A stretch of 64,000 bases of DNA from Paraburkholderia aromaticivorans (GTDB lineage Bacteria > Pseudomonadota > Gammaproteobacteria > Burkholderiales > Burkholderiaceae). The notes below the pieces were generated by a model. That model was given only the letters and a program-made list of their open reading frames with translations, did not search any database and had not been told where the DNA came from. Made by a program: the position numbers and the translations under genes. Location of the stretch: contig NZ_CP022990.1 in NCBI RefSeq assembly GCF_002278075.1, positions 2,666,001 to 2,730,000 of the forward strand, written 5' to 3'. This document shows positions 1-64,000 of the stretch, piece by piece. Numbering within the stretch: position 1 is the stretch's first letter; every line of letters begins with the position of its first letter.

Positions 1-391
1 GCGGCGCGGCAATTACGGCGTGGCGGTGGCTTCGCGGGATGCCGCGGTGGATGCGTACAACCAGAGCGTGGTGAATGCGATGCAGGGCGTCGCGGCGCAG
101 GTCGTGTCGCTGCGTTCGCTCGAACAGCAGCAGGCGTCGATCGAAAACACGCTCGATTCCGCGCGCAAATCGTTTCAGCTCGCCGACGCCGGCTATCGCA
201 GCGGCATCACCGAATTCCTCAATGTGCTGACGGCGCAGGCCGCCCAGTTGCAGCAGGAGGAAAGCCTCGCGGCCGTTCAGGCCAAACGGCTCGATGCATG
301 GGCGCTGCTGATGAAGGAGCTGGGCGGCGGTTTCGGCGCGCCGCCGCCGGATCATGCGCCGCAAGGAGTGGCCGATGCCGGGCGAAATTGA
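1..391 (+). CDS. Outer-membrane efflux factor, C-terminal part (truncated by window edge)
   Basis: The reading frame is open from base 2 to a TGA at 389-391 and gives about 129 residues. It has the look of the C-terminal end of a TolC/NodT-type outer-membrane factor: long amphipathic helix (residues such as QGVAAQVVSLRSLEQQQ), then the typical SFQLADAGYRSGITEFLNVL segment of the second efflux repeat, then a short tail. Such proteins form the trimeric outer-membrane channel of a tripartite pump. It overlaps the DUF1656 gene that follows and precedes an AaeA-like membrane fusion protein, so it is the third component of that pump. The inner-membrane FUSC/AaeB-type component is expected upstream, outside the window; that part is inference. 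Confidence 0.85.
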   Translation, partial: RRGNYGVAVASRDAAVDAYNQSVVNAMQGVAAQVVSLRSLEQQQASIENTLDSARKSFQLADAGYRSGITEFLNVLTAQAAQLQQEESLAAVQAKRLDAWALLMKELGGGFGAPPPDHAPQGVADAGRN

Positions 392-575
392 TCTGTTCTC
401 GTTGCTCGTGCCCGGCCTGTTGCCGATTCTCGCCGCTTGCGCGCTGCTGTTCGCCGTCCTCGACCTGGTGCTGGCGCGGCTTGGCATCTATCGCTACACG
501 TGGCACCCGAGCCTGTTCCGGGTGGCGCTCTTCGCCGCGCTGTTCAGCGGCGCTTCGCTGCTGCTGTGGCGATGA
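375..575 (+). CDS. DUF1656 small inner-membrane protein, AaeX-like
   Basis: A 66-residue protein with two predicted membrane segments (LLVPGLLPILAACALLFAVL and VALFAALFSGASLLLW) separated by the LARLGIYRYTWHPSLF loop that is typical of the DUF1656/AaeX family. I chose the ATG at 375 because an AAGGAG motif (363-368) lies 6 bases upstream; an ATG at 354 in frame would add seven residues and has no such site. The gene overlaps the end of the outer-membrane factor by 17 bases, so the two are translationally coupled. AaeX-type proteins sit in aromatic carboxylate or fusaric-acid efflux operons; their exact role is not known. Confidence 0.88.
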   Translation: MPGEIDLFSLLVPGLLPILAACALLFAVLDLVLARLGIYRYTWHPSLFRVALFAALFSGASLLLWR

Positions 576-644
576 ACGCCGCCGTTTTCCTCTCCCCATG
601 AACCCAGTCGCTTTTCACGCTCACGCTCACGCCAGGTCACCAAG

Positions 645-1604
645 ATGAAAACGCAATCCATCCTGCGCGCACTCTTTACGCTCACGCTGCTCGTGGTGGC
701 GATCGCGTTGGTTCGCATGCTATGGCTCGACTACATGTTCTCGCCGTGGACGCGCGACGGCCGCGTCCGCGCGCAGGTCGTTCAGGTCGCCACCGACGTG
801 TCGGGGCTGGTGAGCGAAGTGCGCGTCAAGGACAACCAGCTGGTGCGCAAGGGCGACATTCTGTTCGTGCTCGACCCGGCCCGCTTCCACTATGCGCTCG
901 CGCAGGCCGACGCCGATCTGCTGCGCGCCCGGGCGCAACTGGCGCAGGCGAAGGCGCGCATGGCGGCGAGCGAATCCGGTTTCGCGATGAAGCGCGCCCA
1001 GGCCGCGCGCCGCGCCAACCTGGCCGGCGACGTGATCTCGGACGAAAGCCGGCTGGATTCGGCCTCGCTCGCCAAACAGTCCGCCGCCGACTATTCCGCC
1101 GACGTCGCCGCCTACGACGCGGCGCAGGCCGCGGTCAAGGCGGCCGTGGTGGCGCAGCAGACGGCCGTGCTGAACCTGACGCGCAGTGAGGTGCGCGCGC
1201 CGTCGGACGGCTTCATCACCAACCTGAACCTGTATCCGGGCGATTTCGCCACGGCCGGCACCGCGCGCATGGCGCTGATCGACTCGCACTCGTTCTGGGT
1301 CTACGGCTACTTCGAAGAAACGAAACTGCCGCAGGTGCAGGTCGGCGATCACGCGGTGGTGCGGCTGATGTCGGGCGGCAAGGACATTCAGGGGCACGTC
1401 GACAGTCTGGCGAGCGGGATTGCCGATCGCGACAACCCGACCAGCAACGGCGATCTGCTGGCGGACGTCAACCCGGTCTTCACATGGGTGCGGCTCGCCC
1501 AACGAGTGCCGGTGCGGATCCACCTCGACCAGATTCCCGCCGGGGTCAAGCTCGCCATGGGCATGACCTGCACGGTCACGCTGCGGCCGCGGACCGGCCA
1601 TTGA
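645..1604 (+). CDS. HlyD-family membrane fusion protein, AaeA-like
   Basis: A 319-residue periplasmic adaptor. It has one N-terminal membrane anchor (residues about 7-28), then the AaeA-type opening with WTRDGRVRAQV and VSGLVSEVRVKDNQ, a lipoyl half-motif, a long alanine-rich helical hairpin (residues about 85-180), a second lipoyl half (VRAPSDGFITNLNLYPGD) and a beta-barrel domain ending in TCTVTLRP. It would link an inner-membrane FUSC-type pump to the outer-membrane factor encoded just upstream. Gene order outer-membrane factor, DUF1656, adaptor matches p-hydroxybenzoate/fusaric-acid type efflux operons. The substrate cannot be read from sequence. Confidence 0.9.
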   Translation: MKTQSILRALFTLTLLVVAIALVRMLWLDYMFSPWTRDGRVRAQVVQVATDVSGLVSEVRVKDNQLVRKGDILFVLDPARFHYALAQADADLLRARAQLAQAKARMAASESGFAMKRAQAARRANLAGDVISDESRLDSASLAKQSAADYSADVAAYDAAQAAVKAAVVAQQTAVLNLTRSEVRAPSDGFITNLNLYPGDFATAGTARMALIDSHSFWVYGYFEETKLPQVQVGDHAVVRLMSGGKDIQGHVDSLASGIADRDNPTSNGDLLADVNPVFTWVRLAQRVPVRIHLDQIPAGVKLAMGMTCTVTLRPRTGH

Positions 1605-1812
1605 TCGCGACGCGATTCGCGCCGGCGCATGGATTCTCGCGGAAACCGCGCGCCGGGCGCGCGTGCTTCGTCACCGTGCGAATTCGAAAACGTCTCGCCG
1701 GTAACCGGTTCACAGTAACGGTCGGCGTGAGCCCGGCAGCCGGCACGTCAGAGGCCGTCGCCGGGCCGCGATTCATCGTTTCCAATCAACGCATCTCGTG
1801 GAGAAAATCATC

Positions 1813-2250
1813 ATGAAGGCAAAGTGGGCACTCGTGTTTCTGGCAGCGTCGGCGTTCGGCGCGGTCTGCCAGCAGGCTAGCGCACAGGTGGCGGGCGCGC
1901 AGCCGATCGGCATCAGCGTCGAACAGGCGGAACTCGTTGTCGAAGGCTGGAGCGTCAAGAAGAGCCTGCTCGGCAAGAGCATCTACAACGACAGCGGCGA
2001 GAAGGTCGGCGTGCTTCACGACATCATCATCGCGCCGGACAACGCCGTATCGTTCGGGATCGTGGCGGCTCATCAGTTCCTCGGCGTGTCCCAGCACGAC
2101 GTGGCGATTCCGATGTCGCAACTGGACTATGTGAACGGCAAGCTCGTCTGGGCTGGCGCCACCCGTGGCGTGGTGAAGGCGCTGCCCACCTTCGTGTATT
2201 CGAAGGTGCGCGCGGTTCCTATCGCCCGCAAGGACTACGGCCACCACTAA
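1813..2250 (+). CDS. Secreted PRC-barrel domain protein
   Basis: A 145-residue protein. The first 25 residues form a Sec signal peptide (MKAKWALVFLAASAFGA, cleavage near ASA-Q). The mature part contains a PRC-barrel-like stretch, with LLGKSIYNDSGEKVGVLHDIIIAPDN followed by beta strands to LVWAGATRG. The ATG at 1813 is preferred to an in-frame GTG at 1798 because GGAG at 1800-1803 then serves as its ribosome site and the signal peptide starts cleanly. PRC barrels are found in photosynthetic reaction centre H subunits and RNA-processing proteins; the function of periplasmic versions like this one is not known. It stands alone between the efflux operon and the sensor kinase. Confidence 0.8.
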   Translation: MKAKWALVFLAASAFGAVCQQASAQVAGAQPIGISVEQAELVVEGWSVKKSLLGKSIYNDSGEKVGVLHDIIIAPDNAVSFGIVAAHQFLGVSQHDVAIPMSQLDYVNGKLVWAGATRGVVKALPTFVYSKVRAVPIARKDYGHH

Positions 2251-2615
2251 GCGGCGAGTGCGCTGCGGCGGCCCCGCCGCGCAGCAACCGCAAGCCGGCC
2301 TCGGCGGCGCCCCAAAACCCCCCGTGTGACGGCGCTTTCCGCCCGAACGCGGGGATCTGTCGCGGCCAGTTTTTTTGGAAGGATTAAGGAAAAATAAGTA
2401 CCGCCATTGACGCGGGCTCGCGCATGATCTATTTCAGATAGAAAGCTACCGCTCGCCGGTAGGTCTGAAAGTCATGTGCGTTGACGGCCAAGCTGGCTGT
2501 CAACCTGACGGGCAGGCTGCCGGTATTCGTCAACGAATGCCCGTTTCGAACGCCATGCACACGCTTCCCCCTTCCGCTGCGCGCCGTTGCCGCGCGGCCC
2601 GTTGAACCGGCCGTC
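2251..2615. other. Intergenic region with a GC hairpin and a weak promoter candidate
   Basis: No gene is supported here. Just after the PRC-barrel gene a GC-rich hairpin (2262-2285, arms GCTGC/GCAGC extended by GGCG/CGCC with a small bulge) may end transcription, although no T-run follows. Further on the sequence becomes AT-rich (2370-2455). A TTGACG hexamer at 2407-2412 could be a -35 element, but the matching -10 (TATTTC, 2430-2435) is poor. An in-frame TTG at 2481 could extend the sensor kinase upstream by 45 residues, but those residues look non-coding. Confidence 0.35.
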
Positions 2616-4439
2616 ATGAAGGCGTGCCGCCGCGCTCTCCCCACGGTGCCGCTCGACGCCAATGTCGTGTCGATGCTGGCCGGCGCCATCGCGCTCGTCG
2701 TGTTCATCATCGACGCGCTGACGCCGCTCGATATCGCGATCGCCGTCTTCTACGTCGTGGTCGTGCTGCTGGTCGCTTCGACCGGCAACCGCTCGTCCAC
2801 GGTCGCGGCCGCCTGGGGTTGCGTCGTGCTGACGCTGCTGGGTTTCGTGATGTCGCACGACGAAGCCTACTCGAGCGGCGCGGCCGCGCGCTGCGCGGTG
2901 AGTCTGCTGGCGATCGCCACCACGTCGATGCTGGCGTTGAGAAACCAGGCCGCCACCACGACGTTGCGCGAGCAGCTGGAACTGCTCAACCTCGCGCACG
3001 ACGCGATCGTCGTGCACGACATGAACGATCGCATCACCTTCTGGAACCACGGCGCCCAGGCGCTGTACGGCTGGACCGCGCAGCAGGCGCTCGGACAGTC
3101 GCTGCAGGACATGACGCAGACGGTCTTTCCGGTCCCCTACGACGAGGTTCGCGCCGAGCTGCTGCGCACGAACCGCTGGCATGGCGAGCTGACGCGCGTG
3201 CGGCAGGACGGCAGTGCCGTCGTGATTTCCAGCCGCGCGGCGCTGTGGCGCGACGAGAAGGGCAACCCGCGCGCAGTGCTCGCGACCAACAACGACATCA
3301 CCGGGCGCAAGCAGGCGGAGCAGGCGCTCGAGCGCAGCGAGGCGTTCCTGCGCGACGCGCAACGGCTGAGCAGCACGGGCAGCATCGCCGTGCGCTTTCC
3401 GGATGGCGAAATGTGGTGGTCCGACGAGGCCTACCGCATTTTCGACTACCCGCGCGATACCGTGCCGTCGATCGACGCAGTGCTCGCGCGCACGCATCCC
3501 GACGATCTCGCGCTGGTGCGTGGCGTATTCGGACAGGCCGCCGGCGGCGAAACGCTGGTCGATATCGAGCATCGGCTTTCGATGCCGGACGGCAGCGTCA
3601 AGTACGTCCATTACGTCGCCCGCCTCGCGACCCGGCAGTCGGGCCACCGCGAGTATGTCGGCGCGCTGATGGATATCACCGGGACCCGGCGCGCCCAGGA
3701 AGCGCTCGCCCGTTCCAACGACGAACTCGCTCACGCGACGCGGATCACCATGCTCGGCGAGTTGGCCGCCTCCATCGCGCACGAGGTCACGCAGCCCATC
3801 GCGGCGATCGTGACATCCGGCGGCGCGGCGTTGCGCTGGCTGAACCGTCCGACGCCGGAAATCAGCGAAACTGCGCAGTCCATCGCGCAGATGATCCGCG
3901 ACGCGAAACGCGCGGACGAGGTGATCCAGCGAATCCGCGCGATGGCGAGAAAGCGCGACCGTCTGCCCGCGCCGGTAGATCTGAACGGGATGGTGGGCGA
4001 GTCGATCGAACTGGTGCGGCGCGAACTGGAGCGTCATCGCATCGACTTGCGCGTCGAGCTCGCGGAGCCGTCGCTGACCGCTTACTGTGATCGCGTGCAA
4101 CTGCAGCAGGTGCTGATCAACCTGATCATGAACGCGGTCCAGGCCATGGCGGAGGTGGCCGGGCCGCGCACGCTGCTGATCGCCGCGCGCCGCCTCGACG
4201 GCGAAGAAGCCCAGGTGATCGTGCAGGACTCGGGCACGGGCATCAGCGACGAACACGCCGGGCGTTTGTTCAACACATTCTTTACGACCAGGGACGACGG
4301 CATGGGTATGGGACTGTCGATCTGCCGTTCGATCGTCGAAGCACACGGCGGCCGCATCTGGGCCGAGTCACCGCCAACCGGCGGCGCGGTGCTGAAGTTC
4401 GTCCTGCCCGTCGACGAAGGGAGAAGTCATGAGCAGTGA
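2616..4439 (+). CDS. Membrane-bound PAS sensor histidine kinase, FixL-like
   Basis: From the ATG at 2616 this is a 607-residue sensor. Residues about 14-105 hold three to four membrane segments. Two PAS domains follow: the first has ILFWNHGAQALYGW-like features (ITFWNHGAQALYGWT), the second WWSDEAYRIFDYP with a PAC tail. The kinase core has the FixL-type dimerisation box with phospho-acceptor His389 in IAHEVTQPIAA, then an HATPase domain with NLIMNAVQAM, DSGTGIS and GMGMGLSICRSIVEAHGG. It overlaps the response regulator gene by 11 bases, so the two form a cognate pair. The PAS signal is unknown; I see no haem-binding His pattern I could defend, so oxygen sensing is not claimed. Confidence 0.9.
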   Translation: MKACRRALPTVPLDANVVSMLAGAIALVVFIIDALTPLDIAIAVFYVVVVLLVASTGNRSSTVAAAWGCVVLTLLGFVMSHDEAYSSGAAARCAVSLLAIATTSMLALRNQAATTTLREQLELLNLAHDAIVVHDMNDRITFWNHGAQALYGWTAQQALGQSLQDMTQTVFPVPYDEVRAELLRTNRWHGELTRVRQDGSAVVISSRAALWRDEKGNPRAVLATNNDITGRKQAEQALERSEAFLRDAQRLSSTGSIAVRFPDGEMWWSDEAYRIFDYPRDTVPSIDAVLARTHPDDLALVRGVFGQAAGGETLVDIEHRLSMPDGSVKYVHYVARLATRQSGHREYVGALMDITGTRRAQEALARSNDELAHATRITMLGELAASIAHEVTQPIAAIVTSGGAALRWLNRPTPEISETAQSIAQMIRDAKRADEVIQRIRAMARKRDRLPAPVDLNGMVGESIELVRRELERHRIDLRVELAEPSLTAYCDRVQLQQVLINLIMNAVQAMAEVAGPRTLLIAARRLDGEEAQVIVQDSGTGISDEHAGRLFNTFFTTRDDGMGMGLSICRSIVEAHGGRIWAESPPTGGAVLKFVLPVDEGRSHEQ

Positions 4440-5127
4440 TGCGCACGGCGATGCGAGCGCCGACACCGGCAGTCATGCAATCAGCGCCACGGTGTACGTC
4501 GTGGACGACGACGAGTCGATGCGCGATGCCGTCAGGAATCTGCTGCGCTCGGTTGGTCTGAACGTGGAAACCTTCGGCTCCGCGCAGGAGTTTCTCGCTT
4601 TCGACATGCCCGACGTGCCGAGCTGTCTGATCCTCGACGTGCGCCTCAAAGGACAAAGCGGCCTCGCGGTGCAGGAGCAGATCGCCGCGAGCGAACTCGG
4701 TCTGCCGATCGTCTTCATGACCGCGCACGGCGACATAGCGATGACGGTCAAGGCAATGAAGGCCGGCGCCAAGGACTTTCTGGCCAAACCGTTTCGCGAT
4801 CAGGACATGCTCGACGCCGTCGCGCACGCGCTGGCGAGCGACGAGGAGCGCCGCGCGGCCAACCGCTCCGTGGCGGACCTGCGCCGGTGCTATGAATCGT
4901 TGACTTCGCGCGAGCGCGAAGTCATGGCATTTGTCGCCGCCGGTCTGATGAACAAACAGATTGCCGGCGAGCTGAATCTGAGTGAAATCACCGTCAAGAT
5001 TCATCGCGGTCAGGCCATGCGCAAGATGGGCGCGCGCTCGCTTGCCGATTTCGTGCTGAAGGCCGAGGCGCTCGGCATCAAGGCGCCGCAAGGCATGGCA
5101 ACGCCGGCGCGCGGTTTGCGCGGTTGA
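4429..5127 (+). CDS. FixJ/NarL-type response regulator
   Basis: A 232-residue regulator with an N-terminal receiver domain and a C-terminal LuxR-type helix-turn-helix. The acidic pocket is VDDDES, the phospho-acceptor is Asp70 (CLILDVRLKG), the switch Thr lies in FMTAHGD and the conserved Lys is Lys120 (FLAKPF). The DNA-binding part begins LTSREREVMAFVAAGLMNKQIAGEL, the form seen in FixJ and TodT regulators. It overlaps the upstream sensor kinase and has a GGGAGA ribosome site inside that gene, so it is the likely partner of that kinase. About 20 extra residues precede the receiver domain. Targets are unknown; the AraC regulator and DUF3331 gene downstream are candidates by proximity only. 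Confidence 0.92.
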   Translation: MSSDAHGDASADTGSHAISATVYVVDDDESMRDAVRNLLRSVGLNVETFGSAQEFLAFDMPDVPSCLILDVRLKGQSGLAVQEQIAASELGLPIVFMTAHGDIAMTVKAMKAGAKDFLAKPFRDQDMLDAVAHALASDEERRAANRSVADLRRCYESLTSREREVMAFVAAGLMNKQIAGELNLSEITVKIHRGQAMRKMGARSLADFVLKAEALGIKAPQGMATPARGLRG

Positions 5128-5458
5128 GCGCGGCCGCGCAGTTCGTGTGTAGGGTCCGCGCGCCTCGAGGCTGGCGAACTCATACGCAGGTATAGGTAAT
5201 TCACCGCTTCTGTTCAAGGAAGCGCGGCAGTCCCACCCATTCCGACACGCTCCGGCGCTTGCTCCCGCCAGGCGCGGCGTAGCGCTGCGCGTGCGGTTCG
5301 CGGCACGACTAAACCTGGATATGAAACGACCCAACCATTGGTCATTTCAGACAACCGTATGTAGGGCTAGTTGGGCCAATCGCCGTGCGATACCTTGGAG
5401 TCCATGCAGCGCCGCTCTTACCCGGCCCTGTCTTAACACTTACTCGGATGACCAGATC
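5128..5458. other. Intergenic region, nothing clear
   Basis: Between the FixJ-type regulator and the AraC gene. I see a short GCCTCGAGGC palindrome (5163-5172) and moderately AT-rich sequence at 5185-5200 and 5315-5350 that could hold a promoter. I see no terminator with a T-run and no convincing ORF. The open frame that runs into the AraC gene from 5291 has unusual composition and is not treated as coding. Confidence 0.4.
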
Positions 5459-6415
5459 ATGATCAGTTCGTCGACGTCGTATCCCGAACCCGCAGCGGAC
5501 GTCGTCCGGAAGACGCTGGTGAGCCGGATCGGCACGGAGAATCAATGGCGCTGTCCGGTGGATGAGGATGCCGGTGCGCGCCAGCGCGGCAACATCCTCG
5601 TGTCGCGTTGGACGCGCAACGACACGCAGGCGCTCGAGGTCGTCAATCCGGGCAGCGCGGCGCATCATTGCATCGCGATGAATCTCAAATGCACGTCGCT
5701 GACGTTCTCCCATGCCGGGCGCACGCTCGTGCGCGGCAGAGTGACCGCGGGCGCATTGCAGATCACCGCACCGGGCGTGGCATGCCGCGCCACGTTCGAG
5801 TCGCCCGGCGACGTGCTGCACCTGTTCGTTTCGCAACAGGTGCTGGGCGAATGTTTCGAGGACACGTTCGGCCGGCCGCATGCCGGCGACATCCGCATCG
5901 ACGATCCGCGGCTCGTGCGCGATCCCGCGCTCGAACGTCTTGGCCAGGCGCTGGCCGTGTCGCAATCCGACGACGCCGCGCTCGGCAAGGTTTTCACCGA
6001 CAGCGTGAGCCTCGCAATCGTGTCGCGCGTGATCGCACGGCATTTCACCGTGAGCGAGCGGCAGACGCGCGAGGCGAGTGCGTTGCCGGCGTGGCGGTTG
6101 AGCCGCGCGGTCGAATTCGTCGAAGCCCATCTTGCCGAGCCGATCGGACTCGCCGATATCGCCAACAGCACGGGGCTGACCCGCATGCATTTCGCCTCGC
6201 AGTTTCGTCGCGCGACCGGCATGCGTCCGCACGAATACCTGTTGCGTCGCCGGATCGACCATGCCCAGAAACTCTTGCGCGAGACGAAATACAACGTGCT
6301 CGACGTCGCATTGAGTTGCGGCTTCCGTTCGCAGGCTCACTTTACGACGGTGTTCAAGCGCATCGTGGGCGACACGCCCTATTGCTGGCGGACCAAAGCG
6401 AATGTCGATCGGTAA
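5459..6415 (+). CDS. AraC-family transcriptional regulator
   Basis: A 318-residue regulator. The N-terminal two thirds resemble the AraC_binding_2 type sensor domain found in FeaR/XylS-like proteins (cupin-like strands around TLVRGRVTAGALQITAPG). The C-terminal 100 residues hold the double helix-turn-helix: first recognition region GLADIANSTGLTRMHFASQFR, linker RRIDHAQKLLRETKYNVLDVALSCGF, then RSQAHFTTVFKRIVGDTP. The ATG at 5459 is favoured because upstream residues in the longer frame are not protein-like; no strong ribosome site is visible. The stop is followed about 100 bases later by the DUF3331 gene on the same strand. Target and inducer are unknown. Confidence 0.85.
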   Translation: MISSSTSYPEPAADVVRKTLVSRIGTENQWRCPVDEDAGARQRGNILVSRWTRNDTQALEVVNPGSAAHHCIAMNLKCTSLTFSHAGRTLVRGRVTAGALQITAPGVACRATFESPGDVLHLFVSQQVLGECFEDTFGRPHAGDIRIDDPRLVRDPALERLGQALAVSQSDDAALGKVFTDSVSLAIVSRVIARHFTVSERQTREASALPAWRLSRAVEFVEAHLAEPIGLADIANSTGLTRMHFASQFRRATGMRPHEYLLRRRIDHAQKLLRETKYNVLDVALSCGFRSQAHFTTVFKRIVGDTPYCWRTKANVDR

Positions 6416-6520
6416 GCGCGATCACGCCTTTCTGGAACTGAGCGAGACACGGCAGCCCCGGCAGTGGCCGGCGGGACCGTCTCGATGATCGATGCGTTTA
6501 TCTGAAAGAGGAGTGCCATC

Positions 6521-6934
6521 ATGCTGATGAAAGCGAGTTTTACCGACCCGTGGCTGCAGACCCTCGGGTTGCTGTCCGCCCTGTCCGGCAATAGCGACGC
6601 GGTTGCCGTCGACGTGGCCGCGGTCGCGGCTTGCAGCGGGCGCAACGAGGCGCACCTGCCGGTGATGGGAGAGCGGTTCGAGGTTCAGGTGCTGGTGATC
6701 GACCGGCCGTCGCAAACCACGGCCACGGTGGTGTGGCGCGACGCGACGCATTGCTCGTACGGTGATCAGGTCTGGCACGCGAGCCGTGCGCGGGTGGCCG
6801 GCGTTTGTGCGATGAGCGGGCGGGCTATCCGGCCCGGCGATGCGATCTATAAACCCAGGCCTTGCAAGCCGGCGCCGCTCAATGCCGGAGCGATGATTCT
6901 GCAGCGTGTGGTCAATGAGGCGGTGCTGGATTGA
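6521..6934 (+). CDS. DUF3331 domain protein
   Basis: A 137-residue protein that I assign to DUF3331, a family I know mainly from Burkholderiaceae. Supporting features are the central ATVVWRDATHCSYGDQVW block and the C-terminal VCAMSGRAIRPGDAIYKPR followed by APLNAGAMI. No signal peptide or membrane helix is seen, so it is probably cytoplasmic. A strong ribosome site (GAGGAG, 6508-6513) precedes the ATG. The gene stands alone after the AraC regulator and is followed by a strong terminator at 6966-6998. Function of the family is not known to me; the paired Cys and Gly-Asp pattern could suggest a small SET-like or zinc-binding fold, but that is speculation. Confidence 0.75.
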   Translation: MLMKASFTDPWLQTLGLLSALSGNSDAVAVDVAAVAACSGRNEAHLPVMGERFEVQVLVIDRPSQTTATVVWRDATHCSYGDQVWHASRARVAGVCAMSGRAIRPGDAIYKPRPCKPAPLNAGAMILQRVVNEAVLD

Positions 6935-6965
6935 TCGAGGTTTTTATGCGGCAGGGAGAGAAACA

Positions 6966-6998
6966 AAAAAAGGCGCGAATTTGATTCGCGCCTTTTTT
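6966..6998. terminator. Bidirectional intrinsic terminator
   Basis: A perfect hairpin with arms GGCGCGAAT (6972-6980) and ATTCGCGCC (6984-6992), a TTG loop, a run of seven A before the left arm and six T after the right arm. It lies between the DUF3331 gene (plus) and cydB (minus), so it can stop transcription from both sides. Confidence 0.95.
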
Positions 6999-7070
6999 GT
7001 TGGCTCTGGAGCGCAGGGCGTAGAGGAGATTCACAGCACCGCCCCGGCCGTCCTCGCGAAGGCCGCCGCG

Positions 7071-8060
7071 TCATTCGCCGGCACGTGCCTCGCCGATCAC
7101 CTTCCCGCGGAAAATATAGTACTGGTAGAGGTTATATCCGATCATCACCGGGAAGATCAGCCCGATTCCGATCAGCATGAACACCAGCGTGGAGGTATCG
7201 GACGCCGCCTCGACGATCCCCAGCTTGCCCGGCACGAAATCCGGGAACAGGCTGACGGCCAGCCCGACGAACGACAGCACGAACAATGCGACCGCCCCGC
7301 GAAACGGCCCGCGCATACTCCCGAGATACAGCGACCCCATGATGTAAGCGAAGGCCAGAGCAGAGGCTACGCCGAGCGCGGCCAGCACATGGAACACCCC
7401 GTGCTCGGTCCACCGATCATGCCCCACCTCGCTGACGAACCACGTCGCCGCGGTCAGCACGACAGCCGCCGCCACCGTGACGAACGCGCTCAGCAGCGCG
7501 AGGCGGCGCGACCATTGCTCGATGGAACCCACGGTCTTCTTCACGAGATAGGTGGAGCCGAGCAGCGTATAACCCGCCACGACGCCGATAGCGGACACGG
7601 CGATGAACACGCCGCTCGTCTCTCCCGGAATCAACCCGGTGATCACCTTGCCGAGTATCACGCCCTGGGCGAGCGCGGCCACCAGGCTGCCGATGCCGAA
7701 CACCTTGTCCCAGGCCGGGCCGTGCGACACGCTGTGACGAAATTCGATGGCGGCGCCACGCATGATCAAACCGGCAATCAGCAGCATCACCGGCAAATAC
7801 AGGTCCTCCAGAAGCAGCGCATACGCCGCCGGGAAGGCGCCGAACAGCGCGCCGCCCAGCACGACGAGCCACGTTTCGTTGGCGTCCCAGACGTGGCCGA
7901 TGGTCTGCACCATCACGTCGTGATCCTCGCGGCGTTTGCGCAGCAGGCTGAGTATGCCGACGCCGAGATCGAAGCCGTCGGTGACGACATAGAACACCAG
8001 CATCAGGCCGATCAGGCCGAACCAGGTGATGGCGAGCATCGTGTGAGTGGAGTGGTCCAT
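7071..8060 (-). CDS. cydB: Cytochrome bd-type quinol oxidase subunit II
   Basis: A 329-residue, highly hydrophobic protein with eight to nine predicted membrane helices. It opens with TWFGLIGLMLVFYVVTDGFDLGVGIL, the standard CydB/CioB start, followed by GHVWDANETWLVVLGGALFGAFP, the most conserved stretch of the subunit. CydB pairs with CydA to form the membrane quinol:oxygen oxidoreductase that reduces oxygen to water without pumping protons. The start has an AAGGAAA ribosome site. It follows cydA by 25 bases in the same operon. With the CIO-type subunit I next to it, CioB would be an equally valid name. Confidence 0.95.
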   Translation of the reverse strand: MDHSTHTMLAITWFGLIGLMLVFYVVTDGFDLGVGILSLLRKRREDHDVMVQTIGHVWDANETWLVVLGGALFGAFPAAYALLLEDLYLPVMLLIAGLIMRGAAIEFRHSVSHGPAWDKVFGIGSLVAALAQGVILGKVITGLIPGETSGVFIAVSAIGVVAGYTLLGSTYLVKKTVGSIEQWSRRLALLSAFVTVAAAVVLTAATWFVSEVGHDRWTEHGVFHVLAALGVASALAFAYIMGSLYLGSMRGPFRGAVALFVLSFVGLAVSLFPDFVPGKLGIVEAASDTSTLVFMLIGIGLIFPVMIGYNLYQYYIFRGKVIGEARAGE

Positions 8061-8085
8061 GAGATTTCCTTGCGACGCGAATGGA

Positions 8086-9483
8086 TTAGTACTCGGTGAC
8101 GGTGGCCGCCGCCTCGGCCTTGACGGCCGCGGGCGGATTCAGCGTGAGGTCGGGACCGGCGCGCAGCCAGTTGCGCGCCAGTACGAAGAAGGTGCCGAGC
8201 AACACGACGTAGAAGCAGAAGAACATCCCCATGCTCAGCGTCACCGACGAGGCCGCCACGCTCGACACGGCATCTTTCGTCCGCAGCAAGCCATATACGA
8301 CCCACGGCTGACGTCCCACTTCGCGCACGATCCAGCCGGCTTCGACCGCGACGTAGGGCAGCGGAATGCACAGCACCCAGGCCAACAGCAGCTTGCGCTG
8401 CTCCAGCAATCGTTCGAGATTGCCGCGCGTTTTGCGCAATACGTAGGCGCTCCAGAAGGCCAGCACCATGAACGCGAAGCCGATGCCCGCCATCACGCGG
8501 AAGGCGTAGTAAAGCAGCGGCAGCATCGGCGGCTGGTCGGCCGGCGCGAAGTCGCGAAGGCCTTTGACCTCGCCGTGCAGCGTATGGGTGGCGAGAATGC
8601 TCAGCATGCCGGGCACTTCGATCGACCAGTCGTTGCGTTGCGTCGTCTGGTTCGGCCACGCGAGCAGCGACCACGACGCGGCGGTGCCGGGCTGGTTGGT
8701 GGTCCAGTGTCCTTCGATCGCGGCGCCTTTGGCCGGTTGCGTCGCGAACACGCTGCCGCCGCTCGAATCGCCGAGCCAGATCTGGATCGGCGCGACGAAT
8801 ACGAGCACCAGCAAGGCGATCTTGAACGAGCGCGCGAAGAACTCCGGATTGCGGCGCTTGAACAGGTTCCACGCGGAAATGCCGGCAATCACGAACATGC
8901 CGGTTTCGATCGCCGCCACCCACATGTGCGTGACACCCCAGACCATATCCGGATTGAAGATCGCCGCGGCATAGTCGGTTACGACGATCCTGCCGTTCTC
9001 CACCGTCACGCCGGCCGGTGTCTGCATCCACGAATTGGCGACCATGATCCAGAACGCCGAGATGCTGGAGCCGAGCGCGACCATCGAGGTGGCGAACAGA
9101 TGCACCGCGCGCGGCACGCGGCCCCAGCCGAGCAGCATCACGCCGATGAAGCCGGCCTCCAGCATGAAGGCCATCGCGCCCTCGAAGCCGAGAATATTGC
9201 CGAAGAATTGGCCGCTGTAACGCGAAAAGCCGGCCCAGTTGGTGCCGAACTGGAATTCCATCGGAATGCCGCTGACCACGCCCACCGCGAAATTGAGCAC
9301 CAGCAGCTTGCTCCAGAACCGCGCATGCCGGTAATAGCCGACGTTGCCGGTGCGCAGCCAGAGCACTTCGATCAGCACGAGAAAGGCCGACAGGCTGATG
9401 GTCAGGATCGGCCACAGAATGTGAAAAATGGCCGTCATCGCGAACTGGGCGCGAGACAGATCGAGGACGTCACTGAGATGCAT
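8086..9483 (-). CDS. cydA: Cytochrome bd-type quinol oxidase subunit I, CIO-like
   Basis: A 465-residue protein carrying the haem-binding subunit features: His21 in AIFHILWP (haem b595/d ligand), SGIPMEFQFGTNWAGFSRYSG, a conserved Glu in GFEGAMAFMLEAGFIG, the Q-site region and GRQPW near residue 390. The length and the short loop between helices 6 and 7 fit the cyanide-insensitive (CioA) branch rather than the long Q-loop enterobacterial CydA; that placement is from family knowledge. The ATG has a GGGAG ribosome site that lies inside the end of the upstream oxidoreductase gene, which it overlaps by 14 bases. The usual small CydX subunit is not visible after cydB. Confidence 0.95.
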   Translation of the reverse strand: MHLSDVLDLSRAQFAMTAIFHILWPILTISLSAFLVLIEVLWLRTGNVGYYRHARFWSKLLVLNFAVGVVSGIPMEFQFGTNWAGFSRYSGQFFGNILGFEGAMAFMLEAGFIGVMLLGWGRVPRAVHLFATSMVALGSSISAFWIMVANSWMQTPAGVTVENGRIVVTDYAAAIFNPDMVWGVTHMWVAAIETGMFVIAGISAWNLFKRRNPEFFARSFKIALLVLVFVAPIQIWLGDSSGGSVFATQPAKGAAIEGHWTTNQPGTAASWSLLAWPNQTTQRNDWSIEVPGMLSILATHTLHGEVKGLRDFAPADQPPMLPLLYYAFRVMAGIGFAFMVLAFWSAYVLRKTRGNLERLLEQRKLLLAWVLCIPLPYVAVEAGWIVREVGRQPWVVYGLLRTKDAVSSVAASSVTLSMGMFFCFYVVLLGTFFVLARNWLRAGPDLTLNPPAAVKAEAAATVTEY

Positions 9484-11820
9484 GATGAGCTCCCGCGGCG
9501 CTGGTAATGGCCGCCTGATGAGTGGAGTCGGGGCCGACCGCCGCGGCGCGCGCGATCTTCACCGGGACGGATTTGTACGACGGGGTGCGGCTTTTCGGAT
9601 CGAACGCGTAGAGCGGCACGAGCGGATTGGCCTCGGGGTAATACGCGCCGCAGCAGCCGTCGGGCAGTGAATAGTCGATCACCTTGAAACTGCGGATCAC
9701 GCGTTCGATCCCGTCGGTGGACAGCGCGTACACATCCACCCGCTCGCCGGGATGCAGATTGCGTTTCTGCAATTCGCGCGTGTTCATGAAGATCACGTCG
9801 CGCTGGCCGAACACACCGCGGTAACGGTCCGAGTGCGAGTAGAGCGTGGTGTTGTACTGGTCGTGACTGCGCATGGTGGTGAGCCATAGCGCGTCGGGAT
9901 CGTCGTGATCCGGGTTTTCGTCGAGTCCGTTGAGACGAGGAAATTGGCGCGGCCGGTAGGCGTGGCCCAGACGCGTTCGCGCGCGCTCGAGGCGAGATGG
10001 AAGCCGCCCGGCACGCGAATCCGTTCGTTGTACGCCTCAAAGATCGGGTAGACGATCTCGATCTTGTCGCGAATGCGGTCGTAGCTCGCCACGAGATGTT
10101 CCCATTCGACGTGAGAGTCCGGGCCGAGCGTGGCGCGCGCGATGCCCGCGACGATCGCCGGTTCGCTCTTCAGATGCGGTGACGCGGGCTCGTTGCGGCC
10201 ACCGGACGCGTGCACCATCGACATCGAATCCTCGACGGTAATCGACTGTGGACCGTCGGCCTGGATGTCGATCTCGGTGCGGCCGAGGCACGGCAGAATC
10301 AACGCGTTCCTGCCATGCACGAGGTGGCTGCGATTGAGTTTGGTAGCGATGTGAACCGTCAGATCGAGCTTGCGCATTGCCGCCTGCACGCGGATCCAGT
10401 CGGGCACGGCGGCGGCGAAATTGCCGCCGAGCGCGATGAACACTTTGGCGTCGCCGCGCATCATCGAGTCGATCGCGGCGATCACGTCATGGCCGTGCGC
10501 CGCGGGCGGCCGGAAGCCGAAGGCCCGTTCGATCCCGTCGATCAATGCCGGCGAGGGCTTCTCCGTGATGCCGACGGTGCGGTTGCCCTGCACGTTCGAG
10601 TGTCCGCGCACCGGGCACACGCCCGCGCCCGGCCGGCCGATATTGCCGCGCAGCAGTGCCAGGTTGACGATCTGCTGGACATTTTCGGTGCCGCGATGAT
10701 GCTGCGTGAGCCCCATGCCGTACACGAGGATCACGTTGCTGGCCTTCATGTAGATGTCGGCGGCGTTCTGGATGTCGCCGCGCGACAGCCCGCTTTGCCG
10801 TTCGATCGCCTCCCAGCTGGTGGCGCGCAGATCGGCGCGCAGGTCGTCGAGTCCGTGGGTATGTGCTTCGATGAACGCAATATCGAGCACACGGGGTTGA
10901 TCGGCGGCGAGCGCCGCGTCGTCGGCCTCGATCACGGCTTTCATCATGCCTTTGAGCACGGCGACGTCGCCGCCCACACGCACCTGATACAGAAACGAGC
11001 TGATCTGCGTGAAGCCCAGCGTGGCCATTTCCACCGGATTCTGCGGCGACGCGAAGCGCTCCAGCGCGCGCTCGCGAAACGGATTGAACGAGACGATTTT
11101 CGCGCCGCGCCGCGAGGCGCTGTGCAGATCGCTCATCATGCGCGGGCTGTTGGTGCCGGGATTCTGACCGAAGATGAAAATCGCATCCGCTTCCTCGAAA
11201 TCCTCGAGCAGGACCGTGCCCTTGCCGACGCCGATCGATTCGGGAAGGCCGACACTGGTCGCCTCGTGGCACATGTTCGAGCAGTCGGGGAAGTTGTTCG
11301 TACCGAATTCGCGCACGAAGATCTGATAGAGGAACGCGGCTTCGTTGGACGCCCGTCCCGAGGTGTAGAAGTCGGCCTGGTCGGGGCTGTCGAGACCGTT
11401 CAGATGCCGCGCGATCAGCGCGAAGGCGTCGTCCCATTCGATCGGCAGATAGCGGTCGGAGGCCGTGTCGTATGCCATGGGGTGGGTCAGGCGGCCGGCC
11501 ATTTCGAGGTCGTAGTCGTCCCAGGCGGCGAGCTCCGAGACGCTGTGCGCTGCGAAAAAGCCGGGCGTGCAGCGATTCGCGGTGGCCTCCCACGCCACGG
11601 CCTTCGCGCCGTTCTCGCAGAACTCGAACGACGATGTGTGCTTAGGATCCGGCCATGCGCAGCCCGGACAGTCGAAGCCTTCCGGCTGGTTCATCCGCAA
11701 CAGCGTCTTCGCGCCGGACACGGCGACGCCCTGCAGCGCGAGTGCCTCGCCGGTTGCCTTCAGCGCACCCCAGCCGCCCGCGGGCTCGCTGTAGACGCGG
11801 ATTGTCTTTCGTTTGGACAT
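9470..11820 (-). pseudogene. FdhF/YdeP-family molybdopterin oxidoreductase, frameshifted
   Basis: Two minus-strand frames together encode one protein. The first runs from an ATG at 11820 to about 9936 and holds most of the molybdopterin enzyme: an N-terminal CPGCAWPDP pair of cysteines, YTSGRASNEAAFLYQIFVREFG, a CSNMCHEATS segment, IFGQNPGTNSPRM and GRPGAGVCPVRGHSNVQG, ending at ATPTGRANFLV. The second continues with NGLDENPDHDDPDALWLTTMRSHDQYNTT and ends at 9470. The switch lies near 9929-9936; adding one base there restores a 783-residue reading frame. The family includes E. coli YdeP and formate dehydrogenase-like enzymes; substrate unknown. It overlaps cydA, so the electrons may feed the quinol oxidase. 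Sequencing error cannot be excluded, since the rest is intact. Confidence 0.8.
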
Positions 11821-12119
11821 GACCGTTTCCAGGTGTTGGGTTGAGGAACATGAATCGGAAGGATGGTCCCCGGCCGCACACGGGTCTTGTTTAAATGCCC
11901 GTCCGTTTCGGATTCGCACGCCGGATCAGGCCGGTATCCACGACACCGCGGCGCGCGCCGTGCGTTTTCGAAAGCGCGCAGGCGTTCTGAAAAGATCGGC
12001 GCAACGGGGCGGCAAATAATGGTTTCCACCCGGCGAGGTCGCGCGAAGTCCGCGCAGCGGCGCCGCATTCCTCGCAAGTCCGCAGCGCGCCGACATCTGA
12101 GCACCACCGGAGCATCAAC

Positions 12120-12590
12120 ATGCGATATCTGGACGAATCACACCGCGACATGACCGGCGGCGATCGGGGTTTTCCGCCGGCCGCCGAGCGCGCCGACGCC
12201 ATGGACTGGCGCGCCGGGTCAGGCGCGCCGGCCGAACCCGCCGCGCTCGGACGCTGGACGCGCCGGGTCGTTGTCGCGACCGCCGTCTGGTCGGTTGTCG
12301 AGTTGCCGTTCGAGATCTGGGTCAGCACGTCCATGCGCGATGCGCTCGCCTGCATCACCGCCAAACTGCTGTGGGTCGCGCTGGTGGGCTTCGTTCTGGC
12401 CGGCAGCCGCTTGGCGCGGATCGCCTACGCGTTCCTTTGCACGATCGGCCTGATGGCGGTCGCCTTCGGACTGCCGGTCGAATATCGCGTGTTTCCGCTG
12501 GGATTCGTGCTGTCTTCGGTGGAATGCGTGTTGAAAGCGACCGCCTTCGTGTGCCTCGTGTCGGCCGGGGTGCATCCCGACGACGAATGA
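12120..12590 (+). CDS. Small membrane protein of unknown function
   Basis: A 156-residue protein. The first 45 residues are hydrophilic, then four hydrophobic segments follow (about 47-63, 72-95, 98-116, 120-146). I do not recognise the family. A start at 12120 gives a hydrophilic leader; a later ATG at 12150 (MTGGDRG) is also possible and the ribosome site is weak for both. It is transcribed divergently from the FdhF/YdeP-like/cyd operon across about 300 bases that hold no other gene. Codon usage matches its neighbours, which supports it being coding. Confidence 0.6.
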   Translation: MRYLDESHRDMTGGDRGFPPAAERADAMDWRAGSGAPAEPAALGRWTRRVVVATAVWSVVELPFEIWVSTSMRDALACITAKLLWVALVGFVLAGSRLARIAYAFLCTIGLMAVAFGLPVEYRVFPLGFVLSSVECVLKATAFVCLVSAGVHPDDE

Positions 12591-12678
12591 TCGGGCAGGC
12601 GCCGCCGCGGCGGCGCTTTCGTGTGTTCGCTCCGGTTCTTTCCTTCGTATTTCCTGTTACGGGCGCCTTGTGAGCGGT

Positions 12679-12942
12679 TCAGGCCGCGCGTGCCCGATCC
12701 AACGCCGAGAGCGCACGCGTCATTGCATAGGCGCTGCGCACCGCGGCTTCGAATGCGCGCTCGTCGGCGAGGCGTCTGCCGTCGACCGCGACCACCCAGC
12801 GTGCGCCGTCGTGCTCGCAGACAAGGCGCCGGTCGTCCAGCAGGTCCGCATACCAGCGCCACACTTTCGGGTCCGCGCAGGCGGCCGTCGGATTGACGTT
12901 GGTGGGCATGGGCACGGCTGGTCGCTGCGATGGGTCGATCAT
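12679..12942 (-). CDS. Hypothetical small protein
   Basis: An 87-residue protein starting at the ATG whose complement lies at 12940-12942, preceded by an excellent GGAGGT ribosome site. The sequence is soluble, with KVWRWYADLLDDRRLVCEHDGARWVVAVDGRRLADERAFEAAVRSAYAMTRAL as its core, a likely beta-hairpin followed by a helix. I do not recognise a family. The gene lies 50 bases downstream of another small minus-strand gene and may share its transcript. Confidence 0.6.
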   Translation of the reverse strand: MIDPSQRPAVPMPTNVNPTAACADPKVWRWYADLLDDRRLVCEHDGARWVVAVDGRRLADERAFEAAVRSAYAMTRALSALDRARAA

Positions 12943-12992
12943 GAGATACCTCCGATGAGGAGCGGCGGGTAGGGCGAGCGGGATTGACGCGG

Positions 12993-13406
12993 TCACGTCC
13001 AGTTCTTCCAGTCTTTGATCGCCCGTTCGTCGTCGCGCGCGCCGCTCGTGCGGCGTGGCGTGGTCAGCCTGGCAAAGCCGTTGTCCGTCCCGGCTTTCCG
13101 GTTGCGCGTGTCGCCACCGACGCTTCGATCCTGCGGCGAAGGCCGCACCGCGTGCCGGGGCGATCGACGCGGCAACGACTCCTCGGCCTGCCGCAACGCT
13201 CGCGATGGCGAGGCGGCCGCGTTGCCTGCTTCGATGGCAAACCGTTCGAGCGGCAACTGCGTGTCGCGGTCGGTCTGGTCCAGCGCCTGCACGATGCCGA
13301 GCGTGGGCGGCGGACTCGCCGCGCTCCAGGCGGCGAGCGCGACACAGACGGCGGCGACTGCATAGCCGTAAGCGGGTCGATTCCAGAACGCTTTTTCGGC
13401 GCGCAT
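12993..13406 (-). CDS. Hypothetical single-pass membrane protein
   Basis: A 137-residue protein with a hydrophobic segment at about residues 13-33 (YGYAVAAVCVALAAWSAAS) and a polar, Arg/Pro/Ser-rich remainder that looks disordered. The start is chosen at 13406 because GGAG lies 8-10 bases upstream and the membrane segment then falls near the N-terminus. No family is recognised. The tail RTSGARDDERAIKDWKNW is the only part with a defined look. It may be co-transcribed with the small gene at 12679-12942. Confidence 0.5.
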   Translation of the reverse strand: MRAEKAFWNRPAYGYAVAAVCVALAAWSAASPPPTLGIVQALDQTDRDTQLPLERFAIEAGNAAASPSRALRQAEESLPRRSPRHAVRPSPQDRSVGGDTRNRKAGTDNGFARLTTPRRTSGARDDERAIKDWKNWT

Positions 13407-13863
13407 GATGGGTTCTCCGGGCGCCGGCCGCGAAGGGCTGCGCAACTGAATCGGGTGAGGGAAGACTGACGGGGCCCAGTATCGTGGTCCGCGCGGCGTC
13501 GATCTTTCACTGCGGCACGGTGGCTTGCGGATTCGCACGCATGAGACGGCCCCGGCCCGCCATGCCGCGCCAGGCGGGGAAAGCCGGCTGGATGGCCCGT
13601 CCCCGCCCGGCGCATGACGGGCTCATACGTTGGTGTGATGCGCGACGGGCTCGCGGGGGGCGGCGCTTGCGCCGCCAGCAGGGCTGAGCCCGCGGCGAGC
13701 GGGCACCGGCGGCCCGCCTCATATCCCTATGGATAATAGTTTCAGATGACTTTCCCATTTAGTATGGGATGGACGACGCAAGCCGGGCAGGGACTGCGTC
13801 GGTGCAACGGGCGACATTGCCATAACGGGCCTGTCCCGCTAATCAACCAGGCGTGAGCGCAGC
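13407..13863. other. Long promoter region upstream of the winged-helix/ATPase regulator
   Basis: No ORF here is convincing. The first 300 bases are GC-rich and featureless. The final part is AT-rich and holds two short inverted repeats 17 bases apart: TATCC-CTAT-GGATA (13722-13735) and TCCCAT-TTAGT-ATGGGA (13753-13769). They lie 95-140 bases upstream of the regulator start and could be operator or promoter elements. Confidence 0.5.
13722..13769. promoter_or_regulatory. Two adjacent short inverted repeats
   Basis: TATCC-N4-GGATA and TCCCAT-N5-ATGGGA stand in tandem in an AT-rich island upstream of the regulator at 13864. The arms share a GGAT/ATCC core in different order. They may be autoregulatory sites. 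No matching copies are evident upstream of the paralogue on the minus strand. Confidence 0.35.
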
Positions 13864-15369
13864 ATGATCAAGATCGGTCGAGTCATAGTGTCTCTGGAAA
13901 TGCGCGAGGTGTACCTGGAGAATCGATTGCTCCAGGTCGGCTCGCGCGCGTTCGATATTCTCGAATTGCTGATCCGCGCGGCGGGCAAGACGGTCACGAA
14001 AGACGAGATTTTGCGGCACGTCTGGCCGAATTCGGTGGTGGAGGAAAACAACATCCACGTGCAGTTGTCGGCGCTCAGGAAGATTTTCGGCGCCGATAGC
14101 CAGGTGATTCGCACGATCTCCGGCCGCGGCTACCGCCTGACCATTCCCGTCGACGCGTCCGAGCCGGCCGGCTCGCACGGTGCCGGCACGGCCGGCCGGG
14201 CGGGCGCCGCAAGCCGCAGCAGCTTGCCGGTTTGCCACGCGCCGTTGATCGGGCGTGACGCGGCGATTGCCGACGTTGCCCGCGCGCTGAAGAGCACGCC
14301 GATCGTCACCTTGCTCGGCTCGGGCGGCATCGGCAAGACGCAGCTCGGCATTGCGGTGGCGCGCTCGATCGCGGCGCTCTCGGACAGAGAGGTGTGTTTC
14401 ATCACGCTGGCCTCGGTGGAGAACGGCCAGGCCGCGATCAACCTGGTCGCCGACGCACTCGGCGTGGAGCGCGCGGCCGCCGATATTCCGCTTCAGTCGC
14501 TGGTCGCCGCGATTCAAGGCCGCAAGCTGCTGGTGCTGCTGGACAACTGCGAGCATGTGATCGAGTCGGCCGCAGCCATTTGCGAACTGCTGGTGCAGGC
14601 GAGCGCGGATCTTCGCATTCTGGCGACGAGCCGTGAGCCGCTGCGCACGCGCGACGAAAAGTTCTATTGGGTCGCGCCGCTCGACATGCCCGAGGCGGGC
14701 GCCGGTTCCCAGGCGATTCTCGCCTGTGCGTCGGTGCGGATGTTCCTCGCGCAGATGCATGCGCTCAACACGGTGGTCGACAGCGACCGCGGCAGCCTCG
14801 AGATGGTCGCGACGATCTGCCGCCGGCTCGACGGCGTGCCGCTCGCCCTCGAACTGGCGGCGGCCCGCGCCGCGGTGTTCGGCATCCGCAAGCTGATGGC
14901 CGAACTCGACGACCGCTTCCAGTCGCTCACCGGTGGGCGCCGCACCGCGCCGCCGCGCCAGCAGACTCTGGCGGCCGCGCTCGACTGGAGCTATCGGCTC
15001 CTCGGCACGACGGAGCGCGTGGTGCTGCAGCGGCTCGGTGTTTTTCCGGCCCGCTTTTCACTCGAAGCCGCGTGCGCCGTCGCCGCGTGCGCCCGGCTGT
15101 CGTGCAACGAAGTGACGGAAGCGATTGTCGGCCTTGCCTCGAAGTGCTTTCTCATGACGACCGTCGACAGCAAGACCAAGGAATATTTCCTGCTGGAAAC
15201 GACCCGTGAATATGCGTTGCGCAAGCTGCACGAATCGGACGAGGCGGATGAAGTGATGAGCAGACGGGCGAGCTACTTCGCTCCAGCTTACGAGGAGCCG
15301 TATGCGCGCGTTTTCGGCGCGGCGGCGCTCGGCGGCAAGCGGGCGGTTCAAGCCGTCGCCTCGCGATGA
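13864..15369 (+). CDS. Winged-helix regulator with STAND-like P-loop ATPase domain (copy 1)
   Basis: A 501-residue protein. Residues 1-95 form an OmpR/CadC-type winged helix (FDILELLIRAAGKTVTKDEIL, HVWPNSVVEENNIHVQLSALRK, GRGYRL). After a Gly/Ala linker comes a NB-ARC/AAA-like ATPase: Walker A GSGGIGKTQ at 152-160, Walker B-like LLVLLDNCEHV near 220, sensor-like ILATSREPLR, and GVPLALELAAARA. The C-terminal part is helical. Proteins of this type often continue into a long TPR-like region; here the chain stops soon after the ATPase. It probably binds DNA and switches state with ATP binding. The paralogue at 16592-18094 has the same architecture and length. Two response regulators lie between them. 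Confidence 0.85.
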   Translation: MIKIGRVIVSLEMREVYLENRLLQVGSRAFDILELLIRAAGKTVTKDEILRHVWPNSVVEENNIHVQLSALRKIFGADSQVIRTISGRGYRLTIPVDASEPAGSHGAGTAGRAGAASRSSLPVCHAPLIGRDAAIADVARALKSTPIVTLLGSGGIGKTQLGIAVARSIAALSDREVCFITLASVENGQAAINLVADALGVERAAADIPLQSLVAAIQGRKLLVLLDNCEHVIESAAAICELLVQASADLRILATSREPLRTRDEKFYWVAPLDMPEAGAGSQAILACASVRMFLAQMHALNTVVDSDRGSLEMVATICRRLDGVPLALELAAARAAVFGIRKLMAELDDRFQSLTGGRRTAPPRQQTLAAALDWSYRLLGTTERVVLQRLGVFPARFSLEAACAVAACARLSCNEVTEAIVGLASKCFLMTTVDSKTKEYFLLETTREYALRKLHESDEADEVMSRRASYFAPAYEEPYARVFGAAALGGKRAVQAVASR

Positions 15370-15462
15370 GATCGGGATTGACCGCGGTTCGCGCAGATGC
15401 TTCCCGCGGTGGGCCTTATGTACCTTGACGGCACGCGAAGCCCCATTTTTCTGGAATCTGGC

Positions 15463-16089
15463 ATGCCTGTTCCTTCGGAACTCGAACCGATGGTGTATGT
15501 GATTGACGATGAGGAGATGGTGCGTGACGCGCTGGTGCGCCTGCTGCGTTCGGCAGGCTTCGATGCACACGGCTTTGCGTCGCCCGCCGGGGTGTTGTCG
15601 CAAGCATGGCCGCGCGTGCCGATGTGCATTTTGCTGGACATGAACCTGAAGAGCACGAATGGCTTCGACGTGCAGAGCCAGCTCGCGCGCAAGGGCGTGC
15701 AGGTGCCGATTATTTTCCTGACCGGCTATGGATCGATTCCGATGTCGGTGCGCGCGATCAAGGCGGGGGCGCATGAATTCCTCACCAAGCCGATCGACGA
15801 CGAAGAACTGCTCGGAGCGGTCCGGCGAGCGTTGGCCCAGGACGAGGCCAACCTCGCCGAGCGCGCATTCCATGCGGATGTGCTGCAACGTGCCGCGGCG
15901 CTGACGCCGCGCGAGATGGACGTGTTCGAACTGGCGGTGGAAGGCAGGATGATCAAGCAGATGGCGCACGAACTGGGCACCCAGGAGGTGACGGTGAAAG
16001 TGCACAAACGGCGGGTGATGAGCAAGATGCAGGCGAAGACGCTCATCGAACTGGCCAGGATGTGGGAAGTGATCCGTCGCACGCGATGA
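15463..16089 (+). CDS. Orphan FixJ/NarL-type response regulator
   Basis: From the ATG at 15463 this is a 208-residue regulator. The receiver domain has IDDEEM, phospho-acceptor Asp59 (ILLDMNLKS), the switch Thr in FLTGYG and Lys109 (FLTKP). The C-terminal LuxR-type helix-turn-helix reads LTPREMDVFELAVEGRMIKQMAHELG then VTVKVHKRRVMSKM. Earlier in-frame starts at 15397 and 15418 exist, but the receiver domain begins shortly after 15463. It lies about 90 bases after the winged-helix/ATPase regulator and before a receiver-only gene; no histidine kinase is adjacent in this strand block. Its kinase may be one of the hybrid kinases 3-12 kb downstream. Confidence 0.88.
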   Translation: MPVPSELEPMVYVIDDEEMVRDALVRLLRSAGFDAHGFASPAGVLSQAWPRVPMCILLDMNLKSTNGFDVQSQLARKGVQVPIIFLTGYGSIPMSVRAIKAGAHEFLTKPIDDEELLGAVRRALAQDEANLAERAFHADVLQRAAALTPREMDVFELAVEGRMIKQMAHELGTQEVTVKVHKRRVMSKMQAKTLIELARMWEVIRRTR

Positions 16090-16164
16090 GCCTCCTGAAG
16101 CAGTGAATATCGCGCCGGATATTTTTTCTGTGACTACGTCGGCGCAATTGGAGTATTGGCAGCT

Positions 16165-16539
16165 ATGAGCTTTGTTTGCATCGTCGACGATGACGCCTCG
16201 GTCCGAAGTGGCGTCGGCAACCTGTTGAAAGCGGTCGGTTATACGACTGTGACATTTTCTTCGGGAGAGGAATTCCTTGCCTCCACGGTGGTCGACGATG
16301 CGCTGTGCGTTCTGCTCGATGTCAGAATGCAAGGCATGCAGGGCCTCGAAGTGCAACGCCAACTGAACGCGCAGGGCAGACATATCCCCGTGGTGTTCAT
16401 GTCCGCGCATGACGACGACGACACCGTCGCGCGGGCCTTGCGGCACGGCGCGGTCGGCTTCCTGCGCAAACCGTTCGAGGAAGAAGTGCTGCTCGATTCG
16501 ATCGAGCTCGCCATTGGACGCAAGCACGGGGCGCACTGA
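16165..16539 (+). CDS. Receiver-only response regulator
   Basis: A 124-residue stand-alone receiver domain. It has the acidic pocket VDDDAS, phospho-acceptor Asp52 (VLLDVRMQG), switch Ser in FMSAHDDDD and Lys102 (FLRKPF). There is no output domain: the chain ends IELAIGRKHGAH. The receiver sequence is of the FixJ class, so it may have lost the LuxR helix-turn-helix, or act as a phosphate sink or diffusible signal for a kinase or the neighbouring regulators. The ATG at 16165 has GGAG at 16150-16153. It is convergent with the second winged-helix/ATPase gene, whose stop is about 50 bases away. Confidence 0.85.
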   Translation: MSFVCIVDDDASVRSGVGNLLKAVGYTTVTFSSGEEFLASTVVDDALCVLLDVRMQGMQGLEVQRQLNAQGRHIPVVFMSAHDDDDTVARALRHGAVGFLRKPFEEEVLLDSIELAIGRKHGAH

Positions 16540-16591
16540 GCGCAGGCGTGAGCGCGGCGTCCGTTCGACGGTCCGGGATCGTGGGAGCCGA

Positions 16592-18067
16592 TCAGCCGTA
16601 GCGCGTGGCCGGCGCCTCCGCCTCGTCCTCTAGCGTACTGTGCGTGCGAACGTAGCGTTCGTGCCAGCGCTCGAGCGTTTCGCTCTCGCCGGCCTCAGCG
16701 AGCAACTGCAGCGCATAGGCGCGGGTCGTTTCGAGCAGGTAATAGCGCATGGCCGACCCGCAGGGCCCGAACATCAGCAGCGACTTCGAGACCAGACCGG
16801 CGATCGCGTCGGTCACCTCGCCCATGGACAGGTCTTCGCATGCGGCGATCGCACACGCCTCGCCGAGCTGGAAGCTGCCGTGAAACACGCCGAGGCGGCG
16901 CAACACCGTGCGTTCGCGCTTGCACAGAAATTGACTGCTCCAGTCGAGCGCCGCCTTCAGGTTTTGCTGGCGCGCCGGCGCGGTGCGCAGTCCGCCGGTC
17001 AGCACGCGAAAGCGATTGTCCAGTTGCGCGACCAGTTCGCGGATACCCAGCGCGGTGACCCGGGCCGCCGCCAGTTCCAGCGCGAGCGGCACGCCGTCGA
17101 GCCGCCGGCAGATCGTGCCGATCAGGCGGACGCTCTCGCTGTCGGCCCGAAAGTGCGGATCACGCGCGCGAGTCCGCGCAATGAACATGTGGACCGCGCT
17201 GTACTTGAGAATCTCGTCGGGCACGAGGTCTTCGCCGGGCACCTCGAGCGGCGCCACCCAGTAAACCTGTTCGATGCGGGTTCGCAAGGGCTCGCGGCTC
17301 GTCGCGAGGATCCTGAGATGGGGATTGGCCTGAACGAGTTGCTCGCAGATCGTCGCGGCCTCCTGGATCACGTGCTCGCAATTGTCGAGCACGAGCAGCA
17401 GCTTGCGTGCGCCGATGGCTTGAATCAGGCGCTCCGCACTGGCCCCGGCATGCACCGCATCCAGCGCAAGCGCTTCGGCGATTGCGCGCAAGGTCGACTC
17501 CGGGCGCTCGACGGCCGAAAGGCTGACGAAGCGGACCTCGTCGAACGACGCTATCTGGCCGCGTGCCGCTTCCAGGCCCAGTTGTGTTTTGCCGATGCCG
17601 CCGGTGCCGACCAGCGTCACGAGCGGCGCGCGGCCAAGCGCGGCTGTCACGTCGGCGAGCGCCTGCTCGCGCCCGATCAGGGGCGTGCAGGAGTGCGGCA
17701 CGTTGCTCGACGCGGTGGCCTCGGCCGGGCGTGGCGGGTGGGCCGGCGCTTCGTTCGCGCAGACCTTCGCGTCATGCGAGCGGATCAGGCGATAGCCGCG
17801 GCCGGGGATGGTCTTGATGAGGTCCTTGTCTTCGCCGAGCAGTTTCCGCAGCGCGGAGATATGCACCTGCAGGTTGCTTTCCTCCACCACCGTTTCCGGC
17901 CACACGTGCTGAAACAGCGTCTCTTTGCTCACCAGCCGCCCGCCCGCCTCGATCAGCACTTCGAGAATGTCGAACGCGCGCGCGCCGACGCGCAATGGCC
18001 GGTCTTCCAGAAAAAGCTGGCGGCGCTCCAGCGAAACGTCGACTCGTCCGATCTTGATCATGACCAT
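16592..18067 (-). CDS. Winged-helix regulator with STAND-like P-loop ATPase domain (copy 2)
   Basis: A paralogue of the protein encoded at 13864-15369. The winged helix (FDILEVLIEAGGRLVSKETLF, HVWPETVVEESNLQVHISALRK, GRGYRL) and the ATPase (GTGGIGKTQLGLEAARG, LLLVLDNCEHV, ILATSREPLR, GVPLALELAAARV) align almost residue for residue with copy 1. Copy 2 also keeps a C-terminal TLETTRAYALQLL-like helix (LETTRAYALQLLAEAGE). I place the start at the ATG at 18067 (MVMIKIGRV), which matches the start of copy 1 within two residues; ATG codons at 18094 and 18061 are alternatives. Length is about 491 residues. It faces the receiver-only gene and is divergent from the OmpR-type regulator. Ligand and targets are unknown. 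Confidence 0.85.
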   Translation of the reverse strand: MVMIKIGRVDVSLERRQLFLEDRPLRVGARAFDILEVLIEAGGRLVSKETLFQHVWPETVVEESNLQVHISALRKLLGEDKDLIKTIPGRGYRLIRSHDAKVCANEAPAHPPRPAEATASSNVPHSCTPLIGREQALADVTAALGRAPLVTLVGTGGIGKTQLGLEAARGQIASFDEVRFVSLSAVERPESTLRAIAEALALDAVHAGASAERLIQAIGARKLLLVLDNCEHVIQEAATICEQLVQANPHLRILATSREPLRTRIEQVYWVAPLEVPGEDLVPDEILKYSAVHMFIARTRARDPHFRADSESVRLIGTICRRLDGVPLALELAAARVTALGIRELVAQLDNRFRVLTGGLRTAPARQQNLKAALDWSSQFLCKRERTVLRRLGVFHGSFQLGEACAIAACEDLSMGEVTDAIAGLVSKSLLMFGPCGSAMRYYLLETTRAYALQLLAEAGESETLERWHERYVRTHSTLEDEAEAPATRYG

Positions 18068-18406
18068 TCCGCTTGGGGTTTCGTGAGCGTGCATCGAGGC
18101 AATGGAGACGATCTTATGAGTCGCGCGATCTCCTCAGGATGGGGGAATCGTTAACCTTAGTTAATACGTCGGTTCGAAAAGCCCGAAAGCCCGAAAGCCC
18201 GCTTGCCGCGCAAGACGCGGTGACTTTTTTCACAGCCGTGACTCTAGCGGGGGCGGTCCGCTCAAAGATTAAAAAAATTTAATGGCATGGGTCAATCGGA
18301 TGTCGTGCTTTTCGCGGATAATCGGCCGATTAGCGAGCATTTCGCCCGAGGACACGCGTGAGCGCGGGCGGTGCATCAAATGACGATGGGAAGGCACGAG
18401 CCTTAA
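18068..18406. other. Divergent promoter region with palindromes
   Basis: Between the second winged-helix/ATPase gene (minus) and the OmpR-type regulator (plus). It holds an inverted repeat TTAAC-CTTA-GTTAA (18151-18164), an 8-base tandem repeat GCCCGAAA in 2.6 copies (18181-18201), an A/T-rich island (18266-18283) and a 14-base perfect palindrome (18319-18332). No ORF is supported. Confidence 0.6.
18319..18332. promoter_or_regulatory. 14-base perfect palindrome upstream of OmpR-type regulator
   Basis: TAATCGGCCGATTA reads the same on both strands and ends 74 bases upstream of the ATG at 18407. Its position fits an operator for a dimeric regulator, possibly for autoregulation of the signalling operon. 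Confidence 0.45.
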
Positions 18407-19087
18407 ATGAAAATCTTGCTCGTCGAAGACAACGAACAGGTCGCTGGATTTCTGAAGAAGGGCCTCGTCGAGGAAGGGCATGTGATCGATACGGCCGACA
18501 ACGGCCGGGACGGCATGTTCCTCGCCGCCAGCGAGACCTATGACGCCATCATCATGGATCGCATGCTGCCGGGCGGTATCGACGGCTTGGGGATCATCGC
18601 GGCGTTGCGCGCAACCGGCAACCGGGTGCCTATCCTGATCGTGAGCGCGCTCGACGACGTCGACGAACGGATTCGCGGCCTGAAGGCGGGCGGTGACGAC
18701 TACGTGGTCAAGCCGTTTGCATTCGGCGAGGTGCTGGCACGCCTGGACGCGCTGACCCGGCGGGCGCATGAAAGCTACGCGGAAACCACGCTGAAGGTCG
18801 GCGATCTCTCGATCGACCTGCTCTCGCGCAAGGTGGCGCGCGCCGGCAAGCCGATCGCGCTGAAGCCGCGCGAATTCAAGCTGCTGGAGTACCTGATGCG
18901 CCACGCCGACCAGGTCGTCACGCGCACCATGCTGCTCGAAAATATCTGGGACTATCATTTCGACCCGCAAACGAACGTCATCGACGTGCATGTAAGCAAG
19001 TTACGCCACAAGATCGATGCGGATTTCGAGCGGTCTTTATTGAGGACGGTTCGCAACGCCGGCTACATGCTGACGGCAAACGAATAG
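18407..19087 (+). CDS. OmpR/PhoB-family response regulator
   Basis: A 226-residue regulator close in style to QseB/CusR/TctD. Receiver domain: VEDNEQ pocket, phospho-acceptor Asp51 (IIMDRMLPGG), IVSALDDVDER switch and Lys in VVKPFAF. The C-terminal winged helix has LKPREFKLLEYLMRHADQVVTRTMLLENIWDYHFDPQTNVIDVHVSKLRHKID. The operon continues with a giant kinase 25 bases later. A classical membrane sensor kinase usually follows such regulators; none is here, so the soluble kinases downstream are the likely partners. A GGAAGG-like ribosome site lies upstream of the ATG. Confidence 0.92.
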   Translation: MKILLVEDNEQVAGFLKKGLVEEGHVIDTADNGRDGMFLAASETYDAIIMDRMLPGGIDGLGIIAALRATGNRVPILIVSALDDVDERIRGLKAGGDDYVVKPFAFGEVLARLDALTRRAHESYAETTLKVGDLSIDLLSRKVARAGKPIALKPREFKLLEYLMRHADQVVTRTMLLENIWDYHFDPQTNVIDVHVSKLRHKIDADFERSLLRTVRNAGYMLTANE

Positions 19088-19112
19088 CGCGAAAGGGGCA
19101 GGCGGGGGCGGC

Positions 19113-22100
19113 ATGATCGAGTTGTCAGGCTTCGGGTTCGAAACGCTCTGCGATGACGGCGAGTTCCTCCTGTCCCGTATCGACCGGCGCGACGGTGCGC
19201 CAACGTGGCTGACCGTCACGTTGCCGGCGCAGCAACCCAGCGCCCATAGTCAGGCGCGTCTCGAGCATGCGTATGAGTTGCGCGGCCTGCTCGACGGCCG
19301 GTTCGCGACCCGCCCGCACGCACTGATCGAGCACCGCGGGAGCACGGCGCTGGTGCTGGAAGACCCGGGCGGCGTGTCGCTCGCCGCGCTGCCGCACGGC
19401 TCCTGGCCGCTTGGCCGCCTGCTGCGCGTCGCCGCCAATCTTGCGGCCGCGCTCGGCGCGCTGCACGGGCGCGGTCTGATCCACAAGGACATCCGGCCGG
19501 CCAACATCCTGGTGAATCCGGACACGGGCGACGTGGCGTTGACCGGCTTCGGCATTGCCTCGCACGCGAGCGGCGAGGCGCAGTCCGGCGCGCTGCCCGA
19601 CTTCAGCGCGAGCGCGCTCGCCTATCTCGCACCGGAACAGACCGGCCGCATGAATCGTGCGACCGACTCGCGCGCCGATCTCTATTCGCTCGGCATCACG
19701 TTGTATGAGATGCTGACCGGTGCGTTGCCGTATCGCGCGAACTCGCCTATCGAGTGGATTCACTGCCATATCGCGAGGACGCCCATTCCATTGAGCGAGC
19801 TGGCCGGCAATGTGCCGCATCAGGTGGCCGCGATCGTCATGCGGCTGCTTGCGAAAGCCGCCGAGGATCGCTATCAGACAGCGCAGGGCCTGGAAGACGA
19901 TTTGCGTCGCTGCCTGAACGCCTGGGAGCAAAGCGGGCGCATCGAACCGTTCGCGCTCGGCGCTCAGGACTGCCCCGAACGTCTTGTCATCCCCGAGCGC
20001 CTGTATGGGCGCGAAGCGGAAACCCGGGCGTTGAGCGCCGCGTTCGATCGCGTGGTGCGGCAAGGCGCGGCGGAACTCGTGCTCGTGTCGGGCTATTCGG
20101 GAATCGGCAAATCGTCGCTGGTGAACGAACTGCACACGAGGCTCGGGCCGTCCGGCGGCCACTTCGCCGCGGGCAAATTCGACCAGTACAAACGCGATAT
20201 CCCCTATGCGACGCTCGGCCAGGCGTTTCAGAGCCTCACGCAGCAGATCCTCACTCAAGATGCGGAGAAACTCGCACGTTGGCGCGGGCGGCTCGCCGAA
20301 GCCGTCGGCACGAACGGACAGCTGATCGTCAACCTGATTCCGGAACTCGAACGGATTCTCGGCCCGCAGCCGGCGGTGCCCGAGCTTCCGGCGCAGGAAG
20401 CACAGGTTCGCTTTCAAGGCGTGTTCGGGCGCTTCATCGGCGCCTTTGCGGACCCCGAGCATCCGCTCGTGCTCTTCCTCGACGATTTGCAGTGGCTCGA
20501 CGCCGGCACGCTCAGTCTGCTGGAAAGCCTGCTTGCCGCGCCGAACCTGCGCAATCTGCTGCTCGTCGGCGCCTATCGCGACAACGAGGTCGGGCCCGCC
20601 CATCCGCTCGCCCGCGCGCTCGTCGCGATTCGCGAGCAGGGTGTGCCGGTCCACGATATCGTGCTCACGCCGCTGCAGGTCGGCGATGTGGCGCGCCTGA
20701 GCGGCGAAGCGCTGCATGCCGCGCCGGCCGAGGTTGCGCAACTCGCGCAATTCATCGTCGAGAAAACCGGCGGCAATCCTTTCTTCACGGTGCAATTTCT
20801 CAAGATGCTCGCCGAGGACCGGCACCTCGCGTTCGATCCGGCGCGGCGGGTGTGGGAATGGGACATGGCGGCCCTGCGCGAGACGCACTTTTCCGACAGC
20901 GTCGTCGACCTGATGGTCGGCAAGATCGAACGGGTCGCGGATGCCACGCAGGTCGCGCTCAAGCAGTTCGCCTGCTTCGGCAATAGCGCGGCGAGCGCAA
21001 TGCTCGCGCGCGTCGGCGGCACTTCGGACGCGCAGGTGGAGCGTGCGCTGGCCGCTGCGGTGGAGGCGGGCCTCGTGTTCCGGCGCGAGCGCGGCTATGC
21101 GTTTCTGCACGACCGGGTGCAGGAAGCGGCCTACGCGCTGATTCCCGAAAGCGAGCGCGCGGCCGCTCATTTGAGCATCGGCCGGATGTTCGCGACCCAC
21201 GCGAGCGCCGAGGAGATCGAGCAGAACATCTTCGAGATCGTCAACCAGTACAACCGCGCGGTCGGGATCGTCGACGACCCCGCCGAGCGCCGGCGCGTGG
21301 TGGAATTCAATCTGATTGCCGGGCGGCGCGCCAAGGCCTCGTCCGCTTACGCGTCGGCGGCGACGTATCTGTCGACCGGCAGCGCCATGCTCGGCGACGC
21401 GGGCTGGCAGACCTGCTACGCGCTCAAGTTCGCGCTGGAGAGCGGGCTCGCGGAGTGCGAGTTCCTGACCGGCGACACCGGCCCGGCGAAGGAACGGCTG
21501 GCGAACCTCGCGCGGCGCGCCGTCGATCTGCCCGATCGGGCAACGGTGGCGTGGTTGCGTGTCACGCTTTTCACCGCGCTCGACCAGAGCGATCTGGCGG
21601 TGCAGATTTGCCTCGATTATCTGCGCGATGTCGGCATCGACTGGCAGCCGCATCCCAGCCGCGAGGAGGCGCGTGGCGAATACGACCGGCTGCTCGCCCA
21701 GATCGGCGATTCTCCGATCGAGTCGTTGATCGATCTGCCGCTTCTCACCCATCGCGACCGGCGCGCCACGCTCGACGTGCTGACCGCGGTCCTGCCGCCG
21801 GCTTTTTTCAGCGACGAGAATCTCGTTTGCCTCGTGCTGTGCCGCATGGCGAACCTGAGCCTCGAATATGGCAACAGCGACGCGTCGTCGATCGGCTATG
21901 CCTACCTCGGCATGGTGGCCGGCCCGGTGTTCGGCGACTATGAGGCCGCGTTCCAGTTCGGCCGGCTCGGCCTCGCGCTGGTCGACGAACGCGGGCTGCA
22001 CCGTTTCCGGCCACGCGTCTATATGTGCTTCGCTTATCACGTGATGCCGTGGACGAAGCACATTCGCACCGGTTTGCCGCTGTTGCGCCGCGCATTCGAT

Positions 22101-24122
22101 GCCGCCAGCGAGAGCGGCGACCTCACTTACACCGGTTTCAGCAGTTGCACTCTCGTGACGAGCCTGCTGGCCGCGGGCGATCCGCTCGCCGATGTCGAGC
22201 GCGTGGCGCAGCAGCGTTTAGGCGTGGTGCAGGCCGGGAAATTCGGCCTGATCGTCGACATCATCGGTTCGCAGCTGCAGCTGATTCGGACCCTGCGGGG
22301 GCTGACACGTTCATTCGGCTCCTTCAGCGACGAGGCATTCGACGAAACGTCCTTCGAGCAACATCTCGAAGCCGACCCCTGTCTCGCGATCGCGACCTGC
22401 TGGTACTGGATTCGCAAGCTGCAAGCGCGCTATTTCGCCGGAGATGTCACGGCGGCGCTGGCGGCCGCCGCGAAAGCCGCGCCGCTGTTGTGGACCTCGT
22501 CCGGTCACTTCGAGATCGCCGAATATCATTTCTACGCGGCGCTGGCATGCGCGCGCGCGTACGACGAGGCGCCGCCCTATCTGCATGAGGCGCAATACCG
22601 GATGCTGGCCGGGCATCAAGCCCGGCTCGTTACCTGGGCCAAGCATTGTCCGAGCAATTTCGCCTGCCGTTCGGCGCTCGTTGCCGGCGAGATCGCGCGG
22701 ATCAACGGCAATGAATTCGAGGCGATGCGCGAATACGAAAGCGCGATCCGTCTCGCCCGCGAGCACGAGTTGCCGCTGGTCGAAGGGCTGGCTCATGAAG
22801 TGGCCGGCACGTTTTATCTGGCGCGCGGATTCACGACCATCGCGTTCGTCTATCTCGGCAACGCGCGGCTCGCGTACCTTAGGTGGGGCGCGCTAGGGAA
22901 GGTCGAGGCGCTCGACCGGCGCTATCCGAACCTGGTCCACGAACCCGCGGCCGATACGCCGACGCGCAGCATCGTCGCGGAGCAACTCGATGTCGAGACG
23001 GTGGTGAAAGCGTCGCAAGCCATTTCGGGCGAGATTGCCTTCGACAAACTGATCCGCACGTTGATGACCATCATGCTCGAACATGCCGGCGCCGGGCGAG
23101 CGCTGCTCGTTCTGCCGCGCGACGAGAAATTGTGGATCGAGGCGCAGGCGCTCGCGAATCGCGAGGGTATCGAGGTGCAGCTGCATAACGCTGTCGTGAC
23201 GCCGCGCGATTTGCCGGCCTCGATTCTGCATGCCAGCATTCGCACGCAGGAGCGCGTGCTGCTCGACGACGCGTCGCTGCCCAATCCATTCTCGACGGAC
23301 GACTACTTCCGCACGACCTCTGCTCGCGCGGTTCTGTGTTTGCCGCTCGTGAAGCAGGCAAAACTGATCGGCGTGTTGTACCTGGAAAACGATCTCGCGC
23401 CGGGGGTGTTCACGCCGCCGCGGCTCGCGGTGCTCACGCTTCTGGCGTCGCAGGCGGCGATTTCGCTTGAAAACGCGTCGCTGGAAGAGAAAGGAGCGTT
23501 GCTCGAAGAGAAAGAGGCGTTGCTTCACGAAGTGCATCACCGGGTGAAGAACAATCTGCAACTGATCAGCAGCCTGCTCAACTTGCAGGCGGCGCGCGTG
23601 ACCGACAAGGCCGTGGCTGATCTTTTCGCCGACAGCCGCAACCGGGTGCGGTCGATGGCGCTGGTGCACGAGAATCTGTATCGGGCCGGCAACTTTGCGC
23701 GCATTGCGATGGCGACCCACGTGAAGAATCTGTGCGGCCATCTGGCGCGCGCCTACGACATGCGCCAGATGGAGGTCGAGTTGCTGGTCGAGGTCGACGA
23801 CATGCAGCTCGATATGAACCGCGCCGTATCGTGCGGCCTGATTGTCAACGAGCTGGTGTCCAACGCCTTGAAGCACGCGTTTCCCGACGGGCGCGGCGGT
23901 TGTGTGCGCGTCGAGCTCGGCATGGTCGACAACGAGCGGTGCAGACTGGCCGTGGCCGACGACGGCGTCGGCATCGCGCCGGAATTCTCACTGGAAGAGG
24001 CGGACTCGCTGGGCCTCCAACTGGTTCACGACCTGACCCACCAACTGCACGGCACGGTGGAGCTGAGCCGCGGCGGCGGCACGATCTGCAGCATTCTTTT
24101 CAACCCAACCGGACGTGGATAA
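19113..24122 (+). CDS. Ser/Thr kinase-like / AAA ATPase / GAF / histidine kinase fusion
   Basis: A 1669-residue soluble protein. Residues about 1-275 form a protein kinase fold: catalytic-loop motif HKDIRPAN (His124, Asp126, Asn131), APEQ activation end and SRADLYSLGITLYEMLTG. The metal-binding DFG is GFG (145-147), and no VAIK lysine is evident, so phosphotransfer activity is doubtful. Residues 300-700 are an AAA-type ATPase with Walker A GYSGIGKSS (327-335) and FLDDLQWLD. A long helical, TPR-like region follows to about 1280, then a GAF domain (about 1310-1460), then an HisKA_2 histidine kinase with HEVHHRVKNNLQ (His1475/1476) and HATPase motifs NELVSNALKHAF and DDGVGIAP. This matches the known multidomain class related to fungal-type CHK1 kinases. 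It is in an operon with the OmpR-type regulator. Confidence 0.9.
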   Translation: MIELSGFGFETLCDDGEFLLSRIDRRDGAPTWLTVTLPAQQPSAHSQARLEHAYELRGLLDGRFATRPHALIEHRGSTALVLEDPGGVSLAALPHGSWPLGRLLRVAANLAAALGALHGRGLIHKDIRPANILVNPDTGDVALTGFGIASHASGEAQSGALPDFSASALAYLAPEQTGRMNRATDSRADLYSLGITLYEMLTGALPYRANSPIEWIHCHIARTPIPLSELAGNVPHQVAAIVMRLLAKAAEDRYQTAQGLEDDLRRCLNAWEQSGRIEPFALGAQDCPERLVIPERLYGREAETRALSAAFDRVVRQGAAELVLVSGYSGIGKSSLVNELHTRLGPSGGHFAAGKFDQYKRDIPYATLGQAFQSLTQQILTQDAEKLARWRGRLAEAVGTNGQLIVNLIPELERILGPQPAVPELPAQEAQVRFQGVFGRFIGAFADPEHPLVLFLDDLQWLDAGTLSLLESLLAAPNLRNLLLVGAYRDNEVGPAHPLARALVAIREQGVPVHDIVLTPLQVGDVARLSGEALHAAPAEVAQLAQFIVEKTGGNPFFTVQFLKMLAEDRHLAFDPARRVWEWDMAALRETHFSDSVVDLMVGKIERVADATQVALKQFACFGNSAASAMLARVGGTSDAQVERALAAAVEAGLVFRRERGYAFLHDRVQEAAYALIPESERAAAHLSIGRMFATHASAEEIEQNIFEIVNQYNRAVGIVDDPAERRRVVEFNLIAGRRAKASSAYASAATYLSTGSAMLGDAGWQTCYALKFALESGLAECEFLTGDTGPAKERLANLARRAVDLPDRATVAWLRVTLFTALDQSDLAVQICLDYLRDVGIDWQPHPSREEARGEYDRLLAQIGDSPIESLIDLPLLTHRDRRATLDVLTAVLPPAFFSDENLVCLVLCRMANLSLEYGNSDASSIGYAYLGMVAGPVFGDYEAAFQFGRLGLALVDERGLHRFRPRVYMCFAYHVMPWTKHIRTGLPLLRRAFDAASESGDLTYTGFSSCTLVTSLLAAGDPLADVERVAQQRLGVVQAGKFGLIVDIIGSQLQLIRTLRGLTRSFGSFSDEAFDETSFEQHLEADPCLAIATCWYWIRKLQARYFAGDVTAALAAAAKAAPLLWTSSGHFEIAEYHFYAALACARAYDEAPPYLHEAQYRMLAGHQARLVTWAKHCPSNFACRSALVAGEIARINGNEFEAMREYESAIRLAREHELPLVEGLAHEVAGTFYLARGFTTIAFVYLGNARLAYLRWGALGKVEALDRRYPNLVHEPAADTPTRSIVAEQLDVETVVKASQAISGEIAFDKLIRTLMTIMLEHAGAGRALLVLPRDEKLWIEAQALANREGIEVQLHNAVVTPRDLPASILHASIRTQERVLLDDASLPNPFSTDDYFRTTSARAVLCLPLVKQAKLIGVLYLENDLAPGVFTPPRLAVLTLLASQAAISLENASLEEKGALLEEKEALLHEVHHRVKNNLQLISSLLNLQAARVTDKAVADLFADSRNRVRSMALVHENLYRAGNFARIAMATHVKNLCGHLARAYDMRQMEVELLVEVDDMQLDMNRAVSCGLIVNELVSNALKHAFPDGRGGCVRVELGMVDNERCRLAVADDGVGIAPEFSLEEADSLGLQLVHDLTHQLHGTVELSRGGGTICSILFNPTGRG

Positions 24123-24131
24123 GCATAGACC

Positions 24132-27074
24132 ATGGCGCCCGCCCGCATTCTTGTAGTCGAAGACGACCGCGTCGTCGCCAGAGACCTGGCGCAGCAGATG
24201 AGCCGCGCGGGCCACACGGTGGTCGGCATCACCGCGCGCGGCGAAGACGCCTTGCCGCTCGCCGCGCAAACCGCGCCTGATCTGGTCCTGATGGACGTAC
24301 GGCTGGAGGGCGAGCTCGACGGCGTCGACACCGCCCGGCTGCTTCGCGAGAATCTGAATCTGCCCGTGGTCTTCCTGACCGCGTATGCCGACGAGGACAC
24401 CGTGCGGCGCGCAACGTTTGCCGAACCGTTCGGCTACGTTCTGAAGCCGTTCGACGACACGCAATTGACGACGGTCGTCGAAATGGCGCTCTACAAGCAC
24501 GGCGCCGAACGGCGGCTGCGCGAAAGCGAGCAGCGCTACGCCGTCACGCTTTCGAGTATCGGCGACGCGGTGATCGCGACCGACCGGGAGTCGCTGATCA
24601 CTTTCATCAACCCGGTCGCCGAAGCGCTGACCGGCTGGTCACGCGAGGCGGCGACGGGGCGGCCGCTCGCGGACGTATTTCGCGTGATCAACGAAACGAC
24701 CCGCGCGCCGGCCGAAGATCCGGTGGCGGCCGTGCTGGCTGCGGGGACGATCGTCGGGCTCGCGAATCATACGGTCTTGCTGGCGCGCGACGGGCGCGAG
24801 ATCGCCATCGACGACAGCGGTTCGCCAATCGTCGACGAGCGCGGCGAAATCCGCGGCGTGGTGCTGGTGTTTCGCGACGTGACACAGCGGCGCCGCGCCG
24901 AAGAGGCCGAAATACTGCGCGAGACGAATGCACGCCTCGAATCGGCGATGTACGGGTCCAACGTCGGCGTGTGGGAAATCGACATGCCCGAGGGCGATCA
25001 TCGCCGGGGCTTCGCGCGCTTCTCGAACATCTGGGAGTGGCTCGGCTATACCCGTCCGCAGACGCTGCTGGACTACGACGCGTATATGAGCATCGTGCTT
25101 CCGGAGGACCGCGCGGGCACCGAAGCCGAGATGCTTCGATACCTTGGCAAGGAAATCGATGTGTTCGAAGTGGAGAACCGCCTGTGCCATCGCGACGGAA
25201 CCGTGCGGTGGGTTCTCGTGCGCGGCATGGCGACGTGGGATGCGCTCGGCAAGCCGATCCGCTTCGTCGGCAGCCTGGTGGATATCACCGAGCTGAAACA
25301 CACGGAACAGGCGCTGCGTTCGAGCGAGGCTCGCTTTCGGGGCACCTTCGAAAACGCGGCGGTCGGCATCGCGCACTGCGATCTCGACGGGCGGTTCCTG
25401 CGTGTGAATCAGCGCTTATGCGATATCGTCGGCTATGAGCGTGAGACGCTGTTGCACAAACGCTTCCATGAAATCGCCAATGCGGATTTTCTCACGGCGA
25501 GCGCGGAGAAATTACGCCGCCTGAGCGAGGGCCAACTCTCGCACTATTCGGAGGAGATGCCGCTCTTCAGACGCGACGGCTTGCGGGTTTGGGTGAGCGT
25601 GTCGGTCGCGCTTCAGCGTGACGCGAGCGGGCGGGCGATCCACACCATTGCGATTCTCCAGGACATCTCCGCGCGAAAGGCGCTCGAAGATACGGTGCGG
25701 GTCGCGAAAGACGCCGCGGAATCGGCGAACCGTGCCAAAGATCAATTCCTTGCCAACATCAGCCACGAATTGCGCACGCCACTGAACGGCATTCTCGGTT
25801 ACGCGCAGATCTTGCGGCGCGATGCGGCGATGACCGAGCGGCAACTGGCGAGTCTCGGCGTTATCGAGCAGAGCGGCGAGCATCTGCTCATGCTGATCAA
25901 CGACCTTCTCGACTTCGCGCGCATCGAGGCCGGCAAGCTCGAACTGAACGTGACGGACGTGCCGCTCGGGCCTTTCTTGCGCGTGATCGCCGAGATGGTG
26001 GGGGTTCGCGCCGAGCAGAAACAACTGACGCTGAACTACGAGGTGCCGTCGAATCTGTCGAAGGTGATTCGCGTCGACGAAAAGCGCCTTCGTCAGGTGC
26101 TGCTGAATCTGCTTGCCAACGCGGTCACGTTCACGGACCGGGGTGAAGTCACGCTTGCCGTGCGCACGGTTGCCGACGCACGGCTGCGTTTCGAGGTGCG
26201 CGATACCGGTGTCGGCGTGAGTCCGGACAGGCTCGAGACGATCTTCCAGCCGTTCGAACAGGCCGGCGATTTCACCCGGCGCACGGGCGGCGTGGGTCTC
26301 GGGCTGGCGATCAGCCGTCAGCTGGTGCGCATGATGGGCGGTGAAATCAAAGTGGTGAGCGTGGTGGGTCAAGGCAGCATGTTCTGGTTCGAACTCGATG
26401 CGCCGGTGTCTTATGCGCAGACATTGAATTGCGCTCCGGCGCTGGAGATAGCGGGCAATGAGCGGCATGTGCTCGTGATCGACGATGTGTCCGCGAATCG
26501 CGCACTGATAGTCGACGCGCTGCAACGTTGCGGTTTTCAAGTTTCGCAGAGTGGCGACGGACGCGATGCGTTGGACAAGGCGCTCGCCTGTCCTCCCGAT
26601 CTGATCCTGCTCGACACCGTCATGCCGGTGATGGGCGGTCTGGAGTTGCTCGGCCATCTGCGCGCCTCGGATGTGTTGCGTCAGGTGCCGGTGATCGCCG
26701 TGTCCGCGGACGCCTCGCAACGCAATGCACAGGCGAACCTCGACGCGGGCGCCAACGTCTTTCTCGAGAAGCCGCTCGATCTCGACCGCCTGTTCAAGGA
26801 GATCGCCGCGCTACTCGCATTGAAATGCACGATCCGGCCGGCGCCCGTCAGCATGAACGCCGCGTCGATCGTGCCACCGCGCGATGAAGTGGCGGTGCTG
26901 CATCGCTATGCGTTGCTGGGGTCGATGCGCGACATCGTGCGTCACGCGGATTATCTCGTGAGCCGCGACAGCCGTTACGAACCCTTTGCGGCGCAGTTGC
27001 GCCGTCTCGCAGCGGGCTACGAGTCGCAAGCCTTGCTATCGCTGATAGAACAACATCTGGATCTGAACTCGTGA
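24132..27074 (+). CDS. Hybrid sensor kinase: receiver, three PAS, histidine kinase, receiver
   Basis: A 980-residue soluble hybrid kinase. Residues 1-120: receiver with Asp55 (LVLMDVRLEG) and Lys105 (VLKPF). Residues about 130-520: three PAS/PAC units (FINPVAEALTGWS; WEWLGYTRPQTL; VNQRLCDIVGYE). HisKA with phospho-acceptor His545 (ISHELRTPLNGILGYAQIL), HATPase with LLANAVTFTDRG, DTGVGVS and GGVGLGLAISRQLV. A second receiver has Asp828 (ILLDTVMPVMGG) and Lys in FLEKPLD. A helical tail of about 90 residues follows; it could be a degenerate Hpt-like module, but I see no clear phospho-acceptor His motif. The gene starts 9 bases after the giant kinase and overlaps the next gene by 4 bases. Confidence 0.92.
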   Translation: MAPARILVVEDDRVVARDLAQQMSRAGHTVVGITARGEDALPLAAQTAPDLVLMDVRLEGELDGVDTARLLRENLNLPVVFLTAYADEDTVRRATFAEPFGYVLKPFDDTQLTTVVEMALYKHGAERRLRESEQRYAVTLSSIGDAVIATDRESLITFINPVAEALTGWSREAATGRPLADVFRVINETTRAPAEDPVAAVLAAGTIVGLANHTVLLARDGREIAIDDSGSPIVDERGEIRGVVLVFRDVTQRRRAEEAEILRETNARLESAMYGSNVGVWEIDMPEGDHRRGFARFSNIWEWLGYTRPQTLLDYDAYMSIVLPEDRAGTEAEMLRYLGKEIDVFEVENRLCHRDGTVRWVLVRGMATWDALGKPIRFVGSLVDITELKHTEQALRSSEARFRGTFENAAVGIAHCDLDGRFLRVNQRLCDIVGYERETLLHKRFHEIANADFLTASAEKLRRLSEGQLSHYSEEMPLFRRDGLRVWVSVSVALQRDASGRAIHTIAILQDISARKALEDTVRVAKDAAESANRAKDQFLANISHELRTPLNGILGYAQILRRDAAMTERQLASLGVIEQSGEHLLMLINDLLDFARIEAGKLELNVTDVPLGPFLRVIAEMVGVRAEQKQLTLNYEVPSNLSKVIRVDEKRLRQVLLNLLANAVTFTDRGEVTLAVRTVADARLRFEVRDTGVGVSPDRLETIFQPFEQAGDFTRRTGGVGLGLAISRQLVRMMGGEIKVVSVVGQGSMFWFELDAPVSYAQTLNCAPALEIAGNERHVLVIDDVSANRALIVDALQRCGFQVSQSGDGRDALDKALACPPDLILLDTVMPVMGGLELLGHLRASDVLRQVPVIAVSADASQRNAQANLDAGANVFLEKPLDLDRLFKEIAALLALKCTIRPAPVSMNAASIVPPRDEVAVLHRYALLGSMRDIVRHADYLVSRDSRYEPFAAQLRRLAAGYESQALLSLIEQHLDLNS

Positions 27075-28234
27075 GCTCGACCGACCCATTCGATACCGGT
27101 GCGCCCATCGTTCTGGTGGTTGACGACACGCCCGCCAATCTTGGGCTGGTGGTCGAATGCCTCGAAAGCAATAACCTGAGAGTGGCCATCGCCCGCGACG
27201 GCATGGAGGCGTTGCGCCGCGCCGAGCTGGCGCAGCCCGATCTGATCCTGCTCGACGTGATGATGCCGGGACTCGACGGTTTCGAAACGTGCCGGCGGTT
27301 GAAGGCGATGGAGAAAACCCGCGACATTCCGGTGATCTTCATGACTTCCCTGACACGCACGGAGGAAAAGATCACGGGCTTTCGTGCGGGCGCGGTGGAC
27401 TACATTACCAAGCCGTTGCAGATGGAAGAACTCGCCGCGCGAGTGGATACGCATCTGAAACTGCGTGCCTTGCAGCAATTGCAGGAAAAGCACAATGTTC
27501 AGTTGCAACAGGAAGTGAAGACGCGCAAGCAGGCAGAAGAGGCGCTGATCGAAGTGATTAACGGCGTGCGCAACGTGTCGAACGCAATTGCTCACGACTT
27601 GCGCACACCGTTGACCGAATTGCGCTCACGTCTCGAAGTGCTGACTATCACGTCCAGACGAGTGGGCAATGAGGAGATATTGCCGGAACTGGAGGTCGCG
27701 CTGACGGATGTCGATCGCGTGATCAGTATCTTCAATGCGCTATTGCGTCTTGCCGAAATCGACGCGGGCGTGAGGCGCTCAGGCTTTGCGCCGTGCGACC
27801 TGAGCGCGATTGTCTCGGATGCCGTCGAGTTTTATCAGCCTGTGGCTGAATTACGTAACGTCACGTTGTTGCTGGAGTGCGTGGGCGATCTCACGGCCGT
27901 GGCCGACCAGCTTTTGCTCGCGCAAGCGATCGGCAATCTGATCGACAACGCGTTGAAGTTTGCGCCGGACGGTGGTGAGACCAGGGTTGTCGCGATTCGT
28001 CACGGCGACATGATTTCGATCTCGGTGGCGGACGACGGACCTGGCATTCCGGATGCGGAAAAGCCCAAGGCAACCGAGCGTTTTTATCGTGGCGACGCGA
28101 GCCGTGGTACACCCGGTGTGGGGCTTGGCCTGGCGCTCGTGAAGTCGGTGGCGACACTTCACCGCGGATCGCTGGAGTTTACGGACAATACGCCTGGACT
28201 GATTGCGACGCTGAAGGTGAGTGGTCGTCTTTGA
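27071..28234 (+). CDS. Receiver-histidine kinase protein
   Basis: A 387-residue protein that starts with GTG in a GTGA overlap with the upstream gene, showing translational coupling. Residues 1-130: receiver with VVDDTPANL, Asp62 (LILLDVMMPGLDG) and Lys113 (ITKP). A coiled-coil linker (about 130-165) leads to a HisKA domain with His174 (IAHDLRTPLTELRSRLEVL) and an HATPase with NLIDNALKFAPDGG, DDGPGIP and GVGLGLALVKSV. It has no membrane segment and no separate sensor domain, so it probably takes its input through the receiver, relaying phosphate from the kinases encoded before it. It closes the operon 18407-28234. Confidence 0.92.
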   Translation: MSSTDPFDTGAPIVLVVDDTPANLGLVVECLESNNLRVAIARDGMEALRRAELAQPDLILLDVMMPGLDGFETCRRLKAMEKTRDIPVIFMTSLTRTEEKITGFRAGAVDYITKPLQMEELAARVDTHLKLRALQQLQEKHNVQLQQEVKTRKQAEEALIEVINGVRNVSNAIAHDLRTPLTELRSRLEVLTITSRRVGNEEILPELEVALTDVDRVISIFNALLRLAEIDAGVRRSGFAPCDLSAIVSDAVEFYQPVAELRNVTLLLECVGDLTAVADQLLLAQAIGNLIDNALKFAPDGGETRVVAIRHGDMISISVADDGPGIPDAEKPKATERFYRGDASRGTPGVGLGLALVKSVATLHRGSLEFTDNTPGLIATLKVSGRL

Positions 28235-28431
28235 GCGCTCCCACGGTGTTCGCTGAATGAGACCGCGGCGACGCGCGTACTCTTTCCTGACCGCCGTTCG
28301 CGCTTTGACGTGAAGCGGTATACCTGGCGCGCAATTTTGCTGGCCCGGCCGGATTGGTATAAAGTCAATCCGTAATTGCCACGCGATGGATGCCCATTGC
28401 CGCCCCCATCCCTCATGGGTCTGCCGCCAGC

Positions 28432-29391
28432 ATGAAATACAAAGACTATTACGAAATCCTGGGTCTCGAGCGAAGCGCGTCGCAGGACGACATCAAACGT
28501 TCGTATCGGAAACTCGCGCGCAAGTATCACCCGGACGTCAGCAAGCACGCCGACGCCGAAGATCGTTTCAAGGAGCTGGGCGAAGCCTACGAGGTGCTCA
28601 AGGATCCGGAGAAGCGCGCGGCCTACGACCGCATGGGCAGCGAATGGCGCAACGGCCAGGAGTTCCAGCCGCCACCGAACTGGGACGAGGGTTTCGAATT
28701 CAGCGGCGCGGGCAACGAGTCCGGCGAGCCAACCGATTTTCACGACATCTTCGAGAAGATGTTCGGCGGCGCGCGGGGTGGGCGTGGAGCGCGTGGCGCG
28801 CATGCGCGGCAACGGGCTTTCGATGCGCGCGGCGAAGATCATCACGCCAAGGTGTTGATCGAGCTCGAAGACGCCTATCGCGGCGCGCAGCGGTCGATTT
28901 CGCTCCAAATGCCGGTGATCGATACGCAAGGCCATGTTTCGCTGGAAACGCGAACGCTCAATGTCACCATTCCGAAGGGCATTCGCGCGGGCCAGCATCT
29001 GCGGCTGGCCGGCCAGGGGGCCGCGGGCGCCACGCCCGAAACGGCCGGCGACCTTTACCTGGAAATCGCCTTTCGCGAACACCCGCGCTTTCACGTGGAC
29101 GGCCGCGACGTCTCGCTCGACTTGCCGGTCGCACCGTGGGAGGCGGCCCTTGGCGCGCAGGTTACGGTGCCCACGCCTGACGGTTCGGTCGAGATGACGG
29201 TGCCGGCGGGTTCAGCCGACGGCAGGCGCTTGCGGCTCAAGGGCAAGGGCATTCCGGCCAATCCGCCCGGCGATCTGTACGTGGTTCTGAACATCGTTCT
29301 GCCGCCTGCGGACAGCGATGCTGCAAAGGCGGCTTACGTGGCGATGCGGCAGGCGTTCAACTTCGATGCGCGCGCAAACTTCTATCGGTGA
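28432..29391 (+). CDS. cbpA: Curved DNA-binding protein / DnaJ-class co-chaperone
   Basis: A 319-residue DnaJ-type protein. J domain at residues 1-70 with KDYYEILGL and the HPD motif at 33-35, needed to stimulate DnaK. A Gly/Arg-rich linker (around 110-130) follows, then two DnaJ C-terminal substrate-binding domains ([50 protein letters not shown]). There is no zinc-finger region, which with the partner cbpM marks it as CbpA. The ATG at 28432 is preferred to 28390 because family members begin directly with the J domain. CbpA helps DnaK in protein folding and also binds curved DNA in E. coli. Confidence 0.93.
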
Positions 29392-29717
29392 TCATCGTGA
29401 AAGAGACGAGTACAACGACCTATCTGCAAGGCCAGATTGTCGATGAGAACGTGGAGTTCACTCTGGTTGAATTGAGCCGGGTGAGTGGGGCGTCGGAAGA
29501 AGAATTGACGCTGTGGGTGTCCGAAGGCGTGGTCGAGCCCGCAGGCGAGCGGCCGCAGGAGTGGCGCTTCAGCGGTACGGTACTGCGGCGCGTGCAGACT
29601 GCGCAGCGGCTCGCGCACGACTTTCAGATCAATCCTCCCGGCATAGCGCTGGCGCTCGATCTGCTCGACGAGATCGACTTGCTGCGCTCGCATGTCAAGC
29701 GCGCCCGTGGGAGCTAG
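29388..29717 (+). CDS. cbpM: Chaperone modulator CbpM
   Basis: A 109-residue protein with the CbpM/MerR-like layout: [30 protein letters not shown], then [39 protein letters not shown]. CbpM binds the J domain of CbpA and blocks both its co-chaperone and DNA-binding activity. The gene starts with GTG at 29388 in a GTGA overlap with the cbpA stop; a second GTG at 29397 is possible. The coupling fits a fixed ratio of CbpM to CbpA. Confidence 0.9.
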
Positions 29718-29839
29718 GCGCGCGCGCGTGTGATTATCCGCTGCGCGGCCGTCGCGCGACCCCGACGATGTCGTCGCGAGTGCGGCTTGCGTGCAGGCTC
29801 CGCGAAGCCAGGCCCGGCTTCCCGTCATTCCACGTGCCA

Positions 29840-29855
29840 GTTGACGGTAGTCAAC
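29840..29855. promoter_or_regulatory. Inverted repeat upstream of CBS gene
   Basis: GTTGAC-GGTA-GTCAAC, perfect 6-base arms, about 80 bases upstream of the CBS-protein start. It could be an operator; the TTGACG it contains resembles a -35 element but no good -10 follows at normal spacing. Confidence 0.35.
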
Positions 29856-29936
29856 GGTCGTCGCGCTGATCCCTCTAATCTGAATGTTGATCGAGTCCCG
29901 GCTGGTCAGGGGCTTTCTTCACGGAGGAGACGGGAT

Positions 29937-30389
29937 ATGAATGCGGGCGATATCTGTACGAGAGACGTTGTGACGTGCGGCCTGAACGCGACCGTGCTGG
30001 AAGCATGCCAGCTCATGCGCGATCGTCACGTCGGCGACGTGGTGGCCGTGGAAAAGGGCGCGGACGGAAAGCTCCATGCTCGCGGCGTGCTGACCGACCG
30101 CGATATCGTGCTCGCGGTTCTCGCTCGCGAAGTCGACGCGCTCGGGCTTTTCGTCGGCGATGTCATGACCACGCCGCTCGTCGTCGCATACGAGGGGGAA
30201 GACGTGTGGCAGCTCGTGAAGCGAATGCGACTGCATGCGATACGGCGCATGCCGGTGGTCAGCGACACGGGTGAACTGGTGGGGCTGCTTTCGTTCGACG
30301 ATCTTCTCGATGCGGCGTGCGCGTTCCTCGCCGAACTCTCGCTAGTGACTGCGCGACAGCCGCATTTCGAGGAAAAGCATCGCGCGTGA
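29937..30389 (+). CDS. CBS-domain pair protein
   Basis: A 150-residue protein made of two CBS motifs (a Bateman module). First: DICTRDVVTCGLNATVLEACQLMRDRHVGDVVAVE with the GVLTDRDIVL end. Second: VGDVMTTPLVVAYEGEDVWQLVKRMRLHAIRRMPVVSDTGELVGLLSFDDLL. Such stand-alone pairs bind adenine nucleotides and often sense energy state or act in stress responses. The start at 29937 has a strong GGAGGA ribosome site (29923-29928). It lies downstream of cbpAM on the same strand, separated by about 220 bases, and converges on the ABC exporter operon. Confidence 0.88.
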   Translation: MNAGDICTRDVVTCGLNATVLEACQLMRDRHVGDVVAVEKGADGKLHARGVLTDRDIVLAVLAREVDALGLFVGDVMTTPLVVAYEGEDVWQLVKRMRLHAIRRMPVVSDTGELVGLLSFDDLLDAACAFLAELSLVTARQPHFEEKHRA

Positions 30390-30462
30390 CCGTTCATGCC
30401 CGGTCGAACATGCGTTCGGACGCGTGATGGACGTCTCGCGCCGGTTGGCCAACGCATGCACG

Positions 30463-31587
30463 TCAGGCCATCTGACCGATGGTTGAGCGAAAACGCCGCA
30501 ATGCCATGGCAAACAGCACCGATCCGATCGCGATCAGAATCAGGAACGGCCGCCACGCGACATCGAGGCCGGCGCCGCGATACAGAATGGCCTGCCCCAG
30601 TTCGACGAAGTGAGTGGTGGGCGCGAGCAGCATGACGTCCTGAACGATCTTCGGCATGCTTTCGCGCGGGGTGATGCTGCCGGAGAGCATCTGCAACGGC
30701 AGGAGCACGAGGACCACCAGCATGCCGAACTGCGGCATGCTGCGCGCAAGCGTCGCCATGTAAATGCCCATCGACGTGGTCGCGAACAGATGCAGCGCCG
30801 TGCCGACCATGAACAGGGCCACGGAGCCCTCGATCGGCACATGCAGCGCGCCGCGCACCACGAAGGTGAGCGAGGCGGTCGCCACCACCATGACCACGAG
30901 CCCCATCGACCAGATTTTCGCCAGCATGATCTCTGCCGGGGTGACCGGCATGACCAGCAGATGTTCGATCGTGCCGTGTTCGCGCTCGCGGATCAGCGCG
31001 GCGCCCGTGAGGATGATCGACAGCATCGTGACGTTGTTGATGATCTCCATCAGCGCGCCGAACCAGGTCTGATCGAGGTTCGGGTTGAAGCGCATATGCA
31101 CGGCGAGATCGACGGGCGGCGCCGCGGTGTCCCGGTAGCGCGCCACGAATCCCGCAATCTCGTCGGTCACGATCTGCTGCACGTAGCTGCTGCCCGTGAA
31201 CGCCTGGCTCATACGGGTCGCGTCGACATTGAGCTGGATCGACGCCGGCCGTCCGGCCAGCATGTCACGCTGGAAGTTCGGCGGAATGTCGAGCGCGAAC
31301 GTGTATTCGCCCGTATCGAGCCCATGGTCGACCTGCGCGGGCGCGATCAGGCGCGCAATGCCGAACTGCGGCGGGAAAAACGCGGACACGATGCGGGCGG
31401 ATAGCGGCGAGGCGTCTTCGTCGACGATCGCGATGGGCGCCATATGCAGTGTGTCCGGTTGCGCGGTGGCGGCGGAATAGATCGCTACAGTGAAGGTGTA
31501 GGCGATCAACACGAGCATGGTCGGGTCGCGCCACAGACTCCACAGTTCCTTGACGCCGAGGCGGTAGATGTTCGCGAGGCGGCGCAT
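30463..31587 (-). CDS. ABC-2 type exporter permease, YhhJ-like
   Basis: A 374-residue permease with one N-terminal membrane helix (TMLVLIAYTFTVAIYSAA), a large periplasmic domain (residues about 45-175) and five C-terminal helices. The cytoplasmic signature REREHGTIEHLLVMPVTPAEIMLAKIW is typical of ABC-2 membrane proteins. It starts three bases after the stop of the fused ATPase/permease and has an AGGAAA ribosome site. It probably pairs with the membrane part of that protein to make the channel. It is the last gene of the four-gene operon; E. coli yhhJ is the likely counterpart by organisation. Confidence 0.9.
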   Translation of the reverse strand: MRRLANIYRLGVKELWSLWRDPTMLVLIAYTFTVAIYSAATAQPDTLHMAPIAIVDEDASPLSARIVSAFFPPQFGIARLIAPAQVDHGLDTGEYTFALDIPPNFQRDMLAGRPASIQLNVDATRMSQAFTGSSYVQQIVTDEIAGFVARYRDTAAPPVDLAVHMRFNPNLDQTWFGALMEIINNVTMLSIILTGAALIREREHGTIEHLLVMPVTPAEIMLAKIWSMGLVVMVVATASLTFVVRGALHVPIEGSVALFMVGTALHLFATTSMGIYMATLARSMPQFGMLVVLVLLPLQMLSGSITPRESMPKIVQDVMLLAPTTHFVELGQAILYRGAGLDVAWRPFLILIAIGSVLFAMALRRFRSTIGQMA

Positions 31588-31589
31588 GG

Positions 31590-34376
31590 TCAGGTTTCCT
31601 GCTTTTTGAGCAGCGCCGTGGTCAGGCCGAGCACCACCGGTATGGCGGCCAGCAGCGGCCAGAATTGCGCCTGAAGGTCGGTGAAGCCGAGCGCCTTGTT
31701 GATCACGCCGCGGCTGATCGTGAACATGTAGGTGGCCGGATAGATCGAGCCGACCAGGCGCCCGCTGCCTTCCATCGACGACAAGGGATTGATCAGGCCG
31801 GAGAACTGGATCGCGGGGATGAGCGTGCCGATCATCGTCAGGAAGATCGCGGCGATCTGGCTGCGCGTGAACGTGGATGCCAGCATGCCGACACCGGTCG
31901 CGACGATGCTGTAGATCAGCACCGCGGCGAGCAGCGTCACGAAGTTGCCTTTGACCGGCACACCGAAAGCGATCCGGGCCAGCAGCGTCATCAGCAGGAA
32001 GTTGAGCACGGCCAGTAACACATAGGGCACCTGCTTGCCCAACAGAAACTCGCTGCGCGTGACCGGCGTGACATACAGATTGATGATCGAGCCGAGTTCG
32101 CGCTCGCGCACGACCGCCAGCGCGGTCAGCATGGCCGGCAGCATCAGGAGCAGCAGCGGGATGATCGCGGGCACCATCGCCGGGGCGCTCTTCACGTCGG
32201 GGTTGTAGCGAAAGCGCGTCTCGATGTTGACCTGCGGAGCCGGCGTCATGCCGAGCCGATGGATGCTCTGCTCCATCAGCCACGCTTGATGCAGTCCGAG
32301 CACATATCCACGAATGGTTTCCGCGCGCTGCGGCATCGCGCCGTCGATCCACACACCGAGTTGCACGGGCGTGCCGCGTTGCAGATCGCGGGCGAAATGC
32401 GGGGGGATTTCGATCGCGAGGGACAAGCGGCCGCTGCGCATGCGCCTGTCCAGATCGTCGTAGTCGGCGAGCGGCGCCTGTTCCACGAAGTAGCGCGAGC
32501 CCGACATGTTCAGCGCATAGTCGTGACTCAGTTCGGTCTGGTCGCGGTCGAGGACCGCGTAGGTGAGACTTTCGACATCGAGACTCACGCCATAGCCCAT
32601 CACGAGCATCAATACGAGTGAACCGAGCAGGGCGAGCGTGGCACGCACCGGGTCGCGGCGCAACTCGAGCGCCTCCCGCCACATGTAGGTCAAGGCGCGG
32701 CGCGGGCTGAACGCGCGCGGGCGCGCGGGGTTCGGCGGCCTCGCCAGCGCGGGCGTGCCGGAATCGTTCGTGCTGGCCAGCGCTTCGCTCGTCGCTTCGG
32801 CGCTGCCGCCTCCATCCGCCTGTTCGGCGCCGGCTTCGATCAGATAGCCGATGAAGGCCGCCTCGAGCGTCGCCGCGCCGCGCTGCTGCACAAGTGCCGC
32901 CGGCGACCCGGTCGCGAGCACGCGGCCGGCATGCATCAGCGAGATGCGGTCGCAGCGCTGCGCCTCGTTCATGAAGTGCGTCGAGATGAAGATCGTCACC
33001 TTGTCGCGCCGGGCAAGCTGGATCATCAGCTGCCAGAAATTGTCGCGAGCGACGGGGTCCACGCCCGACGTCGGTTCGTCGAGAATCAGCAATTCCGGCT
33101 TGTGCACCATGGCGACCGCGAGCGAAAGGCGTTGCCGCATGCCGAGCGGCAAGCTGTCGGGCAACGCGTCGCGTACTTCGGCAAGGCCGAAGCGGTCCAC
33201 CATCTCGTCGACCCGGGCGGCAATCGCTTGCGGCGGCACGTGAAACAGCTGCGCATGCAATATCAGATTCTGCTGAACCGTCAGCTCGCCATAGAGCGAA
33301 AACGCCTGCGACATGTAGCCGACCCGGGTGCGCGTATCGATATCGTGAGGATCGACTGCGCGCCCGAACAGCCTGGCCGACCCTTCGCTGGCGGGCAGCA
33401 GGCCGGTCAGCATCTTCATCGTGGTCGACTTGCCGCAACCGTTCGAGCCGAGAAACCCGAAGATCTCGCCGCAGCGAATGCGGAAGCTGACGTGGTCGAC
33501 CGCGACGAAGTCGCCGAAGCGCATGGTCAGATCGCTCGCTTCGATGGCGAGCTCGCCGGCGGCGCCGGCCGGCAGCGGCTCGACAACCACGGGCTGATGA
33601 CCGCGGCGGCGCTCCTCGGGCAGCAACGCGATGAACGCCGCTTCCAGCGTGTCGCTATGGGTGCGCGCGAGCAGCGCGCGCGGCTCGCCGGTCGCGAGAA
33701 TCCGGCCTGCGTCCATTGCGACGAGCGAATCGAAGCGCTGGGCCTCGTCCATGTACGCGGTCGCGACGATCACGCTCATGCCGGGGCGGCCGGCCCGGAT
33801 GCGCGCGATCAGATTCCAGAACTGCGCGCGCGCCAACGGATCGACGCCGGTGGTCGGCTCGTCGAGAATCAGCAGATCGGGGTCGTGGATCAACGCGCAA
33901 CAGAGCGCCAGCTTCTGTTTCATGCCACCGGAGAGCTTGCCCGCGGGTCGCGCCAGAAACGGATTCAGGCCGGTGCTGGCGGTCAGCGAGTCGATGCGCA
34001 GGCGGCGCTCCGTAGCATCGTGGCCGAACAGCCGGGCGAAGAATTGCAGGTTCTCCTCGACGGTCAGCGTGGGGTACAGATTCTTTCCCAAACCCTGCGG
34101 CATATAGGCGATGCGCGGGCAGACGAGCGCGCGGTGCCGGCGCGAGCGCATGTCGCCGCCCAGCACCTCGACGCTGCCTTGCTGGATCGCGCGGGCGCCG
34201 GCCGCCAGCGCCAGCAGGCTGGACTTGCCGACGCCGTCCGGGCCGATCAGCCCGGTCATGCGGCCGGCAGGAAAATCCAGCGTGAGGTTGTCGAGCGCAA
34301 CGGTCTTCCCATAACGCAGCACCACGTTGCGCAGCCGGATGACAGGCGGGGCTTCAGCCGTCGCGATGCCGCTCAC
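31590..34376 (-). CDS. RbbA-type ABC transporter: two ATPase domains fused to ABC-2 permease
   Basis: A 928-residue fusion. First ABC domain: Walker [10 protein letters not shown] (45-53), signature LSGGM (148-152), Walker [10 protein letters not shown] (169-177). Second: Walker [10 protein letters not shown] (310-318), a degenerate signature LPLGM (409-413) and [10 protein letters not shown]. After a low-complexity linker (about 520-560) comes an ABC-2 permease domain with an N-terminal helix, a large extracytoplasmic loop and [26 protein letters not shown]. The GTG start at 34376 overlaps the adaptor stop (GTGA). The same fusion, RbbA/YhiH, occurs in E. coli; older work linked it to ribosomes, but the operon here is clearly an export system. 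Confidence 0.92.
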
Positions 34377-35446
34377 TGCGGCACCTTGATCGCGAGCGAA
34401 GCCGGCCACGCGGCATGCTGATCGATCCTGATCCACGCAACGCCCGGCAGGCCTGTCTTGACCAGCTTCAGATGCTGCAGCAGCAGTTCGCGGTTGATCC
34501 GTGCCTTGACGCGGAACATCAGCTTCTGGCGCTCGCTGGAGGTTTCCACGGTCTTCGGCGTGAATTGCGCGGTGCTGGCGACGAAGGACACCGTGGCGGG
34601 AATCACATAGTTGGGCGCCGCATCGAGTATCACGCGGACTTCGGCGCCCAGCGCGACCTTGCCGACCACCGTCTCCGGCAGGAAGAACGTCATGTAGACA
34701 TCTGAGAGGTCGACGATGTTCAGGACCTTGCCACCCGCCGGCAGCACTTCGCCGGCCTCGGCAATGCGGTATTGCACGCGGCCGTCGCGCGGCGCCGTCA
34801 GCTGGCTGTCGCTGATGTCGGCTTCCACGCGCGCCACGGTCGCGAGCGCGGCATGCTCGGCGGAGTGCGCGGCCACCAGTTGCGCGCGGGTCGCGTCGAC
34901 GGCGGCCTGGGCGGCTGTGACCTGAGCTTGCGCGGCGCGGACCGTGGCTTGCGCGCCGCGCTCGCGGGCTCGATCGTCGTCGAGTTCCTGCATGGAGGAT
35001 GCGCCGTCGCGCGACAGCGTTTCCGAGCGCGCGAGCTTGCGGCGCGCCGCGTCCAGTTCGCTTTCGCGCTGGGAGACAATGGCTTCGGCAGCCGCCTTGT
35101 CGCTCTGCCGCTGCACGACCTGCGCTTCGATGCTGAGCGCGGTGTTGATCGCCTGCTGATGTTGCGCGCGCGCTTCGGCGAGCTGCGCGTCGAGCACGCT
35201 CACCTGCATGGTCGCGAGCGGCTGCCCCGCCTTGACGAAGTCGCCTTCGTCGACGGCAATCGTTTCGACACGGCCGGCCAGCTTGGTCGCCACATCGATT
35301 TCCGTCGCCTCGATCCGGCCGTTGCCGCTGACGAAACTCGCAGCGGGACCCGAGTCGTGCAACCTGGTCCAGGCGTAGTAGGCGGGCGCAACGATCACGG
35401 TCAGAGAGGCGACGGCGAGTATCAGTTTTGTTCTGCTGGGGCTCAT
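34373..35446 (-). CDS. HlyD-family membrane fusion protein, YhiI-like
   Basis: A 357-residue periplasmic adaptor. One N-terminal membrane anchor ([19 protein letters not shown]), [36 protein letters not shown] lipoyl half, a long alanine-rich coiled coil (about 85-215), second lipoyl half ([24 protein letters not shown]) and a beta-barrel domain. Its start overlaps the stop of the outer-membrane factor (ATGA) and its stop overlaps the RbbA-type start. It connects the ABC exporter to the outer-membrane channel. Confidence 0.92.
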
Positions 35447-36969
35447 GGCAATGGGCCTTGTTGGTGTGTGATGTCGGCGGCCGAGGGCGTGGCGGCCGGT
35501 TGCTCATCCTGCACGCCGCCGCCGAGCGCGGCATAGAGCGCGACGCGGCTCGAAAGCAGGGCGCGGCGGGTCTGTATCAGCTGCTGCCGCGCATTAAGCA
35601 GGTCGCGCTGCGCGTCGAGCACTTCCAGAAAGGGCGTCGCGCCATTGTCGTATCTGAGCCTGGCGAGGCGCGCCCGCTCGGACTGCGCCGCCAGCGTGTC
35701 GGTTTCCGCTTGAACCTGCGCGGCGAGCCACTCTCTCGCCGAGAGCGCGTCGGCCACGTCGCGAAAGGCCTCCTGAATGGTTTTTTCGTATTGCGCCACC
35801 GCTTCGCCTTCGCGCGCCCTGGCGAGTTCGAGATTGCTGCGATTGCGCCCGGCATCGAAGATGGGTAGCGAGATGTTGGGCGTGAAAATCCATGCGCCGC
35901 TACCCGACGCGAACAGGCTGTGCAGATCGGTGCTCGTCGATCCGACGGCGCCGGTGAGCGTGACGCGAGGAAAGAACGCCGCGCGCGCCGCGCCGATGTT
36001 TGCGTTGGCGGCCCGTAGCCGGTGTTCCGCCGCGACGATGTCCGGACGCCTTTCCAGCAGCGACGAAGGCAGCCCGGCCTGCAGATCCGGGTACACGCTC
36101 GCGTCGGCGAGCGGCGCCGATTGCAGTTGCGCGGGCGCGCCGACCAGTACGGCGAGCGCGTGGGCCTGAGTGGCGCGCGACTGTTCGAGCTGCGCCACCA
36201 ACGCTTGCGCCTGCTGCAGCAGAATTTCCGACTGCCGGAGGTCCAGCTTCGAGATCGCCCCGACCTCGAAGCGGCGGCGGAAGATGCGCAGCGATTCCGA
36301 GCGGCTGGCGATCGTTTCGCGGGCAACGGCGATGCGTTCATCGAGTTCGCGCAGCAGCAGATAATTGTCCGCTACGTTTGCGATCACGCTGAGGGTCGCC
36401 GCGCGGCGCGCGGCGTCGCTCGCCAGATATTCTTCGAGGGCTGCGTCCTTGAGGTTGCGCACGCGGCCCCAGAAGTCGAGTTCCCAATTGCTTTCGGTCA
36501 ACCCGACCTGATACGCGTCGGCGTCGAGACTTCCGCCTGGCAGCAGCACGCCCGGCGCATGCAAATGGACGTAGGCGCCGGCGGCGGCGATCGTCGGCAA
36601 CGTGTCGGCGCGCCGGATGCCATACGTGGCGCGCGCTTGCTCCACGCGCCGCACGGCAATGCGCAGATCACGGTTTGCGCTCAGCGCCTGTTCGATCAAG
36701 GCCTGCAATTGGGCGTCGGGAAAGTAGCTGCGCCAGTCGGGTTGGACCGTGGTCGATGGGCCGTCGGAGGACGATGTCGCAGCGGCGGAGGAATCGGCGC
36801 TCCACGTATCGGGAACCGGCAGCGCGGGGCGCACATACGACGGCGCGAGCGAGATGCATCCGCCCACGCCGAGCGCCGCGGCCAGTACGACCGCCAAGGC
36901 GAACCCCGTGCCGCTGCGTGGCGAGCGGCGTGTTGCTGGCGGCGGTCGTGAGTGCGACGATGAGAACAT
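35443..36969 (-). CDS. NodT-family outer-membrane efflux lipoprotein
   Basis: A 508-residue outer-membrane factor. The N-terminus has a lipoprotein signal with lipobox VGGC (Cys near residue 40), followed by [15 protein letters not shown], the standard NodT opening. Two efflux repeats follow, each with long helices and the [33 protein letters not shown] and [21 protein letters not shown] segments. The ATG at 36969 gives the signal peptide a correct N-terminus; no strong ribosome site is seen. It is the first gene of the exporter operon and provides the outer-membrane exit. Confidence 0.92.
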
Positions 36970-37383
36970 GAGTGCGTGTGGTGAATTCGATGGGATGCTT
37001 CGATCAAGGCGATGACCTGTGCCGGGCATCGGCGACGCATTACGGATTACGCATTGCGCCGCGCGCAGGCGATTGCATTCGAGCCCGCGGCGCGCGGCGT
37101 GTCCGACGATCCGACACGGCGGCGACCCAGAGCCGACCCCGGCAACGCTTATGCTGCAAGTACTTATAACCGACGCCATGGATGGGACAACTTGATCTGG
37201 ATCATCCGGACACGGACAGGTCAGGGCGGCTTGCTTTGTATCGCAATGTATCCACCCCGCAGTCCGATACATGACGTTTCATCCGCGTGCATTGGCGACA
37301 TAAGCCAGATACTTGCGCCGGGTCTAATGCTTTCAGGCCGGATCGTCTGGCTCAACGCCCTCGCGCATAAAAGGAGAAGAACC
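36970..37383. other. Divergent promoter region
   Basis: Between the exporter operon (minus) and the alpha/beta hydrolase (plus). It must hold both promoters but I see no hexamer pair or palindrome that I can defend. Sequence becomes less GC-rich at 37150-37350. No gene is supported. Confidence 0.4.
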
Positions 37384-38415
37384 ATGTCGGACCAGATTAA
37401 TGATCGGCGTCGCCGTTTGCTCGGCACGGCGGTTGCGGGCATCAGCCTGATGGAACTCGGACTGAGCGGACTCGCCCGGGCGCAGTCGAGCGGCACGAAG
37501 CCGGGATCGCGGGTCGTTGCCTTCGATCAGCTGAAGCAGATCGACGCCGGGACGCTCAGCGTGGGCTATGCGGAGGCGGGTCCGAGCAATGGTCCGGTGG
37601 TGATCCTGCTGCACGGCTGGCCTTACGACATCTACAGCTTCGTCGAAGTCGCGCCGTTGCTCGCCGCCGCCGGCTACCGGGTGATCGTGCCGTACCTGCG
37701 CGGCTACGGCTCGACGCGCTTCCTGTCGGCGGACACGCCCCGCAACGGGCAGCAGTCGGTCGTTGCGGTGGACATCATCGCGTTGATGGATGCGCTGAAG
37801 ATCGACAAGGCGATTTTCGGCGGCTTCGACTGGGGTGCGCGCACGGTAAACATCATTGCGGCGCTGTGGCCCGAGCGGTGCAAGGCGATGGTGTCGGTGA
37901 GCGGTTATCTGATCGGCAGTCAGGAAGCCAACCGGACGCCGTTGCCGCCAAAAGCGGAACTGGCCTGGTGGTATCAGTTCTATTTCGCCACGGAGCGTGG
38001 CTATGCGGGCTACGATGCGAACCGCCACGACTTCAACAAGCTGATCTGGCACACGGCATCGCCGAAATGGGATTTCGACGATGCAACGTTCGAACGCTCG
38101 GCGCAGTCGTTCAATAACCCGGATCACGTTGCGGTGGTGATCCACAACTATCGCTGGCGTCTGGGCCTCGTCAAGGGCGAGCCGCGGTACGACGAGCTGG
38201 AGAAGCGCCTCGCACAGGCGCCGGTCATTACCGTGCCGACCATCACGATGGAGGGCGACGCGAACGGCGCGCCGCATCCCGAACCGGCTGCGTATGCGAA
38301 GAAGTTCACCGGCAAGTATGCGCATCGGAACATTGGCGGCGGCATCGGGCACAACTTGCCGCAGGAGGCGCCGAAGGCGTTCGCCGATGCGATCATCGAC
38401 GTCGCCAGGTTCTGA
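37384..38415 (+). CDS. Exported epoxide-hydrolase-like alpha/beta hydrolase
   Basis: A 343-residue alpha/beta hydrolase with a twin-arginine-like leader (RRRRLLGTAVAGISL at 8-22, then ARAQ), suggesting export. The oxyanion region is LLHGWPYD (76-82). The nucleophile elbow GGFDWGAR carries Asp149, not Ser, as in epoxide hydrolases and haloalkane dehalogenases; the catalytic His is probably His323 (GIGHNLPQE). The ATG has a clear AAAGGAGAAG ribosome site. Haloalkane dehalogenases are close in fold; the cap region was not enough for me to choose, but epoxide hydrolase is the more common annotation. The gene stands alone. Confidence 0.82.
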   Translation: MSDQINDRRRRLLGTAVAGISLMELGLSGLARAQSSGTKPGSRVVAFDQLKQIDAGTLSVGYAEAGPSNGPVVILLHGWPYDIYSFVEVAPLLAAAGYRVIVPYLRGYGSTRFLSADTPRNGQQSVVAVDIIALMDALKIDKAIFGGFDWGARTVNIIAALWPERCKAMVSVSGYLIGSQEANRTPLPPKAELAWWYQFYFATERGYAGYDANRHDFNKLIWHTASPKWDFDDATFERSAQSFNNPDHVAVVIHNYRWRLGLVKGEPRYDELEKRLAQAPVITVPTITMEGDANGAPHPEPAAYAKKFTGKYAHRNIGGGIGHNLPQEAPKAFADAIIDVARF

Positions 38416-38987
38416 GCCGTGATCTGGGCTGGTCGCCCGACATGCGCTCGGCGGCACGAGTATGAACCCGCTCACTTCGCCGTGATCTTTTCGCAAGCCC
38501 GCACCTTTTGCCTTGCTGGCGATGACGATGCTGGCGCCCGGGCGGGCGGCGCCGCGCCATGCAATCGACTGGCCAGCCGCGGAACAGACCTGATTCGAAC
38601 CAGGCGCGCGCACCTCATCTATTCGCCGAAAATACCGATCCCGTGCACCCGGCGACAGTGCTTGTCACATTCGTCGCCGATACTCACTGCGCGCATTGGT
38701 GCCCTGGCCCGAGGCCGCTAATAAAGTGACCGCGGCGGCAAATCAGCAGCACTCCGCATCTTTCGAAGTCGCTCGATTCCTCAGTTAAACCCTGATTGAC
38801 CAGGGGTATTTACCTACAAAACAGTACGCCAGAGGCTGGTTTAACAAAGTTAGAATGTTTCGTCTAATTCTGCGCGGCAGAAGCGAATCGAGGGGGCCGG
38901 GAGCGGTTGTGTCAGCATCTGCATGCTTGCGAGCTGTTTTCGCCTACTCGTTTCGAGCGATTTGTGGGCTTAAGAAAGGAGTGCAGA
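38416..38987. other. Long intergenic region upstream of the phasin gene
   Basis: No ORF is supported. From 38755 on the sequence is AT-rich and probably holds the phasin promoter. It includes a near-palindrome ACCCTG-ATTGAC-CAGGGGT (38789-38807) and TTAACAAAGTTAGAAT at 38841-38856. A tRNA T-arm-like string near 38589 is discussed as rejected. Confidence 0.45.
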
Positions 38988-39512
38988 GTGGTTTTTACGA
39001 CGCCGGATCAATTTATCGCCATGCAAAGTGCCAATGTTGCGGTCGCGTTTTCGTTGGCACAGCAAACATTCCACTGTTTTGAAGCACTGACGAGGCTTAA
39101 CCTGCAAGCCGCCAAGGTCACGCTCGCTGAAAGTGAACAGGCCTGGCAACAGGCAATCTCGGGCAAGACCCCTGTCGAATTGTTCGTTCAGCAAGCCGGC
39201 AATGCGCGCCCGGTGGCGGAGAAAATGCTGTCGTATAACAGTCATGTACTGGATATTGCGAAAAACGCGCAAGCCGAGTTTATGAAGGTTTTCGAAGATC
39301 GCTGCGCACAGTCCAATGCAAGGATGCAGACGGTGGTGGACGACCTTGCGCGTCATGCTCCGGCAGGTTCCGAGGTCGCGGTCACGGTGTTCAAGTCGGC
39401 GGTTTCCAGTGCTGGCGCGGCCTACGACGCCATGCGCAAGGCCACCGCGCAAGCCATTGCCATGGCGCAGGCAGGTCAATCGGCAATCCCTGTGCCGACG
39501 CGGGCCAAATAA
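38988..39512 (+). CDS. phaP: Phasin family protein
   Basis: A 174-residue helical protein that matches the phasin family: it begins VVFTTPDQFIAMQSANVAVAFSLAQQTFHCFEALTRLNLQAAK, continues with the amphipathic helices QAISGKTPVELFVQQAG and ends with VFKSAVSSAGAAYDAMRKATAQAIAMAQ. Phasins coat polyhydroxyalkanoate granules. The start is a GTG at 38988 with AAGGAG at 38976-38981; typical family members begin with Met-Ser/Thr-Pro-like residues at exactly this place. Other phaP genes are likely elsewhere in the genome, so the symbol is generic. Confidence 0.88.
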   Translation: MVFTTPDQFIAMQSANVAVAFSLAQQTFHCFEALTRLNLQAAKVTLAESEQAWQQAISGKTPVELFVQQAGNARPVAEKMLSYNSHVLDIAKNAQAEFMKVFEDRCAQSNARMQTVVDDLARHAPAGSEVAVTVFKSAVSSAGAAYDAMRKATAQAIAMAQAGQSAIPVPTRAK

Positions 39513-39688
39513 AGCAATCAACCAACAGCAATGCTCAGGCAGCCTGGCGCGAATGCTTCAAGGCTGTTGTTTCGCTTTCCTGCAAGCAGGACGGATCGGC
39601 CGATTCGGAGACGAAATGGATATCGCATTGCTTGCCAATTCGTTCGACGGGCGATCCGAGGGCGCTCAAGAAAATAGCCGGGAATGTA

Positions 39689-39928
39689 ATGGGAAGTCAC
39701 GCTTCTTTTAAGAACGATCTTTTGCATATCGAAACGATAGTCACGACACTTGAGAGATTAACTTCCAAAGGTGATTCGATGGCGTGTACGTCGTTGGTGA
39801 ACGAGCCGGGTTATTGGCGTCGGCGGATCGAGACGATACTGAATCAGCGCGACATATCCAGGGTAGATCGCGAGCATGCGGGCGCGTTGCTCAGACGGCT
39901 GCACGGAATCGTGAAGACGTCTGCGTAA
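39689..39928 (+). CDS. Hypothetical small protein
   Basis: A 79-residue open frame with helical features (LLHIETIVTTLERL; YWRRRIETILNQRDIS; AGALLRRLHGIV). Two starts are possible: ATG 39689, weakly preceded by GGGA, and ATG 39779, which has AAAGGTG at normal spacing and would give 49 residues starting MACTSLVNEPGYW. No family is recognised. It follows the phasin gene by about 180 bases. Confidence 0.45.
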   Translation: MGSHASFKNDLLHIETIVTTLERLTSKGDSMACTSLVNEPGYWRRRIETILNQRDISRVDREHAGALLRRLHGIVKTSA

Positions 39929-39997
39929 CGCTGAAAAATAAAACGGACATCCGAGGGCCGCGGAAAACGCGGATCAGCCAGTCCACAGGGGAAAGAC

Positions 39998-40285
39998 ATG
40001 ACTCATGAATATTCTGAGAGCGGCTTGAACGTGCTGTCGGCCCACGCTTCAGGCCGTCATCGACTCGTCGTGCGCGCGGCGCTTCACGGTATGCGCATTG
40101 CCGCCATCTGGCAGGTGCTGATGCCGATTTCCAGAAACGTCGAAAAACTCGATGTCACCACGCCTCCCGGCGGCGGTTTTGAAGAGGTCACGATCGCACT
40201 CGCTCAGGCGCAGCGCGAGTTGGTGGATGCGATGATCGCGCGCTTCAGGAGCATGCCCTGGGTGACGAGCGCGACGCTTTGCTGA
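39998..40285 (+). CDS. Hypothetical small protein
   Basis: A 95-residue protein with a GGGGAAAG ribosome site before the ATG. Predicted pattern strand-helix-strand-helix (HRLVVRAALHGMRIAAIWQVLMPIS; FEEVTIALAQAQRELVDAMIARFRSMPWVTSATL) resembles the ACT-like ferredoxin fold of small regulatory subunits, but I cannot name a family. It is convergent with hmp across 37 bases. Confidence 0.5.
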   Translation: MTHEYSESGLNVLSAHASGRHRLVVRAALHGMRIAAIWQVLMPISRNVEKLDVTTPPGGGFEEVTIALAQAQRELVDAMIARFRSMPWVTSATLC

Positions 40286-40322
40286 GCGATGTGTTCAGCG
40301 CAACCGTGACCAGTACGACGGC

Positions 40323-41504
40323 TTATTCCAGCGCCGCAGCCGGGCCGAAGAATTCATAACGGCTTTGCGATTCCGGCACGCCGATCGCCTTCAGGTGCTT
40401 CTTGATGGCTTTCATGAACGCGATCGGTCCGAGAAAATAGACGTCGACGTCGCGCGTTTCCGGCAACCACGCATCGAGACGCGTTTCGTCGAGATAGCCG
40501 ATGCCGTGCGCGTCGGCATCGTCCGCGCGGCGCTGTTCGTAGCAATAGAAGCGCTTCAGCTTCGGGTGACGGGCGGCCAGTTGCTCGATCGTGTCGCGGA
40601 ACGCATGAACGCCGCCATGACGCGCCGAATGAATGAAGTGCACGGTGCGATCTGTACTCAGCGCGGCTTGCAGCATCGCCAATGTAGGGGTGATGCCCAC
40701 GCCGCCGCTGATCAGGACCAGCGGCTTGTCGTTGTGCTCGAGCTTGAAGTCGCCGGCCGGCGCATACAGTTCCAGGGTGTCGTTTTCGTTGACGCGCGTG
40801 TGCAGATGGTTCGACACCTTTCCATTCGGTTCGCGCTTCACGCTGATACGGTATTCGCGGCCATTCGACATGGCCGAGAGAGAGTAGTTACGCCGCACTT
40901 CTTCGCCGTCGATATGGAACCGCACGCCGATATATTGTCCCGGATGAAATGCGAGCAACTCGCCGTTGTCGTCGGGGCGCAGATAGAACGACGTGATCTC
41001 GTCGCTCTCCCGCACTTTACGGGCGACGCGAAAGAGCCGCGTGCCGCGCCAGCCGCCCGGCGCAGCTTCCCGCTCGGAGTAGATTTTCTCTTCGAGCCCG
41101 ATCAGAAGATCGGCGAGTTGCTGATAGGCGGCGGCCCACGCTTCGATGACCGCATCGGTTGCGATTTCGGTGCCGAGCACTTCGCGGATGGCTCTGAGCA
41201 GGCACTGGCCGACAATCGGGTAGTGCTCCGGCAGGATATTCAGCGCGACGTGCTTGTTGATGATCTGCGAGACCAGCCCGCCGAGTTGTTCCAGTTGATC
41301 GATGTGGCGTGCGTACATCAGCACGCCGTTGGCGAGCGCGCGTGGCTGTGCACCGCTTGCCTGATTCGCGAGGTTGAACATGGGCCGCACCTCGGGATGC
41401 TCGCTAATGAGAATCTTGTAGAAGTGCGTGGTCAACGCTTCGCCGCCGCTTTCGAGAAGGGGAACGGTGGCTTTGACGATAGCGCGATGTTCGGCGGAAA
41501 GCAT
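40323..41504 (-). CDS. hmp: Flavohaemoglobin, nitric oxide dioxygenase
   Basis: A 393-residue protein of the normal Hmp length. Globin domain: Tyr29 (HFYK), Gln53 and proximal haem ligand His85 (NKHVALNILPEHYPIVGQ) occupy the same numbers as in E. coli Hmp. The reductase domain has FAD-binding RNYSLS and the NAD-binding GGVGITPTLAM, ending with FLGPIAFMKAIKKHL and YEFFGP. Hmp converts nitric oxide and oxygen to nitrate using NADH. The ATG at 41504 gives the standard N-terminus MLSAEHRAIVKATVP. It is divergent from norR and sits behind a sigma-54-like promoter. Confidence 0.96.
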   Translation of the reverse strand: MLSAEHRAIVKATVPLLESGGEALTTHFYKILISEHPEVRPMFNLANQASGAQPRALANGVLMYARHIDQLEQLGGLVSQIINKHVALNILPEHYPIVGQCLLRAIREVLGTEIATDAVIEAWAAAYQQLADLLIGLEEKIYSEREAAPGGWRGTRLFRVARKVRESDEITSFYLRPDDNGELLAFHPGQYIGVRFHIDGEEVRRNYSLSAMSNGREYRISVKREPNGKVSNHLHTRVNENDTLELYAPAGDFKLEHNDKPLVLISGGVGITPTLAMLQAALSTDRTVHFIHSARHGGVHAFRDTIEQLAARHPKLKRFYCYEQRRADDADAHGIGYLDETRLDAWLPETRDVDVYFLGPIAFMKAIKKHLKAIGVPESQSRYEFFGPAAALE

Positions 41505-41560
41505 AGGAAGTCCTGGTAGTGAGTGGATAGCCAGTCGGGCTTCGACTGTCGTGCTTTTGT

Positions 41561-41577
41561 ATCCATGTTTCGTGCCA
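41561..41577 (-). promoter_or_regulatory. Sigma-54-type promoter of hmp
   Basis: Read on the minus strand: TGGCACG (41577-41571) as a perfect -24 element, four bases, then ATGGAT as the -12 region (consensus TTGCAT, the second G of GC replaced). Spacing is correct. Transcription would start about 55 bases upstream of the hmp ATG. NorR is a sigma-54 activator, so the match makes functional sense. Confidence 0.6.
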
Positions 41578-41616
41578 GGTATAAAATGCAATTAAATCAA
41601 CGATCTGAATTTAACT

Positions 41617-43209
41617 ATGGTCACTTCGACCTTGGTCGGAAAGACTCCAGACGGAGTCAATCTGACTGCGCGGGCATTGCTCGACGTCCTGACGCCCCTG
41701 ATCCTCGATCTCTCGCGTGACCTGTCCGACCGCGAGCGTTACCGGCGCCTGCTCAGCAGTTTGCGGGCGCTGTTTCCGGGCGATGCGGCCGCTTTGCTGC
41801 GGCTGGAAGGCGACACGCTGGTGCCGCTCGCGATCGACGGGTTAAGCAGCGACACGCTTGGACGGCGTTTCCGTGTCAGCGACCACCCGCGCTTCGAGCA
41901 ACTGCTGTCGCGGCCGGAGCCGACGCGTTTCGCCGCCGACTCCGACCTGCCGGATCCCTACGACGGCCTCGTGCAAGGCACGGCCGGGCACCTCGAAGTT
42001 CACGACTGCCTGGGCTGTCCGCTGTTCGTTCGCGGCCGTCCATGGGGTCTGCTCACGCTCGACGCGCTGGATCCGGCGCGCTTCGACAGCATCGACATGG
42101 CCTCGCTGCAGGCGTTTCTGGGTCTCGCCGCTGCCACCGTGAGCGTCGTCGAGCGAATCGATACGCTGGCGCGCAGCAGCGAGGAAGAGCGGCGCCGCGC
42201 GGAAGCTTACCGGCAGGCGAGCAGCCAGAGCCGGCGCGAGATGGTTGGCAGCAGCGAGGCTCACACGCAACTGGTTCAGGAAATCGAGGTCGTGGCCGGC
42301 AGTGACCTGACCGTGCTGATCACCGGCGAGACCGGCGTCGGCAAGGAACTCGTGGCCAACGCGATTCATGCGCTCTCGTCGCGGGCCAACAAGCCGCTCG
42401 TCAGTCTGAACTGCGCCGCGCTGCCCGACACGCTCGTCGAGAGCGAGCTGTTCGGGCATGTGCGCGGCGCGTTCTCCGGCGCGTCGTCGGACCGGCGCGG
42501 CAAATTCGAGCTGGCGGACGGCGGAACGATCTTTCTCGACGAGGTGGGAGAATTGCCCCTTCAGGTGCAGGCGAAGCTGTTGCGGGTGCTGCAGAACGGG
42601 CAGTTGCAGCGAATCGGCTCGGACCATGAGCACAAGGTCGACGTGCGGCTGATCGCGGCAACCAATCGCGATCTCGCCGAAGAGGTGCGCGCGGGACGGT
42701 TCCGCGCCGACCTCTATCATCGTTTGAGCGTCTATCCGCTACGCGTGCCGCCGCTGCGCGAACGCGGCCGCGATGTGCTGCTGCTCGCAGGGTTTTTCCT
42801 CGAGGAGAATCGTTCCCGGCTCGGCCTGCTGAGCCTGCGTCTTGCGGCGGATGCGCAAGCCATGCTGCTGCGCTACCCGTGGCCGGGCAACGTGCGTGAA
42901 CTCGAGCACCTGATCGGGCGCAGCGCGCTCAAGGCGCTGGCCGCGAATCGCGAGCGCCGCCGGATCCTGACGCTGAGCGCCGCCGACCTGGCGTTGTCGT
43001 CCACACCGGACGAGACGAGCAACCAGACGCCCGTGCAGACAACCGGTGCCGGAACGAAGGACTTCCGCAGCGCGGTAACCGAGTTCGAGCGGGCCACCGT
43101 GCTCGACGCTCTCGCGCGCCATCACCAGAATTGGGCGGCTGTCGCGCGTGAGCTCGCCCTCGATCGGGCGAATCTGAACCGGCTGGCCAAACGGCTTGGC
43201 CTCAAATGA
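41617..43209 (+). CDS. norR: Nitric oxide-responsive sigma-54 activator NorR
   Basis: A 530-residue activator. Residues about 25-185 form a GAF domain ([48 protein letters not shown]) that in NorR holds the NO-binding non-haem iron. The AAA+ core has Walker A GETGVGKE (about 237-244), the sigma-54 contact GAFSGA (about 284-289), Walker B FLDEVGEL and the R-finger region [24 protein letters not shown] Fis-type helix-turn-helix ends the chain ([29 protein letters not shown]). The ATG at 41617 has no clear ribosome site; an in-frame TTG at 41632 is an alternative. It is divergent from hmp, its likely target. Confidence 0.94.
41619..41631. promoter_or_regulatory. NorR-type binding site
   Basis: GGT-N7-ACC, the half-site spacing reported for NorR boxes. 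A near copy GGT-N7-ACT follows at 41634-41646, and an inverted repeat GACTCC-N4-GGAGTC at 41644-41659. They overlap the first codons of norR and lie 42-100 bases upstream of the hmp -24 element, a good place for an enhancer. Confidence 0.5.
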
Positions 43210-43210
43210 A

Positions 43211-43240
43211 GCGGCGGCGCAAACGGGCCGACGCCGCCGC
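43211..43240. terminator. Hairpin between convergent genes
   Basis: Perfect 9-base arms GCGGCGGCG/CGCCGCCGC with a 12-base loop, immediately after the norR stop and just after the stop of the small minus-strand ORF. No T-run follows, so it is terminator-like only. Confidence 0.5.
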
Positions 43241-43247
43241 TCGACCG

Positions 43248-43391
43248 TTATTCTGCGATCGAGAATCGCGCCGGGCGCTTTTGCGGCGCCTTGGTGGGAC
43301 GCTCCACGCGCGCGGTGGCGCCGCGAATGAAGAGAATGGCGCAAATGGCCAGCATGGACCAGATGCAGAGAATGACCGTCAAAGTGCTCAT
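43248..43391 (-). CDS. Small single-pass membrane protein
   Basis: A 47-residue open frame: an N-terminal membrane helix (LTVILCIWSMLAICAILFI), then a basic, Pro-rich tail RGATARVERPTKAPQKRPA. It is too short for standard gene tables. The ribosome site is weak. It follows another small minus-strand gene by about 50 bases, with norR convergent on the other side. The helix-plus-charged-tail layout is common in small regulatory or assembly subunits; no family is assigned. Confidence 0.55.
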   Translation of the reverse strand: MSTLTVILCIWSMLAICAILFIRGATARVERPTKAPQKRPARFSIAE

Positions 43392-43443
43392 TTCAGTTTT
43401 CGGGGTGGAGACTGCGATTGGGGCTGCCCGGCCTGCCGGCCGG

Positions 43444-43734
43444 TCAATGCGTCGTATGCGGGCCGCTGCCGTCGAACAGGAGTTCGTCGATCAGGCGCGT
43501 GGCCAGTGCCAGTTGCTGTTCGAGCGATGCGCGCGCGGCTTCGGCGCCCGCCGCGTCGCCGCGTGCAACCGCGTCGTGAGCCTGAGTTGCAAGGCACAAC
43601 ACGCTTTCCGACGCGAGGTGCAACCCGCGCATCGTTCCGGCGTCGGCGCCCGGCACCGGGCTGGTCCATTCGGTCGTCGAAACGGGCGGCAAGCCGGTTT
43701 CGAACTCGTTATCCTGGTCGTGGCGGGAAGACAT
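43444..43734 (-). CDS. Hypothetical protein, helical
   Basis: A 96-residue protein with an AAGGAA ribosome site before the ATG at 43734. The N-terminal 35 residues are polar; the rest is predicted helical (GLHLASESVLCLATQAHDAVARGDAAGAEAARASLEQQLALATRLIDELLF). No family is recognised. It is probably co-transcribed with the 47-residue membrane protein that follows. Confidence 0.6.
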   Translation of the reverse strand: MSSRHDQDNEFETGLPPVSTTEWTSPVPGADAGTMRGLHLASESVLCLATQAHDAVARGDAAGAEAARASLEQQLALATRLIDELLFDGSGPHTTH

Positions 43735-43926
43735 TGTAGGTTCCTTGCTCGATGGGCACGCTGTGAGTGTGCGCTGGCACGCGGGGTTTCAATCGGTCGA
43801 ACAAAAGCCTGTTTTTTGGTCAATCTGCGGTAGTTGGGAAATCGAAGTATTCCGCTGAAGAATACTCGCCCGGCGGCCGCCAATCAACCCGTGCGGCGCC
43901 GCCGGCGCTCCGTCCTTCCTCGTCCA

Positions 43927-44739
43927 TCACTCCGGCTTCTTTCCGCCCGGCCCATCCTGCGACTCCAGCGCGGCAACCATCTCCCGCACCGCGGTCCGAA
44001 GTTCCGGCACATAGCGCCGTTTCGCCTCCGCGAGCGTTACTGCCCGCGACAGAAACACCACGTTCAGACTCCCCAGCACGCGCTCGCGCGAAACGATCGC
44101 AACGGCGACCGCACCGATCTTGCTCTGCGCCGACCAGTCGCCGTGATTGGAGCCAAAGCCGTCCGCGCGCACCCGCTTGACCAGGCTTTTTATCAACCTG
44201 TCGTTCGCGGCGAGCGCCTTCTGTTCTTCACCGCCGGCACCGGAGCGCAGCAAGTCGAGAATCTCCTCGCGCTCCTCGTCGGGACACATTGCAAAGTAGG
44301 CGCGCCCCGCAGCCGTCAGCAGAATCGGCAAGCGGCGGCCCACCATTGAACGGTGAAACGAGAGCGGACTGAAGCGGTGCGTCGTCTCGCGGATGATCAT
44401 CGCGTCGCCGTCCGGCGTGGTCAGATCCGAAGGCCACGCAACGCGCTGCAGCAACTGCCCCATGATCGGCGGCGCGATCGTCGCAATCCGTTCGTTATCC
44501 GTAAAACCTTCGCTCAACGAACGAACCTTCAGCGTCAATCGGAAACTGTCGTCCGACGCGCTGCGCCGCACGAAGCCTTCTTCCATCAACGTCTCCAGCA
44601 GCCGCCGCGCGGTGGTGCGATGCAGGCCCGTCAGCTCGCTGATCTGCTGGCTGGTGGCGCGGCCGCTGTCCATGGAATTGAGCGCCTGGAGCACTTGCAA
44701 GCCACGCGCGAGACCCCGCACATTCGTATACTTTGTCAC
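43927..44739 (-). CDS. mhpR: IclR-family regulator of the mhp genes
   Basis: A 270-residue IclR-type regulator. The N-terminal helix-turn-helix reads GLARGLQVLQALNSMDSGRATSQQISELTGLHRTTARRLLETLMEEGFV; the C-terminal effector domain includes RFSPLSFHRSMVGRRLPILLTAAGRAYFA and GAVAVAIVSRERVLGSLNVVFLSRA. The opening VTKYTNVRGLARGLQVL matches E. coli MhpR. I chose the GTG at 44739, with GAGG upstream; a TTG at 44760 in frame would add seven residues. It is divergent from mhpA and activates the pathway in response to 3-(3-hydroxyphenyl)propionate in E. coli. Confidence 0.92.
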   Translation of the reverse strand: MTKYTNVRGLARGLQVLQALNSMDSGRATSQQISELTGLHRTTARRLLETLMEEGFVRRSASDDSFRLTLKVRSLSEGFTDNERIATIAPPIMGQLLQRVAWPSDLTTPDGDAMIIRETTHRFSPLSFHRSMVGRRLPILLTAAGRAYFAMCPDEEREEILDLLRSGAGGEEQKALAANDRLIKSLVKRVRADGFGSNHGDWSAQSKIGAVAVAIVSRERVLGSLNVVFLSRAVTLAEAKRRYVPELRTAVREMVAALESQDGPGGKKPE

Positions 44740-44762
44740 CAAAAAACCTCGATAAATCAACT

Positions 44763-44781
44763 ATGTGCATTGTATGCACAT
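44763..44781. promoter_or_regulatory. Putative MhpR operator
   Basis: ATGTGCAT-TGT-ATGCACAT, a perfect inverted repeat with 8-base arms and a 3-base spacer. It lies just upstream of mhpR and 14 bases before the mhpA -35 element, where an IclR-type activator would bind. Confidence 0.65.
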
Positions 44782-44794
44782 TTTTCACAAATTG

Positions 44795-44823
44795 TTGAGG
44801 GCATCCGGCGCGAGTCCTAGACT
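44795..44823 (+). promoter_or_regulatory. Sigma-70 promoter of the mhp operon
   Basis: TTGAGG (44795-44800) and TAGACT (44818-44823) with a 17-base spacer. Start of transcription would be near 44830, giving a leader of about 155 bases before mhpA. The palindrome at 44763-44781 is placed for class I/II activation. Confidence 0.55.
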
Positions 44824-44986
44824 GCGAGCAAATCAACAATTCAAGGAGACGCGAGAGGCCGCATCCCATGCGCGACTTTTTCGCCATGGCGATACGCAAT
44901 CGTCCCCGTGCTCTCCCTGGATATTTCACACAAGTCCGCTATCTGAAGCGGCGGCGCGCCGTGCCGCTCGCGTCAAAGGAGACAGT

Positions 44987-46837
44987 ATGTACCCGTCCAA
45001 TGATCCGGCGACCGCAAGCGGTCGCAGTGAAACCGTGTGCGCCGATGTCGCGATCATCGGCGCCGGACCCGTCGGTTTGATGATCGCCAACTACCTGGGC
45101 TTGCAGGGCGTGCGCGTGGTGCTGCTGGAAAAGCTCGAACAGATCATCGACTATCCGCGCGCCATCGGCCTCGACGATGAAGCGCTACGCGTGTTCCAGT
45201 CCGTCGGCCTGGCCGACGTGCTGTTGCCGCATACCACACCAGACCACTGGATGCGTTTTGTCACGCACAGCGGGCATTGCTTCGCGTCGATCGAACCGCG
45301 CACCGACGAGTTCGGCTGGTCGCGCCGCAATGCATTCATTCAGCCGCTCGCGGATCGTGTGTTGTACGAAGGGTTGCGCCGCTTCCCGCATGTCCGGGTG
45401 CTGTTCGGCACGAACGTGAGCGGGTTCACACAGGACCAGAGCGGCGTGACGATCGCGGCGGAGGACGCGAAAGGCGGCCGCCGCACGGTGCGCGCGTCGT
45501 ACATGGTCGGCGCGGACGGTGGCAACAGCTTCGTGCGCCGCATGCTCGACGTGCCGTTCGAGGGGAGGACCAAGCCGAATCAATGGATCGTGGTGGACGT
45601 GCGCAACGATCCGATCGGCTCGCCGCACGTGTACATGCATTGCGATCCGCAGCGGCCGTACGTATCGGCGGCGTTGCCGCACGGCATTCGCCGCTTCGAA
45701 TTCATGGTGATGCCGGGCGAAACCGAAGAGGAACTGTCCAAGCCGGAGAACATGGCCGCGCTGATCCGCAAGGTGGTGGCCGATCCGCAGAAGGTGGACT
45801 ACATCCGCAAGCGCGTCTATACGCACAATGCGCGGCTCGCGAGCCGCTTTCGCGTGGACCGCGTGCTGCTGGCCGGCGACGCCGCGCACATCATGCCGGT
45901 CTGGCAAGGGCAGGGCTATAACAGCGGGATTCGCGACGCGAGCAATCTCGGCTGGAAGCTGGCGATGGTGGTCAAGCAACTCGCCGGCGAGGCATTGCTC
46001 GACACCTACACGGCGGAGCGCCGCGCGCACGCCCGCTCGATGATCCATCTTTCGGAAGTGGCCGGCGACATCTTCGCGCCGACGAGCCGCTTCGGCATCA
46101 AGTTCCGCGACGCCTTCGTGCGCACCTTCAACGTGATCCCCGCCATGAAGCGCTACTTCGTGGAGATGCGTTTCAAGCCGATGCCGCGCTATGAAACGGG
46201 CGTCGTATTGCTCACGGAGCGCAAACGCAAGCACGGTGTGCTGGCTCGCGTGCTGGAGCGCTCCGGCCATTCCGCACCCGGCCGGCTGCTCGGCCTGATG
46301 AGCGAAAAGCGCGAGTCCCTGCTCGGCCGCCTCGTCTATGGCCGTGATCCGCTGTGTCATTCGCCGGTCGGGCGCATGTTCATTCAGCCGCGTGTGCGGA
46401 CAGTGGACGGCGGCGTCACGCGTCTCGACGACGTGCTCGGCAATCGCTTCGCGATCATCGGCTGGGGTTCGGATCCCACGTTCGGGTTGTCGCCGCTCGC
46501 GCGCGAAACCTGGCAGCGCCTCGGCGGCTGCTTCGTGCTCGCCAAGCCCGATACCCAGCTCGCTTTTCATGACGACGTGCCTGACGGCGTGATCGCCATC
46601 GGCGACGTGCAGGGCCGTCTGAAGGAGTGGTTCGCGCGCGTGCCGGAATCCGTGGTGCTGCTGCGGCCCGATCGTTTCGTGGCGGGCATGTGCACGCCGC
46701 AGCAGGTGTCGGCGTGCATCGGCGAACTCGCGCTCAAGCTGACATTGAAGGCCGGCGAGCGTGCCGCCGCCACGGTCGCGGCGAGCAACCCGGCTGAGGC
46801 GTCCGTAAGCGATGTCGCCGTGGCGGCGGGAGCCTGA
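44987..46837 (+). CDS. mhpA: 3-(3-hydroxyphenyl)propionate 2-hydroxylase
   Basis: A 616-residue FAD monooxygenase. The Rossmann motif GAGPVGLM is at about 25-32, the DG motif is in [11 protein letters not shown] and the second FAD site is [35 protein letters not shown]. It hydroxylates 3-(3-hydroxyphenyl)propionate (or 3-hydroxycinnamate) to the 2,3-dihydroxy compound using NADH and oxygen. The ATG at 44987 has AAAGGAGA upstream; the long upstream frame is not coding in style. It is first in a seven-gene operon mhpABDFETC. Confidence 0.95.
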
Positions 46838-46838
46838 C

Positions 46839-47789
46839 ATGCCGATGTTGCTCGAATGTCTTTCCCACACGCCGCTCGCCGGCTATTGCGACCCGGCGCC
46901 CGAGATCGTCGCGGAAGTCGGGCGGATTCACGCCGCGGCGCGCGCACGCGTTGCCGCCTTCGACCCGCAACTGGTCGTCGTGTTCGCGCCGGACCATTAC
47001 AACGGTTTCTTCTACGACGTGATGCCGCCGTTCTGCATCGGCGCCTCGGCGAGCGCGATCGGCGACTTCGGCAGTCTGGCGGGTCAGCTTGCGGTACCCG
47101 CCGGCACCGCGCTCGATCTCGCACAAGCCGCGCTCGAAGCCGATGTCGACGTTGCCGTGTCGTACCGCATGCAGGTCGATCACGGTTGCGCGCAGGCGCT
47201 GGAGATTCTCACGGGCGCACTGGATCGTTATCCGGTCGTGCCGGTGTTCATCAACTCGGTTGCGCCGCCCATGGCGTCGTGCCGCCGTGCGCGTTTGCTC
47301 GGCGACGCGCTGGGGCGCCGCCTCGCGCTGATGAATCAACGCGTGCTGTTGATCGGCTCCGGCGGTATTTCGCACGAACCGCCGGTGCCGGAACTGGCGG
47401 GCGCAACGGACGAAGTCGCCGAGCGGCTGATTGCCGGCCGCAATCCGTCGGCGCAAGCGCGGGCGGCGCGCGAGGCTCGCACCGTCGCGGCGGCCCGCGC
47501 GTTCGCCGCGGGCGACAGCCGCCTGCATCCGCTCAATCCCGAGTGGGACCGCGCGTTCCTGAGGCTGCTCGAAGAAGGGGAGTTGCCCGCACTCGACGGC
47601 TTCACCGACACAGCGATCACGCGCGCCGCCGGCAAGTCCGCGCACGAGGTGCGCACGTGGATTGCCGCGTTCGGCGCGTTGCAGGCGCACGGACCCTATC
47701 GCGCGACGCTCGATTACTACCGGCCGATCCCCGAGTGGATCGCGGGCTTCGGCGCGATGCACGCGCGGCCCATTGCCGAAACCGTTTGA
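46839..47789 (+). CDS. mhpB: 2,3-dihydroxyphenylpropionate 1,2-dioxygenase
   Basis: A 316-residue class III extradiol dioxygenase. His115 (QVDHGCAQAL) and His179 (GGISHEPPVPEL) fall at the same positions as the catalytic residues of the E. coli enzyme, and PDHYNGFFYDVMPPFCIG is conserved. It uses Fe(II) to cleave the ring next to the hydroxyls, giving 2-hydroxy-6-ketonona-2,4-dienedioate. The start lies one base after the mhpA stop, with GGGAG as ribosome site. Confidence 0.96.
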   Translation: MPMLLECLSHTPLAGYCDPAPEIVAEVGRIHAAARARVAAFDPQLVVVFAPDHYNGFFYDVMPPFCIGASASAIGDFGSLAGQLAVPAGTALDLAQAALEADVDVAVSYRMQVDHGCAQALEILTGALDRYPVVPVFINSVAPPMASCRRARLLGDALGRRLALMNQRVLLIGSGGISHEPPVPELAGATDEVAERLIAGRNPSAQARAAREARTVAAARAFAAGDSRLHPLNPEWDRAFLRLLEEGELPALDGFTDTAITRAAGKSAHEVRTWIAAFGALQAHGPYRATLDYYRPIPEWIAGFGAMHARPIAETV

Positions 47790-47807
47790 CGAATCACGGA
47801 ACCCGCC

Positions 47808-48614
47808 ATGAACCACCAAAGCCATGCTGAAGCGCTAGCCCTGCGGCTGCGCGAATCCGAGCGCACTCGTCAGACCATCGCGCCGTTGCGCGACGACGAG
47901 CGCTTCGTCCAACTGAATGCAGCCGACGCCGCCGGGTTCGCCTACGCCGTCCAGCAGACCAACGTCCAGGCGCGCGTGGGCGCCGGCGAGCGCATCGTCG
48001 GGCGCAAGATCGGTTTGACCTCGCCCGCGGTGCAACGCCAGCTCGGCGTCGCGCAACCGGACTTCGGCGCGCTGTTCGCGTCGATGGCTTATGGCGACAG
48101 CCAGCCGATCCCGCTCGGCGAACTGATTCAGCCGAAGGTCGAGGCGGAAATCGCGCTCGTGCTCGAACACGATCTCACGCATGAAAAGCACACCTACGCC
48201 GACCTGATTCGCGCGACCGCCTATGCGGTCGCCGCCATCGAGGTCGTGGACAGCCGCATCGAGGGCTGGAATATCCGCTTTGTCGATACCGTCGCGGACA
48301 ACGCGTCGAGCGCGCGCTTCGTGCTCGGCAGCCGCCCGGTGCTGCTGCGCGACGTCGATCTGGCGGCGTGCGCGATGACCCTCTCGAACGAGGCCGAAGC
48401 GCTCTCGCGCGGCAACGGCGCAGCGTGCCTGGGCAATCCGCTGAACGCCGCCGTGTGGCTCGCGGACCGCATGCAGCAGCTCGGCACGCCGCTGCGAGCC
48501 GGCGATGTCGTCCTGACCGGCGCGCTCGGTCCGATGGTCGCGGTGACGCAGCCCGGCACTTTCAGCGCGCAGATCGAAGGCCTCGGCAGCGTTCGCGCGA
48601 CTTTCTCCGCATAA
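47808..48614 (+). CDS. mhpD: 2-keto-4-pentenoate hydratase
   Basis: A 268-residue hydratase of the FAH-like fold. Family features are VGRKIGLTSPAVQRQLGVAQPDFGALFASM, PKVEAEIALVLEHDL, AAIEVVDSRIEGWNIRFVDTVADNASSARFVLG and the C-terminal TGALGPMVAV. It adds water to 2-hydroxypenta-2,4-dienoate to give 4-hydroxy-2-oxopentanoate. It follows mhpB by 18 bases. Note that mhpC, which in E. coli stands between mhpB and mhpD, is moved to the end here. Confidence 0.95.
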   Translation: MNHQSHAEALALRLRESERTRQTIAPLRDDERFVQLNAADAAGFAYAVQQTNVQARVGAGERIVGRKIGLTSPAVQRQLGVAQPDFGALFASMAYGDSQPIPLGELIQPKVEAEIALVLEHDLTHEKHTYADLIRATAYAVAAIEVVDSRIEGWNIRFVDTVADNASSARFVLGSRPVLLRDVDLAACAMTLSNEAEALSRGNGAACLGNPLNAAVWLADRMQQLGTPLRAGDVVLTGALGPMVAVTQPGTFSAQIEGLGSVRATFSA

Positions 48615-48638
48615 GCATTCACCCGATTGAGGACTGAC

Positions 48639-49580
48639 ATGGCAAGCGAAAAACTCAAGGCCGCGATCATCGGCTCCGGCAACATCGGCACCGATCTGAT
48701 GATCAAGATCATGCGGCACGGCGAGCATCTGGAGGTGGCGGCGATGGTCGGCATCGACGCGGCGTCCGACGGTCTCGCGCGCGCCGCGAGGCTGGGCGTC
48801 GCGACCACGCACGAAGGCGTGGAAGGGCTGACGCGTCTGCCGGTGTTCAACGACATCGACTTCGTGTTCGACGCGACCTCCGCCGGCGCGCATGTGAAAA
48901 ACGACGCGTTCCTGCGCGCGCTGAAACCGGACATCCGCCTGATCGATTTGACGCCTGCCGCGATCGGTCCGTATTGCGTGCCGGTCGTGAATCTCGACGC
49001 GTATATCGACAGCCGCAACGTCAACATGGTGACGTGCGGCGGTCAGGCAACGATTCCGATGGTGGCCGCGGTCTCGCGCGTGGCGAAGGTGCATTACGCG
49101 GAAATCGTCGCGTCGATCAGCAGCAGGTCGGCCGGTCCCGGTACGCGCGCGAATATCGACGAGTTCACCGAAACGACTTCGAAGGCGATCGAAGCGGTGG
49201 GCGGCGCGGCCAAAGGCAAAGCGATCATCGTGCTCAATCCGGCCGAGCCGCCGGTGATGATGCGCGACACGGTCTACGTGCTGTCGGATCTCGCCGCGCA
49301 GGCGCAAGTGGAAGCCTCGATCGAAGCCATGGCCGCCGCCGTGCATGCGTATGTGCCGGGCTATCGCCTGAAGCAGAAGGTGCAGTTCGACGAGATCGCC
49401 GCCGACGCGCCGCTGAACATTCCGGGCCTTGGCCGCTTCAGCGGTTTGAAGACCTCGGTGTTCATCGAGGTGGAAGGCGCGGCGCATTACCTGCCGGCGT
49501 ATGCGGGCAATCTCGACATCATGACCTCGGCCGCGCTCGCGACCGCGGAGCGCATGGCGCAATCCCTCGTGCAGGCATAA
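48639..49580 (+). CDS. mhpF: Acetaldehyde dehydrogenase (acylating)
   Basis: A 313-residue enzyme with an NAD-binding GSGNIGTDL (12-20) and catalytic Cys133 in [13 protein letters not shown]. It converts acetaldehyde to acetyl-CoA and forms a channelling complex with the aldolase MhpE. The ATG at 48639 ([12 protein letters not shown]) has GAGGA upstream. It follows mhpD by about 25 bases and precedes mhpE. Confidence 0.96.
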
Positions 49581-49593
49581 GGAGACGCTTCTC

Positions 49594-50610
49594 ATGGACA
49601 AGAAACTGTATATCTCCGACGTGACGCTGCGTGACGGCAGCCACGCGATCCGTCATCAGTATTCGATCGACAACGTGCAGCGGATCGCCCGCGCGCTCGA
49701 CAAGGCGAAGGTGGACAGCATCGAGGTCGCGCATGGCGACGGCTTGCAAGGCTCGAGTTTCAACTACGGCTTCGGCGCGCATAGCGACCTCGAATGGATC
49801 GAGGCGGTCGCGGACGTGGTCGAGCACGCGCAGATCGCCACGCTGCTGTTGCCGGGCATCGGCACGATTCACGATCTGAAGGCGGCGTACCAGGCCGGCG
49901 CGCGCATCGTGCGGGTCGCGACGCACTGCACCGAGGCGGACATTTCGAAGCAGCACATCGAATACGCGCGCGAACTCGGCATGGACACGGTCGGCTTCCT
50001 GATGATGAGCCACATGACCACGCCGGAGAACCTCGCCGTCGAAGCAAAGAAGATGGAACAGTACGGCGCGACCTGCATCTACGTGGTCGACTCCGGCGGC
50101 GCGATGAACATGAACGATGTGCGCGCGCGCTTTCGCGCATTGAAGGCCATGCTGAAGCCGCAGACGAAGACCGGCATGCACGCGCACCACAACCTGAGCC
50201 TCGGCGTCGCGAACTCGCTCGTCGCCGTGGAAGAAGGTTGCGACCGCATCGATGCGAGTCTCGCGGGCATGGGCGCGGGTGCGGGCAATGCGCCGCTGGA
50301 AGTGTTCATTGCCGCGGCCGAACGCGCCGGCTGGCACCACGGCACCGATCTCTACACGCTGATGGATGCCGCCGACGAGATCGTGCGGCCGCTGCAGGAC
50401 CGTCCGGTGCGCGTGGACCGTGAAACGCTGGCGCTCGGTTATGCGGGCGTGTATTCGAGCTTCTTGCGGCACGCCGAAGTGGCCGCAAAGAAGTACGGGC
50501 TGAAAGCCGTCGACATTCTCGTCGAACTGGGCAAGCGGCGCATGGTCGGCGGCCAGGAAGACATGATCGTCGACGTGGCGCTCGACCTGAAACGCGCGGC
50601 CAGCGTCTAG
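49594..50610 (+). CDS. mhpE: 4-hydroxy-2-oxovalerate aldolase
   Basis: A 338-residue DRE-TIM metalloaldolase. The start [17 protein letters not shown] holds the catalytic Arg13-Asp14 and His18 region; later metal ligands lie in [15 protein letters not shown]. It splits 4-hydroxy-2-oxopentanoate into pyruvate and acetaldehyde, which passes to MhpF. AAGGAGA precedes the ATG by the right distance. Confidence 0.96.
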
Positions 50611-50707
50611 CGCATTGGTTCAGAAGCCGGGCGGCCGTCCGCGTCGTCCACCCCACCCAGCGTTATCGCCGGCAAGAGCGATGCTGAAAACACATTGGAG
50701 ACTTTTT

Positions 50708-51952
50708 ATGCAGCGATCAACCAACACTCGCCCCACCGGTGCCGTCACGATCGGCCTCTGCCTGATCGTCGCGTTACTGGAAGGGCTGGACCTGCAATCG
50801 ACCGGCGTCGCCGCGCCGCGCATGGCCCGCGAATTCCATCTCGCGGTCGCGCAGATGGGCTGGGCATTCAGCATCGGCGCGCTCGGCCTGCTGCCGGGCG
50901 CCGCGATCGGCGGACGGCTCGCCGACAAGCTCGGCCGCAAGCGCGTACTGATGCTGTCGGTCGCGCTGTTCGGCATCTTCTCGATCGCCACTACGCAGGT
51001 GTGGGACTTGAACAGTTTGCTGGCCGCGCGCTTTCTCACCGGGCTCGGGCTCGGCGCCGCGATGCCGAACCTGATCGCGTTGTGCTCGGAAGCGGCGTCG
51101 CCGGATCAACGCAACACGGCGGTGGGCGCGATGTATTGCGGCATGCCGTTCGGTGCGGCGCTCGCGGCGGTGATCGGCATCGTCAGTCCGGGCGATGCGA
51201 GCTGGCGGCATATCTTCTACGTGGGCGGCGTGGGACCGCTGCTGGTGCTGCCGTTGCTGGCGCTCTACATGCGCGAGTCGGCGCATTTCGTCGCCGCGCG
51301 CCCGGCCGCGGGCGGCGCGCGCGGGATGGGCGAGGCGCCGTCCGGCATCGCGCAGGCCTTGTGGAAGGAAGGGCGGGCCGGTACGACCGTCGCGTTGTGG
51401 ATCAGCTATCTGGGCACGTTGATCGTCCTGTACTTCCTGATCAACTGGCTGCCGTCGCTGGTGTTGAGCCGTGGGCTCTCGCGCGTGCAATCCAGCGTCG
51501 TGCAGATGATGTTCAACATCGGCGGCGGCATCGGGGCGATCGTGATCGCGAGCCTGATGGATCGCATCGGCAAGCGGCGCACCGTGACCGGCATGTATCT
51601 GGGCATCGCCGCGGCATTGGCGGCGCTCGTCGCCGCGAACGGCGGCGTGTCCATGGCGTGCGGCGGTTTGCTCGCGGGGCTGTTTCTCGTCGGCGGACAG
51701 TCGGTGTTGTATGCGCTCGCGAGCAGCATCTATCCGACCCACGTGCGTGGCACCGGCGTGGGCGCGGCGGTGGCGGTAGGGCGCATGGGCTCGATTCTCG
51801 GGCCTTTGATCGCGGGGCAGTTGCTGGCGATCGGGCAGAGTGCGTCCGTGCTGCTGAGCGCGAGCATTCCGTTGATCGCCGTCGCGGCGATCTCGGCGTG
51901 GCTCGTGGTGGACAAGTCCGCGCCTGTTTATGCGCCGGCGACCGCGCAATAG
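50708..51952 (+). CDS. mhpT: MFS transporter for 3-(3-hydroxyphenyl)propionate, MhpT-like
   Basis: A 414-residue major facilitator with twelve predicted membrane helices. The AAHS-family features include LLEGLDLQSTGVAAPRM in helix 1 and GGRLADKLGRKRVLMLS in the first cytoplasmic loop. The ATG at 50708 has GGAG; ATG 50681 would add nine residues. Within the mhp operon it is almost certainly the uptake carrier, as is MhpT in E. coli. The exact substrate range is inferred. Confidence 0.88.
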   Translation: MQRSTNTRPTGAVTIGLCLIVALLEGLDLQSTGVAAPRMAREFHLAVAQMGWAFSIGALGLLPGAAIGGRLADKLGRKRVLMLSVALFGIFSIATTQVWDLNSLLAARFLTGLGLGAAMPNLIALCSEAASPDQRNTAVGAMYCGMPFGAALAAVIGIVSPGDASWRHIFYVGGVGPLLVLPLLALYMRESAHFVAARPAAGGARGMGEAPSGIAQALWKEGRAGTTVALWISYLGTLIVLYFLINWLPSLVLSRGLSRVQSSVVQMMFNIGGGIGAIVIASLMDRIGKRRTVTGMYLGIAAALAALVAANGGVSMACGGLLAGLFLVGGQSVLYALASSIYPTHVRGTGVGAAVAVGRMGSILGPLIAGQLLAIGQSASVLLSASIPLIAVAAISAWLVVDKSAPVYAPATAQ

Positions 51953-52060
51953 CGCAAGGGCGCAAGCGCGCAACCGTCGCATAGCGCCATCGAATCCGGA
52001 TCGCGCGCCCCCGCGTAGCGTGCGCGCTCAACCAACTCTCTTCAGACAAAGGAAAGCACC

Positions 52061-52930
52061 ATGACCTCGAATGTATCGGCCATCACCGAAGCATCGACCA
52101 GCAGATTCGTGCGTATCAAGGAGGGCGATCGCGACGTGCAGTTGCACTACAACGACGCCGGACAGGGCGCCGAAACCGTGGTGATGCTGCACGGCTCGGG
52201 CCCCGGCGCGAGCGGCTGGGCGAACTTCAACCGCAATGTCGAGCCGCTCGTCGCCGCGGGCTACCGGGTCATCCTGATGGACTGCCTGGGTTGGAGCAAA
52301 AGCGATCCGGTGGTGTGCGACGGCTCGCGTTCCGAACTCAACGCGCGTTCGTTGCAAGGCCTGCTCGACGCGCTCGACATTGAACGCGTGCACATCATCG
52401 GTAACTCGATGGGCGGCCATAGCGCCGTGGCATTCGCGCTCGCCAATCCGCGGCGTGTCGGCAAACTGGTGCTGATGGGCGGCGGCACCGGCGGCCCGAG
52501 CCAGTTCGTGCCGATGCCGACGGAAGGCATCAAGCTGCTGCAAGGCCTGTATCGCGAACCGACGATTGAAAACCTGAAGCGGATGATGAACGTGTTCGTG
52601 TTCGACGCCCAGGCATTGACCGACGATCTGATGCAGGCGCGGCTCGACAATATGCTCGCGCGTCGTGATCACCTGGAAAACTTCGTGAAGAGTCTCGCGG
52701 CGAATCCGAAGCAGTTCAACGACTTCGGTCCGCGCCTGGGCGAAATTGCGGCGCCGACGCTGGTGATCTGGGGGCGCGACGATCGCTTCGTGCCGATGGA
52801 TGTGGGTTTGCGTCTGGTTGCCGGCATGCAGAATGCCGAGATGCATATTTTCAGCCGCTGCGGTCACTGGGCGCAGTGGGAGCATGCGGAGAAATTCAAC
52901 CGCATGGTGGTGGATTTTCTGGCGCACTGA
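52061..52930 (+). CDS. mhpC: 2-hydroxy-6-oxonona-2,4-dienedioate hydrolase
   Basis: A 289-residue alpha/beta hydrolase. Triad candidates: Ser116 in GNSMGGHSA, Asp241 in [10 protein letters not shown] and His269 in CGHWAQWEH; the oxyanion region is [11 protein letters not shown]. It cleaves the ring-fission product made by MhpB into 2-hydroxypenta-2,4-dienoate and succinate. It is the last gene of the operon, about 110 bases after mhpT, with AAAGGAAAG as ribosome site. The hairpin at 52933-52964 follows directly. Confidence 0.95.
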
Positions 52931-52932
52931 GG

Positions 52933-52964
52933 CGCGGCGCCGATGGGCATCGACAGGCGCCGCG
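52933..52964. terminator. Hairpin at the end of the mhp operon
   Basis: Perfect 9-base arms CGCGGCGCC/GGCGCCGCG, with an inner GATG/CATC stem in the loop. It begins two bases after the mhpC stop and is convergent with the next gene. No T-run is present. Confidence 0.5.
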
Positions 52965-53003
52965 TGCAGACACGCGAGCGCCAAAGTGTTCCGGACTGCG
53001 ATC

Positions 53004-53642
53004 TTATTGCGTACCGGTCTGCGCCGGTGCCTGCGGAGCCGGGGTGACCCGCGCCGATTGCCGCACCAGTTCCTGTGTCATTGCTGCGCCGACGGGGTTC
53101 GAGCCGCGGTGGTCCTGGCTGACCGGGGCGGTCTGCATGGGCGGCGGCATCGGCAGCGACGGGTCGGGTTTGGAAGATTCCTTGACGAGCTGTTCCGTCA
53201 TGGCTGCCGCGACGGCATTCGAGCCGTGCCGGCTCAGATCGTCGCGCGCACGGCCGACAGGCTGCGCCGTGTCTGCTTTCGCCGCGGCAGGTTCGCGTGT
53301 TTGCACCGATGTGCTCGCGTGGCCCGGCTGCTTATGCCGTGAGATTTGCGGACGCGCTTCCGTTTGCGCGTCGGTGGCAATGGGGGCCGGTATGGACGGG
53401 GACGGCGCCGCCGCCGCGATCTGACCCGTACTGTTCGCGGAGGGCGAAGTGGGAACCACATTGCCTGCGATCACGTGCGTGCCGTCCACGCGCGGACCCA
53501 CGGCCGTCGTCGTGACGGAGTTGGTCGTCACCGCGTCTGGCGCGGCGTCGGAGTGCTCGCCTTTAGGGAGAAGCTGGTAAGAGATGAATCCCACGTCCAC
53601 CAGAACCAGCGCGATAATCAACGCCTTGCCTGTATTCGTCAT
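53004..53642 (-). CDS. Membrane-anchored low-complexity protein with two repeats
   Basis: A 212-residue protein. Residues 7-24 are a membrane anchor (ALIIALVLVDVGFISYQLL). The rest is Ala/Pro/Ser/Thr-rich and probably disordered. It contains two copies of a 17-residue motif, GSNxVxAAMTxxLVxxS, at 140-156 and 180-196; the conservation inside otherwise loose sequence marks it as functional. I place the start at 53642; an ATG at 53681 adds thirteen polar residues. No family is recognised. Perhaps a periplasmic peptide-binding or docking motif. Confidence 0.65.
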   Translation of the reverse strand: MTNTGKALIIALVLVDVGFISYQLLPKGEHSDAAPDAVTTNSVTTTAVGPRVDGTHVIAGNVVPTSPSANSTGQIAAAAPSPSIPAPIATDAQTEARPQISRHKQPGHASTSVQTREPAAAKADTAQPVGRARDDLSRHGSNAVAAAMTEQLVKESSKPDPSLPMPPPMQTAPVSQDHRGSNPVGAAMTQELVRQSARVTPAPQAPAQTGTQ

Positions 53643-53801
53643 ATCCAAAACCGAGTCGTTCGAGTGAGATGATCGAGTCATGATAATCGAACGCCAAAAA
53701 ACATTCTGCGCGGGCGTTTTGCAATGCGATTTATGCGGTTTTCTCCACACGTATTGACACCGTTCTGACACCCTTCGTTAGTGAGTTCATCAAATCGTTC
53801 G

Positions 53802-54806
53802 TCAAGCGCCGGCGGGCTCCGCGCGTTTCACCGCGAAGTCCCAGCGTTGCGCCTGCGCGGTCTCGACTTTGGCGGGCAATAATCCGGCCTGGAAGAACGT
53901 GTCCGCGATCTTCTGCTGTTCACCGAAATTCTGTGCAACGACGGGACGCACCAGATAACTCCGGCGGGCATTCGCACGTTCGATCGTGGCGGCGTCGAGT
54001 CCCCAGATCGGCGCAAGTGTCTGGGCAGCCTGCTGAGGATGCGCGCGCAACCAGACGCCGGCCTGCGTCAACTGGTCGAACACGATCTGGATGACCTCGG
54101 GATGCGCCGCCGCGAACCGGTTCGACGCGAGGTAGTAGCGCTGGTACGACGCGAGTCCCTTGCCGTCCGCGAGAATGCGCACGTCGGCATCGCGGTCGAC
54201 GGATGCCACGTACGGATCCCAGGTGACCCACGCATCGACGCTGCCGCGCTCGAAGGCCGCGCGGCCGTCGGCCGGCGTGAGGTAGCTGATCCGCACGTCC
54301 GCGGGCGCGAGCCCCGCCTTGATGAGCGCCGCGAGCAGCAGATAGTGGCTGCCGGCGGCCTTGGTCACGGCAATGCGCTTGCCCTTGAGATCGGCGAGCG
54401 TATGCAGCGCGCCATCCTGTTTGACGATGATCGCCTGGGCACCCGGCGACGGCGCTTCCTGCGCGACATAGACGAATCGCGCATGCGCGGCTTGAGCAAA
54501 GATCGGTACGGTGTCGGCGACGTCCGCGCTGAAATCCACGGCCTCGACATTGAGCGCCTCGGTCAAGGGCAAACCGCTCGAAAACTCATTCCACGACACG
54601 CGCACACCCAACGGCGCGAGGGCCTTGTCGAGCGACCCGCTCGCCTTGAGCAGCGTGGTCAACGTCGACGACTTCTGATAGCCGATCCGCAGCGCGGTCG
54701 GCTCTGCGTTGGTGGCCGACGTTTGCGGGTAGCCGCGCGGCGCGAGCGTGCTGAGCGAGGAAGCCAGCGCGACGCGGATAAAAGCCCGTCTGGTGAGGAG
54801 CGCCAT
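53802..54806 (-). CDS. Sulfonate/nitrate-type ABC substrate-binding protein
   Basis: A 334-residue binding protein of the SsuA/TauA class. It has a twin-arginine-like signal (TRRAFIRVALASSLS) and the family segments ALRIGYQKSSTLTTLLKASGSLDKAL, EFSSGLPLTEALNVEAVDF, DLKGKRIAVTKAAGSHYLLLAAL and FERGSVDAWVTWDPYVA. Such proteins deliver aliphatic sulfonates or taurine to an ABC importer, but no permease or ATPase gene lies nearby. It is divergent from a second binding protein across 272 bases. Confidence 0.88.
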   Translation of the reverse strand: MALLTRRAFIRVALASSLSTLAPRGYPQTSATNAEPTALRIGYQKSSTLTTLLKASGSLDKALAPLGVRVSWNEFSSGLPLTEALNVEAVDFSADVADTVPIFAQAAHARFVYVAQEAPSPGAQAIIVKQDGALHTLADLKGKRIAVTKAAGSHYLLLAALIKAGLAPADVRISYLTPADGRAAFERGSVDAWVTWDPYVASVDRDADVRILADGKGLASYQRYYLASNRFAAAHPEVIQIVFDQLTQAGVWLRAHPQQAAQTLAPIWGLDAATIERANARRSYLVRPVVAQNFGEQQKIADTFFQAGLLPAKVETAQAQRWDFAVKRAEPAGA

Positions 54807-54994
54807 GGTTCATAGTCCTTGAGTCGAATCTGAAGGGAAGGCCAATCGACCATCCTGGCAACGACCCTGCGCTGCGCGAACTGACCGTTTCAGCTAAACA
54901 TCGAAGGCCAGCGCATAAGCACGGCGATGCGTGGGGAAGCCGGCTCCGGCGTGACGAATCGCATCGGCCATTGAATGCAAAAGATAAATATTGA

Positions 54995-55014
54995 TTCGAT
55001 ATAAACATATCGAA
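54995..55014. promoter_or_regulatory. Inverted repeat between two binding-protein genes
   Basis: TTCGATAT-AAAC-ATATCGAA, perfect 8-base arms in an AT-rich island, about 65 bases upstream of the ATG at 55079. A second palindrome follows two bases later. Position fits a shared operator. Confidence 0.55.
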
Positions 55015-55015
55015 A

Positions 55016-55028
55016 GAGAATAATTCTC
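55016..55028. promoter_or_regulatory. 13-base palindrome next to the inverted repeat
   Basis: GAGAAT-A-ATTCTC, a perfect palindrome with one central base. It stands almost against the 54995-55014 repeat, making a tandem pair of dyads about 50 bases upstream of the ATG at 55079. Confidence 0.5.
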
Positions 55029-55078
55029 CTGGGCCGTCTTGATCGCTACGCTTGCGGGCATATCGTCAGAGAGGACCT

Positions 55079-56074
55079 ATGGCCGCTTCCACTTCCACGT
55101 CGTTTCTCGCACGGCGGCGCGCGCTCAAACGCCTGAGCGCTGTGCCGGCATTCGCCGCGTCAGGCGCATTCGATTCGCTCGCTGCTCATGCCGCCGAACT
55201 CGCGCCGGTCACACTCGTACTCGGCGATCAGGCGGGCGGTACGCGTGCGTTGGCCGAAGCCGCCAAGGTGCTCGACGGCGCGCCGTACGCGTTTCGTTGG
55301 GCCAACTTTCAGGGCGCGGCGCCGCTCTTCGAAGCGCAGCGCGCGGGCGCCGTCGATCTTGCGCCGGCCGGCGATCTGCCGGTGCTTGCCGCAGCCGTCG
55401 GCGACCCGACGCTGAAGATCGTCGCGACGCGCGTCGGTTCCGGCGAGCAACTCGGCATTCTGGTCGCGCAGGACTCGAAGATTCGCACGGTCGCGGATCT
55501 GAAAGGACGCACGGTGTTCGTTTCATCGGCGCGGGGCAGCATTTCGCAGTTTCAGCTCTACGGTGCACTAGCCGAAGCCGGTCTCTCGAAGGAGGACGTC
55601 AACGTCCGTTTCATTCTCCCCGTCGATGCGTTTGCCGCGTTCGCGTCCGGTTCGATCGAGGTGTGGGCCACGTTCGATCCTTATTACGGCATCGCCGTGC
55701 AGCGCGGCGCGCGCATTCTGCGCGACGGCGCCGGCATCAATAGCGGACTGGGTTTTATCACAGCATCCGGCACGGCCCTGGCGGAACCGCGCAAGCGCGC
55801 GGCGATTGCCGATGTGCTGCTGCGGTTCCAGCGCGCGGGCGATTGGGCACTCGCGAATCCCGACACCTACGCGCAAATCTATGCGACGCTGACACGTGCG
55901 CCGCTCGATGCCGCAAAGCGCATCACGCAGCGCGCGGCGCTGAAACAGCACTTTGTCGACGAGACGGATATCGGCGCATTGCAGAAGGTCGCCGACAGCG
56001 CCAGCCGCGATGCCATTCTGCCGCGGCGCATCGACGTGCGCGCGATTTCCGACACCCATATTGCGAACGGGTGA
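55079..56074 (+). CDS. Sulfonate/nitrate-type ABC substrate-binding protein
   Basis: A 331-residue binding protein of the same class as its divergent neighbour. Signal region ARRRALKRLSAVPAFAAS with a possible twin-arginine motif, then LVLGDQAGGTRALAEAAKVL, WANFQGAAPLFEAQRAGAVDLAPAGDLPVLAA, DLKGRTVFVSSARGSISQFQLYGAL and FASGSIEVWATFDPYYGIA. A GAGGA ribosome site supports the ATG at 55079. No membrane or ATPase partner is present, so it must share one encoded elsewhere or in a remote locus. Confidence 0.88.
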   Translation: MAASTSTSFLARRRALKRLSAVPAFAASGAFDSLAAHAAELAPVTLVLGDQAGGTRALAEAAKVLDGAPYAFRWANFQGAAPLFEAQRAGAVDLAPAGDLPVLAAAVGDPTLKIVATRVGSGEQLGILVAQDSKIRTVADLKGRTVFVSSARGSISQFQLYGALAEAGLSKEDVNVRFILPVDAFAAFASGSIEVWATFDPYYGIAVQRGARILRDGAGINSGLGFITASGTALAEPRKRAAIADVLLRFQRAGDWALANPDTYAQIYATLTRAPLDAAKRITQRAALKQHFVDETDIGALQKVADSASRDAILPRRIDVRAISDTHIANG

Positions 56075-56205
56075 CACGCGCGCACCGATAACCTGACATG
56101 AGCGGGCCGGGCGTGCGGCGCGCTCACGCTGCCGGCGTGTTCACGGCATATTGGGGTTTCACCGGAGCATAACGTGACGTCATGGGTCCTCAAACAATTC
56201 GGGCG

Positions 56206-56234
56206 TTGTCGCGGATAATTAGACTCACTATATT
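56206..56234 (+). promoter_or_regulatory. Sigma-70 promoter candidate of the PotD-like gene
   Basis: TTGTCG (56206-56211) and TATATT (56229-56234) with a 17-base spacer, 60 bases upstream of the GTG at 56294. A TGACGTCA palindrome (56174-56181) lies just upstream. Confidence 0.5.
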
Positions 56235-56293
56235 GGGCTCGACGATGCATGACATCGACGATATGTTCGCTCAACCGTTTCGAGGACCCCGTC

Positions 56294-57355
56294 GTGATCA
56301 AAAAGCCCATGTTGCGCCCGCTTGCCGCTGTTCTGATCCTCGGCGTCGCGAATCTCGCGCCCGCAGGTTTGACGTCCGCGTTTGCCGCCGCCGGCAAGAT
56401 TACCTTCGTCTCGCAAGGCGGAACCTATCAGGAAGCGCAGACCAAGGCGATTCTCGACCCGGCCGCGAAGCTGCTCAATATCACCGTGAACCAGGACAGC
56501 ATTCCTGACGCGTGGCCGCAGATCAAAGCCCAGGCCGCCACCGGCAAGCCGATCTGGGACGTGGTCGACACGCCGACCTCCAACTGCCTGCGCGGCGGCA
56601 AGGAAGGACTGCTGGAAAAGCTCGACTTCTCGAAGATCCCGAATGGCGCGGCCATGCCGGAGAAATACCGGACGCCGTACTCGGTCGCGTACGAGTTCTA
56701 TTCGACGGTGATCGGCTACAACAAGAAGACGTTGAAGAAGGTGCCGCAGAGCTGGGCCGATTTCTGGAACGTGAAGGCGTTCCCCGGCACCCGTGCGCTG
56801 CGCAACGATCCGCAGACCGTGCTCGAAGCGGCGCTGCTCGCCGACGGCGTGCCGCGCGACAAACTCTATCCTCTCGACGTCGATCGCGCGTTTAAGAAGC
56901 TGCAGCAGATCAAGCCGGACGTGACCGTCTGGTGGACCTCGGGTGGCCAGTCAGCGCAATTGCTGCACGACGGCGAGGTCGATATGACGATGATCTGGAA
57001 CGGCCGCGCGAGCGCGGTGCGCAAGGACAATCCCGATGTCGATTTCACGTACAACGACGGCATTCTGCAAAACACGCAGTTGTGCGTGCTGAAGAACGCG
57101 CCCAATCTGCCCGACGCGATCAAGTTCATCAACGCCGCGGTCTCGCCGGAGTTGCAGGCCAACTTGCCGCTCTATATCGACTACGGGCCGGGCAATCCGG
57201 CGGCATTCAAGACGGGCAAGATCGATGCGAAGCGCGCGAGCGAGTTGCCGAGCTCGCCGGAGAATGCGTCGAAGCAGGCGCTGATGTCGGAGGAATGGTG
57301 GGCGTCGGATGCCGGCGTTCAGGCGAAAGCGCGCTGGCTCAAGTTCATGCAGTAA
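56294..57355 (+). CDS. PotD-like ABC substrate-binding protein
   Basis: A 353-residue extracellular solute-binding protein. The start is GTG 56294 with GAGGA upstream (an ATG at 56309 is possible) followed by a signal peptide (PLAAVLILGVANLAPAGLTSAFAAA). Mature part: ITFVSQGGTYQEAQTKAIL, PIWDVVDTPTSNCLRGGKEG, YSTVIGYNKKTLKKVPQSWADFWNVKAFPGTRAL and SGGQSAQLLHDGEVDMTMIWNGRA, typical of the polyamine/opine class (PotD/SBP_bac_8). The matching permeases are probably those on the opposite strand at 60712-62411. Substrate is inferred to be a polyamine or similar amine. Confidence 0.88.
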   Translation: MIKKPMLRPLAAVLILGVANLAPAGLTSAFAAAGKITFVSQGGTYQEAQTKAILDPAAKLLNITVNQDSIPDAWPQIKAQAATGKPIWDVVDTPTSNCLRGGKEGLLEKLDFSKIPNGAAMPEKYRTPYSVAYEFYSTVIGYNKKTLKKVPQSWADFWNVKAFPGTRALRNDPQTVLEAALLADGVPRDKLYPLDVDRAFKKLQQIKPDVTVWWTSGGQSAQLLHDGEVDMTMIWNGRASAVRKDNPDVDFTYNDGILQNTQLCVLKNAPNLPDAIKFINAAVSPELQANLPLYIDYGPGNPAAFKTGKIDAKRASELPSSPENASKQALMSEEWWASDAGVQAKARWLKFMQ

Positions 57356-57481
57356 GCCCAGCGTCTTCTTGTGCGCGTCGTGTGCGGGACCCGAGGCCGT
57401 TGCACGCCAGGATCCCGCCGCGTTCGACTCCCGGCGCATTTTCGCGCGTCCCGCACGGCTTAACGTCTGCGCATTCCCAAC

Positions 57482-59161
57482 GTGATCGACTATCTGATTC
57501 TCGGCGGCGGCTCGGCCGGCTGCGTGCTCGCCGCGCGCCTGTCCGAGGACGCCGGCAAGACCGTCTGCCTCGTCGAGGCGGGCCGCAATATCTCGCGGAC
57601 GGACATGCCCGCGGCGGTGCGCAGCCGCTATCCCGGCCGCGCCTATCTCGACACCGCGAACATCTGGCAGCGGCTGAAAGCACGCATGAGCACGTCGAGC
57701 GCGACGCGCCGTTACGAGCAGGCACGCCTGCTCGGCGGCGGCTCGGCGATCAACGCGCTGATGGCCAATCGCGGCGCGCCGGCCGACTACGACGAATGGC
57801 ACGCACTCGGCGCGCACGGCTGGCATTGGAGCGCCTGCCTGCCGTACTTCCGCAAGCTCGAAACCGATTGCGATTTCAGCGGCGCGCTGCATGGCGAGAG
57901 CGGGCCGGTGCGCATCCAGCGCACGCCGTGGACGCGCATCTCGCCATTCGTGCGCGCCGTGCTCGCCACGCTCGACGCGCGCGGCCACACGCGGCGTGAC
58001 GACCAGAACGGCGAGTGGCGGGACGGCACGTTCATTGGCGCGATCGCTGTGAGCGAAGCGGGCGAGCGGATCCCGACTTCGGTCTGCTATCTCGACGACG
58101 CCGTGCGAGCGCGCCCGAATCTCACGATCCGCACGCAAACGCTGGTCGAACGCGTGCTGTTCGACGGCAAGCAGGTGATCGGCGCGCGCGTCATTGGTGA
58201 GGACGGCCGGAGCGAAGCGTTGCGCGCGAAACATGTGATCGTTTGCTCGGGCGCGATCCACAGTCCGGCGCTTCTGATGCGAAGCGGCATCGGCCCCGCT
58301 GCCGAACTCGCCGCGCTGGGTATCGAGGTGGTGGCGGATCGAGGCGGTGTCGGCGGCAATCTGATGGAGCATCCGTCGATTGCGGTGTCGGCGGTTCTGC
58401 CGCGCGCGGCCCGCGCGTTATATCCCGACGAGCATCACGAGCAGGCCATCGTGCGCTTTTCGTCCGGCGTGAGCGGGGCGTTGCCCGGCGACATGCATGG
58501 CGCGATTCTCTCGCGTTCGGGCTGGCATTCGGTCGGCCTGCGGCTCGGCACGATCTTCTTCTGGGTGAACAAGTCGTACTCGCGCGGCCGTGTGACGCTC
58601 GCGTCGGCCGATCCGCGCGACGAGCCCGCTGTCGACTTCAACATGCTCTCCGACGCACGCGATCTCGAACGCCTCAAGCTCGCGCTGCGCTTCGGCGCCC
58701 GCACGCTTGCCGATCCGATGATGGCGCGGCACCGCACCACGCTGCTGCCGTCGAGCTATTCACCGCGCGTCGCGAGCGTGGCGGTGCCGGGGGCGTGGAA
58801 TGCATTGCAGCGCGGTCTGCTGAGCGCGCTGCTGGACCTCGCCGGGCCGTTGCGGGCATGGCTGGTGCGGCGTGTGGTCACGCAAGGTGTGACGCTCGAC
58901 GCACTGCTCGCCGACGATCACGCGTTGACGCGATTCGTGACCCGCTCGGTGGGCGGCACCTGGCATCCGTCGGGAACCTGCCGCATGGGCGCCGCCGACG
59001 ATGCGTTCGCGGTATGCGACGCGCGCGGCGCGGTCTATGGCGTCAGCGGACTTTATGTGTGCGACGCGTCGCTAATGCCGTCGATACCGTGTGCGAACAC
59101 GAATGTGCCAACCATCATGATCGCGGAGCGTATCGCGGATATGTTGCGCGGCCGTGCCTGA
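57482..59161 (+). CDS. GMC-family FAD oxidoreductase
   Basis: A 559-residue choline dehydrogenase-like enzyme. FAD motif LGGGSAGCVLAARLSE near the N-terminus, LLGGGSAINALMANRG, the second GMC signature GAIHSPALLMRSGIGP and the C-terminal catalytic region TWHPSGTCRMG and ANTNVPTIMIAERIA. GTG at 57482 begins IDYLILGGGSAG; no strong ribosome site is seen. It would oxidise an alcohol to an aldehyde, which the aldehyde dehydrogenase encoded on the opposite strand could then take to the acid. It follows the PotD-like gene by 126 bases. Confidence 0.92.
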   Translation: MIDYLILGGGSAGCVLAARLSEDAGKTVCLVEAGRNISRTDMPAAVRSRYPGRAYLDTANIWQRLKARMSTSSATRRYEQARLLGGGSAINALMANRGAPADYDEWHALGAHGWHWSACLPYFRKLETDCDFSGALHGESGPVRIQRTPWTRISPFVRAVLATLDARGHTRRDDQNGEWRDGTFIGAIAVSEAGERIPTSVCYLDDAVRARPNLTIRTQTLVERVLFDGKQVIGARVIGEDGRSEALRAKHVIVCSGAIHSPALLMRSGIGPAAELAALGIEVVADRGGVGGNLMEHPSIAVSAVLPRAARALYPDEHHEQAIVRFSSGVSGALPGDMHGAILSRSGWHSVGLRLGTIFFWVNKSYSRGRVTLASADPRDEPAVDFNMLSDARDLERLKLALRFGARTLADPMMARHRTTLLPSSYSPRVASVAVPGAWNALQRGLLSALLDLAGPLRAWLVRRVVTQGVTLDALLADDHALTRFVTRSVGGTWHPSGTCRMGAADDAFAVCDARGAVYGVSGLYVCDASLMPSIPCANTNVPTIMIAERIADMLRGRA

Positions 59162-59168
59162 GTGCGAT

Positions 59169-59202
59169 GCCGGGCCGCCGCATGGCAACGTGGCGACCCG
59201 GC
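59169..59202. terminator. Hairpin between convergent operons
   Basis: Arms GCCGGG-CGCCGC and GTGGCG-CCCGGC (one G-T pair, one single-base bulge on each side) around an 8-base loop, just after the GMC gene stop and before the aldehyde dehydrogenase stop. Without T-run. Confidence 0.5.
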
Positions 59203-59259
59203 AAGCGGTAAGCGCTAAGTGATGAGCGGCCAGCCGGACCCAGCAGGGCCCGCGCAAGC

Positions 59260-60687
59260 TCAGTCGCCAAACCCCACGATCCCCTTCACTTCGAGAAACG
59301 CCTCGAGCCCCCATTCCGCGTATTCGCGGCCGTTGCCCGACTGCTTGTAGCCGCCGAACGGCGAGCCCGCATCCCACGACGGATAGTTCAGATACACGCT
59401 GCCCGCGCGGAGCCTGAACGCCACGCGCCGCGCACGCTCCAGATCGGCGGATTGAACGTAGGCCGCGAGCCCGAACGGACTGTCGTTGGCAATCGCGATC
59501 GCGTCTTCCTCATCGCGGTACGGCATGATCGCGAGTACCGGGCCGAAAATTTCTTCACGCGCGATCGTCATGGCAGGGCGCACATCGGCGAACACGGTCG
59601 GTTGCACGTAATAGCCGCGTTCCAGACCCGGCGGGCGGCCGAGGCCACCCGTCACGACATGCGCGCCTTCGTCGATGCCCGCCGCAATCAGCCGCTCCAC
59701 GCGCTCGAACTGCACGCCGCTGACAACCGGACCCATGGTCGTGCGCTCGTGGTCGGCCGGGCCGACGCGCTGCGCTTGCGCCGCGCGCCGCGCGATCGCC
59801 ACCGCTTCATCATGGCGCGCCGCGGGCACGAGCATGCGCGTGGGCGCGTTGCACGACTGGCCGCTGTTGTTGAAGCACGAGTTCACGCCCGCCGTGACAG
59901 CCGCTTCGAAATCGACGTCGTCCAGCAGAATGTTCGCGGACTTGCCGCCCAGTTCCTGATGCACACGCTTGACGGTCGGCGCCGCGAGCTTCGCAATCTC
60001 GACCCCCGCGCGTGTCGAACCGGTGAACGACACCATATCGACATCGGGATGCGCGGCGAGCGCCGCGCCGACAGTCGGGCCGTCGCCGTTGACGAGATTG
60101 AAGACGCCCGGCGGCACGCCCGCCGCGTCGAGTATCTCCGCGAAAAGCAACGCATTGAGTGGCGTGACTTCGCTGGGCTTGAGCACCATCGTGCAACCCG
60201 CCGCGATGGCGGGTGCGGCCTTGCAGACGATCTGATTGATCGGCCAGTTCCACGGCGTGATGAGCGCGACCACGCCGACGGGTTCGTGATTGACGAGCGT
60301 GGTCCCCTTTCTGCGCTGCCATGCGAAGGTTTCGCACGTGCGGATCAGCTCTTCGAGATGCCGCCGCCCGATGCCCGCCTGCCACGCACGCGCCATCGCG
60401 CGTGGCGCGCCGAGTTCGCGTGAGATGGTGTCGCCCATTTCATCCTGACGTTCGAGAAACACTTCGAGAATGCGGCGGATCAATGCGAGGCGCTCGGCCG
60501 GCGTGGTCTGCGAGAACGACACGAATGCGCGTTTCGCGGCGGCGACCGCGCGATCGGCATCGGCGGGCGTACCCATCGCCACTTCCGCGAAGGCTTGCTC
60601 GGTGCAAGGATCGACCACGGCGCGGCGCGCGTTGCCCGACGGCTCGACCCAGGCGCCGTCGATATAGAACTTCAGTGCATTGATCAT
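59260..60687 (-). CDS. NAD(P)-dependent aldehyde dehydrogenase
   Basis: A 475-residue aldehyde dehydrogenase of normal length. Features are PWNWPINQIVCKAAPAIAAGCTMVLKPSE, VSFTGSTRAGVEI, the catalytic Glu in HQELGGKSANI, catalytic Cys279 in NNSGQSCNAPTRM, and EEIFGPVLAIMPY. The last gene in the right-hand minus-strand operon, 25 bases after the PotC-like permease. In context it could oxidise an aminoaldehyde or the product of the GMC or DAO-type oxidases. Substrate is not readable from the sequence. Confidence 0.93.
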   Translation of the reverse strand: MINALKFYIDGAWVEPSGNARRAVVDPCTEQAFAEVAMGTPADADRAVAAAKRAFVSFSQTTPAERLALIRRILEVFLERQDEMGDTISRELGAPRAMARAWQAGIGRRHLEELIRTCETFAWQRRKGTTLVNHEPVGVVALITPWNWPINQIVCKAAPAIAAGCTMVLKPSEVTPLNALLFAEILDAAGVPPGVFNLVNGDGPTVGAALAAHPDVDMVSFTGSTRAGVEIAKLAAPTVKRVHQELGGKSANILLDDVDFEAAVTAGVNSCFNNSGQSCNAPTRMLVPAARHDEAVAIARRAAQAQRVGPADHERTTMGPVVSGVQFERVERLIAAGIDEGAHVVTGGLGRPPGLERGYYVQPTVFADVRPAMTIAREEIFGPVLAIMPYRDEEDAIAIANDSPFGLAAYVQSADLERARRVAFRLRAGSVYLNYPSWDAGSPFGGYKQSGNGREYAEWGLEAFLEVKGIVGFGD

Positions 60688-60711
60688 GTTATTGCTGTTG
60701 TCAGAGAAAAG

Positions 60712-61506
60712 TTAGGCGCGCGCCGCGCCGGAGCGGCGGCTTACCACGACGATCATCACGAGGCACAGCGTGAGCGCCGTGAGCATCGTGCTGATCGCGG
60801 CAATGGTCGGATCGATCTCGTCGCGCAGCGTCACGAACATGCGGCGCGTCAGCGTCTGGTTCGAACCGCCCGACACGAACAGCGCGACCACCGTTTCGTC
60901 GAGCGCCTGAATGAACACGAACACCGCGCCCGAAATCACGCTGGCCTTGATCTGCGGCAGCGTCACCGTCATGAAGCTGCGAAAACGATTCATGCCGAGG
61001 CTGCGCGCAACCATTTCCTGCGTGCGGTCGAAGGTGCGCAGATCGGCGCCGACCGAAATCAGCACATACGGCAGCCCGAGCATCGTATCGGCGAGAATCA
61101 GGCCGCCAAGCGTATTCACGTAGCCCGCCTGAGAGTACACGAAGAACACGCCTACCGCGACGATGATGATCGGCACCATCAGCGGCAGCATCAGCAGCGT
61201 GCGCAGATAGCGCATGATCCAGTGGCTGCCGTTCTGGATCGCGTACGCGGCGGCCACGCCGAGCGGCGTGGCAATCAGCGCGGCGCAAATCGAAGCGGTG
61301 AGCGTGGTGCGCGCGGCGTCGATCCAGGCGGGGTTGTCGAAGAACGCGTGATACCAGCGCAGCGAGTAGGCGGGCGGCGGGAAGGTCATGAAGCGCGTGT
61401 CGGAGAACGACAGCGGCACCACGATTAGCACCGGCACCATCAGGAACAGCAGGATCAGCACGACGCTCGCGCCGAGGACGATGCGTCCGAACGGGAGTTT
61501 GTTCAT
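60712..61506 (-). CDS. PotC-like ABC transporter permease
   Basis: A 264-residue permease with six predicted helices and the EAA-type loop (MVARSLGMNRFRSFMTVTLPQIKASVISG). It begins FGRIVLGASVVLILLFLMVPVLIVVPLSFSD, the usual start of PotC/PotI subunits. Its ATG overlaps the stop of the upstream permease (ATGA). The two permeases together form the channel of a polyamine-type importer. The ATPase subunit is not in the window. Confidence 0.92.
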   Translation of the reverse strand: MNKLPFGRIVLGASVVLILLFLMVPVLIVVPLSFSDTRFMTFPPPAYSLRWYHAFFDNPAWIDAARTTLTASICAALIATPLGVAAAYAIQNGSHWIMRYLRTLLMLPLMVPIIIVAVGVFFVYSQAGYVNTLGGLILADTMLGLPYVLISVGADLRTFDRTQEMVARSLGMNRFRSFMTVTLPQIKASVISGAVFVFIQALDETVVALFVSGGSNQTLTRRMFVTLRDEIDPTIAAISTMLTALTLCLVMIVVVSRRSGAARA

Positions 61507-62411
61507 TTCGCGCCCAGGGTCTTTTCGAGTGGCACCACGCGGCTCGCCGCATAGAAAATCGCGAACACGCAGATCAGCAGCACGACGCTCACCGCGCTCG
61601 CCGCGCCCCAGCTGTTGTAGATCTCGACATTGCGGCTCACGACCATCGACACCATGATCGACTTGCCGCCGCCCATCAGTTCGGGCGTGATGTAGAAGCC
61701 GAGGCACAGCACGAACACGAGCGTGACGCCCGCGAACACGCCGCTCATCGAGAGCGGCAGGAACACCCGCAGGAACACGTGCAGCGGCGAGCCGCCGAGG
61801 CTCGCGCCGGCTTGCGAGAGATTCGCCGGGATCTTCTGCATCGCCGAATAGAGCGGCAGCACCATGAACGGCAGCAGGATATGCACCATCGCGACGATCG
61901 TGCCGAACTGGTTGTAGGCGAGTTGCACCGGCCGGTCCACGAGACCCGACGCGATCAGCGCCTTGTTGACCAGACCCGTGCGTTGCAGCAGCACGAGCCA
62001 CGCGTAGGTGCGCACGAGTACGCTGGTCCAGAACGGCAGGATCACCATGCCGAGCACGAGCGCGCTCAGTTTGGGCGGCAACGCGGCGGCGAAGTAGGCG
62101 ACCGGATAGCCCAGCAGCAGCGTGATGACGGTCACGACGATGCTCAGCTTGAAGGTCAGCAGAAAGGTTTCGAGGTAAGCGCCGGTGAACATGCGCCGGT
62201 AGTTCTCGAGCGTGAAGCCGTCGTGATAGATGGACTGCCACGACAGCCACGCAAGCGGCACGACCAGCAGCACGACGATCACGAGGAGCGCCGGCGTCAT
62301 CAGGAGAAGCATCGTGCGATCCTCACGGCGCTGATAGCGCACGGCGGGATCGGACTCGGTGGCCTGCATCAAGGTGGTTCCCTGGAGCATCCGTTTGGCG
62401 GTTGTCATCAT
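61503..62411 (-). CDS. PotB-like ABC transporter permease
   Basis: A 302-residue permease with six helices. PotB/PotH features: LLMTPALLVIVVLLVVPLAWLSWQSIY, LLLGYPVAYFAA, LPFWTSVLVRTYAWLVLLQRTGLVNKALI and an EAA loop ASLGGSPLHVFLRVFLPLSMSGV. The start at 62411 overlaps the stop of the upstream oxidase gene (ATGA-type), so translation is coupled. It pairs with the next gene. Confidence 0.92.
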   Translation of the reverse strand: MMTTAKRMLQGTTLMQATESDPAVRYQRREDRTMLLLMTPALLVIVVLLVVPLAWLSWQSIYHDGFTLENYRRMFTGAYLETFLLTFKLSIVVTVITLLLGYPVAYFAAALPPKLSALVLGMVILPFWTSVLVRTYAWLVLLQRTGLVNKALIASGLVDRPVQLAYNQFGTIVAMVHILLPFMVLPLYSAMQKIPANLSQAGASLGGSPLHVFLRVFLPLSMSGVFAGVTLVFVLCLGFYITPELMGGGKSIMVSMVVSRNVEIYNSWGAASAVSVVLLICVFAIFYAASRVVPLEKTLGAK

Positions 62412-63745
62412 GCACCTACGGCGTCGAGAAACTGATACCACGCCGCGACGAGTCTCACACCCGGCGCGCGCAGCGAATGAAAGGGCACGGGCCGCAGGCC
62501 GGGCGCGCCGAGCAGCGAGAGCTCGGGCGTTTCGCCGAGCGCGAGCGCGGCGGCATGCTGGCCGAGCAGGCTCGCCATCGCGACCCCTGCTCCGTTATAC
62601 CCCAGACAAAAGGTCGTGGCGTCGTCGCTGCGTCCCACATGCGGCAGCGAATTGAACGTCATGCCCACATAGCCCGACCAGCGGTATTCCACGCGCAGGT
62701 CCGCGAGATCGGGAAAGAGCGCGATCATCGCGCGCCGCAGCGCTTCGAAGCCGGTGGTCTGGCCTTCCTTGCCGAACGCGTCGCGTCCGCCGAACAGCAT
62801 GCGGCCGTCCACTTTGCGGAACCACTTCATCATGCGCCGGGTTTCGGTGTAGCTGCGGCGCTCGACCATCAGGCGCGCATCGAGCTCGGCGGGCAGGCGC
62901 TCGGTGGCGATCATCGCGCTGCGAAACGGTACGAGTTCGCGCTGATACGCAGCGGTCGCCGTGGTGAGGTCCGAATATGCATTGGTCGCGACAATGACCT
63001 GCCTCGCGCGCACCGTGCCGCCGGGCGTGCGCAGCGTCACGCGCGTCTCGCCGGACGCGCGTTGCATCTGCTGCACCGGCGTCGATTCGTAGATCGGCAC
63101 GCCGCGCAGCGTGAGGCCGCGCGCCAGTCCGCGCACATATTCGAGCGGCAGGATCGTGCCGGCGTCCGCGCTCAGCACGCCGCCGACAAAGCCCTTCGAA
63201 CCGGTCTCGTGCTCGATGCCCGCGCGCGAGAGCGCGGTCATCGTGGTATCGCCGAGTTGCGTGCGCACCCAGTCGGCTTCGGCGCGAATCGCGGCCAATG
63301 CCGCTTCGGTGTGAGCGCAGCGCAAGCTGCCGGTCGGTTCGAAACGGGCGCGCGCCAGCTGGAACTCGTCGACCAGCGCTTCGACGACCCGCACGCCTTC
63401 ATGCGCGAGACGATGCATGCGCTTCGCGGTGTCGAGGCCGTGCAACCTGTCGATGGTGGGAAACGACAGTCTGAACTTCGACGACACCACGCCGCCGTTG
63501 CGGCCGCTCGCGCCCCAGCCGACCGGGTTCGCATCGACCACCACGCAGTCCACGCCGCGCTTTTGCAGCGCATAAGCGGCGGCAAGACCCGAGTAGCCCG
63601 CGCCGATCACGGCGACTTGGGTGTCCAGATCGCGCGCGAGCGGCGCGCCGGTGCTCACGGCCGCGCCCGCGTCGGGCGAGGCGGCAGCGAGCGCTTGCCA
63701 GAGCGAGTCGGGCTGGGGCATGGGGCGTGCCGTCGGCGCGAGCAT
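62408..63745 (-). CDS. DAO-family FAD-dependent oxidoreductase, PuuB-like
   Basis: A 445-residue FAD oxidoreductase. Rossmann motif VAVIGAGYSGLAAAYALQKRG starts near residue 44 and is followed by GASGRNGGVVSSKFRLSFP, the mark of gamma-glutamylputrescine oxidase and related enzymes. The C-terminal FAD loop is WSGYVGMTFNSLPHVG and CLGYNGAGVAMASLLG. With a polyamine-type importer and aldehyde dehydrogenase alongside, it probably oxidises an amine to an aldehyde. Start at 63745; ATG 63721 is an alternative. It lies 4 bases after the haloacid dehalogenase-like gene. Confidence 0.88.
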   Translation of the reverse strand: MLAPTARPMPQPDSLWQALAAASPDAGAAVSTGAPLARDLDTQVAVIGAGYSGLAAAYALQKRGVDCVVVDANPVGWGASGRNGGVVSSKFRLSFPTIDRLHGLDTAKRMHRLAHEGVRVVEALVDEFQLARARFEPTGSLRCAHTEAALAAIRAEADWVRTQLGDTTMTALSRAGIEHETGSKGFVGGVLSADAGTILPLEYVRGLARGLTLRGVPIYESTPVQQMQRASGETRVTLRTPGGTVRARQVIVATNAYSDLTTATAAYQRELVPFRSAMIATERLPAELDARLMVERRSYTETRRMMKWFRKVDGRMLFGGRDAFGKEGQTTGFEALRRAMIALFPDLADLRVEYRWSGYVGMTFNSLPHVGRSDDATTFCLGYNGAGVAMASLLGQHAAALALGETPELSLLGAPGLRPVPFHSLRAPGVRLVAAWYQFLDAVGA

Positions 63746-63749
63746 CGGA

Positions 63750-64000
63750 TCAGGCGGCCAGACGTGCTTCGGCTTCGACGGCGTCGGCGAGCGCGCCGAG
63801 CGTCGCGAACTTGAAGGTCGGCGTGGTCACGGCTTCCGGCACCGGCGTGGCGCCGAAACCCTTCGCGCCCTGACGGCGTTCGATCCAGCAGGTCGCGTAG
63901 CCGAGCTTCGTGGCGATGCCGATGTCGTGATACTGGCTTTGCGCGGTGTGCAGGATCTCGCCGAACTTGTAGCCGAACGCCGCCTGACGGCCGCGGTTGT
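63750..64000 (-). CDS. Haloacid dehalogenase type II-like protein, C-terminal part
   Basis: The frame is open from the window edge to a stop at 63750-63752 and encodes 82 residues: GYKFGEILHTAQSQYHDIGIATKLGYATCWIERR, then a variable tail ending EAEARLAA. The LHTAQSQYHDIxxA and TCWIERR motifs are typical of the C-terminal half of L-2-haloacid dehalogenase-type HAD proteins. It is the first visible gene of the minus-strand operon with the DAO-type oxidase. Such HAD genes recur beside polyamine-type ABC genes; their substrate there is unknown. Confidence 0.85.
   Translation of the reverse strand, partial: NRGRQAAFGYKFGEILHTAQSQYHDIGIATKLGYATCWIERRQGAKGFGATPVPEAVTTPTFKFATLGALADAVEAEARLAA

Follow-up and report, generated by a model that had tools for sequence, protein, structure and literature searches.

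In STAND proteins such as Apaf-1, the plant NLRs and MalT, opening is normally brought about by a ligand that binds to the protein's own sensor, and it is usually the arm and the sensor that keep the switch closed and take up the inducer. A STAND protein lacking these parts raises the question of how it is held shut without an arm. A 64,000-nucleotide stretch of the Paraburkholderia aromaticivorans genome (the window) encodes two regulators of this kind, Q1 and Q2, together with two receiver proteins, R1 and R2 (Table 1).

Table 1. Features of the Q1–Q2 region, in positions of the window.
Feature	Position	Strand	Description	Basis
CTATGGATAATAG (13-bp element)	13727..13739	+	5′ of Q1; conserved at receiver-linked STAND loci; putative promoter/operator part	
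Q1	13864..15369	+	OmpR-type winged helix (1-94) and STAND NOD (~124-472), predicted without arm/TPR; 501 aa	
R1	15397..16089	+	FixJ-type response regulator (receiver + GerE); alternative start at 15463 possible	
R2	16165..16539	+	CheY-like, receiver-only; 124 aa	
Q2	16592..18061 (or to 18067)	-	Winged helix and STAND NOD, Q1 paralogue; 489 aa	
Intergenic region, Q2/OmpR-type regulator, divergent	18068..18406	none	Blocks kept in G295 (two-sequence alignment)	
OmpR-type response regulator	18407..19087	+	Leads the kinase operon; with Q2, a type-B unit	
Giant kinase	19113..24122	+	Ser/Thr kinase - AAA_16 - GAF - HisKA_2 - HATPase; 1669 aa	
Hybrid PAS histidine kinase with receivers	24132..27074	+	Co-directional after giant kinase	Domain scan
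Receiver + histidine kinase protein	27071..28234	+	Co-directional after hybrid PAS kinase	Domain scan

Domain composition of Q1, Q2 and their neighbours

The preliminary description of this DNA had recognized Q1 and Q2 as paralogous winged-helix/ATPase regulators that end near 500 residues without a repeat region and that, on opposite strands, enclose a FixJ-type regulator and a receiver-only protein. All of this was borne out: the two proteins, each of about 490–500 aa, are 54% identical, both consist of a winged helix and a STAND module (NBD-HD-WHD), and neither has an arm or TPR sensor. The predicted structure of Q1 and its fold matches contain the NOD core (NBD, HD and WHD, with P-loop and Walker B), and residues G152, G155, G157, K158, T159 and D227 were invariant in all 33 sequences aligned. 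The ordered part of the model stops at about residue 472 and is followed by a disordered tail; neither the model nor the Pfam scan revealed an arm domain or repeat sensor after the NOD. In Pfam scans at E 1e-3, no TPR, and no BTA domain after the winged helix, was matched in Q1 or Q2, and Response_reg gave no match in either, so that the winged helix is present in a chain from which the receiver is absent. In contrast to Q1, a 1006-aa Q paralogue gave weak TPR matches. AfsR structures were not among the best 50 fold matches of Q1, which carries no weight for or against. Structure modelling shows Q1 as a complete STAND switch with an OmpR-type DNA-binding domain, predicted to lack arm and sensor. 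Arm and repeat sensor follow the NOD "in most cases" of STAND ATPases (PMC6468293), and they are therefore not obligatory for STAND membership.

The domain scan assigned to R1 a receiver and a GerE helix-turn-helix, the architecture of FixJ. Because its best NCBIfam match, FixJ, scored 160.8 bits, below the equivalog cut-off of 255, R1 is FixJ-like by architecture only. R2 is a receiver without output domain whose best NCBIfam match, the FixJ receiver, was likewise under the cut-off; it has all of the phosphorylation residues, and an alignment of 17 R2-type proteins showed them in every one. No kinase gene directly adjoins Q1-R1-R2 in the window. Three giant kinases scanned in full combine Pkinase, HisKA or HisKA_2, and HATPase in a single chain. 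The one encoded in the window has the order Pkinase - AAA - GAF - His kinase and is of the HisKA_2 type, unlike those of L123 and L274, which are of the HisKA type.

Genes that accompany Q1 and its homologues

Among the matches listed, R2 lay downstream of Q1 in all eight Q1 orthologues, with R1 between them or not detected; R1 was intact at five of these loci and not detected or truncated at three. The conserved unit is Q1-(R1)-R2, in which R2 is the constant companion and R1 is dispensable. The preliminary description had instead read Q1, R1, R2 and Q2 as one four-gene circuit that arose by duplication of the ATPase gene. That layout does recur in one relative (G295), with proteins 63–84% identical, but within the fetched flanks Q2 adjoined R2 only there and in the window genome, two of the eight Q1 loci. 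Judged by conservation in relatives, the criterion set in the preliminary description itself, a single conserved unit of all four genes was rejected. A recent tandem duplication is not supported by the tree, which has some long branches and open forks but in which Q2 groups with the Q2 of G295 (100/100) outside a Q1 clade that is itself supported at 100/100; on this tree, Q1 and Q2 are old, separate lineages rather than products of a local duplication. Q2 faces a divergent OmpR/giant-kinase operon, as do its counterparts in L027/L192 (the same sequence), L160, L165, L166 and L194. We therefore consider the four-gene circuit highly improbable; what stood of the earlier reading is the linkage of sensor-less STAND regulators to receivers.

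This linkage extends to other genera. In a Burkholderia-type clade, a receiver gene was next downstream of Q in 13 of 14 members, and similar units of sensor-less STAND, receiver and FixJ genes, often with a giant kinase, occurred in Burkholderia, Trinickia and one Pseudomonas. The order was Q-receiver-FixJ in 11 of 11 cases comprising a B. pyrrocinia record and ten g12 loci, the latter initially chosen for Q/kinase adjacency, and by our own gene calls a divergent giant kinase started 187–347 bp upstream in 10 of the 11. Trinickia (L161) had the order Q-receiver-FixJ and a convergent kinase, and Pseudomonas sp. JUb42 (L023) had Q-FixJ-receiver. The proteins predicted from the fetched loci included no fusion of Q with a receiver. 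With 14 candidates scored per genome, 6 of 21 R2-type places lacked an adjacent Q; in two of these genomes (G207 and G275), the same chromosomal site holds R2, with a histidine kinase beside it, and the 13-bp element described below, but no Q1 or R1.

The comparison of short and long genes covered 234 unique, untruncated Q homologues from the fetched loci (five candidates scored per genome; counts are among the matches listed). Of the 46 short Q genes, 33 had a receiver no more than 3 kb away and 13 did not, as against 11 with such a receiver among the 188 long ones; the short class rests on simple gene calls of our own, and a few of its members are fragments, the smallest of 233 aa. A single clade supplies 25 of the 35 short Q genes that have signalling neighbours, and the association is largely a property of that clade: on phylogenetically independent pairs, an under-powered test, it was not significant (median p 1). 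Response regulators or giant kinases also adjoin short Q genes of lineages that do not belong to the main clade (L163, L165, L166 and a five-row clade with L027). In the window genome, the four full-length Q matches, of differing length, the two R2-type matches and the two full-length giant-kinase matches all fall within 54 kb (C2:2636024-2690122).

In two relatives (L016 and L017), the R2 stop overlaps the predicted start of a giant kinase that is 72–76% identical to kinase G000:C2:2636470-2641980 (L123:470-5980) of the window genome, which is likely its orthologue. A giant kinase was not found in the fetched flanks of four of the eight Q1 loci (L014, L015, L018 and L126), where Q1 and R2 are still together; L018 has an ordinary histidine kinase and an OmpR-type regulator nearby. 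Giant kinases occurred in at least 85 of 299 genomes, and many of their places among the matches listed (e.g. in G037, G280 and G196) had no neighbouring Q place.

A 13-bp element at receiver-linked Q loci

The 8.9-Mb genome contains a single exact copy of CTATGGATAATAG, that upstream of Q1. With up to two mismatches, the element preceded 21 of 25 receiver-linked Q genes versus 1 of 209 other Q genes; the pattern was derived from 15 of the 25 loci, and it was present at 6 of the remaining 10. No canonical −35 hexamer was recognised by eye before the element in the alignment. The element is a mark of receiver-linked STAND loci and may form part of a putative promoter or operator. A wider regulon was rejected: allowing one mismatch added one further place in the window genome (three for the reversed-pattern control), and 299 genomes held 16 exact places (five for the control), eight at the module and eight elsewhere. 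Six of the latter were in genomes of 1.2–3.3 Mb and two in genus g3, and none of the window genes (twelve queries) was found within 1.5 kb of these eight. Because the element persists before R2 with no mismatch in L187 and L188, where Q1 and R1 are both missing, neither Q1 nor R1 can be its sole binder.

Possible gating of Q1 by a separate receiver

A sensor-less STAND switch whose gene repeatedly adjoins that of a receiver, and in some relatives that of a giant kinase, suggests, though without proof, that a phosphorelay supplies the signal to the switch. We tentatively propose, at somewhat less than an even chance, that phosphorylated R2 gates the sensor-less protein in trans, forming a 'split' STAND response system. 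R2 would be phosphorylated by giant kinase G000:C2:2636470-2641980 or another histidine kinase and would then dock on the Q1 NOD, filling the place of the missing arm and sensor. Docking would shift Q1 between ADP-closed and ATP-open states, whereupon Q1 would assemble on DNA. A further output, not needed in every case, would run through R1. For the adjacent OmpR/giant-kinase operon, Q2 would be the corresponding switch, the receiver there residing on the OmpR-type regulator.

We favour gating by R2 because Q1 is modelled as a NOD without arm or sensor, because R2 follows Q1 in every orthologue found, even where R1 is gone, and because the receiver is next downstream in nearly all of the Burkholderia-type clade. 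The gene orders seen in g12, B. pyrrocinia, JUb42 and Trinickia, the excess of receivers near short Q genes and the 13-bp element marking receiver-linked loci point the same way, as do the 54-kb cluster, the R2/kinase overlap in two relatives, the retained phosphorylation residues and the role of the arm as key autoinhibitor of TPR-type STANDs (PMC6468293). The proposal is weakened by the lack of a Q-receiver fusion in the predicted proteins, by the R2-type places without Q, by the short Q genes without a nearby receiver, by the non-significant independent-pair test, by the many giant kinases with no Q beside them, and by the absence of a kinase gene directly adjoining Q1-R1-R2 in the window. 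That a separate phosphorylated CheY-like protein acts as the STAND sensor, replacing arm and sensor in trans, with the giant Ser/Thr-His kinase and its own AAA_16 as input, appears doubtful.

There are two rival explanations. The His end of a giant kinase might phosphorylate R2 and R1 while its Ser/Thr end phosphorylates Q directly, in which case Q and R2 would never touch and R2 would be a phosphate sink or shuttle. The union of both kinase types in one chain fits such parallel outputs, as do G207 and G275, in which R2 has a histidine kinase but no Q as neighbour. AfsR, too, is a substrate of Ser/Thr kinases, among them the neighbour-encoded AfsK; yet phosphorylation hardly changed AfsR activation (PMC10936776), and Q1 and R2 are kept together at the four loci without a detected giant kinase, so we judge this explanation unlikely. 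Alternatively, Q, receivers and kinases may be separate components co-inherited in a regulatory island, the shared element reflecting common promoter descent. The concentration of the association in one clade, the independent-pair result, the four Q paralogues of unlike length, including the 1006-aa protein, in one region, and the element before R2 where Q1 and R1 are missing all agree with mere linkage. However, Q-receiver adjacency survives reordering of the genes (Q-FixJ-REC or Q-REC-FixJ), changes in kinase placement and passage to other genera including Pseudomonas, and short lineages beyond the main clade also lie by response regulators or giant kinases, which makes this reading, too, rather unlikely.

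If gating by R2 is true, a recurrent sensor-less STAND protein tied to phospho-receivers joins two large bacterial signalling classes, and with only two small components it would allow phosphate to be used as the in vitro trigger of STAND opening. We know of no earlier phosphorelay-gated STAND transcription factor, and this would be the first. Among the papers listed in a literature search, no title or abstract start described a system of sensor-less STAND and receiver.

AfsR of the Streptomyces AfsK-AfsR system is, to our knowledge, the nearest well-studied STAND regulator with an OmpR-type winged helix at its N-terminus. Large SARPs of the AfsR type have that winged helix, a BTA domain and then a STAND NOD, with a Ser/Thr kinase gene nearby (PMC10936776). 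Q1 differs in lacking BTA, arm and TPR, and its neighbours are receivers, joined in some relatives by a chimeric Ser/Thr-His kinase. MalT and PH0952, STAND regulators with a TPR sensor, differ from Q1, which has an N-terminal OmpR-type winged helix and no arm or sensor; the DNA-binding domain of MalT is C-terminal and LuxR-type. Q1 shares its kind of winged helix with the OmpR/PhoB family, but its chain carries an ATPase switch and the receivers are separate proteins. R1 (receiver and GerE) and R2 (a CheY-like single domain) resemble FixJ-family and single-domain response regulators; however, no kinase directly adjoins them in the window and their constant neighbour is a STAND gene. The giant kinases share the order Ser/Thr kinase, AAA, GAF and His kinase with CHK1-like fungal histidine kinases, CHK1 also having an AAA part, and one giant kinase gave a sub-threshold Pfam TPR_CHK1 match. 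Ser/Thr-kinase and GAF domains are attributed to CHK1 in the abstract of PMC9069115. Unlike the fungal enzymes, the giant kinases are bacterial, and this subset is tied to receivers and sensor-less STAND proteins.

Conservation and ancestry of the Q1 locus

The preliminary description was right that paired winged-helix STAND regulators (Q1 and Q2) enclose two response regulators, the FixJ-type R1 and the receiver-only R2. Its proposal that the four genes form one unit did not hold, because Q2 faces R2, within the fetched flanks, only in the window and in genome G295, that is, in two of the eight Q1-orthologue loci found (the window, L014, L015, L016, L017, L018, L125 from G295 and L126 from G267). 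R2 was downstream of Q1 in all eight loci and R1 was intact in five; L016 keeps a remnant of R1, and R1 was not detected in L017 or L126, two of the eight. The conserved unit is Q1-(R1)-R2 rather than all four genes, and this better supported module sits inside the rejected four-gene circuit. The 3′ neighbour of R2 varies among the Q1 loci, being Q2, a giant kinase (Ser/Thr kinase-AAA_16-GAF-His kinase), an ordinary kinase or unrelated genes: in L016 and L017 a giant kinase lies downstream, its predicted start overlapping the R2 stop, and in L018 an ordinary kinase accompanied by an OmpR-type regulator. At the same chromosomal site in G207 and G275, marked by shared cyd-like genes, a molybdopterin oxidoreductase gene and gene 12120, a hybrid histidine kinase comes after R2, and Q1 and R1 are both absent. 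A FixJ-type gene upstream of Q1 is also present in six of the seven other Q1 loci.

An IQ-TREE tree of Q genes (STAND homologues of Q1 and Q2; 33 rows) united all eight Q1 genes in one clade that excludes Q2 (support 100/100) and made Q2 sister to the Q2 of G295 (100/100). These groupings argue against a recent local duplication as the origin of the pair; Q1 and Q2 are old lineages. Q2 is transcribed divergently from an OmpR-type regulator gene and the genes at 18407-28234 (giant kinase, hybrid kinase and receiver-kinase); a short Q gene is likewise divergent from an OmpR-type regulator/giant kinase in L027 and L192 (identical in sequence), L160, L165, L166 and L194.

Searches of the window genome gave 13 matches to Q1, just four of them full-length (E <1e-100), ten to the receiver, R2-like in just two (100 and 74%), and three to the N-terminal 500 residues of the giant kinase, with the full span in just two. 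All eight genes (four Q, two R2-like, two giant kinases) lie within C2:2636024-2690122, on the window's own contig. A 71-bp gap separates the second R2-like gene from a giant kinase downstream of it, L123:470-5980, which is 76% identical to the kinase behind R2 in L017 and 72% to that in L016. Because of this position and likeness, the kinase is a predicted phosphate source for R2.

The window's molybdopterin oxidoreductase gene is split into two overlapping frames (9470-9874 and 9793-11820, minus strand), whereas in the relatives L014 and L018 it is predicted as a single 783-aa frame; the window copy seems to carry a frameshift or a sequencing error. Near the unit lie genes resembling those for cytochrome bd oxidase subunits, a gene for a GAF sigma-54 activator and one for a flavohaemoglobin-like protein with globin and FAD/NAD domains; together these hint at a regional theme of low-oxygen or nitric-oxide stress.

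Features in and around the Q1 locus (window positions unless a locus or contig is named)
Feature	Location	Strand	Remark
PAS histidine kinase	2616-4439	+	end overlaps FixJ-type gene
FixJ-type regulator	4429-5127	+	overlaps end of PAS histidine kinase gene
Cytochrome bd-like, flavohaemoglobin-like and GAF sigma-54 activator genes	7071-9483, 40323-43209		
CTATGGATAATRG	13727-13739		137 bp before Q1
DnaJ/CbpA-like, MerR_2-domain and CBS-domain proteins	28390-30389		after kinase genes
R1 remnant	L016, 11674-11859		between Q1 and R2; 61 aa, GerE end only
Q paralogue (L124)	G000:C2:2656327		1006 aa; ~10 kb before window start
Q paralogue (L123)	G000:C2:2643337		612 aa; ~23 kb before window start

Related units and the short form of Q

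In ten genomes of genus g12, chosen for Q and R2 places lying together, and on the Burkholderia pyrrocinia plasmid pBPJTT (L274; annotated AAA family ATPase / winged helix / response regulator / response regulator), Q comes first, then a receiver gene (123 aa) and then FixJ (207-224 aa). By our own gene calls, a giant kinase starts divergently 187-347 bp 5′ of Q in 10 of these 11; in G258 it is ~4 kb away, with three predicted genes intervening. In L274 the annotation leaves 328 bp between kinase and Q and shows the kinase whole; in the other, g12 loci its far end lies beyond the fetched stretch. The g12 kinases are 83-94% identical to that of L274 (six best matches), a likeness from which we infer that g12 is probably Burkholderia. 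When the Burkholderia-type clade was counted on the tree instead, meant to cover all Q places among the matches listed, a receiver gene was next downstream of Q in 13 of 14 members; in the fourteenth, L164, a giant kinase and then FixJ follow. Pseudomonas sp. JUb42 (L023) has the order Q-FixJ-receiver, and Trinickia (L161) Q-receiver-FixJ with a convergent giant kinase.

The fetched loci held 242 Q homologues, or 234 after removal of three duplicates and five truncated genes; 46 were short (<560 aa by our own gene calls) and 188 long. With the family and named sets taken together, a receiver domain lay within 3 kb of 33 short versus 11 long Q genes; 24 versus one had a same-strand receiver within 1.5 kb on the downstream side, and 22 versus three had a giant kinase within 3 kb (Fisher p 2e-20 to 3e-15, relatedness ignored). 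On a 236-row Q tree the short state changed 14 times. One 29-row clade holds 25 of the 35 short Q genes with signalling neighbours, the other ten belonging to lineages such as L163, L165, L166, the five-row L027 clade and the L168/L193 group, and an independent-pairs test was not significant (nine supported pairs; median p 1, or 0.5 for the downstream trait). The association is therefore strong, but few independent events stand behind it.

The upstream element

The 13-bp element CTATGGATAATRG has its sole exact copy in the window genome before Q1; one other place there differs by one mismatch, versus three such places for a reversed control. A search of 299 genomes gave 16 exact places, versus five for the control, half of the 16 at a Q/R2 module. 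Within 400 bp 5′ of the start and with ≤2 mismatches, the element precedes 21 of 25 Q genes with a receiver next downstream versus one of 209 other Q genes (L194), and is missing, on the same terms, in L126, L163, L166 and L227. Since the pattern was derived from an alignment of 15 of the 25 loci, only the remaining ten test it fairly, and six of these carry it (L125, L149, L158, L159, L161 and Pseudomonas L023). In G207 and G275 it lies 105 bp 5′ of R2; because Q1 and R1 are absent there, neither protein can be its only binder. The element may be a core promoter or a putative site of another regulator, such as the FixJ-type protein encoded at 4429-5124.

Receiver control and known systems

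The most economical reading of these sequences is that the receiver controls the sensor-less NOD in trans, since such a NOD recurs beside a phosphorylatable receiver, which would provide the control missing from it. One main rival is that Q and receiver are merely linked; tight Q-R2 pairing is opposed by the R2-type places without an adjacent Q (6 of 21 scored) and by the 13 of 46 short Q genes without a receiver inside 3 kb. The other is that the kinase's Ser/Thr domain phosphorylates Q directly. Of the 299 family genomes, 85 contain giant kinases. Many of the kinase places among the matches listed (e.g. those of G037, G280 and G196) have no listed Q place alongside, so a giant kinase does not in itself go with Q.

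A literature search, with most subscription literature outside its scope, found no description of a Q-receiver module. According to PMC6468293, the arm is the main autoinhibitor of TPR-type STANDs, with the sensor contributing. Unlike these proteins, Q1 has neither arm nor sensor. AfsR is presumably the nearest studied architecture to Q1. According to PMC10936776, its DNA-binding part is inhibited by the NOD and TPR, this inhibition is relieved by ATP, and Ser/Thr phosphorylation alone has little effect.
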